This document shows positions 1-64,000 of a stretch of DNA of 64,000 nucleotides, one piece after another. The translations under genes and the position numbers were made by a program. The notes below the pieces were generated by a model that saw nothing but the letters and a program-made list of their open reading frames with translations, had not been told where the DNA came from and did not search any database. This DNA comes from Parabacteroides faecis (GTDB taxonomy: Bacteria; Bacteroidota; Bacteroidia; Bacteroidales; Tannerellaceae). How positions within the stretch are numbered: the first letter of the stretch is position 1; each line of letters opens with the position of its first letter. The stretch spans positions 558,001 to 622,000 of the forward strand of contig NZ_BMPB01000001.1 in assembly GCF_014647375.1 (NCBI RefSeq), in the 5' to 3' direction.

Positions 1-1206
1 CAAAACCCGGATGAGAAGTACCTGGATGCAGTCAAAAAAGGACTGGCCGATATTCGTCAATATAACGGACAGCCACAAGGAATGTACGGAGGAGATGAAG
101 GATTGCATGGCAACAATCCGACCCAGGGTTCCGAATTATGCTCTGCCGTAGAATTTATGTATTCACTGGAAAAGATGATGGAGATAACGGGTGATCTGAC
201 TTTGACAGACCATCTGGAACGGATCGCTTTCAACGCCCTCCCTACTCAGATAACAGATGATTTTATGGATAAACAATATTTCCAGCAGGCCAATCAGGTA
301 ATGGTCACACGCCATGCCCACAATTTCTATGAGGATGCCAACCATGCAGAAACAGATATTATCTATGGGACACGGACCGGATATCCTTGTTGTTTCTCCA
401 ATATGCATCAGGGATGGCCTAAATTCACTCAAAGCCTTTGGTATGCTACACCGGATAATGGTATTGCTGCGCTGGCCTATTCTCCTTCGGAGGTGACGAC
501 AAAGGTTGGCAACGGCCATAGAGTAACTGTTACAGAGGACACTCATTACCCGATGGATGATAAGATACAGTTTACCGTCCGGCTACTCGGCAAGACCAAA
601 GAGGTTGACTTTCCGCTCCATTTGCGTATCCCCGGATGGTGTAAAGATGCGACTGTTACCGTTAATGGCGTTCCTGAATCTACTGCCAAAGGAAACAGTA
701 CGGCGATTATACGTCGAACATGGAAAACCGGCGACCAGGTCGTTTTACACTTACCGATGGAAGTAACGACAAGTAAATGGTATGAGAATTCAATCGCCGT
801 TGAACGAGGTCCACTGGTCTATGCACTGAAGATGGAGGAGAAATGGGAAAAGAAAAAATTTGAAGGAGATGATATTACACAGTTCGGTCAATCCTACTAC
901 GAAGTCACTTCACCGACCAAATGGAATTATGGAATACTGGCTTCAGCTCCCGAAAATACAAAGGAGAATTTCCAGGTTACGATCGACAAAGCCAAACAGG
1001 CAAATAATTATTTCTGGAACGTAGAAAATGCCCCTATCCAGATCAAGGTAAAAGCGAAGGAAATACCTTCCTGGCAACTATACAATGAAATGGCAGGCCC
1101 TCTCCCCTTCTCTACCGGCAGAAGTAAAAACCCTGTAGAAGAGATCACTCTGATTCCTTACGGGTGTACAACGCTACGTGTTTCAGAGTTTCCGTTAGTA
1201 AGATAA
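1..1206 (+). CDS. GH127-like (DUF1680) beta-L-arabinofuranosidase-type glycosidase, 5' partial
   Basis: The frame is open from base 1, so the gene starts before the window; 401 codons are visible. The sequence matches the DUF1680/GH127 family, whose characterised members release beta-L-arabinofuranose with a zinc-bound cysteine nucleophile. All four expected metal and catalytic positions are present: Glu-x-Cys in SELC (visible codons 45-47, bases 133-141) and a Cys-Cys pair after YP (bases 388-393). The second half is a beta-sandwich-like region containing IPGW and ERGPLVYAL, typical of the family. It points toward the sigma-factor gene and ends before a hairpin terminator. Substrate in this organism is unknown, since the family includes several GH127/GH146-like activities. 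No lipobox or signal can be seen because the N-terminus is missing. Family assignment is firm; exact specificity is not. Confidence 0.85.
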   Translation, partial: QNPDEKYLDAVKKGLADIRQYNGQPQGMYGGDEGLHGNNPTQGSELCSAVEFMYSLEKMMEITGDLTLTDHLERIAFNALPTQITDDFMDKQYFQQANQVMVTRHAHNFYEDANHAETDIIYGTRTGYPCCFSNMHQGWPKFTQSLWYATPDNGIAALAYSPSEVTTKVGNGHRVTVTEDTHYPMDDKIQFTVRLLGKTKEVDFPLHLRIPGWCKDATVTVNGVPESTAKGNSTAIIRRTWKTGDQVVLHLPMEVTTSKWYENSIAVERGPLVYALKMEEKWEKKKFEGDDITQFGQSYYEVTSPTKWNYGILASAPENTKENFQVTIDKAKQANNYFWNVENAPIQIKVKAKEIPSWQLYNEMAGPLPFSTGRSKNPVEEITLIPYGCTTLRVSEFPLVR

Positions 1207-1230
1207 TACAGGATCATTCCTGTCAACAAT

Positions 1231-1271
1231 CCTTTCGCCGGACACGGTCATGTACTATGTTTGGCGAAAGG
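1231..1271. terminator. Bidirectional hairpin terminator
   Basis: CCTTTCGCC (1231-1239) pairs with GGCGAAAGG (1263-1271) between two convergent genes, the GH127-like gene and the sigma factor. The stem can be extended with a wobble pair and is followed by TTT on the plus strand. Confidence 0.6.
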
Positions 1272-1294
1272 GTTTCCAGATAAGAAACAGTTCC

Positions 1295-1843
1295 TCACTT
1301 CAGAAAGAGTAAATAAAAAATAGGCAGGTAATCTTTCAAGGCAATCCTCAACACCTTCAAAGACCTGGTTATATGGTATTCAACTCCTTTCGGGCTGATA
1401 GACAACTCCTCTGCTATTTCCTTTACAGTACGGCATTCATACCGGCTTAACTCGAAGACACGCCGGGTTTGTTCCGGCAAAGCCTCCAATGTTTCTTTTA
1501 CGATACGGGTTATCTCTGAGGAAAATATTTCTTCCAGATCACAAGCCTGCAGAGTAGAGATCCGGTAGCCCAGATCACGGGCCATTTTAGATGAGATCGA
1601 ATCGGAGACGGACTGCTTTACATCCTGATGTTTCAGATAATTCAAAGCACCGTTTTTCAGCATCATAACAAGTAAAGATAACGGATATTCCACCTTTTCC
1701 TTTTTGCTGGTATCCCACAAATTAATTAAAGCCTCAGACACAATATCTTCCGCAGCCATATCGTCCCTGACATATGACTTTACAAACAAAAACGAACGTT
1801 TATAGTAGTTTGTGTATATCTCGCTGAAACTTATATTACTCAT
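1295..1843 (-). CDS. RNA polymerase sigma factor, ECF type (Bacteroides expansion family)
   Basis: This 182-residue protein has sigma-70 region 2 (about residues 8-75, with YVRDDMAAEDIVSEALINLW) and a region 4 helix-turn-helix (about 120-170, with TVKEIAEELSISPKGVEYHI). It would direct RNA polymerase to a small set of promoters. Most Bacteroidales ECF factors that act with SusC-type transporters sit next to a FecR-like anti-sigma gene. None is adjacent here: the upstream neighbour is the HTCS and the downstream neighbour is a convergent glycosidase. It may be an orphan regulator or may answer to an anti-sigma elsewhere. The C-terminus ends in a short hydrophobic stretch (YLPIFYLLFLK). A -7/-33 promoter and a 22-bp tandem array lie upstream. 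The start gives a normal family length. Confidence 0.88.
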   Translation of the reverse strand: MSNISFSEIYTNYYKRSFLFVKSYVRDDMAAEDIVSEALINLWDTSKKEKVEYPLSLLVMMLKNGALNYLKHQDVKQSVSDSISSKMARDLGYRISTLQACDLEEIFSSEITRIVKETLEALPEQTRRVFELSRYECRTVKEIAEELSISPKGVEYHITRSLKVLRIALKDYLPIFYLLFLK

Positions 1844-1893
1844 CTCCTATGGAATCTAAAGAAGGCTCTCTCTCCATTTATCTCAATACCATA

Positions 1894-1923
1894 CAAAAAT
1901 AAGATTTATTCCATAATAGTCAA
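1894..1923 (-). promoter_or_regulatory. Bacteroides-type promoter of the ECF sigma gene
   Basis: On the minus strand TATTTTTG (plus 1894-1901) fits the -7 consensus TAnnTTTG. TTG (plus 1921-1923) lies 19 bp further upstream, as the -33 element requires. The start codon is 50 bp downstream. Confidence 0.55.
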
Positions 1924-1966
1924 TAGCTATTGGTAATAATTCTTTTTTAATACTTCTATTGCTTAT

Positions 1967-2052
1967 CACAACTGCATTCCTTTCATATCACAGTTGGATT
2001 CCGTTTGTTTCACAGATGGATTTCTTTTGTTTCACAACTGTGATATGCAAAG
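1967..2052. repeat. Degenerate 22-bp tandem repeat, three full units plus a partial
   Basis: Units start at 1967, 1989 and 2011, each 22 bp and beginning CACA; a fourth partial unit starts at 2033 with CACAACTGTGATATG. Units 2 and 3 share most positions (CACAG.TGGATT.C.TTTGTTT). The array lies between the 3' end of the HTCS gene and the sigma-factor promoter. The rest of the gap 1844-2136 is AT-rich and holds nothing else I recognise. Confidence 0.7.
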
Positions 2053-2136
2053 AAGGACGTAGTAATAAGATAAACGATACGCCGTGTTAACAACAACATC
2101 ACCCTAGTGACAACACTCTCCCCGGACTAATGGAGA

Positions 2137-3399
2137 CTATAAAGCATTATAACGGGAAGGCGATACACCGAACTGATTCGTAAAATGCTTGCGGAATGTA
2201 TTGATATCGTTATAACCGACCATTTCAGCCACCTCCTGAACAGAATATTTCTTCTGCATGATCAGGGAAGCGGCCTTGCTGATACGGATACTGCGAATCA
2301 CTTCGATAATCGACAAGTTACTCTGCTGCTTCATCTTCCGGTATAAAGTAGGCTGGCTGAGGTTCAACAGGCCCGCCAGGCTTTTGGCACTGAAATCCGG
2401 GTTTGTCAGATTGGTTTCGACAATGCAGATCACCTGCTGCATGAAAAGGCTGGCCTGCTCTTCTTCCTCCGGCTTTTCTACCGTATGTTTCAGCATCAGA
2501 GTTTTCGTATAGATGCGTTTCAACTGTTCACGCATACGGATTAGGTTCTCTGCTTTGGCCTTGAGCACTTCGGGATTGAAAGGCTTCATGATATAGTCGT
2601 CCACACCGATCCGGGTACTTTTCAACAAATCCTCCTCCTCTGCTTTGGCCGTCAGCATGATGATCGGGATATGAGCCGTCTGCAACTCCTGCCTGATCTC
2701 CTGACAACAGGTAAAGCCGTCTTTGACCGGCATCATTATATCCGAAATGATCAGGTCAGGGATCTCTTCACTGGCGATCCGCATGCCCTCTTCACCGTCT
2801 CGAGCTTCCAGGACACGGTATTTTTTCTCGAATAGAGTATGAATATAATGTCTTATCTCATCGTTATCTTCAATGACCAGCAATTTCTTACCTGATTCGA
2901 GGGATCTCTCTTCACGAACCTTTTCCGGGGCAATGAATACTTCCTCCTTCCGGTCATCACGGGTATCCTCAACCTGTTGATATACATCTTCTTTAAAATG
3001 CTCACGTCCTAACGGAAGGTAAAGGATAAACTCGGAACCTTTACCGGGAACACTGTTCAGCAAGACTTTCCCATGATGGAGATCCATCGTGTTTTTAACG
3101 ATACGCAAGCCGATACCCACCTTGGTAGAAAATGAGGGATCATTTTCGCCCGTTATAAAAGATTCAAAAATGCGTCCCTGCAAATTTTCAGCGATACCGG
3201 GTCCATTATCCGTAACAGATAATAAACAGAACATTTTCCCGTCCACCTCCTTCTCGGCGATCGCAACCCTTATCTTTCCGCCTTTCGGGGTATATTTGAG
3301 CGCATTCGAAAGGAGGTTCTTCAAAGCTGATTCTATTTTCGGGGCATCAATCCAGAGATAAAGAGATTGAATGCCAAAGTCCAAGATGTACTCATGCAA
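2137..3399 (-). CDS. Hybrid two-component regulator (HTCS), C-terminal part: HATPase - receiver - AraC-type HTH
   Basis: This is the output end of a hybrid histidine kinase/response regulator. It has a HATPase domain (about residues 20-130: N-box NLLSNALKYTP, G-box TDNGPGIAE and GIGLRIVKNT). A receiver domain follows (about 172-290, phospho-acceptor Asp220 in SDIMMPVKDG, Lys in YIMKPF). An AraC-family DNA-binding domain closes it (about 325-420, ending ITNQFGVSPSRYNAL-like). It lacks the periplasmic sensor and the HisKA dimerisation helix, which are on the opposite strand just upstream. The ATG at 3399 lies inside the inverted segment, so this start exists only in the orientation seen here. 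After inversion the frame would continue into HisKA without a stop. Whether a free 420-residue protein is made is unknown. Domain calls are firm, independent function doubtful. Confidence 0.85.
   Translation of the reverse strand: MHEYILDFGIQSLYLWIDAPKIESALKNLLSNALKYTPKGGKIRVAIAEKEVDGKMFCLLSVTDNGPGIAENLQGRIFESFITGENDPSFSTKVGIGLRIVKNTMDLHHGKVLLNSVPGKGSEFILYLPLGREHFKEDVYQQVEDTRDDRKEEVFIAPEKVREERSLESGKKLLVIEDNDEIRHYIHTLFEKKYRVLEARDGEEGMRIASEEIPDLIISDIMMPVKDGFTCCQEIRQELQTAHIPIIMLTAKAEEEDLLKSTRIGVDDYIMKPFNPEVLKAKAENLIRMREQLKRIYTKTLMLKHTVEKPEEEEQASLFMQQVICIVETNLTNPDFSAKSLAGLLNLSQPTLYRKMKQQSNLSIIEVIRSIRISKAASLIMQKKYSVQEVAEMVGYNDINTFRKHFTNQFGVSPSRYNAL
3378..3393. repeat. Left inverted repeat of the HTCS inversion (IRL)
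   Basis: AGTCCAAGATGTACTC matches the reverse complement of the right copy at 14 of 16 positions, with an identical 7-bp core CAAGATG. The arms around the centre AGA are themselves nearly dyad (AGTCCA / TGTACT). Confidence 0.85.
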
Positions 3400-5721
3400 A
3401 ACGATACGACTTTTTGGATGATATCCACTGATGTACTTTCGCTTATTTCAATCGCTTATCAGATGGATAAAATGGGGAATATAGACAAAGTGGACTTAAA
3501 AGTAGAAATGGAGTTTACTGGTCTGGCCGGGAACAATACAAACTATATGGCTATGTGTCAATCCCCTGACGGAATCATTTATATTGCGACCGATTGGGGA
3601 AATATAGTCACTTTCAATCCAAAAACACGTCAAATGACAAGCCAAGGCGATTTACCGAGAGTCAATAAAATTCACGTTCACCGCCTTCTTTATTCCGACG
3701 GTTCTGTCTGGATTGGAACCTGGGCCAACGGAGCGATCTGTTACAATCCGAAAACAGGTGTCTATACTCAATATAGCTATAAACCGGAGGATACGAAAAA
3801 AACTCTTTCCCATGGAGATATTTACCAGATGGTTTCTTTGGGAGACGGACGGTATTTAGCTGCTACATGGAATGGTTACACAGTTTTTATTCCTGATAAA
3901 GAAGAACCTACCCGCTATACAACAGAAGTCTATAACAACACTGCATCTCAACTTCATCGTAACTTGGAGACCCGAATGATCTCCGCTTATTATGATACGG
4001 AAGGTATCATCTGGATTGGAACACAAGGCGGAGGAGTGTATGCCTCCGATTTGCGAAAGCAATTTTATCAACGCTTTCATCAGGAAACACATAATGAAAT
4101 ATGTGAAATGGCGACGGATGAAAATGAATATATCTGGCTAGCCACTTTCCATAAGGGTATTTTGAGAAGTACGGAACCTTTCAATCCTCAAAGCCGTTTG
4201 GAGTTTGAATCGGTCCCTGCCGGCTCGAGCAATACTGTTTTATGTGTGCTCAACGATAAAAAAGGAAACTTGTGGTTCGGAAACGGTCAGTCCGAACTAA
4301 TTCAGTATAATTCCGAAAATAAAACCTTTACCGTTTATCCTGTCCGTATTAAAGACAAACCTGAGTGGTCTGGTTCCATCTGGTCTTTATTGATTGACAA
4401 TCAAAATCGTTTATGGCTGGGAACATCCAACGGGTTATTGTTGTTTGATCGCCAGACAAAAGATTTTGTCTATTACCCTGTCGGTTCCGGAACCATACGG
4501 GCAATGGCAGAAGTTCCCGATAAATACTTCTTGTTAGGATTGTCATACGGCTTAGTAAAGTGTTCTTTGAATGGTCAACCTATTCGATCGGACTATGAAA
4601 AAACAGCTGATATTCCAGTCAGGGACATACGTTCCCTTTATGCTGCTTCAGACGGAAAGCTCTATATAGGTTATTCCGACGGATTTGGGGTAATGGATAT
4701 TCAATCTGATTCAATCGAGAATTTTTACACAACCCATAATGGGTTAAGCAGTAATTATATAGGTTGTATTTGTGAAGATGCGGAAGGACGTATTTGGCTA
4801 GGTTCCGCTTCGAGTGTTTGTAACTACAGCAGACATCAGAAATTGTTCTATAATTACTATATATCCGGTAATAACCGCTCAGTCATCTTTTATAAGGATT
4901 TTCTGTTTTGGGGGAATAATAAAAACATAACCTATTTCCTCCCGAATGAAGCAATGAACAACCACTTTATTCCCGGTAAAGTAGTAATAACTCAATTGGA
5001 AGTAGATAATAAAACAGTTGAAATCGGGCAAAAGATAAATAATCAAGTCATTCTGAAACAAGGTATTCCTTATACTCACGGATTAACATTAAAGGCTGCT
5101 AATAATAGTTTTTCATTGATGTTCAGTAATCTGACCTACTCGGATGACCTGCAAAAATATAATTACCGGTTAAGTCCGGCTCAATCGAACTGGTTGACAA
5201 TCAATGAAGGTGAAAAGGTTTCGTATGCAAACTTACCTCAAGGGAAATATGTTTTTGAAGTACAAAGTATTATGGCAGACGGTTCTAGCGGCTATCTGAC
5301 ATCCATGGATATCAACATCCTGCCTCATTGGTATGAAACAATTTGGTTCCGTCTTCTAATCATCATCACAATCGGTTTTATTATATATTATCTGATTCGC
5401 CGTGTAAAAAAGGAGCAGGCACGTCTGAGGCATGAAGAACGGTTAAAACACGAATTGTTTGTTGCCAATCTGGAACGTGAGAAAGAGAAGCAAATCAACC
5501 GGGAACGCAGCAATTTCTTTACGAATGTCTCTCATGAACTTCGCACACCTCTGACACTGATTCTTTCTCCTTTACAGGAGTTATTGCAGACGGAACGCCT
5601 TTCACAAATTCTATATGATAAGTTATCATTGGTTTACAATAATGCAACCTCATTATCTACCCTGGTAAATCAATTACTCTATGTACAAAAAATAGAAGCC
5701 GGAATGGTGCAATTAAAACTG

Positions 5722-6171
5722 TCAGAAGTTGATATATATGTGCTGGTTAAGAATGTTATCACATCTTTTAAGCATATTGCTGAGATAAAACAGACAGAGT
5801 TCATCTTGAACTCCGGTAAATTTCCCGTTTTCATTAATAGAAACAAAATGCTCCATACGGCGATCGAAACAGAAGAGTTGCCCGCTCACATTCAACCAAA
5901 GCAGATTATTTCCGGTTTCATGGATACTGGAAACTTTCATATAAAGCCCATCCGAACCGAAATTCTTTATATTTTTTCCATCATAACGGCTCAAACCATT
6001 ATCTGTGCCAAACCACATAAAACCATCCATATCTTTATGAATACACAAGACTGTATTATCGGCCAGTCCGTTTTGCATGGTGAGCACCCTGATATCCTTT
6101 TCAAAAAAGGCATAACCGGAAAAACTATAAAAAATAGAGAATAGTATAGCGACAATAAATTTCCTCATCAT
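5722..6171 (-). CDS. HTCS N-terminal part: signal peptide and first propeller blade, truncated by the inversion
   Basis: The first about 122 residues are genuine HTCS sequence. There is a signal peptide (MMRKFIVAILFSIFYSFSGYAFF), then the standard opening of a Bacteroidetes sensor propeller (LTMQNGLADNTVLCIHKDMDGFMWFGTDNGLSRYDG). After GVQD the frame crosses into the inverted segment and continues for only about 26 out-of-context residues (ELCLFYLSN...) to a stop. The true gene would continue after inversion. The start codon is fixed by the signal peptide and lies divergent to susC, the usual place for a HTCS controlling that operon. In this orientation the cell should make at most a 149-residue secreted fragment with no signalling ability. 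Confidence 0.85.
   Translation of the reverse strand: MMRKFIVAILFSIFYSFSGYAFFEKDIRVLTMQNGLADNTVLCIHKDMDGFMWFGTDNGLSRYDGKNIKNFGSDGLYMKVSSIHETGNNLLWLNVSGQLFCFDRRMEHFVSINENGKFTGVQDELCLFYLSNMLKRCDNILNQHIYINF
5797..5812. repeat. Right inverted repeat of the HTCS inversion (IRR)
   Basis: GAGTTCATCTTGAACT is the inverted partner of the site at 3378-3393 (14/16). Its arms AGTTCA and TGAACT form a perfect 6-bp dyad around TCT, the architecture expected of a recombinase binding site. Confidence 0.85.
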
Positions 6172-6202
6172 CTAATTAACAAAGCTCCTCATTTAGATAT
6201 TT

Positions 6203-6210
6203 CAAACATA
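6203..6210 (-). promoter_or_regulatory. Possible -7 box of the HTCS gene
   Basis: The minus strand reads TATGTTTG, fitting TAnnTTTG, 32 bp before the HTCS start. No clear -33 TTG is at the right distance. The intergenic stretch 6172-6460 should also hold the HTCS binding site for susC, but I could not identify a direct repeat for it. Confidence 0.35.
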
Positions 6211-6402
6211 TACAAAGAAACAAAAAAAAGAGGATATTACCTCTAAACAAGACAAAGAAAAACAACATAAATATAATGCATGAATAATCTACCGACTATC
6301 CATGAATAAAACACCCAGTATCCTGTTTTTCAACAGAAAAAATAAAGAAAACGCCCATCGTTAATGAAGAAAACACGTGTTATCCCTTCCAGGCAGACCT
6401 GA

Positions 6403-6410
6403 TACTTTTG
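6403..6410 (+). promoter_or_regulatory. -7 box of the susC promoter
   Basis: TACTTTTG fits TAnnTTTG, 50 bp before the chosen susC start (6461). A recognisable -33 element is missing, as expected for a promoter that needs an activator. Confidence 0.5.
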
Positions 6411-6460
6411 CTTACAAAGATTTAATAAAATTAGTATTAACAACCTTAAAACTAAAAAGG

Positions 6461-9400
6461 ATGAAGAAAAGAGTCACTTTTTTAATTGTGCTGCTAATGG
6501 TTAGTATATTTCATATATACGCGCAACAGCAAAACATTAGCGGTACTGTCATTGACAAGAACCTGAATGAACCCGTTATCGGAGCTTCCATTCAAATAAA
6601 AGGTACAACAAACGGGACTATTACCGATTTGGACGGAAAATTCTCTATCAATGCTTCGAAAGATGATATCCTGGTGATCTCCTACATAGGATACACTACA
6701 CAAGAGATCAAACTTACCGGACAATCCAGTCTAAAAATAGAATTGAATGAAGACACTCAGGCACTGGACGAAGTAGTAGTAGTAGGGTTCGGTACCCAAA
6801 AGAAAGTTAATCTGACCGGAGCTGTAGCGACTGTCGATAAGAAGGTATTAGCATCCAGGCCGGTAACTTCCGTTTCACAGTCTTTACAAGGGGCAGTTCC
6901 CGGATTAAACTTATCCACCGCCGACCTGGGAGGACAATTGGGTCAGAACATGAACGTTAATATTCGTGGTACAGGAACGATCGGTAAAGGTTCCAAAGGC
7001 GAGCCACTTATCCTGATCGACGGTATGGAAGGAAACATGAACAACCTGAATCCGGAAGATGTTGAAAACATCTCTGTATTGAAAGATGCCTCCTCTTCCT
7101 CTATCTACGGTTCGCGGGCAGCGTTCGGCGTAATTATGATAACAACCAAAAAAGGTAAAGCCGGGAAAATGCAAATAAACTACAACAATAACGTCCGTTA
7201 TTCCGGTCCGACCAATCTCCCTAATCAACTCGATTCATACCGTTTCGCAAATTTCTTCAATGAAGCTTCTATCAATCAGGGAGGTAGTGTCATTTTTGAC
7301 GAAGAGACCATCGGTCGCATACAAAAATACATGGCCGGAGAATTAGCGGAAACGACTATTGCCAACGGTAACAACTGGCATTTTCATGAAAAAGCTAATG
7401 ATAATGTAAACTGGTGGAAAAAACACTTCCAGTGGGCATGGTCGAACGAACATAATATCAGTCTGAGCGGCGGTACGGAAAAGATACAATACTACGCATC
7501 CGGAAGTTATCTGAACCAAAATGGCAACTTGCGTTACGGAGAAGATAATTATAAACGTTACAATGCAACAGCTAAGGTTAATACACAAATAAACAAATAT
7601 GTAGATTTCAATATTAACACAAAGTTCGTACGTTTTGACCTCGACAACCCTATTTATTTGGAAGAAGGCGGACTTCTTTACCACGATATTGCCCGTATGT
7701 GGCCCATGATGCCTTTTAAAGACCCGAACGGTTATTATATGAGAAACGGAAAACTCAACCAGTTGGTAGACGGCGGACGTTCCAAGACCCATAACGATAA
7801 TATTTATATGCAGGGACAGCTCGTAGTCCACCCGCTTAAAGGATGGAATATTTACGCAGAAGCCGGCATGAGAATTATCAATCAGAACAAGCAAACGAAC
7901 TTGAATCCGATCTATGAACACGATGTAAACGGGAATCCGCAGGCATTAGCTTTTAGCGGAAGTTATTCTCCGGGAGCTTCGTTCGCACGCTCTGCTTACC
8001 TGAACAGTAATTTCTATACGACAAGCGTTTATACCGATTATACTTTACAGCTGAAAGATCATTACTTTAAGGCATTGATTGGTATGAATACCGAAGAATA
8101 TGTCTATCGCGAATTAAGCGCCCAACGTCCCGATGTGATCAGTAGCCTTGTTCCGGAAATCAGTGCGTCTACCGGGGAGGATAAAATCAACAGTTCTAAA
8201 TATAATGACTGGTCGACTGCCGGATTCTTCGGACGTATCAACTATTCATATAAGGACCGGTATATGGTAGAAATGAACGTTCGTTACGATGGTTCTTCCC
8301 GTTTCCTCAGAGACCAGCGCTGGAACGTGTTCCCTTCTTTCTCTTTAGGATGGAATGTAGCACGCGAATCGTTCTTCGAACCGATAAGTAACATCATCAA
8401 TACGTTGAAACCGCGTGTTTCATGGGGTATGTTAGGAAATCAGAATACTGACTCATACTATCCGTTCTATCTGACACAAAGCGTAACGGCTAATGGCGGC
8501 AACTGGTTAATGAATGGCGGCAAACCGACAACGGCGGGAGTTCCGGGAATGGTCAGCAGCACACTTACCTGGGAAAAAATCTACAATACTAATATAGGTA
8601 TCGACCTCGGCATGCTGGACAACCGCCTGAATGCAACTGCCGAGTATTTTATCCGCAGAACCAAAGACATGGTCGGACCGGCAGCCGAAGTGGGTGCCAT
8701 ATTAGGGACCTCTCTTCCGAACACGAACAATGCCGAACTGAAAAATAAAGGATGGGAAATACAACTGAACTGGAGAGACCAGATAGGAAAAGTGAATTAC
8801 AATGCCGGATTTAATCTTTCAGACTATCGCGCTAAAGTTATTTCATACCCCAATGCTTCTAAAGCTCTTTGGGATGCAGACGGTAATACGCTTTACTACG
8901 ACGGAATGACAATCGGAGAAATCTGGGGATACGAGACGGAAGGTATCGCTAAATCCGATGAACAAATGACCGAATGGCTGGCCAACAATGACCAGAGTAA
9001 AATCGGTTCAGCCTGGGGAGCCGGCGACATTATGTATCGCGACCTGAACGGTGACAAAGTAGTCGACAGTGGAAACAGTACAGCTATAGATCATGGCGAC
9101 TTAAAAGTAATCGGTAACAATACGCCTCGCTTCCGTTTCGGCCTGAGCCTGGGAGCAGATTGGAAAGGTTTCGATGTACAGATGTTTTTCCAGGGAGTTA
9201 TGAAACGTGACATTTGGTTAGGCGGTCCTATGTTTTGGGGAGCTGATGGCGGAGAGTGGCAATCGGTTGGCTTTAGTGAACACCTTGACTATTTCCGTCC
9301 GGAGAACACAACTTCCGTATTCGGAGCAAATCTCGATTCCTACTACCCCAAAGCTTATCTGGGTGATAAAGGAAACAAAAACAAAAAAACTCAGACACGC

Positions 9401-9646
9401 TATTTACAAAACGGAGCTTATATGCGTATGAAGAACCTGCAAATAGGATATACATTCCCCCGAGCCTGGATGAATAAAGCGAATATCCAAAAGCTCCGTA
9501 TTTATGTTAGTGCAGAAAATCTTTTCACTATCAGTGGCATAGCTGATATGTTCGATCCCGAAGCAACTGCTGCCAACGGATTCAGCAATGGTAAGACATA
9601 CCCGCTATCTAAAACTATTTCATTCGGTTTAAATATCACTCTTTAA
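6461..9646 (+). CDS. SusC-like TonB-dependent outer-membrane transporter
   Basis: This protein imports oligosaccharides across the outer membrane using TonB energy. I place the start at 6461 (MKKRVTFLIVLLMVSIF..., a clean signal peptide ending near YAQQ), not at the upstream ATG at 6377, which would precede the -7 box. Mature order: a carboxypeptidase-D-like domain (NISGTVIDKNLNEPVIGASI), the TonB-box region DEVVVVGFGTQ, the plug (SLQGAVPGLN, NIRGTGTIG, DASSSSIYG), then a long beta-barrel ending in ISFGLNITL. The length of 1061 residues is normal. susD follows 12 bp later. The divergent HTCS is the likely regulator, so expression should follow the HTCS inversion. The neighbouring fucosidase and sulfatases suggest a sulfated, fucose-bearing ligand, which is inference. 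Confidence 0.95.
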   Translation: MKKRVTFLIVLLMVSIFHIYAQQQNISGTVIDKNLNEPVIGASIQIKGTTNGTITDLDGKFSINASKDDILVISYIGYTTQEIKLTGQSSLKIELNEDTQALDEVVVVGFGTQKKVNLTGAVATVDKKVLASRPVTSVSQSLQGAVPGLNLSTADLGGQLGQNMNVNIRGTGTIGKGSKGEPLILIDGMEGNMNNLNPEDVENISVLKDASSSSIYGSRAAFGVIMITTKKGKAGKMQINYNNNVRYSGPTNLPNQLDSYRFANFFNEASINQGGSVIFDEETIGRIQKYMAGELAETTIANGNNWHFHEKANDNVNWWKKHFQWAWSNEHNISLSGGTEKIQYYASGSYLNQNGNLRYGEDNYKRYNATAKVNTQINKYVDFNINTKFVRFDLDNPIYLEEGGLLYHDIARMWPMMPFKDPNGYYMRNGKLNQLVDGGRSKTHNDNIYMQGQLVVHPLKGWNIYAEAGMRIINQNKQTNLNPIYEHDVNGNPQALAFSGSYSPGASFARSAYLNSNFYTTSVYTDYTLQLKDHYFKALIGMNTEEYVYRELSAQRPDVISSLVPEISASTGEDKINSSKYNDWSTAGFFGRINYSYKDRYMVEMNVRYDGSSRFLRDQRWNVFPSFSLGWNVARESFFEPISNIINTLKPRVSWGMLGNQNTDSYYPFYLTQSVTANGGNWLMNGGKPTTAGVPGMVSSTLTWEKIYNTNIGIDLGMLDNRLNATAEYFIRRTKDMVGPAAEVGAILGTSLPNTNNAELKNKGWEIQLNWRDQIGKVNYNAGFNLSDYRAKVISYPNASKALWDADGNTLYYDGMTIGEIWGYETEGIAKSDEQMTEWLANNDQSKIGSAWGAGDIMYRDLNGDKVVDSGNSTAIDHGDLKVIGNNTPRFRFGLSLGADWKGFDVQMFFQGVMKRDIWLGGPMFWGADGGEWQSVGFSEHLDYFRPENTTSVFGANLDSYYPKAYLGDKGNKNKKTQTRYLQNGAYMRMKNLQIGYTFPRAWMNKANIQKLRIYVSAENLFTISGIADMFDPEATAANGFSNGKTYPLSKTISFGLNITL

Positions 9647-9658
9647 AATACAAAAACA

Positions 9659-11641
9659 ATGAAAAAAAATCTATTATACATCATAACATTGGCTGGTGCT
9701 TTATGCTCTTGTAACGATTTTCTTGACAAAGAACCGTTGGACGCTGTGCCCACCGACAAATATTTATTGACTGAAAGTGATTTGGCTGCTTATTCGGCTA
9801 ATCTGTACGATCAGCTTCCCTCCCATACACCCGGACAATATAATATGGGGGTATTCGTCACCGACAACAATAGTGACAACCAGGCCGCAAGCAATCCCAA
9901 TAGTTCATTTGTGAAGGGAGAAACCCGCGTAGCACAAAGCGGAGGTGCCTGGGATTTTGGAAAGATCCGTAATGTCAACTATTTCATCGACAAAGTACGC
10001 CCCCGGCTCGAGAATGGGGAATTAAACGGAACAGAAGCTAACAATAAACATTATTTGGGAGAAATGTATTTCTTCCGTGCATATATCTACTATACCAAAC
10101 TAGTTGCACTCGGCGACTTTCCCATATTGAAAAACTGGATTACAGAAGATTATGAGACTGTCAGGGAAGCAAGCAAAAGACGTCCGCGCAATGAAGTGGC
10201 ACGTTTCATCCTGCAAGACCTGGACTCGGCCTATTATTACATGAAAGAAACTCCGCCCATGACCAACCGGCTGACTAAAGATTGTGCCGCCCTTTTGAAA
10301 AGCCGTGTAGCCTTATTTGAAGGTACATGGGAAAAATACCACAAAGGGACAGCACGCGTGCCGGGTGGTCCGGGATGGCCGGGAGCGAACAAAGATTATC
10401 TGAAAGATTTTTCAATCGACATCGATTCTGAAATAAGATTCTTCCTGACAGAAGCCAAAGAAGCTGCTCAAATAGTTGCCGATAAATATTCGTTATCCAG
10501 CGATTATCCGTCTCTATTCAACAGCCAATCATTAAGTAGCACTTCTGAGGTATTATTATGGAGAGCCTATGATGCAAGTCTTACTCCTGCTGTCAACCAT
10601 TTTGTAGTGGGTTATATACAACGTAACGGAGGTGGAAATACCGGATGGACACGCAGTATGATGCAATCTTACCTGATGGAAAACGGATTACCGATCTATG
10701 CGAATAACTCCGGTTATCAAGGTGATAAGACCTATGAATCCGTAGCAGCCGATCGTGACCCACGTTTAGGATACAATACCATTTTACCCGGTGAATTATT
10801 ATCAGAAGGAGGAAGCAATATTGAATATCTTGTGAACGGATATGGTTATTATTATCGTGCACCTATCGTGCTGGGTCAGAATGAGAACAAATGCCCTACC
10901 GGTTATTCGGTAAAAAAAGGTCTGACAACAGATGCTGCACAAGGTCCGACGCTGCCTTCTACCACAGCTTGTGTAGTATTCCGGGCTGCTGAAGCATATC
11001 TGAATTATATGGAAGCTGATTATGAATTGAGCAACTCGTTAGATGCCAACAGTGGAAAATATTGGAGAGCTCTTCGTGCACGTGCCAATATGGATACCGA
11101 CTATCAGAAAACAATAAATGCAACGGATTTAAATAAAGAATTGGATTTTGCCCGTTATTCCGGCTCTGAATTAGTATCAACGACTCTCTACAACATCCGT
11201 CGTGAACGCCGCATCGAGTTTGCTGCCGAAGGACTTCGTCTGAATGACCTGAAACGTTGGCGTGCATTGGATATGATGCAGGGATATCACGTAGAAGGTT
11301 TCGATTTATGGAGTGAAAATTATGCACGTTATACAACGCCAACTCCCACTCCGGCAGCAGATGTTACTCTTTCGGTCGTTAATTTGATAGAATCAGGAAA
11401 TACAAATGCAAATGTATCTGCAAAATCAGAAAGCCAGTATCTTCGTCCTTACCGTATCAATACGAATAATATTGCTTACAATGGTTACAATTGGAACCAG
11501 AACAAATATCTGAACCCGATTGCCTTCGACCATTTCCGACTGACAACAGAAACAGAGGGTTCCACTGATTATGCTTCCTCTACAATTTATCAGAATCCGG
11601 GATGGAAGATAGAAACCAGCAGTCTTCCTGAAGGCGATTAA
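9659..11641 (+). CDS. SusD/RagB-family surface glycan-binding lipoprotein
   Basis: This is the lid and ligand-binding partner of the SusC barrel, exposed on the cell surface. The N-terminus is a lipoprotein signal with Cys at the lipobox (LAGALCSCNDFLDKEP), followed by acidic residues. SusD features include YFFRAYIYY-type TPR helices near residues 140-150 and the C-terminal signature NIRRERRIEFAAEGLRLNDLKRWRA (about residues 510-540). At 660 residues it is slightly long for the family. It is spaced 12 bp from susC and clearly co-transcribed, with a strong hairpin terminator 20 bp after its stop. The downstream enzymes may therefore be partly uncoupled from the susCD transcript. Confidence 0.94.
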   Translation: MKKNLLYIITLAGALCSCNDFLDKEPLDAVPTDKYLLTESDLAAYSANLYDQLPSHTPGQYNMGVFVTDNNSDNQAASNPNSSFVKGETRVAQSGGAWDFGKIRNVNYFIDKVRPRLENGELNGTEANNKHYLGEMYFFRAYIYYTKLVALGDFPILKNWITEDYETVREASKRRPRNEVARFILQDLDSAYYYMKETPPMTNRLTKDCAALLKSRVALFEGTWEKYHKGTARVPGGPGWPGANKDYLKDFSIDIDSEIRFFLTEAKEAAQIVADKYSLSSDYPSLFNSQSLSSTSEVLLWRAYDASLTPAVNHFVVGYIQRNGGGNTGWTRSMMQSYLMENGLPIYANNSGYQGDKTYESVAADRDPRLGYNTILPGELLSEGGSNIEYLVNGYGYYYRAPIVLGQNENKCPTGYSVKKGLTTDAAQGPTLPSTTACVVFRAAEAYLNYMEADYELSNSLDANSGKYWRALRARANMDTDYQKTINATDLNKELDFARYSGSELVSTTLYNIRRERRIEFAAEGLRLNDLKRWRALDMMQGYHVEGFDLWSENYARYTTPTPTPAADVTLSVVNLIESGNTNANVSAKSESQYLRPYRINTNNIAYNGYNWNQNKYLNPIAFDHFRLTTETEGSTDYASSTIYQNPGWKIETSSLPEGD

Positions 11642-11660
11642 TGATCTATTCATGATAAAA

Positions 11661-11692
11661 CAAGACCTCCATATTTTCTCCGGGAGGTCTTG
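11661..11692 (+). terminator. Terminator after susD
   Basis: CAAGACCTCC (11661-11670) pairs perfectly with GGAGGTCTTG (11683-11692), loop 12 nt, followed by a T-rich TTCTTTC. It separates susCD from the sulfatase-fucosidase-sulfatase genes. A weak -7-like TAACTTTA at 11730-11737 may start the second unit only 7 bp before its ATG. Confidence 0.75.
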
Positions 11693-11744
11693 TTCTTTCA
11701 AAATGATATTGTATTCCACTATAATTATGTAACTTTACTGCACC

Positions 11745-13196
11745 ATGAAAAAAACTATCACTCACACATTATTGCTATTTCCTATATTAGCAATGGGAAT
11801 ACAAGCACAAGAGAAACAGTCTTCTCCAAACCTGATCTTTATTATGGCTGATCAATGGCGCGGAGATGCTTTAGGATGCCTGGGTAAAGAGGCTGTAAAA
11901 ACACCTCATCTGGATCAATTGGCATCAGAAGGTGTTAACTTTACCAATGCAATCAGCAGTTATCCGGTATCTTCCCCGGCACGTGGCATGCTGATGACGG
12001 GAATGTATCCTGTACATAGTAAAGTTACCGGAAATTGTAATTCGGCAACAGCCCCTTATGGAGTCGAACTGCCTACCTCGGCACGCTGCTGGTCGGACGT
12101 CCTGAAAGATCAGGGATATGAATTGGGTTACATCGGCAAATGGCATCTGGATGCTCCTTACCAACCTTATATCGATACGAATAACAACAAAGGGAAAATA
12201 GCCTGGAACGAATGGTGCCCTAAAAACCGTCGTCACGGTTTCAGTCACTGGATCGCCTACGGGACATACGATTATCATCTGAAGCCTATGTATTGGGATA
12301 CGGATGCCAGCCGCGAGGAATTCTATTTCGTAGACCAATGGGGGCCGGAATATGAAGCCGACCGGGCCATCGACTATATCGCCAATCAAGATAATAAACT
12401 CCGCGACGGGGATAAACCCTTCGCCCTGGTCGTATCCATGAACCCGCCTCACACCGGGTATGACCTGGTTCCCGACAAATATAAAGAAGTATACCGGAAT
12501 GTAGATGTCGAATCACTATGCAACTCTCCCATCATCGCACCGAAAGGAACGGAATACGGGGATTTCTACCGGAAGAGCGTACTGGATTATTATGCTTGCA
12601 TGACCGGCGTTGACGACCAGGTCGGCCGCATTATCCGTGCACTAAAAGAGCGGGGGCTTTTCGAGAATACCCTCGTGGTATTCACCTCCGATCATGGTGA
12701 TAGTATGGGGATGCACGATCATATCGGAAAGAATATTTACTACGAAGAAGCCATGCGCGTCCCGATGATACTCACCTGGCCGGAGAAGATCGCACCGCGC
12801 CACGACTCGACACTGATGATCGGTTTTGCCGATCTCTATCCTTCACTATTGTCATTAATGGGCTTCAGGGAAGAGATACCTGCCGAAGTGGAGACGTTCG
12901 ATCTGTCTGCATCTATCCTTTCTCCCGATAAGGGCCAGGAGGTAATACAGCCTTATTATCAAGTCTCCTCTGAAAATTTAACGACTGGCTACAGAGGTTT
13001 CCGGACAAAAAAATATACATTTGCAGTACACGCTACAAACGGCCAGACTGACGAGTGGATACTGTTCGACCGCGAGCAAGACCCGTACCAACTAAATAAT
13101 ATTGCATCCGATCAGCCGGAATTGATTAAACAGTTTGCCAGCCGGTTAAAAGACTGGTTGAAGAAGACAAACGATCCTTTTACAAATAGCTTATAA
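11745..13196 (+). CDS. Sulfatase, serine-type (S1 family), secreted
   Basis: It removes sulfate esters from glycans in the periplasm or at the surface. The signal peptide is residues 1-21 (ending IQAQ). The N-terminal metal site is NLIFIMADQWRGD, and the maturation motif S76-S-P-A-R80 followed by GMLMTG marks the serine that becomes formylglycine. Because this is Ser and not Cys, activity needs an anaerobic sulfatase-maturating radical SAM enzyme, which is not in the window. Later metal and substrate residues appear in VVFTSDHGDSMGMHDHIGKN. Its 483 residues are typical. It is 10 bp from the fucosidase gene, so they form one operon. The exact sulfate position it attacks cannot be read from sequence alone. 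Confidence 0.92.
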   Translation: MKKTITHTLLLFPILAMGIQAQEKQSSPNLIFIMADQWRGDALGCLGKEAVKTPHLDQLASEGVNFTNAISSYPVSSPARGMLMTGMYPVHSKVTGNCNSATAPYGVELPTSARCWSDVLKDQGYELGYIGKWHLDAPYQPYIDTNNNKGKIAWNEWCPKNRRHGFSHWIAYGTYDYHLKPMYWDTDASREEFYFVDQWGPEYEADRAIDYIANQDNKLRDGDKPFALVVSMNPPHTGYDLVPDKYKEVYRNVDVESLCNSPIIAPKGTEYGDFYRKSVLDYYACMTGVDDQVGRIIRALKERGLFENTLVVFTSDHGDSMGMHDHIGKNIYYEEAMRVPMILTWPEKIAPRHDSTLMIGFADLYPSLLSLMGFREEIPAEVETFDLSASILSPDKGQEVIQPYYQVSSENLTTGYRGFRTKKYTFAVHATNGQTDEWILFDREQDPYQLNNIASDQPELIKQFASRLKDWLKKTNDPFTNSL

Positions 13197-13206
13197 ACAT
13201 AAACAC

Positions 13207-14592
13207 ATGAATACACGTTTTTATCTGGTAATCTTATTGATAGCAAGTTTTCTCCCGGCAATGGGACAACAAACGGAGATACCTCGCCCGGCACCTCATC
13301 AGTTGAAGTGGCACGAATCGGAAATGGGCGTCGTCTTCCATTATGACCTCCATGTCTTCGACGGCATTAAATACGGTCAGGGTAATAACCGTGTCCAGCC
13401 GATAGAGGATTATAATATCTTCAACCCGACCCAGCTGAATACCGATCAATGGGTACAGGCCGCCAAAGCAGCGGGAGCCAAGTTCGCCGTACTAACGGCA
13501 ACACACGAGACAGGCTTTGCCATTTACCAGAGCGATGTCAATCCGTATTGCCTGAAAGCGTTGAAATGGCGTGACGGCAAAGGAGATATCATCCGAGACT
13601 TCGTCAATTCATGTAGAAAATACGATATAATGCCCGGCATTTATGTCGGCATCCGATGGAATTCACTTTTTGGTGTTCATAATTTCAAGGTACAGGGGGA
13701 AGGAGAGTTTGCTGCTAACCGTCAACAATGGTATAAACATTTCTGCGAGCGCATGGTGGAAGAACTCTGCAGCCGCTACGGTGATTTATTTATGATCTGG
13801 TTTGACGGTGGCGCAGACGATCCGAAAGGCGACGGGCCGGATGTATTACCCATCGTCACCAAGTACCAGCCTGAATGCCTTTTCTATCATAACGTAGACC
13901 GGGCGGACTTCCGTTGGGGCGGTTCCGAGTCGGGTACGGTCGGTTACCCCTGCTGGTCCTCTTTCCCCTACCCTTACTCACACAGTAACAACACGGAAGG
14001 AAGCCGTAACCATAACGATCTACTGAAGCATGGTGACCAGGATGGTAAATACTGGGTCCCGGCTATGGCAGACACTCCGCTGCGTGGCATGAACGGGCGG
14101 CATGAATGGTTCTGGGAGCCGGACGACGAGAATACCATCTATCCGGTAGACAGCCTGATGAATATGTATTATAAGTCAGTCGGAAGGAATGCCACATTGA
14201 TCGTCGGACTGACTCCCGATACGACAGGACTGCTCCCTGCCGGCGATGTGCAACGACTGAAAGAATGGGGTGACGAGATCAACCGCCGTTTCTCCTCTCC
14301 CATTGCCTCTGCATCGGGACAAAAGAAAAGCCTGACACTGAAACTGGATAAACCACAAGCAGTCAACCATTGCATTATCCAGGAGAATATCGCTAATGGA
14401 GAACGTATCCGCCGGTATAAAGTGGAAGCCAAAGTAAACGGTAAATGGCAAACCGTCTGCGAGGGCGAGTCGGTCGGACATAAACGTATCGAACAATTCC
14501 CGGCAGTCGAAGCATCGGCTCTGCGCCTGACGGTCTCTCAATCGGTGGCACAACCGGATATACGAAACTTCAGTGTCTATAACGTTGAATAA
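13207..14592 (+). CDS. GH29 alpha-L-fucosidase, secreted
   Basis: It hydrolyses terminal alpha-L-fucose from oligosaccharides. The signal peptide is residues 1-20 (LPAMGQQ). The GH29 barrel follows, with family landmarks WHESEMGVVFHYD (about 35-47), AKFAVLTATHETGF (91-104) and the nucleophile Asp200 in MIWFDGG. After about residue 370 comes a beta-sandwich resembling an F5/8 type C carbohydrate-binding module (ending RLTVSQSVAQPDIRNFSVYNVE). The general acid is not conserved enough across GH29 for me to name it. It sits between two sulfatase genes with 10- and 22-bp gaps, which argues for stepwise removal of sulfate and fucose from one glycan, such as sulfated Lewis-type or mucin caps. Linkage preference is not inferable. 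Confidence 0.92.
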   Translation: MNTRFYLVILLIASFLPAMGQQTEIPRPAPHQLKWHESEMGVVFHYDLHVFDGIKYGQGNNRVQPIEDYNIFNPTQLNTDQWVQAAKAAGAKFAVLTATHETGFAIYQSDVNPYCLKALKWRDGKGDIIRDFVNSCRKYDIMPGIYVGIRWNSLFGVHNFKVQGEGEFAANRQQWYKHFCERMVEELCSRYGDLFMIWFDGGADDPKGDGPDVLPIVTKYQPECLFYHNVDRADFRWGGSESGTVGYPCWSSFPYPYSHSNNTEGSRNHNDLLKHGDQDGKYWVPAMADTPLRGMNGRHEWFWEPDDENTIYPVDSLMNMYYKSVGRNATLIVGLTPDTTGLLPAGDVQRLKEWGDEINRRFSSPIASASGQKKSLTLKLDKPQAVNHCIIQENIANGERIRRYKVEAKVNGKWQTVCEGESVGHKRIEQFPAVEASALRLTVSQSVAQPDIRNFSVYNVE

Positions 14593-14614
14593 ATAAGAGA
14601 TAAAATATACAAAC

Positions 14615-16156
14615 ATGAACAAAAGAATATTAGTATCACTCATAGCAATACCCTTACTGGGAACGACAAGACAAGCCGAAGCGGCAACCCCGCAGGACCG
14701 GCCGAATATTATTCTCTTTTTAGTAGATGATATGGGTTGGCAGGATACTTCCCTCCCCTTCTGGAAGGAAAAAACCCATTACAACGAAGTATATGAAACG
14801 CCCAATATGGAACGTCTCGCCCATCAGGGAATGATGTTCACCCAGGCGTATGCTTCCAGTATCAGTTCGCCGAGCCGTTGCAGCCTCTACACCGGTATGA
14901 ACGCCGGACGTCACCGGGTAACGAACTGGACCTATCCGAAGAATGCCTCCACCGACCGTAAAAGCGATGTACTGGAACTACCGGACTGGAATGTGAACGG
15001 TATCTGCGAAGTTCCCGGCATCGAACATACCTACCAGGTCACTTCTATGGCCCAAATACTGAAAGATAACGGCTATCATACCATCCACTGCGGAAAGGCA
15101 CATTGGGGAGCTCTCGATACACCGGGAGAGAACCCGTATCATTTTGGCTTTGAAGTGAATATTGCAGGACATGCCGGTGGCGGACTGGCAAGCTATCTGG
15201 GAGAAGCCAATTTCGGTAACCGGACAGACGGAAAACCGAGTCCCTGGTTCGCCGTTCCCGGATTGGATGAGTATTGGGGAAAAGATATTTTCATCACGGA
15301 AGCCTTAACCCAGAAAGCCATGAAAGCCTTGGATAAGGCACAGCAATACGACCAACCGTTCTTCCTGTATATGTCGCATTACGCCATCCACGTCCCGATC
15401 GACAAGGATATGCGTTTCTACCAGAAGTATATCGACAAGGGACTGGGAGAGAAAGAGGCTGCTTATGCCGCCCTGATCGAGGGAATGGACAAGAGCCTGG
15501 GAGATATCATGGATTACCTGGAGAAGAATAACCTGGCAGATAATACCATCATCCTTTTCATGTCGGATAACGGCGGACTTGCTGCCGAACCGGAATGGCG
15601 TGACGGTGTTCCCCATACCCAGAACTCTCCGCTGAACAGCGGTAAAGGTTCTGCCTATGAAGGTGGTGTCCGCGAACCGATGATCGTCAGCTGGCCGGGA
15701 AAAGTACAGCCGCAAACCAAGACAGATAAATACCTCATCATCGAAGATTTCTTCCCTACCATCCTTGAAATGGCAGGCATAAAGAAATACAAAACGATCC
15801 AGCCTGTCGACGGTGTCAGCTTCATGCCGTTACTGACCAACACCGGCGATCCTTCCAGGGGACGCAGCCTCTACTGGAACTTCCCGAATCTTTGGGGAAA
15901 CACCGGTCCGGGTATCGGAGCGACCTGCACGATCCGCCAGGGGGACTGGAAACTGATCTATTATTACGAGACCGGAAAGAAGGAATTGTTCAATATTCCC
16001 GACGATATAGGAGAAAAGAACGACCTGTCCGCCACTCATCCCAAACTGGTAAAGAAGCTATCCAAAGACCTCGGGAAACAGTTACGGAAAATGGAAGCAC
16101 AGCGCCCATCGTTCAAAGCGACAGGAAAGCCTTGTCCGTGGCCGGATGAGATATAA
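14615..16156 (+). CDS. Sulfatase, serine-type (S1 family), secreted
   Basis: This is the second glycan sulfatase of the locus, 513 residues, with an N-terminal signal (ending QAEAA). The metal site begins NIILFLVDDMGWQD. The maturation motif is S84-S-P-S-R88 followed by CSLYTG, so it too is a serine-type enzyme depending on anSME. Further conserved parts include HCGKAHWG and MSDNGGLAAEP. It resembles the arylsulfatase A-like S1 subgroup more than the first sulfatase does (long insertion around residues 115-145, and GKGSAYEGGVREPMIVSWPGK). The two enzymes therefore probably act on different sulfate positions. It is the last gene of the three-gene operon; no clear terminator precedes the small gene downstream. 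Confidence 0.92.
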   Translation: MNKRILVSLIAIPLLGTTRQAEAATPQDRPNIILFLVDDMGWQDTSLPFWKEKTHYNEVYETPNMERLAHQGMMFTQAYASSISSPSRCSLYTGMNAGRHRVTNWTYPKNASTDRKSDVLELPDWNVNGICEVPGIEHTYQVTSMAQILKDNGYHTIHCGKAHWGALDTPGENPYHFGFEVNIAGHAGGGLASYLGEANFGNRTDGKPSPWFAVPGLDEYWGKDIFITEALTQKAMKALDKAQQYDQPFFLYMSHYAIHVPIDKDMRFYQKYIDKGLGEKEAAYAALIEGMDKSLGDIMDYLEKNNLADNTIILFMSDNGGLAAEPEWRDGVPHTQNSPLNSGKGSAYEGGVREPMIVSWPGKVQPQTKTDKYLIIEDFFPTILEMAGIKKYKTIQPVDGVSFMPLLTNTGDPSRGRSLYWNFPNLWGNTGPGIGATCTIRQGDWKLIYYYETGKKELFNIPDDIGEKNDLSATHPKLVKKLSKDLGKQLRKMEAQRPSFKATGKPCPWPDEI

Positions 16157-16196
16157 ATATTAACGGAGATCACTACCCTCTTTCAACAATATATCC

Positions 16197-16204
16197 TATC
16201 TTTG
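16197..16204 (+). promoter_or_regulatory. -7 box before the small membrane-protein pair
   Basis: TATCTTTG fits TAnnTTTG exactly, 22 bp before the ATG at 16227. It indicates that the two small genes have their own promoter, independent of the sulfatase operon. Confidence 0.55.
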
Positions 16205-16226
16205 CCTGTAACAAAATTATTTAACT

Positions 16227-16481
16227 ATGAAGAATAAGCAAAAGACAAGGATTGTAGCCGTTCCTGTCATACAGGAGCAGATGCGGAGAGAAGAAATAAA
16301 TCTTCGCAAAGAGTATGGAATGTATTTATTGGACGTATCGAAGCTAATAGTCGGCGGAGCAGTTATTACAACGGCTATACAGCTTAATACTGATAAATTT
16401 CTAATTATAACAATCGCTGTTAGTATTGCGGTATTTTTCGGTATTTTTGGATTTATAGTATTAACCTTTAAAAAGAAATAA
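16227..16481 (+). CDS. Small two-helix membrane protein, DUF6722-like
   Basis: This 84-residue protein has a basic, charged N-terminal third (RREEINLRKEYG, MYLLDVSKL) followed by two hydrophobic helices (about residues 38-55 and 58-78) and a KKK tail. The pattern EYGxYLLDVSKL then two helices is the Bacteroidales DUF6722-like family as I remember it; no function is established. It is preceded by its own -7 box and followed 2 bp later by a 35-residue membrane peptide, so the pair is probably co-expressed before a shared terminator. A toxin-like or membrane-modulating role would be speculation. Confidence 0.65.
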   Translation: MKNKQKTRIVAVPVIQEQMRREEINLRKEYGMYLLDVSKLIVGGAVITTAIQLNTDKFLIITIAVSIAVFFGIFGFIVLTFKKK

Positions 16482-16483
16482 AT

Positions 16484-16591
16484 ATGGAACCAGCTTTATT
16501 ATTATATATCCTTTTAGGTGTTGCTGGTCTTGGAGCTTTTCTTTTCGCCATATCTCCGGCAGGTCGCCGTTGGTTAGATAAGAATAGTTGA
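16484..16591 (+). CDS. 35-residue single-helix membrane peptide
   Basis: A short frame (MEPALLLYILLG... to ...RRWLDKNS) begins 2 bp after the DUF6722-like stop. One hydrophobic helix (residues 4-23) is followed by a positively charged tail with PAGRRW, a topology expected for a small inner-membrane peptide. The tight coupling to the upstream gene and a strong terminator 15 bp downstream support it as real. I recognise no family. Confidence 0.5.
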   Translation: MEPALLLYILLGVAGLGAFLFAISPAGRRWLDKNS

Positions 16592-16605
16592 AAACAATAA
16601 CTCAG

Positions 16606-16650
16606 GCACGGATTACACTCATCTAATTAATAGAAACGTGTAATCCGTGC
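16606..16650. terminator. Bidirectional terminator
   Basis: GCACGGATTACAC (16606-16618) and GTGTAATCCGTGC (16638-16650) form a perfect 13-bp stem with a 19-nt loop, followed by TTGTTCTATT. It separates the small-protein pair from the convergent efflux operon, whose last gene ends at 16659. Confidence 0.8.
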
Positions 16651-16658
16651 TTGTTCTA

Positions 16659-17372
16659 TTATACAAACTTCTCCCTCTTCTGCAAATTCAGTAGTCCAAT
16701 CATCATCCAGACGATCCCTCCTATCAAAAGGAAAATACGATTCTTTACGATCAATCCTTCCCAGATCACCGGGAGGAAGTTATCGGGCACTTTAAAAGGA
16801 TTCAGCAGGATATTCCAGAAAGAGCGTTCTATGAAATTCATTTTACTGGTAATCATCAGGAGAATAGCCAGGATGATCGTTAGTACGGCTGTACCGTTCC
16901 CGCTATGCGTTATCGTGGAGAACATAAAAGCCAGGTTACCGAAGAAAACAAGCGGGAACATCAACTGGATAGACATCTCAAACGGATTGACCGGATACAA
17001 CAGCAAGGTAGCCAAATAGGAAAAAGCGACCAGGATAAAGAAAATAGCGACATAGATCATCAGCAAACGTACCCCCCAGACCTTATATTTATAATCGGGA
17101 ATACCAAAAAGTATCTCCAGTATCCGGCTGTCTTCATCGTTCTGAATACCGAATACGGCAGGATAGAAAACCAACAAGACACAAGGAAACATCAACAGGT
17201 CATAGATCAGCCCTTCATTGATCTCCGCACGGTTCCAGGCAGACTGAAACATAAAATAGGCAAAGAACACGAATGCAGCCAGCAAAAACCAGATGAATTT
17301 GCCGGCAAAGATGATCTTCAGATTATATTTTACTACTTTGGGCAGTAAAGGTATCAATTGCTTTATTGTCAT
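16659..17372 (-). CDS. ABC-2 type permease, last gene of the efflux operon
   Basis: This 237-residue polytopic protein has about six hydrophobic segments (for example WFLLAAFVFFAYFMF, LLMFPCVLLVFYPAVFG, MIYVAIFFILVAFSYLATLLLY, TAVLTIILAILLMI, IFLLIGGIVWMMIGLL). This is the architecture of ABC-2 permeases without their own ATPase. A cytosolic stretch with QNDEDSRILEILFGIPDYKYKVWG resembles the coupling region of such permeases. The nearest ATPase is the C-terminal domain of the RND-ABC fusion encoded immediately upstream, so the two are likely partners. The gap to that gene is 107 bp and is filled by a 23-bp tandem array, unlike the tight spacing elsewhere in the operon. Substrate unknown. Confidence 0.75.
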   Translation of the reverse strand: MTIKQLIPLLPKVVKYNLKIIFAGKFIWFLLAAFVFFAYFMFQSAWNRAEINEGLIYDLLMFPCVLLVFYPAVFGIQNDEDSRILEILFGIPDYKYKVWGVRLLMIYVAIFFILVAFSYLATLLLYPVNPFEMSIQLMFPLVFFGNLAFMFSTITHSGNGTAVLTIILAILLMITSKMNFIERSFWNILLNPFKVPDNFLPVIWEGLIVKNRIFLLIGGIVWMMIGLLNLQKREKFV

Positions 17373-17395
17373 AACTATCTTTTTATTACATATCT

Positions 17396-17487
17396 ATCAC
17401 TATTATCTTATACCGCTTAGCACTAGCATTCCATACTGTTCTTCACCAGCATCTTACACTGCTCAGCACTGGTATCCTGCTATCGGC
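17396..17487. repeat. Degenerate 23-bp tandem repeat, four units
   Basis: Units begin at 17396, 17419, 17442 and 17465. Units 2-4 share the pattern of CAC(T/C)-(A/G)G-(C/T)AT near the start and a CTG-containing end. The last unit overlaps the stop codon of the RND-ABC fusion gene (17480). The array fills nearly all of the gap between two operon genes. Confidence 0.6.
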
Positions 17488-20400
17488 TTCCCCCCTCCAT
17501 ATTTTTCAACAGGCAGAGATAAGCATCTTCCAGGTTCGGTTCCACCTGCACCGCTCCTTCATAAGGAGAATCGACAGAGAGATAACGGACCTGTATCGTA
17601 TCGCCATCCTGTATATGATGGACCACCATCGCTTTATCCAGTACCTGCTCGAAAGAATCCCGGTCGATATGGAACTGCCAGACTTTACCGACTGCCATAT
17701 CCACCATATCCGTCGGATCACCGAAATATTTCAGTTCACCTTTATTGATAACAACCACCTGGCTGCAGGAGCTGGATATGTCTTCAATGATATGGGTCGA
17801 GAAGATCACAATGCGATCCTTACTCAATTCTACCAGCAAATTACGGAAACGGATACGTTCACGCGGATCGAGCCCGGCAGTAGGTTCATCCACCACCAGG
17901 ATACGGGGCAGATGGAGCAGGATCAGAGCAATCCCGATACGTTGCTTCATACCGCCGGAGAAAGAACCGATCTTATCATCTTTCCGTTCATACATATGGA
18001 CGGCTTTCAACACATATTCCAGACGTTCATTCCGCTGCTCGTTATCGGTCAATCCTTTCAGGATAGCCTGGTAATCGAGGAATTCCCAGGACGACATATT
18101 CTCGTACGTACCGAATTCCTGCGGCAGGAAACCGATCAGGCTCTGCAATTCCTCCCGGTAGACACGGGTATCCAGTCCGTTGATCCATATACTGCCGTAA
18201 CTCTGCTCCAAAATACCGCAGACAATACGCATCAGCGTGGATTTACCGGCCCCATTAGGTCCCAACAGACCGAACATACCCGTACGGATCTCGAAAGAAA
18301 CACCCCGCAACGCCTTGAACGGCTTTCGTTGTTTTCCTATCAACGGAATACTTTTCACCATACGGAACCAGGAACGGCGCAAACCGGCAAGCCGTCCTTT
18401 TATACGTTCGATATTGATCTCCCGCTCATACAGATACTGGGAAGAGATATAAACTGCAATACAGAACGCCCACAAAAGTCCGACAACGGAAATCAGCCCC
18501 GTATTATCCATCTTCCGGAACAGGATAAACAGAATGACGGGAGGGATACTCCAGAAGATCGCACGGTTTATATATTTCACCCACTTTTTATCTCCGAAAC
18601 GGAAGAACAAATATTGCCGTACTTTCCGCCACAGGTAAAGCAGGGTTGCATAGATGGCAAATGATAACAGGAAGATCCATAACTTACTATGAATGAAGAA
18701 CCATGTAAAATAGATTCCGAAGAACAAGATACCGAATAGCCATATCACATTCACAAAATCTTTCAGGGAACGATATTCATTACTCAATCCCAGATGCCGG
18801 CGAATAAGCAATCCGCTGTTCCATTGGCGGCTGATACGTCCGGGCCAGTCATAGATCTTCACCAGGTTACGGACAGAGATATGTATCTCTTCTCCCGGAT
18901 CGATCACTTTCGATTTAGCCCGCCGCAAGCTGGTCTGTGCAAAATAAGTAACACCCGGAATGCCGAAGATCAGGATGACCAGGTAAATGGATTGCCACAA
19001 CATGCCGTTGCCATACAACCAGATACAGGTTACACCCAACACGAACAAAACCAGATGGAGTGCCCATACCTTACGGGATAAACTGCGATACCACTCCAAT
19101 GTATTTTCCAGCCCCATACAAACAGTAGGGATCAGGATCAATGTCAGCAAAGCGGAAAAAGTCAAACCACCGATGACCGTTATGGCGAACGGGGCACCGA
19201 TCGCACCGGCATATTCCGAATCTCCCATCGCCAACGGAAACATAGCTACGATCGTCGTGATCGAAGTAATCAGGATCGGACGGATACGCGACAGGCCTGC
19301 CGTCATTAACGCCCTGTTCCGCCTGTAACCTTGCTTACGGAGAATATTGGAATAATCGATCAGGATGATACCGTTATTCACCACCACTCCCAGCAAAATA
19401 AGGAATCCTGTCAATGTATTCGCATTCAACAGGCTGTTATTGGTCAGCAACAGAGCCAGCAAGGAGCCTATGGCAGCCAACGGGATAGAGAAAAGCAATA
19501 CAAAAGGTGTCACGAGCGATTCGAAGACAGAAGCCAGTATCATAAAGATCAGGATAAAAGCAGCCAATATCAGGAACTTGAAATCGGCAAACTCATCCTC
19601 CTCATGGAAGACCTCTACGGCAACCCCTGCAGGCAGGTTATAATTGGCAACCAGCTGGTCGATATCCGAACGGTATCCTTCCAGCAGATCTTTCGACGAT
19701 TCCACATCTTTGGAGAAGTTATAGAAAACCTCGATCTGCTTGTCCTGATTGACACGCATGATACGGGAACGTCCCCGTCCGTAATTGATAGATGCCAGAT
19801 CCTGCAGGTTATGCAGCCCCCCGTTGGCATTCTGTATCTGTACACGGCGCAGGTCGTCGACTGTCTTTTCCTTCTGGGTATTTTCGACATTTTCTTCCTC
19901 TTCTTCCCCCAGTTCCTGCTCCTCTTCGGGGATATCGTTACGGATAATAATATCATAGGTATCCTCTCCTATCTTGAAGGAAGTACCGGAAGAATATTCG
20001 GGATTGAGCGCAGCCAACCCGGATGAAATATTAGCACGGGTAATTTCATAGGAAGTCAGCAGGATCGGATCGAAATCCAGATGTATTTCCGGCTGGCGCT
20101 GATTATAAGAGACACGCGAATGGCGGATAAACTCCTGTTCATCCAGATAATAGCGGAGATCTTCCGCCACCAATTGCATTACATCGAAATCGGCTCCCTT
20201 TATCACGATCCGCTCCCGGTTATCTCCGATCCCCAGCAGACGCATAAAGTTCCCCAAACCGGCCATAGCCGATCCGCCTCCGCCGCCCGTAGCCTCGTCT
20301 ACAGAGATCTCGGCTCCCTGTATATTAGACAAAAGCCCCTGGACAGACGCTTTATATTCAGCCATCTTACTGCCTGCCTTCTCCACGAAATCGTCGGTAA

Positions 20401-22222
20401 AGGTAAGGGTAAGAACTGCATTCTTCTCATTGATACGGCTGATCAGTTCTTTCCTCCCGGGAAAGCTATCGAGCCGCTCTTCAACCACCCGTACCAGTTT
20501 ATCCGCATTATCCAACGTACTGCCTGTCTGCATGGTTACATAGACATTGATACGGTCGGTATTCACTTCCTTCATCCCCTGCACATTCAGTGTGATGGAA
20601 AGAATGAGGGTGACAAACAAAAGAATGATCGCACCGAAAATCATCACACCCGGATTACGCATACAGGTTTTCAGGGCAACCAGATAAATCTGAACAGCCC
20701 GCTGGGTGATGGATACTTTTTCGTAAAAGACTGTTTTGCTATTTGTAGTTGCCTGCCGACGAAGCAGCACATATGTTGCCATCGGAATGAAAAGCAGAGC
20801 AACAAACAGAGATATCGTCAGGGTAGAGATGATCGATACACCGATATGATGTCCGATCAGCTTGATCATAAAATTATCAGAAAAGACAAACGGCAGGAAG
20901 ACAGTGACCGTCGTCAACGTTGCCGCCACAATAGAACGCCATACCTCTTTCGTTCCTTGCGTTACAGAACGTTCGGGCGTACAACCGGCTGCCGACAGGC
21001 GATAGATATTCTCCAGCACGACAACACTGTTGTCCAGCAGCATCCCGATCGCAAGCGCCATACCGACCAGCGTCAGGCTGTTAATCGTTATACCGAACGC
21101 ATAAAAGAAATTGAATGCCGTATAGACCGAAATAGGTATGGAAAGAGCGATAAAGAATACCAGCCGCAGGTTCTTCAGGAACAACCACAGGATCAGTATG
21201 GCCAGCAACCCGCCCACCAAGGCCAGATTAATGATCTGGTTGATATTGTTCTCCATCGTTTCCGCCGTATTCTCCTGCACCACAACCTCCACGTCCAGAT
21301 AAGCCAGCTTCTCGTTCAGCCGGTCGATCGCCTCGAGGGCACGGTGAGACAAGTCGATCAGATTCGCCTGCGAATCGTTCATCAGGGCGACAGAGACGGC
21401 ATCTTTCCCGTTCACACGGCTATAGGAAGTCTCCTCTTTCAGGTCGAAGAAGACCGTAGCGACATCTTTCAACAGTACCGGACCGGGAGCGACCACGATA
21501 TTCTCCAGATCGGATACTTTCGTATAAAGTGCGTTGACATGGATAAAGTACTTGCTGTCCGGCTCATTCGCAAAACCGACAAAGGCTTTATCCTGCGTAT
21601 TTTGTGTCAGCAGGCCACTGATAGAAGACGGTGTAAGGTTCAGGGCTTTGCAGGCTTCCCGGTTCAGCCGGATCTCGATCGCTTTCTCCCGTCCGCCATA
21701 GACATTTACGGATGCCACCCCGTCGACATTCTCCAGATCGGTGCGGATCTCTTTATCCACGATATTCCTCACCCGGTCGACACCTCCCGAACCGCGTACC
21801 TGCAGAACCATAAAGTTGTTCGCCAACTGGCTGATATCCACCTTCTGCAACTGCACCGTAAAGCCTTCGGGGAAGGTAGCAGCCAGCTCGTTCACCTTCT
21901 CCTGCAATTTGAGGGAAGTGATCTTGAAGTTCACCGTATTCTTAAAATCGACCTGTATGGAAGATTGGCGGCTGTCGATGGATGATTCTATCTTATTTAC
22001 ACCGCCGATCGAACTGATCGCTCCTTCCAGCGGGATGATCACCTCCGACTCCACATACGAAGGGTCCATATCCTGCTGCGAGGATACCTGGACAAACAGG
22101 GTCGGCAGTTCCGCGTTGGGCAATAACTCTACCGGCAGTTGTTTATACGACACGTAACCGAGCATGGTCAGTGCTATAAACAACATGCAGATAGTTATTC
22201 TTCTATGTAGTAAAAAGTTCAT
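17480..22222 (-). CDS. RND efflux permease fused to an ABC-transporter ATPase
   Basis: This is a 1580-residue chimera. Residues 1-1060 are a full RND (HAE-type) pump. They carry an N-terminal TM helix, two large periplasmic loops, the TM4 motif GMALAIGMLLDNSVVVLENIYR with its proton-relay Asp, and a second TM bundle ending near FSALLTLILIPTVCMGLE. Residues about 1113-1127 (ISVRNLVKIYDWPGR) look like the first strand of an ABC ATPase. About 170 residues with several TM helices follow, then the ATPase resumes at FKALRGVSFEI (about 1299). Its motifs are complete: Walker A LLGPNGAGKST (about 1319), signature FSGGMKQR, Walker B ILVVDEPTAGLDP, H-loop STHIIED. It starts 4 bp inside the upstream RND gene (ATGA overlap). 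Both modules look intact, so it may couple two energy sources. Confidence 0.9.
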   Translation of the reverse strand: MNFLLHRRITICMLFIALTMLGYVSYKQLPVELLPNAELPTLFVQVSSQQDMDPSYVESEVIIPLEGAISSIGGVNKIESSIDSRQSSIQVDFKNTVNFKITSLKLQEKVNELAATFPEGFTVQLQKVDISQLANNFMVLQVRGSGGVDRVRNIVDKEIRTDLENVDGVASVNVYGGREKAIEIRLNREACKALNLTPSSISGLLTQNTQDKAFVGFANEPDSKYFIHVNALYTKVSDLENIVVAPGPVLLKDVATVFFDLKEETSYSRVNGKDAVSVALMNDSQANLIDLSHRALEAIDRLNEKLAYLDVEVVVQENTAETMENNINQIINLALVGGLLAILILWLFLKNLRLVFFIALSIPISVYTAFNFFYAFGITINSLTLVGMALAIGMLLDNSVVVLENIYRLSAAGCTPERSVTQGTKEVWRSIVAATLTTVTVFLPFVFSDNFMIKLIGHHIGVSIISTLTISLFVALLFIPMATYVLLRRQATTNSKTVFYEKVSITQRAVQIYLVALKTCMRNPGVMIFGAIILLFVTLILSITLNVQGMKEVNTDRINVYVTMQTGSTLDNADKLVRVVEERLDSFPGRKELISRINEKNAVLTLTFTDDFVEKAGSKMAEYKASVQGLLSNIQGAEISVDEATGGGGGSAMAGLGNFMRLLGIGDNRERIVIKGADFDVMQLVAEDLRYYLDEQEFIRHSRVSYNQRQPEIHLDFDPILLTSYEITRANISSGLAALNPEYSSGTSFKIGEDTYDIIIRNDIPEEEQELGEEEEENVENTQKEKTVDDLRRVQIQNANGGLHNLQDLASINYGRGRSRIMRVNQDKQIEVFYNFSKDVESSKDLLEGYRSDIDQLVANYNLPAGVAVEVFHEEDEFADFKFLILAAFILIFMILASVFESLVTPFVLLFSIPLAAIGSLLALLLTNNSLLNANTLTGFLILLGVVVNNGIILIDYSNILRKQGYRRNRALMTAGLSRIRPILITSITTIVAMFPLAMGDSEYAGAIGAPFAITVIGGLTFSALLTLILIPTVCMGLENTLEWYRSLSRKVWALHLVLFVLGVTCIWLYGNGMLWQSIYLVILIFGIPGVTYFAQTSLRRAKSKVIDPGEEIHISVRNLVKIYDWPGRISRQWNSGLLIRRHLGLSNEYRSLKDFVNVIWLFGILFFGIYFTWFFIHSKLWIFLLSFAIYATLLYLWRKVRQYLFFRFGDKKWVKYINRAIFWSIPPVILFILFRKMDNTGLISVVGLLWAFCIAVYISSQYLYEREINIERIKGRLAGLRRSWFRMVKSIPLIGKQRKPFKALRGVSFEIRTGMFGLLGPNGAGKSTLMRIVCGILEQSYGSIWINGLDTRVYREELQSLIGFLPQEFGTYENMSSWEFLDYQAILKGLTDNEQRNERLEYVLKAVHMYERKDDKIGSFSGGMKQRIGIALILLHLPRILVVDEPTAGLDPRERIRFRNLLVELSKDRIVIFSTHIIEDISSSCSQVVVINKGELKYFGDPTDMVDMAVGKVWQFHIDRDSFEQVLDKAMVVHHIQDGDTIQVRYLSVDSPYEGAVQVEPNLEDAYLCLLKNMEGGSR

Positions 22223-25200
22223 GCTCTTCTATTCATTAAGCCCGTTTTCACCTTCTCCAAAATATAATATACACACGGAATGACCATCAAACTCATCAAT
22301 GTAGATGTGACTAACCCGCCAATCACGGCTATTGCCATAGGTGAACGAAGCGAAGCCCCTTCACCGAAACTGAAAGTCATCGGGAGCAATGCCAGGATAG
22401 TGGTCAGCGTCGTCATGATAATCGGCCGGATACGTTGCTGGCCTGCTTCGACAATCGCATCAGTCAGGTCGCGATCCGTCTTCAGCTGGTTGATGCGGTC
22501 TACCAGAATGATCGAGTTGTTCACGGCAATACCGACCAGCATGACGATACCGATCACACCCATCATATTGATCGTCGTTCCCGTCAGGAAAAACAACAGG
22601 ATAGCGCCGACTACCGCCAAGGGAATGGTCAGCAGGATCGTGAACGGATGCAAAAGCGATTCGAACTGTGATGCCAGTACCATATAAACGAGGATGACCG
22701 ACAAGGCAAGGGCGAACAGCAGGCTATTCATCGACTCCTGCCGCTTTTCCTCTTCTCCCGTTACGGTGATTGAATAATTGTTAGGCAATTCGATATCTCT
22801 GACCGACTGACGGATCTCCTCCGCCAGCTTATCGAGCGATTTACCCGTATCCATATTAGCCATCACTTTACTGATACGGTTCTGGTTACGCCGGTAGATC
22901 TCTTTCGGGGCCTGCGATTCTTCCAGGGTCGCTATCTCGCGCAGACGGAATTCCTGTTCACCGTTCTTGATGACCAGGTCACCCAGGGCACGCAACGGGA
23001 TATCAGGTACTTTAATAATGATATCGCGCATCTCCCCGCGGTATTCCATCTTTCCGGCCTCTTTCCCGCCCAGCTGCTGTTTCAACTGCTCGATCACGGT
23101 CGATACGCTCAGGTTATTGATACCTGCCATCGTCCGGTCGATGGAGATGGTGATCTCCGGGGCACCGTCTTCGATAGACGACATGATATTATAAAGGCCG
23201 GAAACGTCCTGCATCCGGTTCTTCACTTCTTCTGTAATAGCGGCTATCTCGTCCAGTTCCTCTCCTTTCACCTCGACTACGATAGGGGCGCCTTCGCTAC
23301 CCAGCAACGAGCTCAGTGAGTTTTCTTCCTGTTTGATAGTCAACTCCAATCCGTCAGGATTCTCCGCCGTACGTACAAACTGTTCGATAACCGCTTCTGG
23401 CGATACCGGGCAGGCGGGAGAAAGGATTATTTTCATCATAGCCGTGTTCTCCCCTTCAAAAATGGCATTTTCCGAGCCGCTCCCTTCACCGATATGGCTG
23501 TAAACGGTCGACAGGCTATCTCCCGTAATGGTATAAAGCAGCTGTTCCAGGTTGTCGACAGCCGAGGCAGTACGTTCCAGCCGCGTCCCTTCCGGCATTT
23601 TCACCAGGACAGTAAACGCCTTGCTTTCCGTCCGCGGCATAAACTCCGTCCCAATAAACGGCAGTAGGAAAACCGTTACGACCATCAAGCCGACAGCCGC
23701 ACCGATAACAATCCAGCGATGACTGATCAAACTTCGTAAAATATGGCTGTAACCTGTCATCTGAAGACCTGTTCCTCCTAATTTCCTCTTAGTGTCCAAA
23801 GGTATCCTTTTCCCCTCTTGAGAGGGGGCAGGGGGTGTGTCATTTTCACCGGAAGAATGAGAATGTTTCACCAACCGATCATACAACATCGGAATCACCA
23901 ATATAGCCACAAACAACGATGATACCAGCGAGAACGTCACCGTCCATGCCTGGTCCTTGAATAACTCGCCCGAAGCCCCATGTAGATAGACGATCGGCAG
24001 GAACACCACAATCGTAGTCAGCGTCGAAGCGATCACCGCCCCCGCTACCTCGGAAGTTCCGGTTATGGTCGCTTCCCTCACAGGTACGCCTCTCTCTTGG
24101 TTCCGGAAGATGCTTTCGATAACCACAATGGCATTATCCACCAACATCCCGGCTCCCAGCGCCAATCCTCCGAGCGTCATTATATTCAGCGTAAGTCCGT
24201 TGAAGAACATCAAATTGAAAGTCGCCACGATCGAGATCGGAATAGCCATGCTGACAATCAATGTAGTCCCGAACCGGCGAAGGAAAACAAACAGGATGAT
24301 GACAGCCAGGATAATACCCAGGACTGCACTCTCCTTCACCTCTCCGATCGCATTCTTGATAAACGTTCCCTGATTGGTTATCACCTTAAAATGATACCCG
24401 GGCAACGCCTGTTCGATAACAGCCAGCTGACGGGATACGCCATCCACCACCTTGACCGTATTATAACGCATTTCCTTATAGATGGAAAGCCCGATACTCC
24501 GTTGCCCGTTGATGCGGACGATATTATCGGGTCGCGCATTCTCAAATTGAACGGTAGCGACTTCCCGAAGGAAAAGCGGAGCCTTGTCTGCCGCCGCATC
24601 CGTCCCTGTATTCTGAGAGGCATTCGCTGCCGTCTCCTGCTTCGTTACAGGCTTATAGCCGACGATCAGATTTTCAAAATCAGCCTCCGAGCCGAACAGA
24701 CTGGAACTTTTTACCAGATACTGCAATCCCAGCTCGCTGACACGGCCGCCGGATATACTTTGGTTGTTCGCCTCGATACGGGAGGCAATATCTTCTATCT
24801 TCAATCCGAAAGCATCCAGTTTATACGGGTCGGTCTGTATGATCAGGGTATTTTCCTCCTGGCCGGACAAAGTTACTTCAGCAACGCCTTCCAACCGGAT
24901 CAATTCGTTCCGGATATAACTCTCTGCTACTTTTCGTAGCTCCGCCATATCTGTTATAGTCTGATGGGACATACCGATCAGGATAACCGGCGACTGGTTG
25001 GGATCGTGTTGTGTGATCTTCAGCTCGGTAATATCTTTATTCTGGGAAAACGGATTCATCGCTTTCTGCAAATCGAGGAAAGCCTCATCCATGTCTTTCG
25101 TCCAGGTATATTCCACAGTGATACGGGCCGAACCGGCCTTGACTACCGACGAAACCTGTGTCACATCGCTTTGCCGGATCGCCATCGACTCCATATTTTT

Positions 25201-25395
25201 GACGAACTGCTTCTCTATCTCTTCCGGCGGACGTTCGCCGGCTTTCAGCTCGATGAACAGCCGGGGATTATTCAGGTCGGGCAGCAGGTCCACACTCAAC
25301 TGATCGTACGATATCTTTCCCAGCAACAGAATTGCCAGTACGACCATACAGATTGTGACCGGATTGCTTACTGCAAATTTGACAATGTTCTTCAT
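22219..25395 (-). CDS. RND efflux permease
   Basis: This inner-membrane proton-driven export pump of the HAE/AcrB-like superfamily has 1058 residues. It shows the expected two repeats: TM1 at residues 7-27, then the TM2-6 block including GGLALGAGMLVDNAIVVIESIFR with the TM4 Asp, and the second-half block ending PMAIAVIGGLVTSTLMSLMVIPCVYYIL. It probably works as a hetero-oligomer with the fusion RND encoded immediately downstream, as with MdtBC-type pairs. Adaptor and channel genes are upstream in the same operon. A stretch of about 25 residues after MLYDRLVKHS (SSGENDTPPAPSQEGKR...) is low-complexity, unlike the family, and coincides with a palindromic repeat at DNA level. The gap to the adaptor gene is 17 bp. 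Confidence 0.93.
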   Translation of the reverse strand: MKNIVKFAVSNPVTICMVVLAILLLGKISYDQLSVDLLPDLNNPRLFIELKAGERPPEEIEKQFVKNMESMAIRQSDVTQVSSVVKAGSARITVEYTWTKDMDEAFLDLQKAMNPFSQNKDITELKITQHDPNQSPVILIGMSHQTITDMAELRKVAESYIRNELIRLEGVAEVTLSGQEENTLIIQTDPYKLDAFGLKIEDIASRIEANNQSISGGRVSELGLQYLVKSSSLFGSEADFENLIVGYKPVTKQETAANASQNTGTDAAADKAPLFLREVATVQFENARPDNIVRINGQRSIGLSIYKEMRYNTVKVVDGVSRQLAVIEQALPGYHFKVITNQGTFIKNAIGEVKESAVLGIILAVIILFVFLRRFGTTLIVSMAIPISIVATFNLMFFNGLTLNIMTLGGLALGAGMLVDNAIVVIESIFRNQERGVPVREATITGTSEVAGAVIASTLTTIVVFLPIVYLHGASGELFKDQAWTVTFSLVSSLFVAILVIPMLYDRLVKHSHSSGENDTPPAPSQEGKRIPLDTKRKLGGTGLQMTGYSHILRSLISHRWIVIGAAVGLMVVTVFLLPFIGTEFMPRTESKAFTVLVKMPEGTRLERTASAVDNLEQLLYTITGDSLSTVYSHIGEGSGSENAIFEGENTAMMKIILSPACPVSPEAVIEQFVRTAENPDGLELTIKQEENSLSSLLGSEGAPIVVEVKGEELDEIAAITEEVKNRMQDVSGLYNIMSSIEDGAPEITISIDRTMAGINNLSVSTVIEQLKQQLGGKEAGKMEYRGEMRDIIIKVPDIPLRALGDLVIKNGEQEFRLREIATLEESQAPKEIYRRNQNRISKVMANMDTGKSLDKLAEEIRQSVRDIELPNNYSITVTGEEEKRQESMNSLLFALALSVILVYMVLASQFESLLHPFTILLTIPLAVVGAILLFFLTGTTINMMGVIGIVMLVGIAVNNSIILVDRINQLKTDRDLTDAIVEAGQQRIRPIIMTTLTTILALLPMTFSFGEGASLRSPMAIAVIGGLVTSTLMSLMVIPCVYYILEKVKTGLMNRRA
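23764..23850. repeat. REP-like palindromic insertion within the RND coding sequence
   Basis: The DNA holds the hairpin CCCCTCTTGAGAGGGG (23812-23827) followed by a G-rich tract. On the coding strand it yields the peptide TPPAPSQEGKR in frame. Such CCCTCTCAAGAGGGG-type elements are usually intergenic in Bacteroidales, so an in-frame copy is unusual. Copy number elsewhere cannot be checked here. Confidence 0.5.
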
Positions 25396-25412
25396 AATAC
25401 TACTCTCCGCCC

Positions 25413-26474
25413 CTATTTTTGTACCTTCACTTTACTATTCTCCTTCAATGTCTCGAAGCCTTTGACAACGAGATTGTCATTTTCACGAAGGCCTTCCAGT
25501 ACTTCTATATTATCTTCATCCTCCAATCCTGTCTTGATATTCCGCAGGATGGCCGTATTCTTGTCTACAATGAATACATATTTACGGCGGCGGTTGGATT
25601 GTACGACATCTTTCGGTATGATAATGGCACTATCGGCACGGTCTACCACGATATCCGCCTTAACAAACATACCCGGACGCAGTTTCAGGCCACCGTTCTG
25701 GATCAGTATCTTCCCTTTGAAGGTACGGGTTTCCGTGCTGATAGCCGGCGACAGTTCACTGATCACGGCTTTCAACGTATCTTCCGGCAATGTATAATGC
25801 GTGATAAACACCGGCTGATCGGCTTTCACATAACTGATAGCACTCTCCGGCAGATTGATATCCATATACATCCGGGCATAATCCATCAATCCGACCATCG
25901 GTTTTCCCTGCTCTACCCTTACATCTGTCGTATAATGAGGCAGATTGACGATTACTCCGTCGAAAGGCGCTTTCACATTCATCTTCTCCAGGTTGAGTTT
26001 CGCATTCTCCAAGTCATAACGGGCATTCGTCACCTTCACTTCGGTGTTACGCATTTCGCTCAGTGTCACGCCGCCTTTTTCATAAAGAGCCTTTTGTTTC
26101 GTTTGTTCCTGCTCGGCTATTTCCAGACTCAGTTCTTTAGCGTCTATAGCAATGCCATTCTCATATTCTTTATCTTCCAAACGGATGATCAACTGTCCTT
26201 TTGAAACCAGGTCACCCAACTTGAACGGTTTTCCCGTCTTGGGATTCACCTGCAATTTATACAAACCGCTCATCTCGGAATTGAGATCGACACCATAGGT
26301 TGGCTGTGCCGTACCGGTCGTATTGATCAGTTTGCTGATAGAACCTTTTTTCAACTCCTTTACGGATACCGGCGTGGCGATATCGCTGGGAGCATTTTGC
26401 GGCTGGTTGTTACAACCGGTTGTTATTACGGCTAGTAATAAAAGAGATACAAGGGTATGATTATATTTTTTCAT
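25413..26474 (-). CDS. Periplasmic adaptor (membrane fusion) lipoprotein of the RND system
   Basis: This protein bridges the RND pump and the outer-membrane channel. The 353 residues start with a lipoprotein signal whose lipobox is ITTGC (Cys21). The lipoyl half-motif near residues 65-105 (GDLVSKGQLIIRLEDKEY) and its return (NVKAPFDGVIVNLPHYTTDVRVEQGKPM) flank a coiled-coil hairpin rich in Glu/Lys (about 105-160). A beta-barrel and membrane-proximal domain follow, with LRPGMFVKADIVVDRADSAIIIPKDVV. It sits between tolC-like and RND genes with 6- and 17-bp gaps. Adaptor assignment is firm; the exported substrate is not known. Confidence 0.92.
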   Translation of the reverse strand: MKKYNHTLVSLLLLAVITTGCNNQPQNAPSDIATPVSVKELKKGSISKLINTTGTAQPTYGVDLNSEMSGLYKLQVNPKTGKPFKLGDLVSKGQLIIRLEDKEYENGIAIDAKELSLEIAEQEQTKQKALYEKGGVTLSEMRNTEVKVTNARYDLENAKLNLEKMNVKAPFDGVIVNLPHYTTDVRVEQGKPMVGLMDYARMYMDINLPESAISYVKADQPVFITHYTLPEDTLKAVISELSPAISTETRTFKGKILIQNGGLKLRPGMFVKADIVVDRADSAIIIPKDVVQSNRRRKYVFIVDKNTAILRNIKTGLEDEDNIEVLEGLRENDNLVVKGFETLKENSKVKVQK

Positions 26475-26480
26475 AACTGA

Positions 26481-27956
26481 TTATTTTTCTGAGATTAAGT
26501 CTTTCATCGGAACGATCGGAGTATTCATTTCAAAATCGTACAAAGAGAGTATTTTAAGATTCAACAATTCGATCTTATAGTTGATAAGCGCCTGTGTATA
26601 AGAAATCTTCTTATTCGACAACTGTGTCTGGAACTGGCTCATTTCCATACCGGTCAGATCGCCCTCGCGGTAACGGGTCAGGTTTAGGTCGTACGTACGC
26701 TGTGCATTCATCACGTTTTGTTCAGCGATCTTGATCTGTGTCCGGAGATTCTCCAGGTTACGCCATACCTGGCGGATATTCAGTTCGATATCGACCTTAT
26801 CTTCATGGAAATCGAGTTTATTGATATTCTGAGCTACTTTCTGCGCACGGATACGGGCTTTCTTTTCCCCCCAGTCAAAGATCGGTACTGTAAAGCTGAT
26901 AGCTACCCGCGGATTCTGTGTCGGATTCTCATAGATCTTATCAAAACGTTTATTATCGCCGATCAGACCAAAAGAGACGGATATATCTCCCTTAAATTCA
27001 TTCAATGCTTTTGTCTTGATCATATCAAAACCGAGTTCATCGCTCTCGATTTCCCGCTGGCGAAGTTCCAGACGTGATTCCAGACCGTGAGAAATTGCCT
27101 GTTGCAGGTTGACATCGATCGGCTTGACTTCTATCTCGGCAAATACCATCAGGTCTTCATCCAGGTTCATTCCTAACGATTGTTTCAACTTATCCTTCGT
27201 ATTCTCAAGAGATACCTGTTGTTCTTCCACTGAAGAACGAGCCGTAGCCAGGTTCAGCTCTGCCTGAAATAACTCATCTTTGGCTGCCAGGTCGGCCTCC
27301 ACCTTGTTCTTGATGATATCATAGCTTTGCTGGGCATTTACCAACTCTTCGCGGGTAATGGCCAGCTGGCTCTGAGCCATATACACATTATAGAACTGAT
27401 TCGTGATATCTTTTTCCGTATTCAGACGTTGCAGGGCATAACTGATATGGGCATTCTCATAATCATATTCTATCTGTTTTAATTCCATTTTTCGCTTGTT
27501 ATAAGTGAAGATAGGTTGGGATAATTGCAGATAGAGGTTATTATTGAACGCTTTATTACTATTCTTATCACCGTCGATATTGGAGTTGTTATCCTGCCAG
27601 CCGAACGTATTGATCAAAGAGATCTCTCCATCCGTCCATAAGATAGGCTGATCGACCCGGAAAGTTCCGCTTGATGTAAATGATTCATTGGTATACCATT
27701 GTGACAAACGATTGTCAAAACGGCGGTTCTTCTCATATCCCACCGGATTCAGGTTCAGGGAAAACTTGGATTTGAGGGAAGCCCGCTGTGCAACCAGCGT
27801 CTCCTGATACCGCTCCAGGTTCATATGCGAACGGCGCAGGTTCGGACTGTTCTCTTCCGCAATATCCAACGCTTTCTCGATAGTCAGCGACAACTGCCCG
27901 TGAGATGCCAGCGGCACTCCCAAGAGGACCAGAACCGTAAGAAGCATCTTTTTCAT
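26481..27956 (-). CDS. TolC-family outer-membrane efflux channel
   Basis: This is the outer-membrane exit duct for the RND and possibly the ABC parts of the operon. I choose the second ATG (27956; MKKMLLTVLVLLGVPLASHGQ) because it begins a clean signal peptide; an earlier in-frame ATG at 27977 would add seven residues. The mature protein has the two OEP repeats of long helices (such as ALDIAEENSPNLRRSHMNLERYQETLVAQRA and, in the second repeat, LGFDMIKTKALNEFKGDISV) with NTEKDITNQFYNVYMAQSQLAI in between. It lacks an N-terminal lipobox. It lies 6 bp upstream of the adaptor gene. Confidence 0.92.
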   Translation of the reverse strand: MKKMLLTVLVLLGVPLASHGQLSLTIEKALDIAEENSPNLRRSHMNLERYQETLVAQRASLKSKFSLNLNPVGYEKNRRFDNRLSQWYTNESFTSSGTFRVDQPILWTDGEISLINTFGWQDNNSNIDGDKNSNKAFNNNLYLQLSQPIFTYNKRKMELKQIEYDYENAHISYALQRLNTEKDITNQFYNVYMAQSQLAITREELVNAQQSYDIIKNKVEADLAAKDELFQAELNLATARSSVEEQQVSLENTKDKLKQSLGMNLDEDLMVFAEIEVKPIDVNLQQAISHGLESRLELRQREIESDELGFDMIKTKALNEFKGDISVSFGLIGDNKRFDKIYENPTQNPRVAISFTVPIFDWGEKKARIRAQKVAQNINKLDFHEDKVDIELNIRQVWRNLENLRTQIKIAEQNVMNAQRTYDLNLTRYREGDLTGMEMSQFQTQLSNKKISYTQALINYKIELLNLKILSLYDFEMNTPIVPMKDLISEK

Positions 27957-27996
27957 CCGTAATAACTCTCTTTGCATATAAGTAGACTTTTAATGA

Positions 27997-30900
27997 TTAA
28001 CGTTTTACCAGTTTGACGGCATCCGCCGTTACACTTCTTAATTTACATTCGTTTGTCAGGACGATAAATGCAGTATCGGCTACAAAATAATAGACACCCA
28101 ACTGTTCCCATCCCTCATTCGCTTTCCGGAGGTCGATATAAGCGTCCTCCGTCTCTTCTCCCTGTTTTACCTTGAAACGGTACTCTCCCTGGGCACGGTC
28201 GTTATACCGCATTTCATTGTTCTTGCTGACATAATAATAAACATCATACTGTCCTTCGGCAGGTACCGGAATCTTCCAGGTAGCCGTCTGGCTGCCGTTA
28301 CCGCTTTTTATCACGTAAGCGGAACGGATGTATTTTCCGTAATAATTAGCATTCGTCGTAGCTGTCCATTGCAAGGGTGGCCGCCAGTCGGAGACACCGG
28401 AGTACTTGAACGAGGTATCCTCTACTTTATCCAACCATTTAGGCAGCATACCCACTACATCCGGTTCAGACAGGACAAACAAAGTCGTATCTTCATTATC
28501 GACAATGATCTCCCCTTCAATATCCTGCGAAGAAGTTGAAACGATGAAATCACCCTCGGTATCTATATTCTGCCTTCTTTCCTGTTTGATATTCCCTACA
28601 GGTTGATTGATCACACTCGGCAGATTACCGGATATCAAAGTATTGACAGTGACATCACGCGGTGCCTCTTCCCATACGGACACCAACTCTTTTGTCTGAT
28701 GGGCCGCTAAAGGAATCTTCCGGCTGGTGCGCGGATCGATGTTGTTCTGGTCGCGTCTGCCCACTCCCTGTATATCTATATGAACAATTCCGTCATGATC
28801 AGAATTATTGCTGACCTGCATCCTGAGGACAAAGACCTCCTGTCCCCGATTCGTGATCCGCGTTACTTCCGGCCGTCCCAGTGTATAATAAGGCAGAGGC
28901 GTAGGATACGACCATTCCGACAGTCCCGAACGGATATCCGTATGGCTGATATTCCCTAATGTATCCAACAGACTCTCAAACTGGATATTCCGGAATGTAT
29001 TCTTTTCCAGCAATGCATACACAGAATCCCTGAACGCGTTCACCCCGATACTGATCTCCGGATCGGCAAACAGGCGGTAGACCTTCAAGCTGACGATATT
29101 TTCAAGTAAATTGCGGTACTCTACATTAGCCAGAAGTTCCTTAAATCCCTGTTTTTCCATCAACAGGCTTGCTTTTTCATTATTACTGATACCGTTTATA
29201 TCACGTTCCCAGCCGTAGTTATCCGATTTCTTCTGCAGGTAAAGTTCGATAGCCGCATTAGCAACCGGCCAATCGGGAGAAAAGATGTTATATCGGTAAT
29301 TATATAACTGGGGAAACAGGAAATAAGGATTTGCCTGTGAAGAAATATTGTAATTACCCCGTCCGGCAGAAGAGAAATTATAGTTCCCTTCCGGTCGCTG
29401 GAAAATCCAGAAGAAATTATTCAGCGCACGTATCTTCGCCTCTTCTTCAGTGATTTCACGCCCGCCCCTTTTCGACCATTTTATTTGGTTACGCCAGGCT
29501 CTATCTACATCGAGTTGTCCGAAGACACACCCTTTTTCCGGGAAAAGGACCATCTCGGGCTGGACAGCTTCCTGGGCTTGCGACCAGGCACGGGTATAGG
29601 TAGAAAATTGTACCGGCACTTCAATCACAGAAAAACGGTTGAACGGATAACTCAACCGATAGGTACGTTCCAGGTTCTCCCGCATATTACGGACGAAACT
29701 CGGTATCGTATCGAGGATAGAATCGAATGTAGCCGTATAGTAATCATTCCCTTCGATATGCCATATACTATATACTGTACTGTCCGACTCCAGACTTTGT
29801 TGTTTATATTTTCCCACGATCAGAGAAATAGCCTGTACCGGATATTCGGGTGTAAACGAATAAGATCCGTCTTCCTCCTTTACTCCTTCCCCCTGTGAAA
29901 GCGGAGTCAATCCCGGAAGTGGCTTCACCTGCAAACCGAATTTACTGAAATAGGTTTGCTGCCAGTCCGGACTCATATTGCTGTAAGATGTTCCCGGACG
30001 TGGATACCAATAGGTTTCCGGAGTGAACAACAGGTAATTGTCCGTTTGAAATACATATTGCTTATCTATATTGAACAGGAAATTCTTGTATTCTTTCTGT
30101 AAAACTTCTGCCGGAATATCCAGATAACAGAATTTACTATCGATCTTCCCTCCATATTTAACGGAGAAAGTGACCGTATCGCCCGGGATGATCTCCTGAC
30201 CGAAATCAACCAATAGGATCTGATTATCCCTTTTAAAATCGAGGCTGTTCCCTCCCCTCTTTATCTCCTGTACCTGTAACCCCGGATTCAGACAGAAAGT
30301 AAATACCGCAGCCGGTTCCAGTGCCAACCCCTTCATCGTTACTTCCGAAACGAATGTTTCCGGTTGCTGCTCCAGCGAAATATCATACTGCTCGATGATC
30401 ATTTTGGGAGTATGTACATATTTATTATTGACTTCCGTATACAACGTCCGCATCTCCCCTTGTCCCAGAATGGAATGAACATGTTTATACCCTGCCGCAC
30501 CACTTATCAGCAACATACAGAACGAAAGGAATAACCACGGATAATTGCTGCGTGACGAATTAGGCAACCGCCGGAACAGAAAGATCGTAAAGAATATAAA
30601 AGCCAGTCCGGCAAAGAAATAGATAGCCCGGTGATTCAATACCGTTTCCCAATTCGTAAAACCGACGATACCCGACTTCACCAACGGCAGGCTATAGGCC
30701 ATATAATCGAACAGATAATAGAACTTATCACTGATATAGAACAATGTCAGCCCGATATATCCCAGTAAGATAATAAAGGTAAGCGCCTGATTCTTCAACA
30801 CCAGCATCAGGAAAATAGACAGACCGATAATGAAAACCAGTGTCGGGATGCTTATCAGGAAGAAATACAGAAGATACGCTCCCCAATCTACCGCCATTCC

Positions 30901-31314
30901 CGAAGTGATCAGATTGAAAATTAATGCCATTCCCATCACGATCAGGTTCAGTATCAGAAATACCCGCAGGTTTCCCCATATCTTCCCGATCACATATTCG
31001 GCATTACTCAACGGACGGACATAAAAGACCTCCGAGGTATCCAGTTTCTTATCCCTCTTCAAAAATTCCGAAGCAAGAAAGATACAGATCACCGCCTGGC
31101 CGGTATTAAGCAGTAACAGATTGACATAAGGCAAATTGGAAGGAAGTGCTTTCAGCATCCACATGCCTCCACCATCGTCTGCCACGAGCATGCCGAAGTC
31201 AAAGAATCCGAGTATCAGTATCGCCAGTACCATAAACACTTTAAAGAACCAACTCCGGATCAATATTTTGCTTTCGTATTTTGCTACCGATTGTATATTG
31301 TTGATAAACGACAT
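27997..31314 (-). CDS. ABC-2 permease fused to an M1-peptidase-like, catalytically degenerate region and a golvesin-like C-terminal domain
   Basis: This 1105-residue protein has three parts. Residues 1-300 carry six or seven TM helices typical of ABC-2 permeases (LLLLNTGQAVICIFLASEFLKRDKKLDTSEVFYVRPLSN...). Residues about 305-900 resemble an aminopeptidase-N-like fold (QYDISLEQQPETFVSEVTMKG, YSFTPEYPVQAISLIVGKY, SYPFNRFSVIEVPVQF, PEMVLFPE). I find no HEXXH zinc site, so peptidase activity is unlikely. The last about 140 residues (YYGKYIRSAYVIKSG... to ...LRSVTADAVKLVKR) look like a golvesin/xanthan-lyase CBM-type beta-sandwich. The partner ATPase gene is 21 bp upstream. A low-complexity stretch LPGLTPLSQGEGVKEEDG (about residues 460-480) looks repeat-derived. 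Its extracytoplasmic domains may handle a substrate or contact TolC. Function unknown. Confidence 0.8.
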   Translation of the reverse strand: MSFINNIQSVAKYESKILIRSWFFKVFMVLAILILGFFDFGMLVADDGGGMWMLKALPSNLPYVNLLLLNTGQAVICIFLASEFLKRDKKLDTSEVFYVRPLSNAEYVIGKIWGNLRVFLILNLIVMGMALIFNLITSGMAVDWGAYLLYFFLISIPTLVFIIGLSIFLMLVLKNQALTFIILLGYIGLTLFYISDKFYYLFDYMAYSLPLVKSGIVGFTNWETVLNHRAIYFFAGLAFIFFTIFLFRRLPNSSRSNYPWLFLSFCMLLISGAAGYKHVHSILGQGEMRTLYTEVNNKYVHTPKMIIEQYDISLEQQPETFVSEVTMKGLALEPAAVFTFCLNPGLQVQEIKRGGNSLDFKRDNQILLVDFGQEIIPGDTVTFSVKYGGKIDSKFCYLDIPAEVLQKEYKNFLFNIDKQYVFQTDNYLLFTPETYWYPRPGTSYSNMSPDWQQTYFSKFGLQVKPLPGLTPLSQGEGVKEEDGSYSFTPEYPVQAISLIVGKYKQQSLESDSTVYSIWHIEGNDYYTATFDSILDTIPSFVRNMRENLERTYRLSYPFNRFSVIEVPVQFSTYTRAWSQAQEAVQPEMVLFPEKGCVFGQLDVDRAWRNQIKWSKRGGREITEEEAKIRALNNFFWIFQRPEGNYNFSSAGRGNYNISSQANPYFLFPQLYNYRYNIFSPDWPVANAAIELYLQKKSDNYGWERDINGISNNEKASLLMEKQGFKELLANVEYRNLLENIVSLKVYRLFADPEISIGVNAFRDSVYALLEKNTFRNIQFESLLDTLGNISHTDIRSGLSEWSYPTPLPYYTLGRPEVTRITNRGQEVFVLRMQVSNNSDHDGIVHIDIQGVGRRDQNNIDPRTSRKIPLAAHQTKELVSVWEEAPRDVTVNTLISGNLPSVINQPVGNIKQERRQNIDTEGDFIVSTSSQDIEGEIIVDNEDTTLFVLSEPDVVGMLPKWLDKVEDTSFKYSGVSDWRPPLQWTATTNANYYGKYIRSAYVIKSGNGSQTATWKIPVPAEGQYDVYYYVSKNNEMRYNDRAQGEYRFKVKQGEETEDAYIDLRKANEGWEQLGVYYFVADTAFIVLTNECKLRSVTADAVKLVKR

Positions 31315-31335
31315 AAAGGGTCTATTAAGGGGTTG

Positions 31336-32229
31336 TTAATCGTTGGTCCAGAGATTTAACTTATTCTCCATATAATACACATAAGCATGTTCCAGATTGG
31401 GAGGATACGACTCTGCCTCATATCCTTCGATCTCATCAGCCACTACCTGCACTTCCCATCCGGAACCGGAAGGAATGGTAGAAATAACAGGATATTTCTT
31501 ATCCACTTCATGCAGTTCATCACTCGTCACTTTAATACGCCATACTTTCCCTTCCGCCTGTTTCATCATATCCTGGGGGGAACCGTAAAAAGAGACTTCT
31601 CCTTTATTCATCAGCGCCATGCAGTTACAGGTGCTGGATATATCTCCTACGATATGAGTAGAAAGGATGATCGTCACATCATTCTCACTCACCTCCGACA
31701 GCAGATTACGGAAACGGATACGTTCTTCAGGGTCAAGCCCCGTTGTCGGCTCATCCACAATGATCACTTTCGGATGATGGATCAGTGCCTGGGCAATTCC
31801 CAAACGACGTTTCATACCTCCCGACAGTTTGTTCGCATACCGTTCACGTACATCGAAGAGACCCACATTTTCAAGCATGGCATCCACCGCTTGCTTGCGT
31901 TGCCTGTTATTAGTCATCCCCGACAAACGGGCAGCATAATCCAGAAACTCATGTGTCTTATATTTGGCGAAGAAACGGAAATCCTGCGGAAGATAACCCA
32001 ATATACTCCTGATCTCCTTACGTTGTTTCAGTAAATCGTATCCGCAGATATCGACCTGCCCGGAGGTCGGTTCCATTAAAGCGACCAGGATACGCATCAA
32101 CGTAGATTTTCCGGCACCATTCGGCCCTAGCAAGCCAAACATACCTGTCGGTATCTCCAGATTCACATCTTTTAAGGCGTGGTTTCCATTCGGATACACC
32201 TTATTAAGGTTCTTTATCGATATACTCAT
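31336..32229 (-). CDS. ABC-transporter ATP-binding protein, first gene of the efflux operon
   Basis: This 297-residue cytosolic ATPase powers the ABC-2 permease encoded next. Motifs: Walker A GLLGPNGAGKST (about 35-46), Q-loop LGYLPQDFRF, signature LSGGMKRRLGIA, Walker B VIIVDEPTTGLDP, H-loop STHIVGD. It is strikingly similar to the ATPase domain of the RND-ABC fusion in the same operon: FGLLGPNGAGKSTLMRI is identical, and the RIRFRNLL and GE-GDP/GSP parts correspond. This suggests a duplication. It starts the leftward seven-gene operon; the gap upstream to rubrerythrin contains that gene's terminator. I did not find a clear -7 box for it. Confidence 0.92.
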   Translation of the reverse strand: MSISIKNLNKVYPNGNHALKDVNLEIPTGMFGLLGPNGAGKSTLMRILVALMEPTSGQVDICGYDLLKQRKEIRSILGYLPQDFRFFAKYKTHEFLDYAARLSGMTNNRQRKQAVDAMLENVGLFDVRERYANKLSGGMKRRLGIAQALIHHPKVIIVDEPTTGLDPEERIRFRNLLSEVSENDVTIILSTHIVGDISSTCNCMALMNKGEVSFYGSPQDMMKQAEGKVWRIKVTSDELHEVDKKYPVISTIPSGSGWEVQVVADEIEGYEAESYPPNLEHAYVYYMENKLNLWTND

Positions 32230-32315
32230 TTGGTCAACTATTCAGGAGAAAATTAGAATTAAGTTATAATAGGCTGGTAAAGATATATTTTATTCACATG
32301 AATACAAACAAAAAA

Positions 32316-32347
32316 CGTCCCTATCCAACATATTTTGGATAGGGACG
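32316..32347 (-). terminator. Rubrerythrin terminator
   Basis: CGTCCCTATCCAA (32316-32328) and TTGGATAGGGACG (32335-32347) make a perfect 13-bp stem with a 6-nt loop. On the minus strand it is followed by TTTTTTG, a classical intrinsic terminator 28 bp after the rubrerythrin stop. Confidence 0.9.
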
Positions 32348-32375
32348 CCTAAATTCTTGATTTTAATAGAAGATT

Positions 32376-32954
32376 TTAATAGTTCTGCTTCATTGGTTCG
32401 AAGAATGCCTGCGGGTGTTCGCATGCCGGACATTTCATCGGAGCTTTCTTTGCTTCGATCACAAAACCACAGTTACGACACTGCCAGAAGATAGCTTCAT
32501 CTTTTTCGAATACCTTACCTTCAGTCAGATTTGCCAACAATTTACGATAACGTTTTTCGTGTTCGGCTTCCACCTTTGCGATCATTCTGAAGGCAACGGC
32601 AATCTGTTTAAATCCTTCTTCTTCTGCAATATCGGCAAAAGCAGGATATAAATCAGCCCATTCTTCGTTTTCACCATCGGCTGCAGCAGCCAGATTTTCC
32701 ATTGTCGTACCAATTATACCGGCAGGATAAGAAGCAGTAATTTCCACCATACCGCCTTCCAGGAATTTGAAGAAACGCTTTGCATGTTCTTTTTCCTGTT
32801 CAGCTGTTTCCATGAATACACCTGCAATTTGTTCGTAACCTTCTTTTTTAGCTACGCTTGCAAAAAATGTGTAACGACTTCTTGCCTGAGATTCTCCGGC
32901 AAATGATTTAAGCAGATTTTGTTCGGTACGTGTACCTTTAATACTTTTTTCCAT
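32376..32954 (-). CDS. rbr: Rubrerythrin
   Basis: This cytosolic peroxide-reducing di-iron protein of anaerobes has 192 residues. An N-terminal ferritin-like four-helix domain carries the iron ligands (E in [39 protein letters not shown]). A C-terminal rubredoxin-like domain has two Cys pairs (CRNCGF and CPACEHP). It is monocistronic, with its own strong terminator. In Bacteroidales such genes are usually induced by oxygen or peroxide through OxyR or PerR-like control; no operator was identified upstream. Confidence 0.96.
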
Positions 32955-33134
32955 AATGCTAATTATATATGTAGTATAAAATGAGTTTGTCTAATCGCCC
33001 TATTCAAATAACTCCCAAAAGTATGAAAATGTTTAAAACTTTAATTCATTATTTTACTTAAAATATATCTATCGATTCATAAATAGCATTTATAACAGGA
33101 AAGATAGAGTATACCCGTTGGCGGAATTGAATGT

Positions 33135-33158
33135 TACTTTTCTCTTGAAAGAAAAGTA
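33135..33158. repeat. Small hairpin between rubrerythrin and the SulP gene
   Basis: TACTTTTC (33135-33142) pairs with GAAAAGTA (33151-33158) around TCTTGAAA. It lies in the AT-rich divergent gap 32955-33271. It may be a REP-like element or a leftover terminator. Confidence 0.4.
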
Positions 33159-33175
33159 GTTCTATTATTTCTAAT

Positions 33176-33197
33176 TTTGTAATGTCGACATTGCAAA
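33176..33197. promoter_or_regulatory. 22-bp near-perfect palindrome, candidate operator for the SulP gene
   Basis: The centre AATGTCGACATT (33181-33192) is a perfect 12-bp palindrome, extended by TTTG on the left and CAAA on the right with one mismatched pair. It ends about 38 bp before the -7 box, just upstream of where the -33 element would lie. Confidence 0.45.
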
Positions 33198-33234
33198 TTA
33201 TCCTACCTTTTATGCTTTACGATAAATATTGTTG

Positions 33235-33242
33235 TATCTTTG
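33235..33242 (+). promoter_or_regulatory. -7 box of the SulP transporter gene
   Basis: TATCTTTG fits TAnnTTTG exactly, 30 bp before the ATG at 33272. This decides the start: in-frame codons further upstream (from 33182) precede the promoter and would not be transcribed. Confidence 0.6.
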
Positions 33243-33271
33243 CATCAAAATTTAACATATTAGGCAGAGAA

Positions 33272-34948
33272 ATGGAGAGCAAATTTGATTTTCAGCCCAA
33301 ACTATTTTCGGCGCTGAAGAACTATTCCAAAGAAAAATTCATGGCAGACCTGATGGCAGGGATCATTGTGGGTATTGTTGCCCTTCCGCTAGCCATTGCA
33401 TTCGGTATCGCCTCAGGAGTGAGTCCGGAGAAAGGACTGATCACTGCCATCATAGGCGGTTTTATTGTTTCTTTCCTGGGAGGCAGCAATGTCCAGATCG
33501 GCGGTCCGACCGGAGCGTTTATTGTAATCGTATATGGTATCATACAGAATTTCGGTATCGAAGGACTTGCCATTGCGACCGTCATTGCAGGTATCATACT
33601 GGTGATTATGGGAGCGTTAAAGCTCGGGACAGTCATAAAATTCATCCCTTACCCGATCGTTGTAGGGTTTACCAGCGGTATTGCACTGACAATTTTTACC
33701 ACACAGATGAAAGACTTGTTCGGACTGACAATGGAAAAAATTCCGGCCGATTTCATCTCCAAATGGATCGCCTATTTCGAACATATCCATACGATCAACA
33801 TCTGGTCGTTCGTCATCGGGATCATCAGTATATTCATTATCGTCTTCTCCCCCCGGCTCTCCAAAAAGATCCCGGGTTCACTGATCGCTATCATCGTAAT
33901 GACTGTAGTTGTTTATATTATGCGTAACCATTTAGGTATTACCGGTATAGAAACAATTGGCGATCATTTTACCATCAACGCTTCCCTCCCACAGCCGGAA
34001 GCTATTTCTTTCAATATGGAAACAATCAATTTGTTGCTTCCTTCGGCTTTCACGATCGCCATGCTGGGAGCCATAGAATCACTTCTTTCAGCGACCGTCG
34101 CCGATGGTGTTACAGGCGATAAACATAATTCAAACACAGAACTGATCGCACAGGGAGCAGCCAATATTGTTGTTCCTATCTTCGGCGGTATTCCCGTAAC
34201 AGGAGCTATTGCGCGTACCATGACGAATATAAATAACGGTGGCCGTACTCCTGTTGCCGGTATCATCCATGCAATAGTATTGTTATTGATCCTGTTATTC
34301 CTCGGACCGCTTACCAAGCATATCCCAATGGCTTGCCTGGCAGGGGTGTTGATCATCGTATCCTATAATATGAGTGAATGGCGTACATTCCGTTCACTGA
34401 TGAAGAATCCGAAAAGCGATGTTTCCGTCCTGTTGGTAACCTTCCTGCTGACCGTTATCTTCGACCTGACAATCGCTATCGAGATCGGTTTGCTGATAGC
34501 GATGTTCCTGTTTATGCGCCGTGTGGCAGAAACAACACATATCTCAGTCACCAGAGATGAAATAGATCTCTCCAGTGAAGGCGAAATCCGCCATAATGAA
34601 GAAGTATTGACATTGCCGAAAGGAGTGGAAGTGTATGAAATAGACGGACCGTTCTTCTTCGGTATAGCCAACAAATTCGATGGTGTAATGAAAACAGTAG
34701 GCGACAAACCGAAGGTACGTATCATCCGCATGCGTAAAGTCCCGTTCATGGATTCCACAGGACTTCATAACCTGGAAAGCCTGTTCCGGTTATCCCAGGC
34801 AGAACATATTCATATGATCTTATCCGGTGTAAATGAACACGTGCGGAAGGTACTGAAAAAATCAGGGTTCGAACAAAAAATAGGTGCTGAAAATATTTGC
34901 TCGAATATCAATGAAGCAGTAAAGAAAGCAAAAGAAGCGGTCCAATAA
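33272..34948 (+). CDS. SulP-family inorganic anion transporter with STAS domain
   Basis: This inner-membrane transporter of sulfate, bicarbonate or related anions has 558 residues from the start MESKFDFQPKLF. The membrane domain (about residues 25-410) has the SulP landmarks GIVALPLAIAFGIASGVSPEKGL, GGSNVQIGGPTGAF and a later GGIPVTGAIARTMTNINNGGRTPVAGI. A cytosolic STAS domain (about 440-555) has FMDSTGLHNLESLF. The start is set by the -7 box at 33235-33242. A palindrome upstream may be its operator. Given the sulfatases 17 kb away a sulfate role is tempting, but nothing in the sequence separates sulfate from bicarbonate transport. Confidence 0.93.
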   Translation: MESKFDFQPKLFSALKNYSKEKFMADLMAGIIVGIVALPLAIAFGIASGVSPEKGLITAIIGGFIVSFLGGSNVQIGGPTGAFIVIVYGIIQNFGIEGLAIATVIAGIILVIMGALKLGTVIKFIPYPIVVGFTSGIALTIFTTQMKDLFGLTMEKIPADFISKWIAYFEHIHTINIWSFVIGIISIFIIVFSPRLSKKIPGSLIAIIVMTVVVYIMRNHLGITGIETIGDHFTINASLPQPEAISFNMETINLLLPSAFTIAMLGAIESLLSATVADGVTGDKHNSNTELIAQGAANIVVPIFGGIPVTGAIARTMTNINNGGRTPVAGIIHAIVLLLILLFLGPLTKHIPMACLAGVLIIVSYNMSEWRTFRSLMKNPKSDVSVLLVTFLLTVIFDLTIAIEIGLLIAMFLFMRRVAETTHISVTRDEIDLSSEGEIRHNEEVLTLPKGVEVYEIDGPFFFGIANKFDGVMKTVGDKPKVRIIRMRKVPFMDSTGLHNLESLFRLSQAEHIHMILSGVNEHVRKVLKKSGFEQKIGAENICSNINEAVKKAKEAVQ

Positions 34949-34958
34949 CCGCTTCTTT
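34931..34958. terminator. Terminator overlapping the SulP stop codon, bidirectional
   Basis: AAAGAAGCGGT (34931-34941) pairs with ACCGCTTCTTT (34948-34958) as a perfect 11-bp stem with a 6-nt loop, followed by TTA. The SulP stop codon (34946-34948) lies in the loop and stem, and the convergent gene's stop begins in the far arm. Confidence 0.8.
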
Positions 34959-35635
34959 TAAAACTGAATACCTACAGAAAGAAAGAAGGCATGTGTCATT
35001 TTCTTCTTCCAGAGCATATCGTTCAACGGTTTCCGTTCGATAACCATATTTCGTCTGCCACCGTATACATCATAATTGGAAATGGTATATCCGGCTGAAA
35101 ATACCCAGCTTTCAACTTCTATCTGCATAAAGCTCTTTACATTCCAGTACAACCATTCCCCATTCGTATTCGTAACATTTTCCTTAAATATTCCCGTAAC
35201 GAGATAGTCTTCTTCCCTATAGCCGATCTGAAGGTGCTCGTTGACAGGAACCGCCATATACATACCCGGCTCCACATTGAATGTCACACACAGATCACGG
35301 TCTCCCCACTTATTTATATTAGGAGTACGTAACCGGATAGCCGGACGGAAAAGTATCCGTTTCGCATTCGAATCATCCGAACTGATAAACCATTTCAAAT
35401 CCGGGCCGCCGGGAGCTGGTCCGGAATAATATTCATCATAGAACTGACCTGTAAAATTAACTCCTCCCGTTACACCTACATATTTACAAATAAAATAGGT
35501 AAAAGACGGCTCCACCTCCCAGGCATAATTATTATTTAATCCTCCGGAGAGGGCAAACTCCCATCTTTTGAATTTGAATCCATCCTCACTTGCACCAGCC
35601 AAAACCGGAAATAGCATCATTATCCACAACAGCAA
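34958..35635 (-). CDS. Putative outer-membrane beta-barrel protein, non-ATG start
   Basis: This 225-residue protein has a hydrophobic leader (LLLWIMMLFPVLAGAS) and then alternating hydrophobic strands with many aromatic residues (WEFALSGGLNNNYAW, GVTGGVNFTGQFYDEYY, AFFLSVGIQF at the end, a barrel-like C-terminal Phe). I do not recognise a named family. The start is uncertain: the nearest in-frame stop lies six codons upstream of the TTG at 35635, and no ATG lies between. The most signal-peptide-like reading would begin at ATA-AAA-CGA (IKRLLLW), which looks like a mutated ATG-AAA-CGA. It is 79 bp downstream of another outer-membrane protein gene (DUF3943) on the same strand and probably co-transcribed. 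Confidence 0.6.
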   Translation of the reverse strand: MLLWIMMLFPVLAGASEDGFKFKRWEFALSGGLNNNYAWEVEPSFTYFICKYVGVTGGVNFTGQFYDEYYSGPAPGGPDLKWFISSDDSNAKRILFRPAIRLRTPNINKWGDRDLCVTFNVEPGMYMAVPVNEHLQIGYREEDYLVTGIFKENVTNTNGEWLYWNVKSFMQIEVESWVFSAGYTISNYDVYGGRRNMVIERKPLNDMLWKKKMTHAFFLSVGIQF

Positions 35636-35714
35636 TCGTTTTATGTTCTTTTCGCTTTACTACTGATTAGACAGAAAAAACGAAAAATCCCCCTACTCTG
35701 TTAAGTGCAAATCG

Positions 35715-37196
35715 TTATAATTTATAAGTCAACATCAGACGTCCTTCCGAAGTATGAGAAAAAACTTCTTCAAAATATTTGTAATCCGTATGGCGGGAAT
35801 AATTCATAAACGATCCGGTCAGATACAAACCTTTCCACAACTTAACATCCAACCTCAAACCGACTGCATGCAGGATTGCTTTCGAACGGTCTCCCTGTGC
35901 ATCCAGGATTTTCGGATTAAAATTATCCCAATCAATATCTTTCGGATACCCCTTCCAGGTAAACATATGGTAAACCTCATACGTGGTAGATGCTGAGAAT
36001 TTATCCTTCTTATATATAAAATTGAAACCGACTTTCGTACTGTATCCGCTTGCCAGATTATAATTCCGTTCGTCTACCCGATAATAATCACTTAATGCCC
36101 CGCCTAAAAGTATTCCGTTCAAATGACCATACGCATCTATATCCCAGCGTTTGAACCGTTTATTCTTATATACCAAACCACCTCCGAACGATGCCGGTGT
36201 ACAGAACTTATAAGGAGTTTTAGAAGATATATCGGAAATAGTATCCGAATCATAATAATCGAAATGCTGGTAAAGCCCCAAGCTCAGATAATGTTTTTTA
36301 TTATCTATCAATTCTTTTCCCATCAGACGGCCGATAATATTCAATTGCCCCAATACCGGTTGTGAGGCTTGCACATTCAGGTTTGCTTTTACAGAGAAGT
36401 AATCGTAAGGTTTTCTGTTTTCTGCATCGAAATGATCGCCGTACTCGATATTGATCTCAGAAGCGAATCCGACCCCTTTATCGAAAATATCATCCTCCAG
36501 TTCCAGAGCCCGTATCCCCATCGAGATATCGACACTCACGTCCGGCACTCCGAACTGTTTACCCGACGTAGGTCTCTGTTTCCAGGCATCTCCGTTGATA
36601 ATACGGGTAAGCCCACGCATCGGGGAAACTACGAACGAAGCAAATTCACACCCAAAACGAGCAGCCCCGGTTTTCCTGTCATCCAGTATCAGGTCGGATG
36701 CCCTATAGAACACCTCTCCCAACGCCATCCCTCCGATCGGTGTCGCTATTATATCATTGGTAGAAGGATATTCACATTCCATAAACATCTCCCACATAAA
36801 GCTCCCGGCAAACGCATACAGCCCCGATTGCCAGTAATTATATCCGTTCGAACGTCCTGCGTTATAATACAAACTGCCGTGATAAGGATGCAAGAACATA
36901 TTCGTCCCCATCTTGTCATTATCCCATATAAAACCATGCCTGAAATTCTCTTTAATCGTCTGTCCGTTGATATAGGCAAAATCTCCTTTCTGGATATACC
37001 GGTCAAAGATCCAGACTCCCATATTGATGCTGAAAACAGTTGCTCCCGCCTGAAATCCTTTCTTTGGAGAATAATAAGAAAGATCAAGCGGATCAGGAGC
37101 TTCAGGTACTGTTAGCTGACGCCTTATTGCGAGTTGGGAATATACAGAACTAACTGATAATAAACATGTAAACAATCCTATCACGAACTTTTTCAT
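35715..37196 (-). CDS. DUF3943 domain outer-membrane protein
   Basis: This 493-residue protein has a signal peptide (MKKFVIGLFTCLLSVSSVYSQ). The family core about residues 85-200 includes WDNDKMGTNMFLHPYHGSLYYNAGRSNGYNYWQSG and IIATPIGGMALGEVFYRASD, which matches DUF3943 as I know it. The rest is barrel-like and ends in LMLTYKL. Function is not established; members are outer-membrane or periplasmic proteins of Bacteroidota and Proteobacteria. A perfect -7 box sits only 4 bp before the ATG, so the transcript may have no leader. Confidence 0.82.
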   Translation of the reverse strand: MKKFVIGLFTCLLSVSSVYSQLAIRRQLTVPEAPDPLDLSYYSPKKGFQAGATVFSINMGVWIFDRYIQKGDFAYINGQTIKENFRHGFIWDNDKMGTNMFLHPYHGSLYYNAGRSNGYNYWQSGLYAFAGSFMWEMFMECEYPSTNDIIATPIGGMALGEVFYRASDLILDDRKTGAARFGCEFASFVVSPMRGLTRIINGDAWKQRPTSGKQFGVPDVSVDISMGIRALELEDDIFDKGVGFASEINIEYGDHFDAENRKPYDYFSVKANLNVQASQPVLGQLNIIGRLMGKELIDNKKHYLSLGLYQHFDYYDSDTISDISSKTPYKFCTPASFGGGLVYKNKRFKRWDIDAYGHLNGILLGGALSDYYRVDERNYNLASGYSTKVGFNFIYKKDKFSASTTYEVYHMFTWKGYPKDIDWDNFNPKILDAQGDRSKAILHAVGLRLDVKLWKGLYLTGSFMNYSRHTDYKYFEEVFSHTSEGRLMLTYKL

Positions 37197-37200
37197 GTTC

Positions 37201-37208
37201 CAAAGATA
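37201..37208 (-). promoter_or_regulatory. -7 box directly before the DUF3943 start (possible leaderless transcript)
   Basis: The minus strand reads TATCTTTG, ending 4 bp before the ATG (37196). Transcription starting about 7 nt after the box would begin at or near the A of the start codon. No clear -33 TTG was seen. Confidence 0.45.
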
Positions 37209-37402
37209 ATGGAATAAACAGTTCTGATTTTCTTATTTTTAAAAGTTACCAAAGATGTCGGAATACAGACGAATGATAAAGTGTCCAAACTTTAAACAGC
37301 TCAGAATGATTCCATGAATTACTTCACATACTAAATCCAGGTACATTCTACCGGATGTTCATGTTTTCTTTTACAAATTATATAACCCTGTTGATTTTTA
37401 CT

Positions 37403-37410
37403 TACATTTG
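37403..37410 (+). promoter_or_regulatory. -7 box of the acyltransferase/protease operon
   Basis: TACATTTG fits TAnnTTTG, 26 bp before the ATG at 37437. Confidence 0.5.
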
Positions 37411-37436
37411 TATCTTACAACCTAAAAATCTAAGTT

Positions 37437-38540
37437 ATGGCACAATCAGGAAGGTTACTCTCACTAGATGTGATGAGAGGCATTACTATCGCAGGAATGA
37501 TCATGGTGAACAATCCGGGAACCTGGGATTATGTGTATGCACCACTCCGCCACGCATCATGGAACGGTTTAACACCAACCGATCTGGTATTCCCGTTCTT
37601 TATGTTCATTATGGGAGTATCCATGTTCTTTTCCTTACGAAAATATAACTTCAAACTCTCCAAAGAAAGCGTTACAAAAGTACTGAAACGAACCGTGCTT
37701 ATCTTTCTGGTCGGACTCGGACTGAATATATTCTCACATATCTGTTATAACGGATTTTCTCATTTTGAGAATCTTCGTATCCTGGGAGTAATGCAACGCC
37801 TCGCACTGGCTTATGGTGCCGGTTCGCTGATCGGACTCGCCATCAACCACAAATACATTTTACAAACAGCCGCCGGTATTCTGATCGTTTACTGGATGCT
37901 TCTTGCTTTTACAGGAAGCACGACATTATCGGAAGATAATATTATAGCCATAGCAGACCGTTTCCTGTTCGGTAATACACATATGTACCATGATTATCTG
38001 GCAGACGGAACACGTATCGCTTTCGATCCTGAAGGATTGTTAAGTTGTCTGGGAAGTATCGGACATGTTCTGCTGGGCTTTTATGCCGGTAAGATTATTC
38101 TGGACAGTAAAAAAAATAACGAACTGGTCATCCGCAATCTGTTTATATTCGGAACAATCATTCTTTTCCTGGGATTCCTGTTCAGTTACGGTTGTCCGAT
38201 CAATAAAAAATTATGGAGCAGCACATTCGTTTTAACAACCTGCGGATTCGGTTCATTATTCCTTGCTCTTCTTATCTGGATCATCGATATCAATGGTAAA
38301 AAGAAATGGTCGTTATTTTTCGAGTCTTTCGGTATCAACCCGTTATATCTTTATGTGCAGGGAGCTATTTTCGCTGTCATACTCGATAAATGCGGAATAA
38401 CATCTTATGTTTATTCAGATGTACTGGCACCCTTATTCGGTAATTTCGGAGGTTCACTGGTATGGGCAATTCTCTTTGTCATACTGAACTGGATACCGGG
38501 ATATTGGTTATATAAGAAACATATCTATATAAAACTATAA
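37437..38540 (+). CDS. HGSNAT-like/DUF5009 membrane acyltransferase
   Basis: This 367-residue polytopic protein starts with the family signature LLSLDVMRGITIAGMIMVNNPG and has TPTDLVFPFFMFIMGVSMFFSL soon after. It resembles bacterial homologues of heparan-alpha-glucosaminide N-acetyltransferase, which carry acetyl groups across a membrane to sugar amines. About ten hydrophobic helices span the rest (for example FIFGTIILFLGFLFSYGC, FLALLIWIIDING, WAILFVILNWIPGYWL). The last base of its stop is the first base of the next gene's ATG (TAATG), so the two are translationally coupled. Substrate in bacteria is not known. In Bacteroidales these genes often sit by glycan-related loci. Confidence 0.82.
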   Translation: MAQSGRLLSLDVMRGITIAGMIMVNNPGTWDYVYAPLRHASWNGLTPTDLVFPFFMFIMGVSMFFSLRKYNFKLSKESVTKVLKRTVLIFLVGLGLNIFSHICYNGFSHFENLRILGVMQRLALAYGAGSLIGLAINHKYILQTAAGILIVYWMLLAFTGSTTLSEDNIIAIADRFLFGNTHMYHDYLADGTRIAFDPEGLLSCLGSIGHVLLGFYAGKIILDSKKNNELVIRNLFIFGTIILFLGFLFSYGCPINKKLWSSTFVLTTCGFGSLFLALLIWIIDINGKKKWSLFFESFGINPLYLYVQGAIFAVILDKCGITSYVYSDVLAPLFGNFGGSLVWAILFVILNWIPGYWLYKKHIYIKL

Positions 38541-41023
38541 TGAATCGTATCAAGCTATTCCGGCATTGTTTCTGTATAAGTATCATTTCGTTCTTCCTGT
38601 TGTATGCAGGTGAAGGAAAATCACAGATAAGCGAAGGAGGAAAACCGCTTAGTTTCAACTATCAAAACATGTTGAAAAGTGAACAGCCGGTTGTTCGGAT
38701 ACCTGTCAACTTCAGTGTGGAAGATTTGATCGCTGTCGATGAATGGCGGGTAAGCCAGGGAGCCCCTCTGACTGTTTCCACTTTAATAGATACGGATTTG
38801 AATATGGATACTGACGGACAATGGCTCACCTTGCCCAATGGAAAAGAAATATGGCAACTACGTCTGCAGGCAAAAGGGGCAATTGCATTAATGCTCTATT
38901 ATAATGCGTTTTATATTCCTGAAGGAGGAAAATTATTTATTTATAATGCCGACAAAACTCAATTACTGGGAGCTTATACTTCACAGACCAATCCGGGAGG
39001 AAAAGCTTTTGCAACGGAATTTGTGGCAGGGGATGATCTTACGATCGAATATGAACCGCCTGTTTCCGGTGAAAAAGCCGGAATAATTATCAATCAGGTA
39101 GGATATGGATACAATCATCTGACTATATCCGGGAATTTACGAAGCACAGGTCCGGGAACTTCCAGTTCCTGTATGGTAAATATCAACTGTGAGGAAGGGG
39201 AGGAATGGCAGAATGAAAAGAACGGAGTTTGTCAAATGGTTGAAAAGGTAGGTGGCGCCGGGCTCCTTTGTTCCGGTTCTCTGATAAATAATACAGCCAA
39301 AGATATGAAACCTTATATTTTGTCTGCTTATCACTGCATGAAAAATTATGATAACGATAAAATAGCTTCGGTAGAAGATTTCAACCAATGGATGTTTTAT
39401 TTTCATTTTGAACAGACCGGATGTGAAACTTCTTCTCCCGCTACCGACTACAAAACAATGGTAGGCTGTAGCCACATCGCAAGTATCCCGATAGAAGGTG
39501 GTTCCGACGGGTTATTATTATTGCTGAATAACAAGATACCTGAGAGTTATAATGTTTATTTCAACGGGTGGAACAGGAGTGATATTGCTCCCTCATCAGG
39601 AGTTAATATCCATCATCCTTCAGGCGATTATATGAAAATATCCACTTTCGGCGATCGACCGGTAAGGACAGCGACCTGGATAGATAATACATTTACAACC
39701 GGAATCCCCGACGGACATTGGAACGTAATTTTCGATAAAACCCTCAATGGCCATAGCGTCACGGAAGGCGGCTCTTCCGGTTCACCTCTTTTCAATGAGA
39801 ATAAACAAATTGTCGGAACATTAAGCGGAGGAAATTCAAGCTGTCGCCTGACAAACGGCAATAATCTATACGGTAAATTTTCTTACCATTGGGACCAATA
39901 CAGCAAGAGGAATACCGGTCGTATGGATATCTGGCTGGATCCGTTGAATACCGGTGTTACCGAACTTCCAGGTCTGGCGCAGACCGGAGAAGAAGGAAAT
40001 TTGATCAATTACAAATCACCAATAGATGTTACTGCTGAAGTTTCACCTTCCAACCATGTTCTTGTACAATGGAACGCCCCTCTATATACGAAAACAATAG
40101 GGTGGGGAACACAAAATGCATACACACACGTGGGATATCAAAGTACTCCTTTCTATTTCGGTCAGCGTTGGGAACCGAAAGACCTGATAAATATCCACAA
40201 CAAGAAACTGACGAATGTAAAATTCATTCCTGCTGTTAATGTTTACTATGCCATATATATCAAACAGGGAGAACGGATCTATCAGCAGGAAGTCGGCTCT
40301 ACGACAGCTAACAGATCGAATACGATACAATTAAAAACTCCATATGTGATCGATGCCAGTCAGGAACTGATTATTTCCATATATGCGAGAAAATACAGTA
40401 GAAGTAACGGACCAGCTTATATAGACAAAGGACCGGCTATTCATGGAAAAGGAAATCTGTTATCGTTCGACGGAAACCAGTGGGAATATTTGAAAGATGA
40501 AGAAAATGATAATAATTTTATCATATCCGCCACTGTCACTTCGGAATATGGCGAATTAGCGGATCTCCGATCTGCCTCAACAGAATCCATCGCAGCTTTC
40601 CCTGTTATCACAGGATATACTATCTATAAAAACCAGGAAAAACTCGTAACTGTTCCGGCTTCTACACTCCAATTTACAGACAAGAATGTCACTGCAGGTA
40701 TACATACCTACAGTGTTTCAGCTCTTTATGACTTAAAAGAGAGTAAAGCGACTAAAGCGGCATCAGAAGTAACCGTAAGTTCTGAAAACATATCGGCTAC
40801 GGATGATATCAACATTTATCCAACTGTATTCAAAGATCGGATCCAGATAAAGAATTACAGGCAAATCAAAAACATAGAGATTTATTCTACTGACGGAAAA
40901 ATGATTCGGAAAGTAAACGACCCGGCAGAATGGATAGATGTCCAAACCATGCCGCAGGGAGTTTATTTCTTCAAACTGATCACGGATAAAGCTGTCCGAA
41001 CAATCCGGGGTATTAAACAATAG
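38540..41023 (+). CDS. Secreted trypsin-like serine protease with T9SS sorting domain
   Basis: This 827-residue protein begins with a signal peptide (about residues 1-28). The protease domain, about residues 205-470, resembles lysyl endopeptidase-type S1 enzymes. The catalytic His is in YILSAYHCM, the likely Asp in GGSDGLLLLLN, and the catalytic Ser in EGGSSGSPLFN, with VGTLSGGNSSC after it. A fibronectin-like region follows, then a C-terminal type A sorting domain (about residues 750-827: NIYPTVFKDRIQI, IEIYSTDGKMIRKV, MPQGVYFFKLITDKAVRTIRGIKQ) of the kind cleaved and replaced by A-LPS on type IX secretion. porZ is elsewhere in the window, so the export route is plausible. It overlaps the upstream stop by one base. 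Confidence 0.9.
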   Translation: MNRIKLFRHCFCISIISFFLLYAGEGKSQISEGGKPLSFNYQNMLKSEQPVVRIPVNFSVEDLIAVDEWRVSQGAPLTVSTLIDTDLNMDTDGQWLTLPNGKEIWQLRLQAKGAIALMLYYNAFYIPEGGKLFIYNADKTQLLGAYTSQTNPGGKAFATEFVAGDDLTIEYEPPVSGEKAGIIINQVGYGYNHLTISGNLRSTGPGTSSSCMVNINCEEGEEWQNEKNGVCQMVEKVGGAGLLCSGSLINNTAKDMKPYILSAYHCMKNYDNDKIASVEDFNQWMFYFHFEQTGCETSSPATDYKTMVGCSHIASIPIEGGSDGLLLLLNNKIPESYNVYFNGWNRSDIAPSSGVNIHHPSGDYMKISTFGDRPVRTATWIDNTFTTGIPDGHWNVIFDKTLNGHSVTEGGSSGSPLFNENKQIVGTLSGGNSSCRLTNGNNLYGKFSYHWDQYSKRNTGRMDIWLDPLNTGVTELPGLAQTGEEGNLINYKSPIDVTAEVSPSNHVLVQWNAPLYTKTIGWGTQNAYTHVGYQSTPFYFGQRWEPKDLINIHNKKLTNVKFIPAVNVYYAIYIKQGERIYQQEVGSTTANRSNTIQLKTPYVIDASQELIISIYARKYSRSNGPAYIDKGPAIHGKGNLLSFDGNQWEYLKDEENDNNFIISATVTSEYGELADLRSASTESIAAFPVITGYTIYKNQEKLVTVPASTLQFTDKNVTAGIHTYSVSALYDLKESKATKAASEVTVSSENISATDDINIYPTVFKDRIQIKNYRQIKNIEIYSTDGKMIRKVNDPAEWIDVQTMPQGVYFFKLITDKAVRTIRGIKQ

Positions 41024-41025
41024 AA

Positions 41026-41805
41026 TCAATATGAAACCGTCACATCAAAACCAGCTTTCCGTGCCCGGTCTGCTATTGCATCCAATGCTTCTCCGGAAAC
41101 TTTTTTGAGACCTTTCAAAGGAGTTTCACGGTCGATGGTATAGATCATAACTTGTTTCGGTTTTATTTTCTTCAATGCTTCAAGCCAGCCGTTTATTTCT
41201 ACTTCAGTCGTGTTATCGACCGGTTCACCGTTCAGTTCGCCCCGGAGGAACATGGTCTGGATAATCAAATTCCCTTTGAAACGGCATAATTGTTCCAGCA
41301 ACCGATCGAATGTAAAGGAGGGAGAATTCGGAACATTCAATTGCCGTATCCGGCTATCGAGTACAGAATCGAGTTTAAGTATATTATCTTCGATCTTATT
41401 TAATGCCCGGAACACACCTTCTTTATGAAGCATCGTCGAATTAGATAAAACGGCAATCTTGGCGTTCGGAAAGAAACGGTCACGGATGGCGATCGTATCT
41501 TCAATGATACCTTCGAATTCCGGATGCATGGTCGGTTCACCGTTACCGGCAAAAGTGATCACATCAGGAGCAATACCTTCCGTCTGCATCACTGATAACT
41601 TTTCTTCCAAAGCAGCTTTTACCTCTTCACGAACCGGTAATTTAGTATGCGTACGACGTTCCCCATTCAAACCGCATTCACAGTAAATACAGTCGAAAGA
41701 ACAAAGCTTGCCGTCCACAGGAAGCAGGTTCATACCCAAAGAAACACCCAGACGCCGACTATGTATCGGACCGAATACTATTTTATCAAAAAGAATTGTT
41801 GACAT
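41026..41805 (-). CDS. Radical SAM protein (COG0731, TYW1-like)
   Basis: This 259-residue enzyme of the AdoMet radical superfamily carries the cluster motif C35-x3-C39-x2-C42 (CSFDCIYC). The N-terminus FGPIHSRRLGVSLGMNLLP is typical of the group often annotated as wybutosine-like or Fe-S oxidoreductases; further conserved parts are FAGNGEPTMHP and VLSNSTMLH. Its reaction is not known in bacteria. It is convergent with the T9SS protease (2-bp gap). A TAGCTTTG on the minus strand at 41879-41886 is a possible -7 box. It is not an obvious anSME: the extra Cys clusters of sulfatase-maturating enzymes are missing. Confidence 0.88.
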   Translation of the reverse strand: MSTILFDKIVFGPIHSRRLGVSLGMNLLPVDGKLCSFDCIYCECGLNGERRTHTKLPVREEVKAALEEKLSVMQTEGIAPDVITFAGNGEPTMHPEFEGIIEDTIAIRDRFFPNAKIAVLSNSTMLHKEGVFRALNKIEDNILKLDSVLDSRIRQLNVPNSPSFTFDRLLEQLCRFKGNLIIQTMFLRGELNGEPVDNTTEVEINGWLEALKKIKPKQVMIYTIDRETPLKGLKKVSGEALDAIADRARKAGFDVTVSY

Positions 41806-42188
41806 AACTATATATGTTTTTTATCTATAGGTTCTCCATATAACAAAGAACGCAGTCATATTTCTTGAATTATGGACACAAAGCTACAAAAGAGCTTAAC
41901 ACATTGTCTTATCCATACACAATTTATTTTTGATTATACAGGTTATAAAACTATATTTTATTATTTTTGCAATTGGATGGGTGGCCGTTATATAGCAATA
42001 CTCTATCTATTACAGAAAGCATCTGGCTTTATTCTTTTCAATTTATATTTCATAGTTTATAGTATTTTTACTCACTAGTATTTTACATTTGTTTATTCAT
42101 AAACAAGTCATGTATATATTAGTGCAATGACTATGTATTATAAATTATGAAAGAATTATTGAGACAGCAATGAACCCGGTCAGTTCCT
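41806..42188. other. AT-rich gap between the radical SAM gene and the MBOAT gene
   Basis: It contains a -7-like TATTTTTG at 41962-41969 (plus strand), about 220 bp before the MBOAT start, and TAGCTTTG on the minus strand at 41879-41886. A 68-codon frame (41872-42078) has no family features, and I do not accept it as a gene. I see no RNA fold I can name. Confidence 0.3.
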
Positions 42189-43688
42189 ATGCTTTCATTC
42201 TTATTAACTGTCACTTCGGGGAATTGGGGACAGCAATATTATATTATTGTGTTATTCAATTCTATAGAGTTTATCATTTTCCTGCCGGTCGTATTCACAC
42301 TATATTGGCTGGCAAATAAAAATATAAAGTGGCAAAACTTTTTTGTCATAATTGTAAGCTATATATTCTATGGTTGGTGGGACATACGTTTTCTTTCCCT
42401 GATCATATTGACCAGCTCTTTTTGTTTTATCAGCGGGCTTCTTATCGAACAAGCCGCAGGAAACCGTAAAAAACAAAAGATAATCAATGCGATCAACATT
42501 TTACTTAACATAGGTATTTTAGGTACTTTCAAGTATTTCAACTTCTTCAGTGCTAATTTGAAAACAGTATTACATACGTTAGGTTTCGAACCAGACTGGA
42601 TCACATTGGATATACTTCTTCCTGTCGGCATAAGTTTTTACACGCTGCAGGCATTAAGTTACAGCATCGACGTATATCAAAAGAAAATATCAGCCTGTCA
42701 TGATCCGGTTGCCTTTTTTGCTTTTGTCAGTTTCTTTCCACAACTGGTGGCAGGTCCTATAGAAAGAGCGACCAACTTATTACCTCAGTTTTATAAACGG
42801 CGGACATTCGATTATCATAAGGCAATAGACGGTTGCCAGCAGATGTTATGGGGTTTTTTCAAGAAGATGATAATAGCCGACAATTGTGCGGTAGCAGTCA
42901 ATGAGATATGGAGCAGTTATCAGTATCAGAGCAGTTTTACTCTTTTACTGGGAGCCATTTTATTTACTTTCCAGATATACGGAGATTTTTCAGGTTATTC
43001 GGATATTGCTATCGGGTGTTCCCGATTATTTGGGATCGACTTGATGAAGAATTTCAATTATCCTTATTTTTCAAGAGATATATCTGAATTTTGGAGACGC
43101 TGGCATATTTCATTAAGTACCTGGTTTCGTGATTATGTCTATGTTCCTTTGGGAGGGAGCCGCTGTAAAAAAGCAAAAGTGATTCGAAATACGTTTATTA
43201 TATTCATTATCAGCGGACTTTGGCATGGAGCAAACTGGACGTTCATTGTATGGGGAATTTATCATGCCTGCCTCTTTATTCCTCTTCTGTTACTCAAACG
43301 AAACAGAAGATATACTCAAACGATTGTAGCAGAAGGTAAGTTTTTACCCTCTTTGAAAGAAGCAGTACAAGTACTCACCACATGTTTCTTTGTTCTTATC
43401 GGATGGATCATTTTCCGGGCAGATAATATAGGTGAAGCAGCCGACTATCTGTCCCGTCTTTTTTCTTCTTCCTTACTAGACATATCTTTTCCTCATGGCA
43501 AGAGAGCTTTGATATACTGTTTATTCTTACTTGCCATAGAATGGATACAACGGGAGAAAGAGCATGGTTTACAAATAAACAAGGAGATTAAATCGCCCGT
43601 GGTCCGGTGGAGTATCTATTATATACTGATATTTATAATCGTCTTTTTACAAGGTACACCTGCTGATTTTATTTACTTTCAATTCTGA
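42189..43688 (+). CDS. MBOAT-family O-acyltransferase (AlgI-like)
   Basis: This inner-membrane acyltransferase moves an acyl group, usually acetyl, to a periplasmic polysaccharide. The family core starts with VLFNSIEFIIFLPVVFTLYWL, so the true start may be the GTG at 42249; the 20 residues before it from 42189 are not family-like. Conserved landmarks: FGYSDIAIG-type GDFSGYSDIAIGCSRLFGIDLMKNFNYPYFSRDISEFWRRWHISLSTWFRDYVYVPLGG, and the catalytic His in SGLWHGANWTFIVWG. It has about eleven TM helices and 499 codons. The SGNH-like gene follows 5 bp later, the usual MBOAT/AlgX-AlgJ-type pairing. Which polymer is acylated is not known. Confidence 0.9.
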   Translation: MLSFLLTVTSGNWGQQYYIIVLFNSIEFIIFLPVVFTLYWLANKNIKWQNFFVIIVSYIFYGWWDIRFLSLIILTSSFCFISGLLIEQAAGNRKKQKIINAINILLNIGILGTFKYFNFFSANLKTVLHTLGFEPDWITLDILLPVGISFYTLQALSYSIDVYQKKISACHDPVAFFAFVSFFPQLVAGPIERATNLLPQFYKRRTFDYHKAIDGCQQMLWGFFKKMIIADNCAVAVNEIWSSYQYQSSFTLLLGAILFTFQIYGDFSGYSDIAIGCSRLFGIDLMKNFNYPYFSRDISEFWRRWHISLSTWFRDYVYVPLGGSRCKKAKVIRNTFIIFIISGLWHGANWTFIVWGIYHACLFIPLLLLKRNRRYTQTIVAEGKFLPSLKEAVQVLTTCFFVLIGWIIFRADNIGEAADYLSRLFSSSLLDISFPHGKRALIYCLFLLAIEWIQREKEHGLQINKEIKSPVVRWSIYYILIFIIVFLQGTPADFIYFQF

Positions 43689-43693
43689 ACGTT

Positions 43694-44587
43694 ATGAAGA
43701 AGTTTATAAAACAATTGATTGTTTTCTTTATTCCTCTCCTGATCATATTCGCCTTATTGGAATATGCAATCAGACAGATCCCTAATACTTACAAATATAA
43801 AAACGAATGGATGTTACAACATGCGGATAGCTTAAATACGCTCATATTGGGTAATTCACATTGTATGTCAGGGATCGATCCTTTTTTTCTCACTCATAAG
43901 GCTTTTAATTTTGCAAATTCTTCACAAGATCTGGAACGCGATTATTTCATACTGACCAAGTACGAAGAAATATATACGGAGTTAAAGTATGTCATCCTTT
44001 CTTTCTCGTATTGTACACTTCAGGATAGGATGGATTATACAGACAAATCCCGTTTAAAATATTACGGTATTTATATGGGATATGATAAATATAAATATAG
44101 TGTAGAAATCACGAGTAGCATTACTTACGAAAAAATAAAAGAATACTTAAAAGGAAACACTTCACAATATTCTCCGTCGGGATTCATAGTCAATAATTCT
44201 TCAATTGAAAATTTAGGAATAAGCGGCATAAAAGCAGCTAAACGACATACATTAAATAACCGGGAAAGTGTAGCTGAAAACCTTATATTTTTGGATAAAA
44301 TAATCCGGTTCTGTGAGAGTAAACAGATCAAATTAATCCTTGTCACTACGCCGACCTATCCCAGTTATTATGAACATCTGAATGAACAACAACTCGATTT
44401 ACTGTTTTCTACAGCAAAAGAAAAAGTGGATAACTACCCAAATATCCTCTATCTCAATTTTCTGAAAGATGACAGATTCGATGATATCGATTTCAAAGAT
44501 GGTGACCATTTATCAAAACAAGGAGCTGAAAAGTTTACCAAAATGTTGAAAGATAGCATCGACTATATCTTAAAAACAGAGTTATAA
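43694..44587 (+). CDS. SGNH-hydrolase-like partner of the MBOAT acyltransferase
   Basis: This 297-residue protein has one N-terminal TM anchor (residues 8-25) and a periplasmic SGNH-like domain. Block I is LILGNSHCMSG with the candidate nucleophile Ser55. Block V is KDGDHLSKQG with the Asp-x-x-His pair (269-272). It resembles the esterase-fold proteins that take acyl groups from an MBOAT and pass them to sugars. It lies 5 bp downstream of the MBOAT gene and ends 9 bp from the convergent HhH gene. The fold assignment rests on two blocks only; enzymatic activity is inferred. Confidence 0.78.
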   Translation: MKKFIKQLIVFFIPLLIIFALLEYAIRQIPNTYKYKNEWMLQHADSLNTLILGNSHCMSGIDPFFLTHKAFNFANSSQDLERDYFILTKYEEIYTELKYVILSFSYCTLQDRMDYTDKSRLKYYGIYMGYDKYKYSVEITSSITYEKIKEYLKGNTSQYSPSGFIVNNSSIENLGISGIKAAKRHTLNNRESVAENLIFLDKIIRFCESKQIKLILVTTPTYPSYYEHLNEQQLDLLFSTAKEKVDNYPNILYLNFLKDDRFDDIDFKDGDHLSKQGAEKFTKMLKDSIDYILKTEL

Positions 44588-44596
44588 AATCATATT

Positions 44597-46660
44597 TTAA
44601 AACTTATACCGCAGAAGTGCATATAAATCTGTTTTGTTATGTCCTTCTATCTCCTCCTGATCTGTACCGATCACATTACGATCAGCATAATAAGTATGTC
44701 CCAGCTTAGCAGAAAGGGATAATTTATCCAGTATGTTCCATCGAAAAGATAAAGATAACCTGATCCCTTTTCCATAAAAAGAAGGCATATTGAAAGCATA
44801 CAGAATATTCTTCTCATACGAATTAATACGACTGTAATAATCGTCCGTATGAAAATATGCCATATAAATATCCGACTGAAACGGAAGGTTAGACGGTTTC
44901 CAGCCTGCCCCTTGTGAAATCATCCATCCAAGACTGCGTTTCCCTTTCCATTCATCATAATAAACACAGTCGGCAGATGTTTTCAATATCCATACCGATC
45001 GTATACCATATAAAAACTGTAATCTGAAACGTTGTTGTGAATAGGGCAGGATATTTAATGTCGATTCATTTTCCAATGTCCGATTCTTTTCTTTTTTCCT
45101 ATACTTATAACGTAAATACCATGCAAAATTTTTACCCGGATCAGCATCCAGTTGAACCATATATTCCTGCCCCGAAGAAGGAGCATCCACACCATATTTT
45201 AACCAGGGAAAACGGAACACGTCAGCATACATGAACAACTTGAAATGGGCAAATGGCGTCCATTGCATACCAGCATAAACTCCTTGTTCGTTCTGTATGG
45301 AAGAGTTCTGACCGAACGCGTTCCCGAAAAAGGCCTGGTATTTCCTGTCATAATAACGGTGCAATACCAGTAATGACAAATAAGAAACAGGCGTTAACTG
45401 AAAGGCATTCAGTGTGGCGACTGCCTTATTGGAAGATATGGCCGTCTCGCCGTAAAACTTTACTTTTTTAGTTTTCAACATATAATCAACGCTCATGTTG
45501 ATATTATCGTTCCCCCTAAAATAAAACAGATTATAAGGCTTCGGATCAGGTTGTATCCGATATTTTCCGAAAGAGTAGGACAGGGCTGTTATCCCAACCG
45601 AAAAATTGGAATTTTCATAACGCACGTTTCCACCATATGTCTGCATAGGAATAATATGTTTCTTTTCCCAATCACGTTCCAAACGGTGTAAACCGTCTGT
45701 TTTAAATGAACTTACTTCATTGTTATCAACACCGGCATCTAATTTCCGGTAAGAATAGAACAGACTGATATAGAACTGTTTCAAGGCTACAGTAGACGCC
45801 ATTCCGCGAAAGTAATCATTCTCGTTTGTTGAAAAGTGACGACGAAAACCATTCGTTCGTCTTTCAGCTTGTGCCACGATCGAACTACGCCCGGGTGTAA
45901 AATCATTACTGATAACCAGACCTTGTCCGAAAGATATCTTATAGTCACCTATAGCCAGACTTTTCAACCACTTATTCATATCCTTGAAAAAAAGATGTAT
46001 CGAATAGAAATCATACCCTTTGTGATAAGAGTTCCAAAACGGTTCACCGGCGTCTTTTTCTGCTACTACTCCCAGTTGCAGTCTGTCATCAAACGCATAC
46101 GAATAGCGTAGATGATGATAAAATGGTTCGCCCAGATATTTCCGGTTGGGATATTGCTGCAAAATACTATCCGGATATGAACAATATCCTTTTTTCTGTT
46201 GAAAACATTTATCATATCTGATTTGCAATTCATTAGAACCATACTTCAACAAGTTTTTAACAGAGAAAGGACGTTTATTAACCGATATATCTCCAATATA
46301 AACAAATGGAAGCAACAGGGAAATAGTATCGAAATCCATTCCTTCCATATTCTTTAATTCATAAAGAGTGACCAGTTTTCCATATTTTGTACGATATGTC
46401 AACAGACTGGTTATTTGTTGGTCGGACAGAAAAGGCAAACGTTTCAGTTCATTTTCAGTGACACTATTCAGCTCAAAAGGATGTTCCGTCAAGTAGGAGA
46501 GATCTGTATATAGGTTTTCAATCCGGGCCTCATCCTCCGTTTCAGAAGTCAGTTCTTCCATATATTCCATCCACTTATCAACAGAATATATATTCTGACT
46601 ATTAAGGTTATAACTGTTTATCAACAGATATACCAACAGGGTTATCCACAATCTTTTCAT
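44597..46660 (-). CDS. Helix-hairpin-helix domain protein with outer-membrane barrel
   Basis: This 687-residue protein has a signal peptide (1-21, ending NSQN). The next about 110 residues hold two helix-hairpin-helix repeats (FELNSVTENELKRLPFLSDQQITSLLTYRTKYG and LVTLYELKNMEGMDFDTISLLLPFVYIG), similar to the DNA-binding repeats of ComEA. From about residue 150 the sequence is barrel-like, with many aromatic alternations and the ending HNKTDLYALLRYKF. A HhH unit attached to an outer-membrane barrel suggests DNA contact at the cell envelope, but no function is proven for this Bacteroidota family. It forms an operon with the gene 13 bp upstream. Confidence 0.75.
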   Translation of the reverse strand: MKRLWITLLVYLLINSYNLNSQNIYSVDKWMEYMEELTSETEDEARIENLYTDLSYLTEHPFELNSVTENELKRLPFLSDQQITSLLTYRTKYGKLVTLYELKNMEGMDFDTISLLLPFVYIGDISVNKRPFSVKNLLKYGSNELQIRYDKCFQQKKGYCSYPDSILQQYPNRKYLGEPFYHHLRYSYAFDDRLQLGVVAEKDAGEPFWNSYHKGYDFYSIHLFFKDMNKWLKSLAIGDYKISFGQGLVISNDFTPGRSSIVAQAERRTNGFRRHFSTNENDYFRGMASTVALKQFYISLFYSYRKLDAGVDNNEVSSFKTDGLHRLERDWEKKHIIPMQTYGGNVRYENSNFSVGITALSYSFGKYRIQPDPKPYNLFYFRGNDNINMSVDYMLKTKKVKFYGETAISSNKAVATLNAFQLTPVSYLSLLVLHRYYDRKYQAFFGNAFGQNSSIQNEQGVYAGMQWTPFAHFKLFMYADVFRFPWLKYGVDAPSSGQEYMVQLDADPGKNFAWYLRYKYRKKEKNRTLENESTLNILPYSQQRFRLQFLYGIRSVWILKTSADCVYYDEWKGKRSLGWMISQGAGWKPSNLPFQSDIYMAYFHTDDYYSRINSYEKNILYAFNMPSFYGKGIRLSLSFRWNILDKLSLSAKLGHTYYADRNVIGTDQEEIEGHNKTDLYALLRYKF

Positions 46661-46673
46661 AGTTATTATCAGG

Positions 46674-47483
46674 TTAGAAACAATACTTTAATCCAATACC
46701 GGTACTTACTCCTAACACCGGATGATAATGAGCGGCCACATCGACTACAAAGCCGGATAACCGATATCCGATTCCCAAAGTGGGTAGGAGTGGAGTCACT
46801 TTTATTCCGGTACGTATATAAAAATGATCGATTAATTGGTATTCTATGCCGATACGACCCGATAAAGTAGTTTGTTTATCCGTCTCCGCATTTCCAACTA
46901 TCAACAGGTTTTTAATAATCTCCCATTGAAAACCTATTTGTAACGAATAAGAGATAATAGATTCTATATCAATATCCTTTTTTCGAATCTCAACAGAAGG
47001 TAAATTCTGTATTAACATACCAATCAACAGCTTTTCAACCGGAATAAACAGGATACCAACATCTGCGGACAAGTATTGTGGGTTTTCTTTCAATAATTTG
47101 GCCTGCAGAAATGTGTACTGGATACTGATACCTACGATCCACTTTTCAGTAAGCAATTTCCCCAGAAATATCCGGAACATACTTTCTCTATATTGATCGT
47201 AACCGAAAGAAGAGATATTAACACCTGCAGAAAGTAAGTTGTTCGGATAACTGAATGCCATATTCACCATTCCCAATTCTTTCAATCCATAATAATTAAA
47301 GTAATTGATATCAACAGATCCGGAACTCTCCAGACCGACCACAGCAGGATTGAATAACAAAGAGTTAGTTACACCGTAAGTACCCATTCCCATACAGCGG
47401 ATATCGGGTATACGGAGGTTATCAACAGCATACAAACAGGAAGAGATCTCCAACAGGAAGCATAATAAAACTAATCGTTTCAT
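46674..47483 (-). CDS. Putative outer-membrane protein, PorQ/OMPP1-like
   Basis: This 269-residue protein has a signal peptide (about residues 1-19, LCFLLEISSCLYAV). An opening motif MGMGTYGVTNSLLFNPAVVG resembles the N-termini of FadL/PorV/PorQ-type barrels, where an NPA motif is common. The rest alternates hydrophobic strands and ends in GIGLKYCF. The cysteine near the signal end (ISSC) could instead be a lipobox, which I consider less likely. It is co-transcribed with the HhH-barrel gene downstream and has a good promoter. Family placement is tentative. Confidence 0.6.
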   Translation of the reverse strand: MKRLVLLCFLLEISSCLYAVDNLRIPDIRCMGMGTYGVTNSLLFNPAVVGLESSGSVDINYFNYYGLKELGMVNMAFSYPNNLLSAGVNISSFGYDQYRESMFRIFLGKLLTEKWIVGISIQYTFLQAKLLKENPQYLSADVGILFIPVEKLLIGMLIQNLPSVEIRKKDIDIESIISYSLQIGFQWEIIKNLLIVGNAETDKQTTLSGRIGIEYQLIDHFYIRTGIKVTPLLPTLGIGYRLSGFVVDVAAHYHPVLGVSTGIGLKYCF

Positions 47484-47581
47484 AGATAAGATATGTTTGG
47501 TTGTTAATTAAAATATTCTTCCAATACAAAAAGGCTATCCAATATTCATAGTTACCGGTTTTGTTATTATCAGAATCGAAG

Positions 47582-47611
47582 CAAATATAATGATTCTTAT
47601 CGAGTTGACAA
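47582..47611 (-). promoter_or_regulatory. Promoter of the PorQ-like/HhH operon
   Basis: The minus strand reads TATATTTG (plus 47582-47589) with TTG (plus 47609-47611) 19 bp upstream, matching both Bacteroides elements. The leader to the ATG at 47483 is about 90 nt. Confidence 0.55.
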
Positions 47612-47689
47612 CTTATTAACAACTAAATTATCATTTCCGTATAATAAGTCAAATTCTGTAAAAGCAGCACAGGCTATTGGTAAATCACC

Positions 47690-47697
47690 TACTTTTG
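47690..47697 (+). promoter_or_regulatory. -7 box directly before the DUF4294 gene (possible leaderless transcript)
   Basis: TACTTTTG fits TAnnTTTG and ends 6 bp before the ATG at 47704. The predicted start of transcription falls on the start codon. Confidence 0.45.
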
Positions 47698-47703
47698 TAG
47701 ACT

Positions 47704-48309
47704 ATGACAAAGAAGAGATGGTATAAAATCCTTATTTTATTTCTATTCTGTGCAGTTGGGAGCCAGGCACAGAAGCTGAAAATAAATATACTTCCCGAAG
47801 GTGTACAAAGAGCGTACATCGACGGGAAAGATACCGTTCCTGTCGTTAATCTGCAGGAAGTCTTCATATTTCCGCAGGTGCGCTTCAAAAATAAACGTGA
47901 ACAGGAAAAATATAATAAGCTGGTCCGGGACGTTAAACGCACATTACCATACGCCAAAATGGTGTATGAGACGTTGATCGAAACGTATGAATATATGGAA
48001 ACACTTCCTGATGAAAAAGCCCGGCAAGCCCATCTGAAACGGATGGAAAAAGATTTGTTCAAAGAATATAAACCGGAGTTGAAAAAGCTGACCTTCTCGC
48101 AGGGTAAACTACTTATTAAACTGATTGACAGGGAATGTAACCAGTCTAGTTATAACCTGTTGAAAGCTTATCTGGGTAGTTTCAGGGCAGGCTTCTGGAA
48201 CCTGTTTGCCGGTATGTTCGGAGCCAGCCTGAAATCTGAATATGACCCGAAAGGAAAAGATGCCATGACGGAACGGGTCGTTATTCTGGTTGAAAGAGGA
48301 TTAATCTGA
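47704..48309 (+). CDS. DUF4294 domain protein
   Basis: This 201-residue protein has a signal peptide (1-22, AVGSQAQ). The body matches the Bacteroidota DUF4294 family: VQRAYIDGKDTVPVVNLQEVFIF, then LVRDVKRTLPYAKMVYETLIETYEYMETLPDEKARQAHLKRMEKDLFKEY and LIKLIDRECNQSSYNLLKAYLGSFRAGFWNLFAGMFGASLKSEYDP. It is probably periplasmic or envelope-bound and of unknown role. Its stop overlaps the convergent SpoU methyltransferase stop by 9 bp, leaving no room for a terminator. The -7 box lies 6 bp before the start codon. Confidence 0.85.
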   Translation: MTKKRWYKILILFLFCAVGSQAQKLKINILPEGVQRAYIDGKDTVPVVNLQEVFIFPQVRFKNKREQEKYNKLVRDVKRTLPYAKMVYETLIETYEYMETLPDEKARQAHLKRMEKDLFKEYKPELKKLTFSQGKLLIKLIDRECNQSSYNLLKAYLGSFRAGFWNLFAGMFGASLKSEYDPKGKDAMTERVVILVERGLI

Positions 48310-48831
48310 CAACTGTTTAAAAAAATCCCAGATAATGATACCGGTCGTTACCGACACATTCAACGAATGTTTTGTTCCGTATTGAGGTATTTCAATACAC
48401 ATATCACAGTTATCAACAACAGATTGTTGAACACCTTTGACTTCGTTTCCCATCACAACTGCATATTTTTTATCCTTGTCTAACAGCAATTTATCCAACA
48501 TAGTACTACCTACAGCCTGTTCGACCGCACATACAATATACCCTTGTTGCTTCAGGTTATCAACAGCCTCCTGTGTATCTTTAAAATATCTCCAATCGAC
48601 AGTTTCTTCAGCTCCTAAAGCAGTCTTGTGTATCTCTGCATGAGGGGGACAAGCCGTAATACCGCATAAATAAATAGCTTCCACCCGGAATGCATCGGAA
48701 GTACGAAAAACTGAACCGACATTGTTCAGGCTTCTAACATGGTCAAGCACAACAATTAAGGGTATCTTTTTACTTTCCTTGAAAGCCTCGGGAGTGAGGC
48801 GGTTCATTTCTGTTATTTTCAGTTTACGCAT
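48301..48831 (-). CDS. TrmH/SpoU-family RNA 2'-O-methyltransferase
   Basis: It transfers a methyl group from AdoMet to the 2'-OH of a tRNA or rRNA nucleotide. I place the start at 48831 (MRKLKITEMNRL) because the -7 box is at 48851-48858, which rules out the in-frame codons up to 48909. The 176-residue product has the trefoil-knot SPOUT motifs: N-VGSVFRT (motif 1), VVMGNEVKGV (motif 2) and IPQYGTKHSLNVSVTTGI (motif 3). It has no N-terminal substrate-binding extension, like small TrmH/TrmL-type enzymes, so the target nucleotide cannot be named. Confidence 0.92.
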   Translation of the reverse strand: MRKLKITEMNRLTPEAFKESKKIPLIVVLDHVRSLNNVGSVFRTSDAFRVEAIYLCGITACPPHAEIHKTALGAEETVDWRYFKDTQEAVDNLKQQGYIVCAVEQAVGSTMLDKLLLDKDKKYAVVMGNEVKGVQQSVVDNCDMCIEIPQYGTKHSLNVSVTTGIIIWDFFKQLSD

Positions 48832-48850
48832 AACTACTTTTCTTTGCCTG

Positions 48851-48858
48851 CAAAAGTA
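48851..48858 (-). promoter_or_regulatory. -7 box of the SpoU methyltransferase gene
   Basis: The minus strand reads TACTTTTG, 19 bp before the ATG at 48831; this fixes the start codon. Confidence 0.55.
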
Positions 48859-48867
48859 GCTAATTAA

Positions 48868-49292
48868 TGTGGATATGCCGTTGAAAAGGTATTGATAAGT
48901 CGTGAACATAAAATGAAAAAAAGTTCTTGCATTATTCAGATTCTTCGTTATACTCCCCCTTGTTTCAATTATGCAACAATAATAACCTATTATTTATTAC
49001 GAGCTATTAACAAGGGTTATACACGTTTCAACAACCATCCACAGATATAAACTTTTACACAACTGCAGTTATCAACATAAAACTGATAAAGTCTGTAACA
49101 TAAAGATATCCAGTTATTAATATATCATTTCATATGTTGGTATCCTTTTAATAAGCAGTTCATATACTTTAATAACTCTCCGAGCAAATATTGTAACAGA
49201 AATGTATTAACTGTTTCAACAGGATATCATATTCATCATATTTTATTTTTTAATTAAAGATTAATAAGAATATAATATATAATTGTGGATAA
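48868..49292. other. AT-rich gene-free region with DnaA-box-like sites (possible replication or DnaA-binding region)
   Basis: TGTGGATAA at 49284-49292 is a perfect DnaA box (reverse of TTATCCACA). One-mismatch sites are TTATACACG (49017-49025), TTTTACACA (49053-49061), TTATCAACA (49069-49077) and TGTGGATAT (48868-48876); CCATCCACA (49035-49043) has two mismatches. Three sites lie within about 60 bp. The surrounding 400 bp are very AT-rich and non-coding. No dnaA or dnaN gene is in the window, so an origin is only one reading. Confidence 0.4.
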
Positions 49293-49404
49293 CTAAAAAG
49301 GAATGGCCGGATACGGCGGATATGTTTCGAGCGACTTGCGTCGAGATAGTAAATAGCGATAGCCTAAACTTCCGTGAGGTTGTCCGAAGATACCTATAGC
49401 TAAG

Positions 49405-49536
49405 GTCAAAGATAATAGACTTTAAACATAAAAGCAATAGGTTTTAATGATAAAAGCTATTACTTTTGAATATTGTCATCCCGGTGACGTGCCATCAACA
49501 CCGAGGTGACGTTTCAATATCATCCCGGTGATAACT
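49405..49536. repeat. Six tandem 22-bp dyads in exact register
   Basis: Six units of exactly 22 bp start at 49405, 49427, 49449, 49471, 49493 and 49515. Each has complementary arms around its centre, and the centres are exactly 22 bp apart: AAAG/CTTT, AAAA/TTTT, AAAAG/CTTTT, GTCA/TGAC around TCCCGG, CACC/GGTG, ATCA/TGAT around TCCCGG. The arm sequences differ from unit to unit while pairing is kept. The flanks 49293-49404 and 49537-49765 show no further units. Confidence 0.7.
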
Positions 49537-49765
49537 TACTCTTCTACCTGCTGGATGTATACAAATGTTAATGGTGACAAACACAAAGGCTAAAGTAGTA
49601 TGTTTTTACCCCTGGTTGTAACCGTTTTTAAGGATAACTATTTGATAATTAGGTATGACAAACTCTCTGCTCGCCCCTATAAAGTAAGGTAAATAATTTA
49701 TACCTTTTTGTTGCCGGACGACTAAGTTTTGCTTTTGTTTTTCTGGCGGGAACGAATAAAGTTTT

Positions 49766-49773
49766 TACCTTTG
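49766..49773 (+). promoter_or_regulatory. -7 box of nadA
   Basis: TACCTTTG fits TAnnTTTG; it implies a leader of about 110 nt before the nadA ATG at 49889. Confidence 0.5.
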
Positions 49774-49778
49774 CAAAT

Positions 49779-49852
49779 TATCAACAAGATGTTAATAAAT
49801 ATACTAATAGTAAGAATATCAATAATAAAGATTGATGATAACCTTGTTGATA
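49779..49852 (+). promoter_or_regulatory. Inverted repeat in the nadA leader
   Basis: TATCAACAAG (49779-49788) and CTTGTTGATA (49843-49852) are perfect 10-bp complements 54 bp apart within the predicted leader. They could form a long-range RNA stem or be paired protein sites for NAD-dependent control. Confidence 0.45.
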
Positions 49853-49888
49853 GACTATTGAAACCAGGAATAATATAATAGATATACT

Positions 49889-50875
49889 ATGTTGACAAAT
49901 CAATCGATTGGGTATATGGACGCACCGGTTCCGAAAGATATCGATCTGAAGGAAGCTATCGATAAGTTGCGTAAAGAAAAGAATGTGGTTATTCTTGCCC
50001 ATTATTATCAGACAGGTGATATACAGGATATAGCTGATTATGTAGGCGATAGCCTGGCATTGGCCCAGTGGGCGGCTAAAACGACAGCGGATATCATTGT
50101 GTTGTGCGGTGTTCATTTCATGGGTGAAACGGCAAAGATACTTTGTCCGGATAAAAAAGTGTTGGTTCCTGATCTGAATGCCGGTTGTTCGCTGGCAGAT
50201 AGCTGTCCTGCTCCCGAATTTGCCGAATTTGTAAAACAGCATCCCGGTCATGTGGTCATTTCTTATGTGAATACGACAGCAGCAGTGAAAGCGGTTACAG
50301 ATGTGGTGGTAACTTCTACGAATGCCCGCCAGATCGTTGAAAGTTTCCCGGAAGAGACAAAGATGATCTTTGGTCCGGACCGTAACCTCGGAAATTATAT
50401 AAATAGTATCACCAGACGTAATATGCTGCTTTGGAACGGAGCTTGTCACGTACATGAACAGTTTTCACTGGAAAAGATACTGGAATTGAAAAAACAGTAC
50501 CCGAATGCGGAAGTGATTACGCACCCGGAATGTAAACAACCCGTAATACAGGTTTCAGACTTCGTAGGATCGACTGCTGCACTTTTGAAGCACACTATCA
50601 AGTCTGAGAAGAAACAGTTCATTGTAGCGACGGAAAGCGGCGTTATTCATGAAATGAGGAAAAAGAGTCCGGATAAAGAGTTTATACCGGCTCCTCCTAA
50701 TGACAGTACCTGTGCATGTAACGAATGTAATTTCATGCGGTTGAATACAATGGAGAAGCTTTATAACTGCCTGAAATATGAAATGCCGGAGATATTTGTT
50801 GATGAAGAAGTACAAAAGAAGGCTATCAAACCGATTCGGAAAATGTTGGAAATATCAGAAAAGTTAGGTTTATGA
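49889..50875 (+). CDS. nadA: Quinolinate synthase
   Basis: It condenses iminoaspartate with dihydroxyacetone phosphate to quinolinate in de novo NAD synthesis; it is cytosolic with a [4Fe-4S] cluster. The 328 residues show the three-fold repeat architecture. Family motifs are VVILAHYYQTGDIQDIADYVGDSLALAQ near residues 33-60, CGVHFMGETAKIL, NAGCSLADSCP, WNGACHVHEQF and HPECKQPV. The C-terminal STCACNECNFMRLNTMEKLY supplies further cluster-region cysteines. nadB and nadC are not adjacent. It has its own promoter, a leader with an inverted repeat, and a terminator 7 bp after the stop. Confidence 0.96.
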   Translation: MLTNQSIGYMDAPVPKDIDLKEAIDKLRKEKNVVILAHYYQTGDIQDIADYVGDSLALAQWAAKTTADIIVLCGVHFMGETAKILCPDKKVLVPDLNAGCSLADSCPAPEFAEFVKQHPGHVVISYVNTTAAVKAVTDVVVTSTNARQIVESFPEETKMIFGPDRNLGNYINSITRRNMLLWNGACHVHEQFSLEKILELKKQYPNAEVITHPECKQPVIQVSDFVGSTAALLKHTIKSEKKQFIVATESGVIHEMRKKSPDKEFIPAPPNDSTCACNECNFMRLNTMEKLYNCLKYEMPEIFVDEEVQKKAIKPIRKMLEISEKLGL

Positions 50876-50881
50876 TATAAG

Positions 50882-50912
50882 AAGCCGGAGAATACTTAAA
50901 TATCTCCGGCTT
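50882..50912. terminator. Bidirectional terminator between nadA and porZ
   Basis: AAGCCGGAGA (50882-50891) and TCTCCGGCTT (50903-50912) form a perfect 10-bp stem with an 11-nt loop, followed by TTACTTTG on the plus strand. The convergent porZ gene ends at 50942. Confidence 0.85.
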
Positions 50913-50941
50913 TTACTTTGTCGATTATTTGACAGGTCGGT

Positions 50942-53254
50942 TTATTTTACGACCATTATTTTGGTAACTACGCTTTCTTTGGCTTCCGGTGTAGCTGCTA
51001 ACACCAGGTAGATTCCGGTAGCAACACGGCTTCCGCCTCTTTTACGACAATCCCAGGTGAATGTTCCACCGGCAGATTTGCCCTGGTAAATGATATTACC
51101 CCTTATATCTGTTATTTTTACGTTTGAATCGTTCATAAGCCCGACGATGGTTACACGGTCGTTATGTTCGGGGCGGACAGGATTGGGATAAGCATATATA
51201 TCCGAATAATCTTCATTGCCTTCTGTAGCATCGGTTATGTAGGATACCAGTCCTTTTTCAGTACCGATAAAGACTTCTCCGGTAAACTGGTTAATAGTTA
51301 ATGAATTTATCTGGTTGGACGGAAGAGGGGAATTGGCAGTAGTAAAGTTGGATATTGTTTCCATACCGTCTTCACTGACCAGGAAAATCCCGGAACTGTT
51401 TGTTGCAATCCATTTCCGGTTGCCTCCGTCGACAGCGATGGCATTGATCTTTTCACCATCCAATAGATAATAAGGTTCTCCGTTATCGTTTGTTCTAACA
51501 ATACGGGATGCGGATATATTGTTTATATTGTTTCCCGGATTGGTACAAACGATCGGACCTCTGGAGGTCCCAATCCAGACATGACCGTTTTTATCTTCCG
51601 TTACACAATAATATCCGCTGGCATCGATGGTTCCGTTCGTATCGCTAAATGTTTCATATAAACGGGATTCATCATCACTTTTATCATCTATGGTCCCTTT
51701 ATCATCAAAAATGAGGATACCTTCGTCGGCGTTGATCCATTTACGGTTGTTGGAAGTGATAGTTATTTTATCTACTTTATGGGCATTGGTGAAATCACTA
51801 AATCCGAAGCTGGCCCAGGTTCCGTCGGTTTTCAGTACTTTAAGTGCATCCGTTACTTCACAGTTAGTGGCCCATAAATTGCCTTCTTTATCGAAAGTAA
51901 CACCTCCTATACGGACATAATCCAAAGGGTTGAGTCCTGGTATGTAAGTAATCGGAGTTAATGCACTGTTCGTATGGTCATATAATTGTACGACTTCATT
52001 ATTTTTAATTTCGACTATACCTTCTCCGTAAGAAGAAATAAAATAGTGTTCAGGATCTTTCGGATCAACAGCTATTCCCGTATAATCTCTTACTCTTCTG
52101 AATTTATTGTTTACCTCGTTTTCATTAAAATTATACCATTTCCCATCCTCATATTCCATTAAAGTACCGGCTCTTCCCCAACGATCAGTTCCACGTCCTC
52201 CTCCGGCTACTAATAATTTATTTTCGTGCATTGTCATGAAATAATTATAGTTTCTTTTAGGATATTTGGTGTTATCGTTGGTATTTTCCAGTATAATTTC
52301 GTATTGATTATTATTTTTTCTTATTCCTTTTATCCCGTTGGTACCCGAAGCGATCCAGAAAGTGTTGGGATCTTTAAGAGATGCAATATCGTTAATAACT
52401 ACTGCATTCACGACATCTCTATCGGTAAAGGATGAATAAATATATAATTCGGAATAGGTGTAAGTTATCAGTTTGTTATTTTGAATAACCATCTGTTTTA
52501 AATCCCTATTTTTTAATAGGTTTTTTACAGTTCCGTTTGATTCCTGATAATAAATTCCTGTCTTGCTTTTATCACTGGGATCGGCAAGGAAACAGAGATT
52601 ATTCTTAAATAAACCTATTTGACGAATACTTTCCGTACCAAATTCAGAAGAAGATAATGTATAGTTTTTCCATTCATTATAATCCAGTAAATTACTATCC
52701 AAAGAAGCAAAAATTAATCCGGCAGCAGTGGCAGCATAAATATGATCGGTATCGATAACGACAGAATATACTTTTTTATTTAGCTTATATGTATCTTTGA
52801 TTTCTTTTTTGGCCATATTTAAGACTATGATTCCGAAATTGGTAGATAAATAAGCTAGTTCTTTATTAAGATAGATGTTATTTATAGTTTTATCTGTTAT
52901 ATTTGAATTATCGAGTAAATAGGATAAATTGTAAATACCGGAATCACTTAACAGATCGATATTTCCATTACTATATGTAATTAATAGTGTATTTACTTCA
53001 GGATTGAAAATGATAAAGTTTATATCGCTATCACTTAATCCTGTTTGTTTTGAATAATGAGTTATACTATTATCTTCTTTGTTATAACTGTAAAGAGATC
53101 CATCTGCTACTGCATACACATGATTATTTGCTTCGGCGATCTTAGTTGTCGTATAATATGCCAGATAAGTACTCCATTCTCCTACACTTTTCTGAGCTGA
53201 AGTATTAAATATTACTATGCATAATAATAGAAGAGTATATATTATTCTTTTCAT
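50942..53254 (-). CDS. porZ: Type IX secretion system protein PorZ
   Basis: This 770-residue surface protein belongs to the T9SS attachment complex; in Porphyromonas PorZ delivers A-LPS to the PorU sortase, together with PorV and PorQ. Signal peptide 1-20. Then come beta-propeller blades throughout (GEWSTYLAYYTTTKIAEANNHVYAVADGSLYSYN at the start, DKEGNLWATN, NRKWINADEGILIFDDKG, NGHVWIGTSRGP). The last about 85 residues form a T9SS-type C-terminal domain (DIYAYPNPVRPEHNDRVTIVGL to VVTKIMVVK). The family-typical N-terminus and length of about 770 support PorZ over a generic propeller sensor. It forms an operon with rdgB, 3 bp upstream. It fits with the T9SS cargo protease at 38.5 kb. Confidence 0.85.
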   Translation of the reverse strand: MKRIIYTLLLLCIVIFNTSAQKSVGEWSTYLAYYTTTKIAEANNHVYAVADGSLYSYNKEDNSITHYSKQTGLSDSDINFIIFNPEVNTLLITYSNGNIDLLSDSGIYNLSYLLDNSNITDKTINNIYLNKELAYLSTNFGIIVLNMAKKEIKDTYKLNKKVYSVVIDTDHIYAATAAGLIFASLDSNLLDYNEWKNYTLSSSEFGTESIRQIGLFKNNLCFLADPSDKSKTGIYYQESNGTVKNLLKNRDLKQMVIQNNKLITYTYSELYIYSSFTDRDVVNAVVINDIASLKDPNTFWIASGTNGIKGIRKNNNQYEIILENTNDNTKYPKRNYNYFMTMHENKLLVAGGGRGTDRWGRAGTLMEYEDGKWYNFNENEVNNKFRRVRDYTGIAVDPKDPEHYFISSYGEGIVEIKNNEVVQLYDHTNSALTPITYIPGLNPLDYVRIGGVTFDKEGNLWATNCEVTDALKVLKTDGTWASFGFSDFTNAHKVDKITITSNNRKWINADEGILIFDDKGTIDDKSDDESRLYETFSDTNGTIDASGYYCVTEDKNGHVWIGTSRGPIVCTNPGNNINNISASRIVRTNDNGEPYYLLDGEKINAIAVDGGNRKWIATNSSGIFLVSEDGMETISNFTTANSPLPSNQINSLTINQFTGEVFIGTEKGLVSYITDATEGNEDYSDIYAYPNPVRPEHNDRVTIVGLMNDSNVKITDIRGNIIYQGKSAGGTFTWDCRKRGGSRVATGIYLVLAATPEAKESVVTKIMVVK

Positions 53255-53257
53255 AAT

Positions 53258-53839
53258 TTATTCTGATAATGTGGATAAGAAAGCATTCAATTTTTTTACA
53301 GCTTCCGCCCGGTGACTGATTGTATTCTTTATGTCATTACCCATTTCGGCAAATGTTTCCGTATAATTATCCGGCATAAAGACAGGATCATATCCGAATC
53401 CGCTTGTTCCGCGCTTTTCTTTCGTTATCTGGCCGTTAACGACCCCTTCAAACAGATATTCCTTATTATTCAGGATAAGTGCTATAACAGTACGGAAACG
53501 GGCTTTCCGGTTTTCTTTACCGTTCATTTCCTGAAGGAGCTTTTTCATATTAGCTTCTGAATCATGTCCCGGACCGGCATATCGTGCAGAATATACGCCG
53601 GGAGCATTGTTTAAAGCTTCCACTTCAAGGCCGGTATCGTCAGCAAAACAGTCATAACCGAATTTTTCTTTGATATAACGAGCTTTCTGAAGAGCATTAC
53701 CTTCCAGGGTAGCAGCTGTTTCCGGTATATCATCATGGCAATCGATGGCGGCCAAGCTTACTATTTCTGTATGACCGGCTGTTATTTTTTGTACTTCATC
53801 CAACTTATGTTGGTTATTTGTTGCGAATACGAGTTTCAT
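53258..53839 (-). CDS. rdgB: Non-canonical purine NTP pyrophosphatase (RdgB/HAM1)
   Basis: It hydrolyses dITP, XTP and similar nucleotides to monophosphates, protecting DNA and RNA. The 193 residues carry the family signature: N-terminal [69 protein letters not shown] and [14 protein letters not shown]. All catalytic and purine-recognition positions I can check look intact. It lies 3 bp before porZ on the same strand, with no obvious functional link. Confidence 0.96.
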
Positions 53840-53859
53840 ATGTGTGAATATCTAAATAA

Positions 53860-53903
53860 AAAAGCACTTCTGTACGATATATATAACGTATGGAAGTGCT
53901 TTT
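53860..53903 (-). terminator. Terminator of the leuS-YitT operon
   Basis: AAAAGCACTTC (53860-53870) pairs with GAAGTGCTTTT (53893-53903); an inner TACG/CGTA pairing extends the structure. On the minus strand it is followed by a T run. It lies 18 bp after the YitT-family stop. Confidence 0.85.
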
Positions 53904-53921
53904 AATTGTTTGAATAATATT

Positions 53922-54806
53922 TTAAGTTTTTATCTGATCGAAACCTTCTCCGTAAACTCCCCGGACAATGCTTTGGGAAATGAAAGCCTGGTGGTCAATC
54001 TGTTTTACCAGACGGAAGATAGATACCGATTCTGACTTTTTTGCCAGTAGTACGACTACTTTTACCGGTTTTCTGGAATAACCTCCTACACCGTCCAATA
54101 TGGTACATCCTCTGTCCAGATCGTGGATGATCCTCTCGGCTATTTCATCATACTTTTGGGAGAATATGAGGAACTGTACCGATTGACGGTTTCCATTCAA
54201 AACCATGTCAAGAACATAGTTGCTGATTATCATTTCAACAAAACCGAAAACGATTTTATCCACATTGTGGAAGAGGAAAAAGGAAGAGCTGATAATGAAA
54301 AAGTCGCAGAATAGCAGTGCACGTCCAATAGATATATTCTTATATTTATTGACAATCGCTCCGATAATATCCGTTCCTCCGGTACTTCCGTTTGCTGAAA
54401 ATACCAATCCTAACCCGGCTCCGCAGAGGAGTGCCCCGATCATGATCGCCATAAATGGTTGATCGTGCAATATAGGATTGCCTTTCAATAACCATTCAAA
54501 GAATGACAGCGAAGCGGAAAGCGAGAATACTCCGAAGATTGTTTTGATAAGGAATTTGAATCCCAGGATCTTCAGAGCAGCTAATAGTAAGACTACATTG
54601 ATAACAAAGTATGAAACCGATACCGGTATTGCACCGCCGGTGGCAAAGAATATCAGTGCACAGATACCGCTTACACCACCGGTGACAATTTCATTAGACA
54701 GGATGAATGCATTGAATCCGAAACCATATAATAAGGTTCCGAACAAGATCATCAGATAATCCTGTACTGAATAATAAACTTTATAAAACTGAGCCGTTCT
54801 CATCAA
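53922..54806 (-). CDS. YitT-family membrane protein (DUF161/DUF2179)
   Basis: This 294-residue protein has five or six TM helices in the first about 200 residues ([105 protein letters not shown]). A cytosolic DUF2179 domain closes it ([25 protein letters not shown]). The role is not established; the domain may bind a ligand. Its start overlaps the end of leuS by 4 bp (ATGA), so translation is coupled to an essential gene. Confidence 0.9.
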
Positions 54807-57640
54807 ATAACGATATTAACGATCTTACCCGGAACGACAATGATCTTTTTAGGAGTCTTGCCTTCCGTCCACTTAGCGGAACTTTCGTGGTTGAGAGCTG
54901 CCTTTTCAACCTCTTCACGGGGCATGTCAGCTGGAAGTTCCATACTGAAACGGGCTTTTCCGTTGAATGAGATAGCGTAAGTAACTGAGTTTTCTTTCAG
55001 ATACTCTTCGTTGTGCTGAGGCCATTGAGCATCGCAAACTGTAGTCGTATGACCACATTCATGCCATAACTCTTCTGCAGTATGAGGTGCAAACGGAGCC
55101 AACAGAATGATCAATTGTTCCAGGATTGCACGTTTATTGCATTTCAGACTGCTTAATTCATTGATACAGATCATGAAAGCACTGATAGAAGTATTATAAG
55201 AGAAATGCTCGATATCGAATGTAACTTTCTTGATCAGTTTGTGTAATGATTTTAATTCTTCGGCTGTCGGTTCTGCATCTGTTATCTGCAGGCTGTCGGT
55301 ATTTCCGTAGAACAAAGCCCAAAGCTTTTTCAAGAAACGGTGAACACCGTCGATACCATTCGTATCCCAGGGTTTGGATTGTTCCAGCGGCCCTAAGAAC
55401 ATTTCATACAGACGTAATGTGTCGGCACCATACTTTTCAACGATCATATCCGGGTTTACTACGTTGAACATGGATTTTGACATCTTTTCAACAGCCCATC
55501 CGCAGATATATTTACCGTCTTCCAGGATGAACTCTGCGTTGTTATATTCCGGACGCCAGTTCTTGAAAGCTTCGACATCCAGGATATCGTTGTTTACGAT
55601 GTTCACATCCACGTGGATAGGAGTAACCTCATACTGGTCTTTCAGGTTCAGTGAAGCGAATGTATTGGTATCCTTTATGCGATATACAAAATTGGAACGT
55701 CCCTGGATCATACCCTGGTTAATCAGCTTCTGGAACGGTTCTTCTTCACAGATAACTCCCATATCATACAGGAATTTATTCCAGAAACGGCTATAGATCA
55801 AGTGACCAGTAGCATGTTCAGTACCACCGATATACAGGTCTACATTATGCCAGTATTCATTTATCTGTTTGTCTACCAATCCTTTGTCATTATGCGGATC
55901 CATATAGCGCAGATAATAAGCAGAGGAACCTGCGAATCCCGGCATAGTACAAAGTTCTAATGGGAAAATGGTTTTGTTATCTATTTGGGGCGTTTCGACT
56001 ACTTCTTTCTTTACGGAATCCCAGGCCCATTTGGTTGCATGTCCTAACGGAGGTTCACCTGTAGCAGTCGGCAGGAATTTATCCACTTCCGGCAGTTGTA
56101 ACGGCAATGCTTCGAAAGGTAACATCTGAGGCATTCCGTCCGCATCATAATATACCGGGAACGGTTCGCCCCAATAACGCTGGCGGCTGAAAATAGCATC
56201 ACGTAAACGATAGTTTATCTTTACTCGTCCTAACTTATGATCCGATACATATTTCTTGGTAGCAGCGATTGCTTCTTTTACCGTCAGACCGTTTAATGAT
56301 AAATCGCAGTAAGGAGTAACATCGGGTCTCGGAGAATTGCAGACAATACCTTCTTTAGCATCGAAACTTTCTTCGCTAACATCGCAGCCTTCGATTAACG
56401 GGATGATAGGCAGATTGAAATGTTTTGCAAACGCATAGTCACGGCTATCGTGTGCCGGAACTGCCATGATAGCCCCTGTTCCATAGCCAGCCAATACATA
56501 ATCGCTGATCCAGACAGGTACTGCATCACCTGTAAACGGGTTGATAGCGTATGAACCACTGAATACACCAGTCACAGAACGGTCGGCAATACGTTCACGT
56601 TCCGTACGTTTCTTGGTACGATCCAGGTAAGCATCGACAACTTGCTTTTGTTCGGGTGTTGTTAATTGTCCAACCAATTCGCTTTCAGGAGCTAACACCA
56701 TGAAAGTTACGCCGAACATGGTATCCGCACGAGTCGTAAAGATGGTAAATTCTATATCGCTATCTTTCACTTTGAACAGGATTTCAGCTCCTTCGCTGCG
56801 GCCGATCCAGTTGCGTTGTGTATCTTTCAGAGAGTCCGTCCAATCGATGGTGTCCAGTCCGTCCAGTAAACGCTGGGCGTAAGCAGATACACGCAGGCAC
56901 CACTGACGCATCATTTTCTGTTCTACAGGGAAACCGCCACGTTCGGAAACACCGTTCACTACTTCATCGTTGGCCAGTACGGTTCCCAGTTCGGAACACC
57001 AGTTGACCATTGTGTCACCCAGGTAAGCGATTCGGTAATTCAACAGTATAGCTTGTTTTTCTTTATCGCTCTTAGCTTTCCATTCTTCAGCGGTGAATTG
57101 CATTTCTTCTCCGCAGGCAACATTCAGACCTTCCGTACCTGTTGTTTCAAATGCTTCGATCAGGCTTTCGATGGGTAATGCTTTCTTTTCGTCGTTGCAA
57201 TAATAACTGTTGAACATTTTGATAAATGCCCATTGTGTCCAGTGATAATATTCCGGGTCGCAGGTACGGATTTCGCGACTCCAGTCATAGCTGAAACCTA
57301 TCTTATCCATTTGCTCGCGGTAACGGGCGATATTTTGTTTCGTAGTTACCTCAGGATGTTGTCCGGTTTGGATAGCATACTGTTCTGCTGGCAGACCATA
57401 AGCATCGTATCCCATCGGGTGTAAAACATTGAAACCCTGCAAGCGTTTGAAACGGGAATAAATATCAGAAGCAATGTAACCGAGCGGATGACCAACATGT
57501 AGTCCAGCTCCTGATGGGTAAGGAAACATATCCAACACGTAGTATTTGGGTTTATCTTTATTCTCCTTCACTTTATAAACCCCATTGGCAATCCAGTATT
57601 CGTGCCATTTTTTCTCAATTTCTCTGAAATTGTACTCCAT
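54803..57640 (-). CDS. leuS: Leucyl-tRNA synthetase
   Basis: It charges tRNA-Leu with leucine in the cytosol. The class I features of this 945-residue protein are the HIGH motif in [16 protein letters not shown] (about residue 48) and KMSKS in [13 protein letters not shown] (about residue 718). The editing (CP1) domain lies between, with [18 protein letters not shown] and [19 protein letters not shown]. The anticodon-binding and C-terminal domains follow. The length is somewhat above the common 860, as usual for Bacteroidales LeuRS. A -7 box lies 40 bp upstream. It is followed by a YitT-family gene in the same operon. Confidence 0.97.
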
Positions 57641-57679
57641 AATATTTAATCGTTTTATATCGTTTTCAGTTTAAAGCCA

Positions 57680-57687
57680 CAAAGTTA
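57680..57687 (-). promoter_or_regulatory. -7 box of leuS
   Basis: The minus strand reads TAACTTTG, fitting TAnnTTTG, giving a leader of about 33 nt. Confidence 0.5.
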
Positions 57688-57703
57688 GTCAATTTATTTA
57701 GTT

Positions 57704-58270
57704 TTACTTCACATAACCTATTTTCGGTTGGGAGTTACCTGGCTTTTCTTTATTTTTTGTAGCAAGTTCTGCCAGGGCAAGATAGATATCGTCAAAATGT
57801 TGCTCGTAGTTTTCATGATCTTTACTGAGACTTTCAATGTCTTCCTGAAGAAACTTGACTTGCTGCTCCAGTTCTGATAGTTTCTTATTAGTTGGTGACT
57901 GATCGTAGTTTGCAATCAGTTGTTTTCTCATTTGGACGAAGGCACGCATAATGTTACGGTTTATTTCTATAGCAATGTCACTATTTAATACTGAAGATAA
58001 CATGGCTACACCTAATTCGGTGAAAGCGAAAGGCATGTATTTGAAGTTTTTTCCTCTTCCTTTGTTCAAGGTCACAATTTGTGACCTTGAAAGTTCCTCT
58101 TTAGAAAGTTCAAACATAAAGTCCTCATCTTCAAATCGTTTTATATTACGTTTTACAGCTTGTTTTAGAACTTTGGTTTCAATACTATATAACTCTGCAA
58201 GATCAAAATCTAACATAATTTTTTGTCCTCTGATCTCATAAATTTTGTTTTGTATTACCTGTAAATTCAT
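57704..58270 (-). CDS. ORF6N domain protein (phage/plasmid regulator-like)
   Basis: This 188-residue protein has an N-terminal ORF6N/KilA-type domain (about residues 5-95): IYEIRGQKIMLDFDLAELYSIETKVLKQAVKRN, then RFEDEDFMFELSKEEL and the conserved MPFAFTELGVAMLSSVLNSDIAIEINRNIMRAFVQMR. A coiled-coil tail (about 115-165) is rich in Glu, Gln and Leu. The domain is common in phage antirepressor-like proteins, and single chromosomal copies are frequent in Bacteroides without a known role. No phage genes surround it. It lies between leuS and a decayed region, which fits a mobile origin. Confidence 0.85.
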   Translation of the reverse strand: MNLQVIQNKIYEIRGQKIMLDFDLAELYSIETKVLKQAVKRNIKRFEDEDFMFELSKEELSRSQIVTLNKGRGKNFKYMPFAFTELGVAMLSSVLNSDIAIEINRNIMRAFVQMRKQLIANYDQSPTNKKLSELEQQVKFLQEDIESLSKDHENYEQHFDDIYLALAELATKNKEKPGNSQPKIGYVK

Positions 58271-58422
58271 AGTTTATAAATTTTGGTGATTAATAAGTGG
58301 CTAAATGTATGAATAATATTTATTTATCAGAAGATTTTGATATACTTATTTTAATGGTTCATTCATCCTCAATCAAACCTCTGATAAGCGCAAACTAAGT
58401 TTAAACTAAAAAATGACGAGTA

Positions 58423-58668
58423 ATGGGAAGATATACTTTTATTTTCTTTATCGCCTTGTTGACAATGTCGATAAGTGCTGAACCTATTGATGTGAAACAG
58501 GCGAAGAGCGTAGCTCTCGGTTTCCTGAAAAGTAATTCTCTGTAGACAAAAGCTTCGGAATCAGGATTGACACTGGTTTGGTCGGATGCCGAGAATTTAC
58601 GTTTTCCATTTGCTTCGATTTTCACAGGTCTTCAATCTATAGGTTTGCTACGTAAGTTACTGTATTAA
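58423..58668 (+). pseudogene. Broken 5' fragment of a Spi-propeptide/C10-protease-like gene
   Basis: ATG at 58423 opens a signal peptide (MGRYTFIFFIALLTMSISAE) followed by PIDVKQAKSVALGFLKSNSL, then a stop (TAG at 58543-58545). The frame continues past the stop as TKASESGLTLVWSDAENL to a second stop at 58666-58668. The pattern signal, PI-V-QA---A--FL, is that of the Spi propeptide that starts many Bacteroidales C10 (streptopain-like) proteases and adhesins. No protease domain follows. It is a remnant and is not expected to be functional; the family link rests on this short stretch only. Confidence 0.5.
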
Positions 58669-58772
58669 GTCAGGTACGCGACGAAATCAAGAATCTCGAT
58701 GTCAACAATCTTACTCCGATCGAAGCATTGAACAAGTTAAGCGAGATACGGAAGATTATCGCAGGAAAGTGA
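58656..58772 (+). pseudogene. mutS: 3' tail of a mutS gene (remnant)
   Basis: In a frame preceded directly by a stop, 58656-58772 encodes [16 protein letters not shown] and [18 protein letters not shown], then IAGK and stop. This closely resembles the last residues of Bacteroidota MutS (the VLSQ-RDEI-NLD-NNLTPLEALNKL ending). Nothing of the ATPase or other domains precedes it. It is a fragment left by a deletion or rearrangement and is joined to the broken propeptide-like fragment. A terminator follows at the distance expected for a real gene end. Confidence 0.65.
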
Positions 58773-58804
58773 GAGATTAGGAATTACTGAATACACATAT
58801 GGAG

Positions 58805-58849
58805 TGTAAAGTCTCGTAGATTTATTAATATAGTCTACGAGGCTTTACA
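58805..58849. terminator. Bidirectional terminator
   Basis: TGTAAAGTCTCGTAGA (58805-58820) pairs with TCTACGAGGCTTTACA (58834-58849) with one wobble in 16 bp. It ends the mutS remnant on the plus strand and serves the small-gene operon on the minus strand. Confidence 0.8.
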
Positions 58850-58891
58850 TATTTTATAATTGTGAATACTTTCTCTGTTAAGTAAGTTTTA

Positions 58892-59197
58892 TTAAATATT
58901 CGTCTCTTTCTTTCTAAAGAAAAGCCAAAGTAAGAATATAGCGACGACTACATCTATTAAATTCCAAACTTCACGTCCGAACGGTATTTTCAGAATAGGC
59001 TGAAACAGTAACGCCAATGCAAGGCACGTGACATATAATTTTTTTTGTCTATTTTGAAAATAATCATAGGCCATTATACCAAACAGAATAGTAGCGGCAT
59101 ATCTTATCAGCATATAATAGCCGTAAGGCATAGGAGCTAAACATATCAGCAAGGCTATTGCCAATATTAACAGGGTTATCTTATTCTTTTCTACCAT
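58892..59197 (-). CDS. Small four-helix membrane protein, DUF6804-like
   Basis: From the ATG at 59197 (MVEKNKITLLILAIALLICLAP) the product has 101 residues with four hydrophobic segments: ITLLILAIALLICL, YYMLIRYAATILFGIMAYDYF, KLYVTCLALALLFQPIL and WNLIDVVVAIFLLWLFF. A longer reading up to 59296 would overlap the upstream gene heavily and adds non-family sequence. The pattern resembles DUF6804 proteins of unknown role. The start overlaps the upstream stop by 17 bp, showing translational coupling in a three-gene operon. Confidence 0.65.
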   Translation of the reverse strand: MVEKNKITLLILAIALLICLAPMPYGYYMLIRYAATILFGIMAYDYFQNRQKKLYVTCLALALLFQPILKIPFGREVWNLIDVVVAIFLLWLFFRKKETNI

Positions 59198-59444
59198 TGC
59201 CGAAAACAAATGATAAGATGGAAAAGACTCCAAATATCCAGTAAAAAACGGAATAGGCGGTAGTATGACGTGCAGCCTGATATAATACATCATCAAATAT
59301 TAAACTTCGGATGAAGTTTACTGGTAAAAATAATCCGTGCCAGATACCTGAGTACCAAGAATATTTCTCGTAGGGTTCGATGTCACATAATAGCCAACTG
59401 ATGAAACACATCACGACAACTTGGATAAGGATTCTTATAATCAT
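59181..59444 (-). CDS. Small membrane protein of unknown function
   Basis: This 87-residue protein has an N-terminal helix (IRILIQVVVMCFISWLLCDI) and a C-terminal helix (SVFYWIFGVFSILSFVFG). They flank a Trp/Tyr-rich stretch with WYSGIWHGLFLPVNFIRSLIFDD and HTTAY. Similar short proteins with a conserved WHG and NFI-S are widespread in Bacteroidota without a function. It sits between the TerB-like gene (11 bp) and the four-helix protein (overlap). Confidence 0.6.
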   Translation of the reverse strand: MIIRILIQVVVMCFISWLLCDIEPYEKYSWYSGIWHGLFLPVNFIRSLIFDDVLYQAARHTTAYSVFYWIFGVFSILSFVFGNGRKE

Positions 59445-59455
59445 GATTTTTGTAA

Positions 59456-59914
59456 TTATAGATTAAACATTCCCGCCATAGCTGCGGCTTTTTCGATTCT
59501 CTCTATGATATCATCTTCAGTATACCCCAATTCTTCATATATATTTGTGATCAATTCGCAGCGTTGAACCCTTTTTTCTTCATTACTAAGTGCTATCATT
59601 TTCATATAATCTAAAAGAAGAATATCGAGTATTGATTTGTCGTTGATGGAACGCATTTGCACCATGAGATTCACAAATTGTCCATGTGTCTCAAAATATT
59701 TATTAGCTTGTTGAATAGTTACTCCCAAGTCGTTACTTGCTGTCATTAGAATCCCATATGAAATCTTGCTGTTCTCGAGGTTTTCGAAGCAAGTCACATT
59801 GAAAAGAGAATACAATTGCATGATAGAATATCTCTGTTCTCTCGTTAAATCACTATACAAATCTACAACAGGATTATCACTCGTCTTTTTTCGGAATAAA
59901 TCTAATAGTCCCAT
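59456..59914 (-). CDS. Helical cytosolic protein, TerB-like, first gene of a three-gene operon
   Basis: This 152-residue protein has no signal or TM segment. It is mainly helical (LTREQRYSIMQLYSLF, DLGVTIQQANKYFETHG, KSILDILLLDYMKMIALSNEEKRVQRCELITNIYEELGYTEDDIIERIEKA). The last part resembles the helical repeat of TerB-type proteins, a weak similarity. The reading frame stays open upstream through the palindromic element at about 60.0 kb, but MGLLDLFRKK is the natural start. Function unknown. Confidence 0.65.
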   Translation of the reverse strand: MGLLDLFRKKTSDNPVVDLYSDLTREQRYSIMQLYSLFNVTCFENLENSKISYGILMTASNDLGVTIQQANKYFETHGQFVNLMVQMRSINDKSILDILLLDYMKMIALSNEEKRVQRCELITNIYEELGYTEDDIIERIEKAAAMAGMFNL

Positions 59915-59971
59915 AAAAGTATTATTATTTATGTCTCCCCAGTCCCTTAGTAGACTTTTATAAAATACGAA

Positions 59972-60113
59972 GCGTGGAACTGCAATGCCACGTCTTTGAA
60001 TGAAGGTCCTAGGAAAACCTTTGCGAACAGATGTAGTAATAGCAGCCCACGCTATAGCGTGAGAACCACCATGCTATTCTTGTTCGCTTTGAAAATTTCC
60101 TAGGTTTTCATTC
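59972..60113. repeat. Nested palindromic element (about 116 bp) with a flanking hairpin
   Basis: Five paired blocks share one centre near 60055. They are GAATGAA/TTCATTC (59998-60004, 60107-60113), CCTAGGAAA/TTTCCTAGG (60008-60016, 60096-60104), GCGAACA/TGTTCGC (60023-60029, 60081-60087), AATAGCA/TGCTATT (60038-60044, 60072-60078) and the perfect palindrome CACGCTATAGCGTG (60048-60061). A small CGTGG/CCACG hairpin precedes it (about 59973-59992). No gene of its own is visible; it may be a dispersed repeat, MITE or structured RNA. Confidence 0.7.
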
Positions 60114-60326
60114 GCAAGAAATAAGCATAACGCTTCTTTAATTTCTTAATATGTCTGGACAAGTCTCCTTGATCCGGTTGTAAAAATACAGAAAAAAACG
60201 AAATATCAGTCTATTCCGTCTTATTTTTAACGTCCGGAAATAAAATGACACTCACTTTTTTTGCGAGGAAATATAGTAGGAGGATAAATGCTTAAGAGTT
60301 AAATGTTTATTTGTTTTTCTGCCGTC

Positions 60327-60433
60327 TAAACTTTTGTTTTCTAAGCACAAAACAAAAGTTTATCCTATAGGAAACTATATTTTCTCCCTGTAGAAACTTT
60401 TTATTCGTCCCTTTCCCCTTCGAAAGGGAAAGG
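60327..60433. repeat. Two hairpins in the gap before the deacylase gene
   Basis: TAAACTTTTGTTTT (60327-60340) and AAAACAAAAGTTTA (60349-60362) form a perfect 14-bp stem. CCTTTCCC (60410-60417) and GGGAAAGG (60426-60433) form a second. The rest of 60114-60601 is AT-rich with no gene I can support. Confidence 0.5.
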
Positions 60434-60601
60434 CAAAAGTGATACATAAAGTGGTAGATAACGAATAATAATTGTAGATAATATACTATCTTCAACCATT
60501 ATATAAGATGCTTATTTATAAAATGTTCGGGATGAGATTGTAGATGTTGTAGATACAATGAACTATCTAAATCTACCTCCAGGAATGTGACAAATTATTT
60601 T

Positions 60602-61855
60602 TTACCGATGGAATGTCGGATACTTGTTATGGAACCGGTATCCGATACCTAGCATTAAGTAATTGGGAGTATGGAAGTTTTGCAGATTATATCCGATATG
60701 GATAAATGAGCTGCGGGTAACTTCTATTTTAAGAGCCAGGACCTGATATAAACCTTTCAGGTCACCTCCCCGGTGTATTACATTTCCTCCTAAACCTATT
60801 CCGACTGTAAAATAAGGCATTACGTATTCGGCACGGGCAGAAAGTCCCAGTGCCAGCTGGTAACTGAGTGGCGGCCGGTAAAACTGTTCGGTCGAAGACG
60901 ATGACGGGTCGGCATAGATATTGGCACTCTCGTCATAAACGCCGTCCACGGATACACCGGCACGGAAGTTATATCCGAAATTATACATCGGATTGATATT
61001 GAACCCTGCTACCGCAAAAGCTCCCGGTGCGGCAATCTGTCCTTCTCCTACATAAACACCTTTTCGCCTCCAGGAACCGAACAGAACGACATCATAACTG
61101 ATATGACGGGGAAAGCGGGGGACAGGAGGCTGGAAGAACGACTTGGAAAATAAATCTCCATTTCGATTGAAGTTATATACCAATCCTACTTTCAGTCCGA
61201 TCGTATTCAGTCCGGCATTCGGAAACCGGGTATTTCCATTCGAGAAGTGTGTTAGATCGACTCCCGCCGTCAGGTCCAGTTCTTTTGAGAGGATATAGTT
61301 CAGATAGAAGTTCGTATTGATATATGCATTGATTTTCGATCCGATCACTTTGTTGTATCGGTTATCGTATTCATCATAAGGCTTCCAGCCGAAAGATACC
61401 CCGAAGTTCCATTCATAGTTGAGCGATAAACGCGGATTGATCCGGGCGATCCGGGCTCCCTGGAACAGGTAAATGGCAAAAGGATTTCCTATCTCTTCTT
61501 TATCTTCAAACGAATACATGGACAACCCGAGACCTTGGTAAGAGCCTCTGTAAATCCGGTCCGTATAGCTGTTCGGATAGTATTGGAAAGAGTATTTCAA
61601 ATGGGCGGAGACGGATTTCCGAATCGGTTCCATATCCATATTATCTCCTCTCAGGAAAGAGTTGGTAGGGAAAATATAGGTAGGTCTGACATCGATACCT
61701 ATTCGATGAATCAAATGACGCGAGTAGGATATGGAATCTGTCATATCCTCCGGTACGTTTTTATGTATCCCTTCATCAGCGAATGCAATGCCGGATAGAA
61801 AGCACATTGCAATCAGGATAATCAGTACATTCAACCTCTCTGTTCCACTTTTCAT
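60602..61855 (-). CDS. PagL-like lipid A deacylase (acyloxyacyl hydrolase family), outer membrane
   Basis: This 417-residue beta-barrel protein has a signal peptide (1-26, AMCFLSGIAFADEG). The centre carries the PagL-type catalytic stretch H203-F-S205-NGNTRFPNAGLNTIGLKVGLVY; in PagL enzymes this His and Ser cleave the 3-O-linked acyl chain of lipid A. The C-terminus (SFIHIGYNLQNFHTPNYLMLGIGYRF) is barrel-like. Bacteroidales proteins of this kind are annotated as acyloxyacyl hydrolases and are about twice the size of PagL, the extra length being further barrel strands. It could thereby modify LPS recognition by the host. It is monocistronic by spacing, with a -7 box upstream. Confidence 0.85.
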   Translation of the reverse strand: MKSGTERLNVLIILIAMCFLSGIAFADEGIHKNVPEDMTDSISYSRHLIHRIGIDVRPTYIFPTNSFLRGDNMDMEPIRKSVSAHLKYSFQYYPNSYTDRIYRGSYQGLGLSMYSFEDKEEIGNPFAIYLFQGARIARINPRLSLNYEWNFGVSFGWKPYDEYDNRYNKVIGSKINAYINTNFYLNYILSKELDLTAGVDLTHFSNGNTRFPNAGLNTIGLKVGLVYNFNRNGDLFSKSFFQPPVPRFPRHISYDVVLFGSWRRKGVYVGEGQIAAPGAFAVAGFNINPMYNFGYNFRAGVSVDGVYDESANIYADPSSSSTEQFYRPPLSYQLALGLSARAEYVMPYFTVGIGLGGNVIHRGGDLKGLYQVLALKIEVTRSSFIHIGYNLQNFHTPNYLMLGIGYRFHNKYPTFHR

Positions 61856-61914
61856 ACGTTTCTCTACTCGTTTGTTATTTGATAGATAATCAGGGTCAAA
61901 TACCTAATATCTCG

Positions 61915-61922
61915 CAAATATA
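61915..61922 (-). promoter_or_regulatory. -7 box of the lipid A deacylase gene
   Basis: The minus strand reads TATATTTG, fitting TAnnTTTG, 60 bp before the start. It lies between this gene and the end of the rhamnosidase gene, so the deacylase need not depend on the rhamnosidase transcript. Confidence 0.45.
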
Positions 61923-61963
61923 ACATTTTAGAGCGTTTACTATGGCTTATAATTGCTTCATTT

Positions 61964-64000
61964 TTACTTTTGTACCATAAAGTTATAGATTCCTGATCCT
62001 ATTTCTATTTTGATCCGTCCGTTTGTAAGAGGGCTGAACTTCATTCCCTGTCGTGTTTTCAAGGGTATTCCGCTTTCCGATATTTGCTCGATAGTACTGG
62101 CGGGGAGACAGACTGAAGCCTGGCTGTTTGCCGGTATCTCGACTCGTAGTTCGAATGTATCCTCATTGTCTTTCCAGTCCGACCGGATCAGTCCGTAGGG
62201 AGATTCGTAGGATGTATTGGCATAGCGGATATCGCCTACCGGCTCCGGTTTGATAACGATATTCCTGAAAGCTACCGACTCTTTTTCCTGCTGTATGCCG
62301 CCAAGTCCACTGAAAAGCCATTCCATCAGGTGTCCCAGCATACAATGATTATTGGAAACAAATCCGTATGCCTGCCATGATTCTGTCAGGGAAGTAGCGC
62401 CATGTGCGAGTTGCCAGCCATAGCCGGGAACGTCGTATTTACAATTCATATCGTAAATAACATCGGATGCATCATTCTCTTCCAGTGCGCGAAGCACATA
62501 CCGATATCCGACATCACCTGCTGTCAGGGCATTGTTCCTGTCACGGATATCAGCGATCAGATTCTTGAATACCTGCTCTTTGTTCTCCGGTTCGACCAAT
62601 CCGGTATATAAAGCGATAGCATTGGCAGCCTGGCTGTTGCGATCGTATTTATGATTCGATCTGTTCCAGAAGGTATCGTTGAATGCTTTTTTGATCCGGG
62701 CTGCCTGTCCGGCATATTTGTCGGCATCAGCCGGTTTATTCAATAACGATGCTATCTTTTGCATGATTGTCGTATTATAGTAGAAAATAGCAGTCGCTGT
62801 TACTCCGTTGGAAGTCAGCTGTGATTCGCCGGGATGATTCGGACCGATGTCGTACCAGTCTCCCAGACCGTAGGAAATGATATAGTTATCGGCTTTCGAT
62901 AGCAGGTAATCCAGATAACGCTGCATGTCGGGGTAATTCTTTTCGATGAGTTGTTTATCCCCGTACCATTGGTAGACATACCAGGGAGAGATAATAAAAG
63001 CACTTCCCCATTCAGGTGTGTCTTTGAAACCTCCTTCAAACTCCACCAGTTCGGGGGCTGTGGTGGCGATCTGCCCGTTCTTTGCTTGTGTCGAACGCAT
63101 ATCGTTCATCACTTTCTCATAGAAACGGGCCATATTGTACCGGTATTGGATAGAGTATTGCATCAGGTGTGCCACTTCCAGCCAGCCTAGTTTTTCCCGG
63201 TGGGGACAATCCGTCAGGACACTTGCCATGTTGCTGCGGACAGACCAGTCGATCAGGTTATATATTTTGTTGAACATTTCATTGGAACAACTGAATGACC
63301 CCGTTTCCTCTGCAGAGTTGCAGGTATGGAGTCCGGTGATATTCACTATTTCAGGCAGTCTTTCCGGATTCGGTTCTCCGCTTGGAACAGCCCCTTCAAT
63401 TTGTACATAGCGAAAACCGTAATAAGTGAATTGTGGTTGCCATGATTCCGTTTGATTGCCTTTGGGGGTATAAGTGAAATAAAAAGGATCGCCGGAGGCA
63501 CTTTGATTGATACTGTTATCAGGATTCAGTAATTCTGCCGGATAGAGTCTGACCGGCTGTTTACCGTTTGCTTGGACTGTCAGCCTGAGAATGCCGGAAA
63601 AGTTTTGTCCCAGGTCATACACCCAGCCTCCTTTTTCTGTCCGGAGGATACGGACTGTCGGGATATGATCGCGAACTTTTAACGGAGGGATACGTTGGGA
63701 TAATAATGTTGTTTTCCAGTTGGAATCGATGGCTTTGTTCCAGTTTTTATCGTTGAAGCCGGGTGATGACCATCCTTCCTGTTCTTTGGTGGCATCGTAA
63801 TCTTCTCCGCCGTAAATACTGCTGAAGGTAATAGGACTTTCGGTTACTTTCCAATCTGTGCCGGAGACTATATTTTGTACACAGCCGTCGGTATATTCCA
63901 GTTGTATCTTCATAATAAATTTAGGTGCTCCGTAGGAAGTGAGCATTTTGTAATACCGTTCTCTCGGAATATTGAAAAAGCCGTTACCCAGCATAATCCC
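61964..64000 (-). CDS. GH78 alpha-L-rhamnosidase, 5' partial
   Basis: The frame is open to the window edge and continues beyond it: the ATG at 63994 is preceded in frame by Gly-Ile, and the family normally has a few hundred more residues. The visible 678 residues hold the C-terminal part of the N-domain (GNGFFNIPRERYYKMLTSYGAPKFIMKIQLEYTDG). Next is a beta-sandwich (WVYDLGQNFSGILRLTVQANGKQPVRLYPAELLN), then the (alpha/alpha)6 catalytic barrel starting near DCPHREKLGWLEVAHLMQYS. It includes GDWYDIGPNHPGESQLTSNGVTATAIFYYN and GYGWQLAHGATSLTESW, and is followed by a C-terminal sandwich. GH78 enzymes cleave terminal alpha-L-rhamnose from plant or bacterial glycans. The deacylase gene downstream is unlikely to be related in function. 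Confidence 0.92.
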   Translation of the reverse strand, partial: GIMLGNGFFNIPRERYYKMLTSYGAPKFIMKIQLEYTDGCVQNIVSGTDWKVTESPITFSSIYGGEDYDATKEQEGWSSPGFNDKNWNKAIDSNWKTTLLSQRIPPLKVRDHIPTVRILRTEKGGWVYDLGQNFSGILRLTVQANGKQPVRLYPAELLNPDNSINQSASGDPFYFTYTPKGNQTESWQPQFTYYGFRYVQIEGAVPSGEPNPERLPEIVNITGLHTCNSAEETGSFSCSNEMFNKIYNLIDWSVRSNMASVLTDCPHREKLGWLEVAHLMQYSIQYRYNMARFYEKVMNDMRSTQAKNGQIATTAPELVEFEGGFKDTPEWGSAFIISPWYVYQWYGDKQLIEKNYPDMQRYLDYLLSKADNYIISYGLGDWYDIGPNHPGESQLTSNGVTATAIFYYNTTIMQKIASLLNKPADADKYAGQAARIKKAFNDTFWNRSNHKYDRNSQAANAIALYTGLVEPENKEQVFKNLIADIRDRNNALTAGDVGYRYVLRALEENDASDVIYDMNCKYDVPGYGWQLAHGATSLTESWQAYGFVSNNHCMLGHLMEWLFSGLGGIQQEKESVAFRNIVIKPEPVGDIRYANTSYESPYGLIRSDWKDNEDTFELRVEIPANSQASVCLPASTIEQISESGIPLKTRQGMKFSPLTNGRIKIEIGSGIYNFMVQK

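Follow-up and report, generated by a model that had tools for sequence, protein, structure and literature searches.

A hybrid two-component sensor of Parabacteroides faecis with its middle inverted between repeats inside its own gene

In the window analysed here, a 64-kb stretch of Parabacteroides faecis DNA, the gene for a hybrid two-component regulator (HTCS; 2137-6171, minus strand) lies divergent from a polysaccharide utilisation locus, which runs on the plus strand through a susC-like TonB-dependent receptor (6461..9646), a susD-like lipoprotein (9659..11641), a sulfatase (11745..13196), an alpha-L-fucosidase (Alpha_L_fucos, F5/8 type C; 13207..14592) and a second sulfatase (14615..16156). 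A place beside susCD is typical of an HTCS, and the same divergent arrangement is found in all four of the close relatives examined (G038, G022, G013 and G009). Downstream lies an ECF-type sigma factor (1295..1843, minus), which adjoins the HTCS in G009, G022 and G038 and is absent from the 1.9 kb examined in G013. Upstream of the HTCS, and outside the segment discussed below, a candidate promoter element (TATGTTTG, 6203..6210, minus) follows the pattern TAnnTTTG, as quoted in PMC4747536. It is a weak candidate, since a TTG at the usual spacing is missing upstream and only one of the four relatives (G038) has the pattern ahead of its HTCS.

The HTCS itself is in three blocks, and its middle is reversed. 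The N-terminal piece (5813..6171, minus) carries the start codon and the first Reg_prop match, and is 69-77% identical to the beginning of the HTCS in G038, G022, G013 and G009. The middle segment of about 2.4 kb (3394..5796) carries the rest of the sensor propeller (Reg_prop), Y_Y_Y and HisKA and reads on the plus strand, an orientation relative to its flanks opposite to that in G013, G022 and G038; the C-terminal piece (2137..3377, minus) carries HATPase_c, Response_reg and the AraC-type HTH_18. At the two junctions sit the arms of an inverted repeat that match at 14 of 16 bases, namely arm C' (AGTCCAAGATGTACTC, 3378..3393, plus) at the HisKA/HATPase junction and arm N (AGTTCAAGATGAACTC in its minus-strand reading, 5797..5812) within the first propeller. 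When the segment is turned back, a single frame of 1344 codons results, with its sole stop at the end, at all three of the crossover positions tried. This three-block layout, the repeats at both breakpoints and the rejoined frame had all been proposed in an initial annotation of this DNA, and they hold; its limits for the middle block (3389-5805) do not, since these are out of frame, the in-frame block beginning at 3388, with the pieces joined within the repeats.

Comparison with other genomes bears this out. Three congeners have uninterrupted, one-frame orthologs that align colinearly with residues 2-1344 of the restored protein, as the initial annotation had asked of HTCS proteins, at 73.2% (G038), 73.0% (G022) and 69.3% (G013) identity, and an uninterrupted relative (L041) has the domains in the same order in a single frame, so that Reg_prop, Y_Y_Y, HisKA, HATPase_c, Response_reg and the AraC-type HTH follow one another in one protein, as they do in an HTCS. 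The idea that the pieces are separate genes was accordingly dropped. Indeed, when the window is aligned to G038 and G022 without any use of the repeats, the strand changes at about 3357-3392 and 5804-5818, directly on them. In the fourth relative, G009, perfect 19-bp repeats stand at the same two places in the HTCS and exactly the stretch between them is a run of N, and in G013 the repeat is perfect over 24 bp. Seven candidates per genome were scored in the ortholog search, so weaker orthologs can be missing from this set. Two more distant proteins, a paralog on contig C14 of the same genome (48%) and one in Parabacteroides sp. 52 (55%), are uninterrupted and have no matching repeats at the homologous places. 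That the HTCS has its middle inverted between repeats inside its own coding sequence is thus confirmed, and three uninterrupted orthologs, breakpoints that fall on the repeats and repeat changes that match across species together support an intragenic inversion between them.

The repeat by itself is within what chance would produce: in the gene with its order unbroken, two pairs at least 1 kb apart match at 14 of 16 bases, where 20 codon shuffles gave 2.1 on average, and the whole window holds four sites within three mismatches of the motif where 1.72 would be expected. Its significance comes from where it sits, at the breakpoints, and from its being kept in relatives, and chance was rejected as a full account because the cross-species evidence, unlike the repeat alone, exceeds it. 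Within four species the arms agree at 14, 15, 15 and 14 of 16 bases (58 of 64), and no other non-overlapping inverted pair in the four aligned genes scores as high, the next distinct pair reaching 48. When arms were reassigned among the four species, the observed value of 58 was reached by one of 24 assignments, the lowest fraction such a test can return; with G009 included, whose middle is a run of N and which contributes its 11 readable site bases, two of 120 assignments reach the observed value. The five species differ at site positions 6, 7, 10 and 11, and in 10 of 10 species pairs such differences are present in both arms, though this is a small sample in which the pairs are not independent of one another; changes in one arm only at positions 5-11 number zero (with just positions 1-11 compared in the four pairs with G009). 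Positions 5-11 form a central heptamer, CAAGATG in the window (3382..3388, plus, in arm C' and 5802..5808, minus, in arm N), which we propose as the overlap for strand exchange. In most species one site encodes V-Q-D and the other I/V-L-D; in G022 the residues are V-L-D and V-Q-N, so that the heptamer differences include a Q/L exchange in one species. As judged from the sequences compared, the matched evolution of the arms exceeds chance, and heptamer changes shared by both arms would fit the overlap of a tyrosine recombinase and a switch maintained for a long time. This matched evolution, a second flipped locus and the kind of site are additions to the initial annotation.

We therefore think it highly likely that the HTCS coding sequence contains a two-state DNA switch. 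The middle is reversed between repeats and related species keep those repeats matched, so the cell probably switches its sensor between on and off states by inverting a stretch of the sensor's own coding sequence. Strand exchange at the two sites, and with it the flip of the intervening 2.4 kb, would be the work of a recombinase, most likely of the tyrosine type, whose gene would lie at another place in the genome. In the ON orientation, the single 1344-codon frame would give a working sensor kinase and regulator, which is expected to switch on the divergent locus with susCD, sulfatase and fucosidase; in the OFF orientation, that of the present assembly, the kinase and DNA-binding parts would be cut off and the cell left unable to respond. 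What we infer is that the flip is reversible, that a recombinase performs it, that the flipped state is OFF, and which genes it controls. In the flipped form the start codon is retained and the frame stops after 149 codons, and the start with the first propeller, the sensor with HisKA, and the HATPase, receiver and HTH sit in separate frames. From this anatomy it would follow that signalling is lost, in line with the earlier view that the OFF form cannot signal. In addition, exact copies of AGTNCAAGATGNACTC number only two in the draft genome, which points to a simple switch; a shufflon, with more than two sites and alternative segments, was rejected on the same count.

It could be argued that a single inversion, now fixed, broke the gene in this strain and that we are looking at a pseudogene on its way out. 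Wherever the middle can be read in a relative, in three of three, the gene is uninterrupted and in the ON form, the OFF form is seen only in the window, and opposite orientations are found between species only, with one genome per species and a single orientation in this one. With pS near saturation (0.68-0.83, window against relatives), a recent loss of function would leave no visible decay. Set against this, non-synonymous changes are few in all three parts (pN 0.12-0.20, window against relatives), the restored 1344 codons are free of stops and frameshifts, the middle differs from the relatives at a pN of 0.18-0.20, close to the 0.14-0.18 among the relatives themselves, the junctions sit on repeats, and those repeats stay matched in species that are not inverted, all of which makes a dying gene an improbable account. 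Less probable still is an assembly error that put the contig together the wrong way round at a short repeat. The run of N in the middle of the same gene in G009 lends this some colour, but assembly overlaps are usually longer than a 16-bp repeat carrying two mismatches. A misjoin at this point could then arise only if reads in the opposite orientation existed, and these would themselves amount to the switch; the matched sites in other species do not depend on this assembly.

A programmed flip might also leave an OFF form that does something, through either the HATPase-receiver-HTH frame (3399-2137), which is open for 420 codons and has a TTG at its beginning, or the short N-terminal propeller fragment. 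We consider this unlikely, given that the nearest TAnnTTTG on the same strand is at 5159, some 1.8 kb upstream of the C-terminal frame, and that a fragment without HisKA should escape phosphorylation by its own kinase. As for the enzyme, the genome holds four Resolvase-family matches, and a serine invertase of the Mpi type has a slightly better, though still poor, chance of being responsible; such enzymes require a matched overlap of 2 bp, whereas a block of 7 bp is matched within each of the five species. Neither a Phage_integrase nor a Resolvase match is present in the 64-kb window, and all 23 Phage_integrase matches of the genome are elsewhere. The nearest recombinase, L103 (C1:630510-631478, about 8.5 kb beyond the window), has a relative (76%) in G038 some 37 kb from the HTCS of that genome. 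A 26-bp repeat of another kind adjoins L103, however, so it more likely serves the segment with that repeat. The surroundings of nine loci, covering 10 of the 23 matches, were examined: repeats of other kinds lie near six of them (L153-L156, L158 and L093), L157 has long repeats that probably belong to a shufflon, L159 has an A+T-rich repeat of 19 bp, and around L160 no clear repeat was seen. NCBIfam gave the ten recombinase frames generic integrase or Xer names and a few weak invertase names, none of which reached the curated cut-offs. Recombinase regions of other genomes were compared in part, 40 of them chosen out of 80 matches across five genomes.

Sites of this kind also bound a flipped FecR segment on contig C12 of the same genome, and six segments in relatives. 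This raises the idea, for which we would put the chances at somewhat under even, that one trans-acting recombinase flips several regulators of polysaccharide loci in this genome, both sensor-kinase coding sequence and a FecR anti-sigma segment, with a heptamer private to each pair as its address; recombination between paired sites may then have driven amino-acid replacements in a signalling protein, so that the kinase sequence would be dictated in part by the need to remain flippable. Most familiar among such switches are those that flip the promoters of surface genes, whereas here a split coding sequence would disable the sensor itself, and if the switch is real a fraction of cells would be blind to the glycan whatever the gut contains. 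Paired sites that change together across species offer a way to find maintained inversions without reads, and may also reveal the overlap of a recombinase that is not yet known. There is a practical point too, in that switchable sensors can be mis-scored as broken genes in draft genomes.

How does this compare with what has been described already? Intragenic inversions in gut Bacteroidales were reportedly found by Chanin et al. 2024 (Nature 634:234). PMC12548429 and PMC12632263 describe that work; PMC12548429 puts the inverton events of B. thetaiotaomicron at 372, many of them in coding sequences and without a tie to known recombinases, and Carasso et al. 2024 (PMC10939037) include regulatory genes among such inversions. 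DNA inversion within coding sequences is common to those cases and ours; what differs is that a 2.4-kb segment here parts sensor from effector in a one-protein signalling system, and that its sites, inverted repeats in the coding sequence bounding the segment, are kept as a matched pair across five species. No intragenically inverted HTCS was met in the portions of the literature consulted, and the gene may be listed by Chanin 2024, by Carasso 2024 (PMC10939037) or by Nakayama-Imaohji 2009 in their tables. In CmrRST of Clostridioides difficile the DNA that inverts is located upstream of the operon (PMC6837544, PMC5903667), whereas here it is most of the sensor coding sequence.

There is also a likeness to Tsr0667 of Bacteroides fragilis, which is said to control inversions at SusC/SusD loci (Nakayama-Imaohji et al. 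2009). Its site motif, which we take to be AGTYYYN4GDACT and did not find in print when we searched, resembles the window sites except at one position: checked by eye, the third Y is an A in both arms. A strict fit, again by eye, is seen in one of the five HTCS pairs (G022) and in six of the seven other close pairs, and the HTCS site works like a Tsr0667-type site without being classed as one. Inversion by Tsr0667 affects three SusC/SusD clusters along with nine further regions (PMC4747536, PMC11852207), so its targets there are SusC/SusD shufflons and other invertible regions, whereas here the coding sequence of a regulator is flipped. Finally, the HTCS proteins of polysaccharide utilisation loci, with sensors solved as 4a2l and 3v9f, share the domain order of our protein, and its middle segment matches 4a2l (E=4.3e-54); the difference is that here the recombination sites lie inside the gene.

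The hybrid two-component regulator (HTCS) gene at 2137-6171 on the minus strand consists of three blocks, as the initial annotation had proposed, the outer two reading minus and the middle one plus, and each carries its own Pfam domains: Reg_prop in the N block, Reg_prop, Y_Y_Y and HisKA in the middle, and HATPase_c, Response_reg and HTH_18 in the C block. The 16-bp inverted repeats claimed for the two breakpoints (3378-3393, the C site, and 5797-5812, the N site; arms matching at 14 of 16 positions) are indeed where the strand changes, since ortholog alignments in which the repeats were not consulted locate the junctions near 3357-3392 and 5804-5818. In silico inversion between the repeats restores the expected frame of 1344 codons, with 0 internal stops at each of the three crossover positions tried. 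One breakpoint falls within the first propeller part and the other between HisKA and HATPase_c, again as originally described, and in the relative L041, whose copy is uninterrupted, HisKA extends to residue 895 and HATPase_c begins at residue 942.

Among 39 Parabacteroides genomes including our own, with seven candidates scored per genome, 26 gave some match to the HTCS region, and four besides our own (G038, G022, G013 and G009) covered its blocks at E < 1e-200. The colinearity check suggested at the outset is borne out in three of these, where the gene is uninterrupted and the restored frame aligns in one frame over residues 2-1344 (73.2% identity in G038, 73.0% in G022 and 69.3% in G013). 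The fourth, G009, has both outer blocks, its middle being a single run of 3230 Ns (L043:5789-9018) that starts and stops exactly within an inverted repeat of 19 bp without mismatch, whose arms occupy the two positions seen in the window. Both orientations in the G009 population could yield such an assembly gap, since contigs would turn ambiguous exactly there; this is suggestive only, and a masked stretch is the other reading. No matching repeats occur at the homologous places in our genome's paralog (C14) or in Parabacteroides sp. 52.

Might the repeat pair simply be a coincidence? Inverted pairs matching at 14 of 16 positions and at least 1 kb apart number 2 within the gene, where 20 codon shuffles averaged 2.1, and the window's repeat is by itself unremarkable, but across species it stands out. 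When all pairs of 16-column windows in a four-gene codon alignment were scored for inverted complementarity summed over species, the site pair reached 58 of 64 and the runner-up among distinct, non-overlapping pairs reached 48, raw scores in between being shifted copies of the site pair and self-overlapping windows. Every species has its own heptamer, common to both arms: CAAGATG in the window, CAGGATG in G013 (within a 24-bp perfect repeat) and G009, CTGGACG in G022 and CAGGACA in G038. Over all 10 species pairs, no difference at site positions 5-11 is limited to one arm; positions 6, 7, 10 and 11, whenever they differ between species, differ in both arms, and one-arm or unmatched changes are restricted to positions 4, 12 and 16. 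Of the 24 ways to assign the arms in four species the observed pairing scores highest, and with G009 added, which is identical to G013 there, 2 of 120 assignments reach the observed value, although with few species and non-independent pairs these are not large-sample tests. The matched changes come at the price of amino-acid replacements, the N site encoding V-Q-D in the window, G013 and G038 and V-L-D in G022, and the C site V-Q-N in G022 and I-L-D or V-L-D in the others. Inversion between the sites explains why two stretches that are separated by 2.4 kb, lie on opposite strands and encode different peptides change together, since recombination works only on a matched overlap and can copy a change in one arm into the other, and we have no other explanation to offer. 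We regard this as good evolutionary evidence for an HTCS that is divided when part of its own gene inverts.

In the ON orientation the gene would encode a full sensor regulator, and in the OFF orientation, that of the window, a 149-codon N-terminal stub, the HATPase-receiver-HTH part being severed. The start codon stays in place outside the invertible segment, and the sole candidate promoter element upstream of it (6203-6210) lies outside as well, so that the inversion appears not to be a promoter switch. With the segment turned back, most of the differences that separate the gene from its relatives are synonymous in each of the three parts (pN 0.12-0.20, pS 0.68-0.83), with pN close to that among uninterrupted relatives (0.08-0.20); the gene is thus not visibly decaying, although with pS near saturation these figures would fit recent loss of function too. 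The HTCS is divergent from susCD in all four close relatives, with the first sulfatase and the fucosidase next in the three whose examined stretch extends that far, and this conserved neighbourhood makes the susCD/sulfatase/fucosidase locus its likely target. Compared with the relatives' loci L040, L041 and L042 (for the L040 fucosidase, over part of it only), the sulfatase and fucosidase at 11745-14592 are 80-100% identical, SusC and SusD about 53-57% and the HTCS about 70%, a contrast that may reflect either a mosaic locus or fast-changing binding proteins. Further along, a 1580-codon frame (17480-22222, minus) looks by eye like a fusion of an RND-type efflux pump with an ABC ATPase.

Tyrosine recombinases have overlaps of 6-8 bp and serine invertases of 2 bp; the matched seven-base block fits the former, not the latter. 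Our genome contains 23 Phage_integrase and 4 Resolvase matches, all of them outside the 64-kb window, and the repeats beside those recombinases examined are of other kinds than the HTCS site, with no matching enzyme found among them. Five tyrosine recombinase genes (L153-L156 and L093) each have close by a pair of inverted repeats spaced about 395-420 bp apart; these are probably invertible promoters, and the repeats resemble one family (..TTATTT..AATAAG..); elsewhere (L157, C1:360500-371000) tyrosine recombinases amid long inverted repeats of up to 45 bp and, by eye, an HsdS-like frame probably form a specificity-subunit shufflon.

Across 124 family genomes the site AGTYCNRGAYRWACT has 110 matches against 113 for the reversed control pattern, so single matches are at chance level; 22 of the 110 make up 11 closely spaced inverted pairs, a count made for the site pattern alone. 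These are the four HTCS pairs (window, G013, G022, G038) and seven others, each with two identical 15-bp arms. By eye, four of the seven (G005, G018, G120, G122) have one arm inside a susC-like frame, at or before about codon 45, one pair (G062) lies upstream of such a frame and one (G008) near a fimbrial-like locus. At L087, L089, L091 and L092, close inverted pairs of the site have an arm ahead of a susC-like frame and its partner within the opening codons, so that flipping would take away the susC start and the preceding sequence. The seventh, on C12 of our own genome (219613-221293; L086:9614-11294), is a 22-bp perfect inverted repeat enclosing an anti-sigma gene, FecR, that points away from susC, an orientation reversed in the five congeners where FecR and susC pieces are listed close together (G008, G010, G015, G019, G034); our genome thus shows another flipped segment, at a site of this kind.

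Intragenic inversions are known in gut Bacteroidales (Chanin 2024, as described in PMC12548429 and PMC12632263), those described including regulatory genes (PMC10939037), and invertible regions at SusC/SusD loci are likewise known. The phase-variable two-component system described for C. difficile has its invertible element upstream of the operon (PMC5903667, PMC6837544). The literature passages searched held no report of an HTCS interrupted in this way, by a flip within its own gene. In B. fragilis, one recombinase, Tsr0667, is described as serving many SusC/SusD regions (PMC4747536, PMC11852207). As far as these descriptions go, the HTCS, FecR and susC-like site pairs resemble that system in having sites of the same kind at several loci. 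The Tsr0667 site motif is AGTYYYN4GDACT, from which the window's arms depart at one position.
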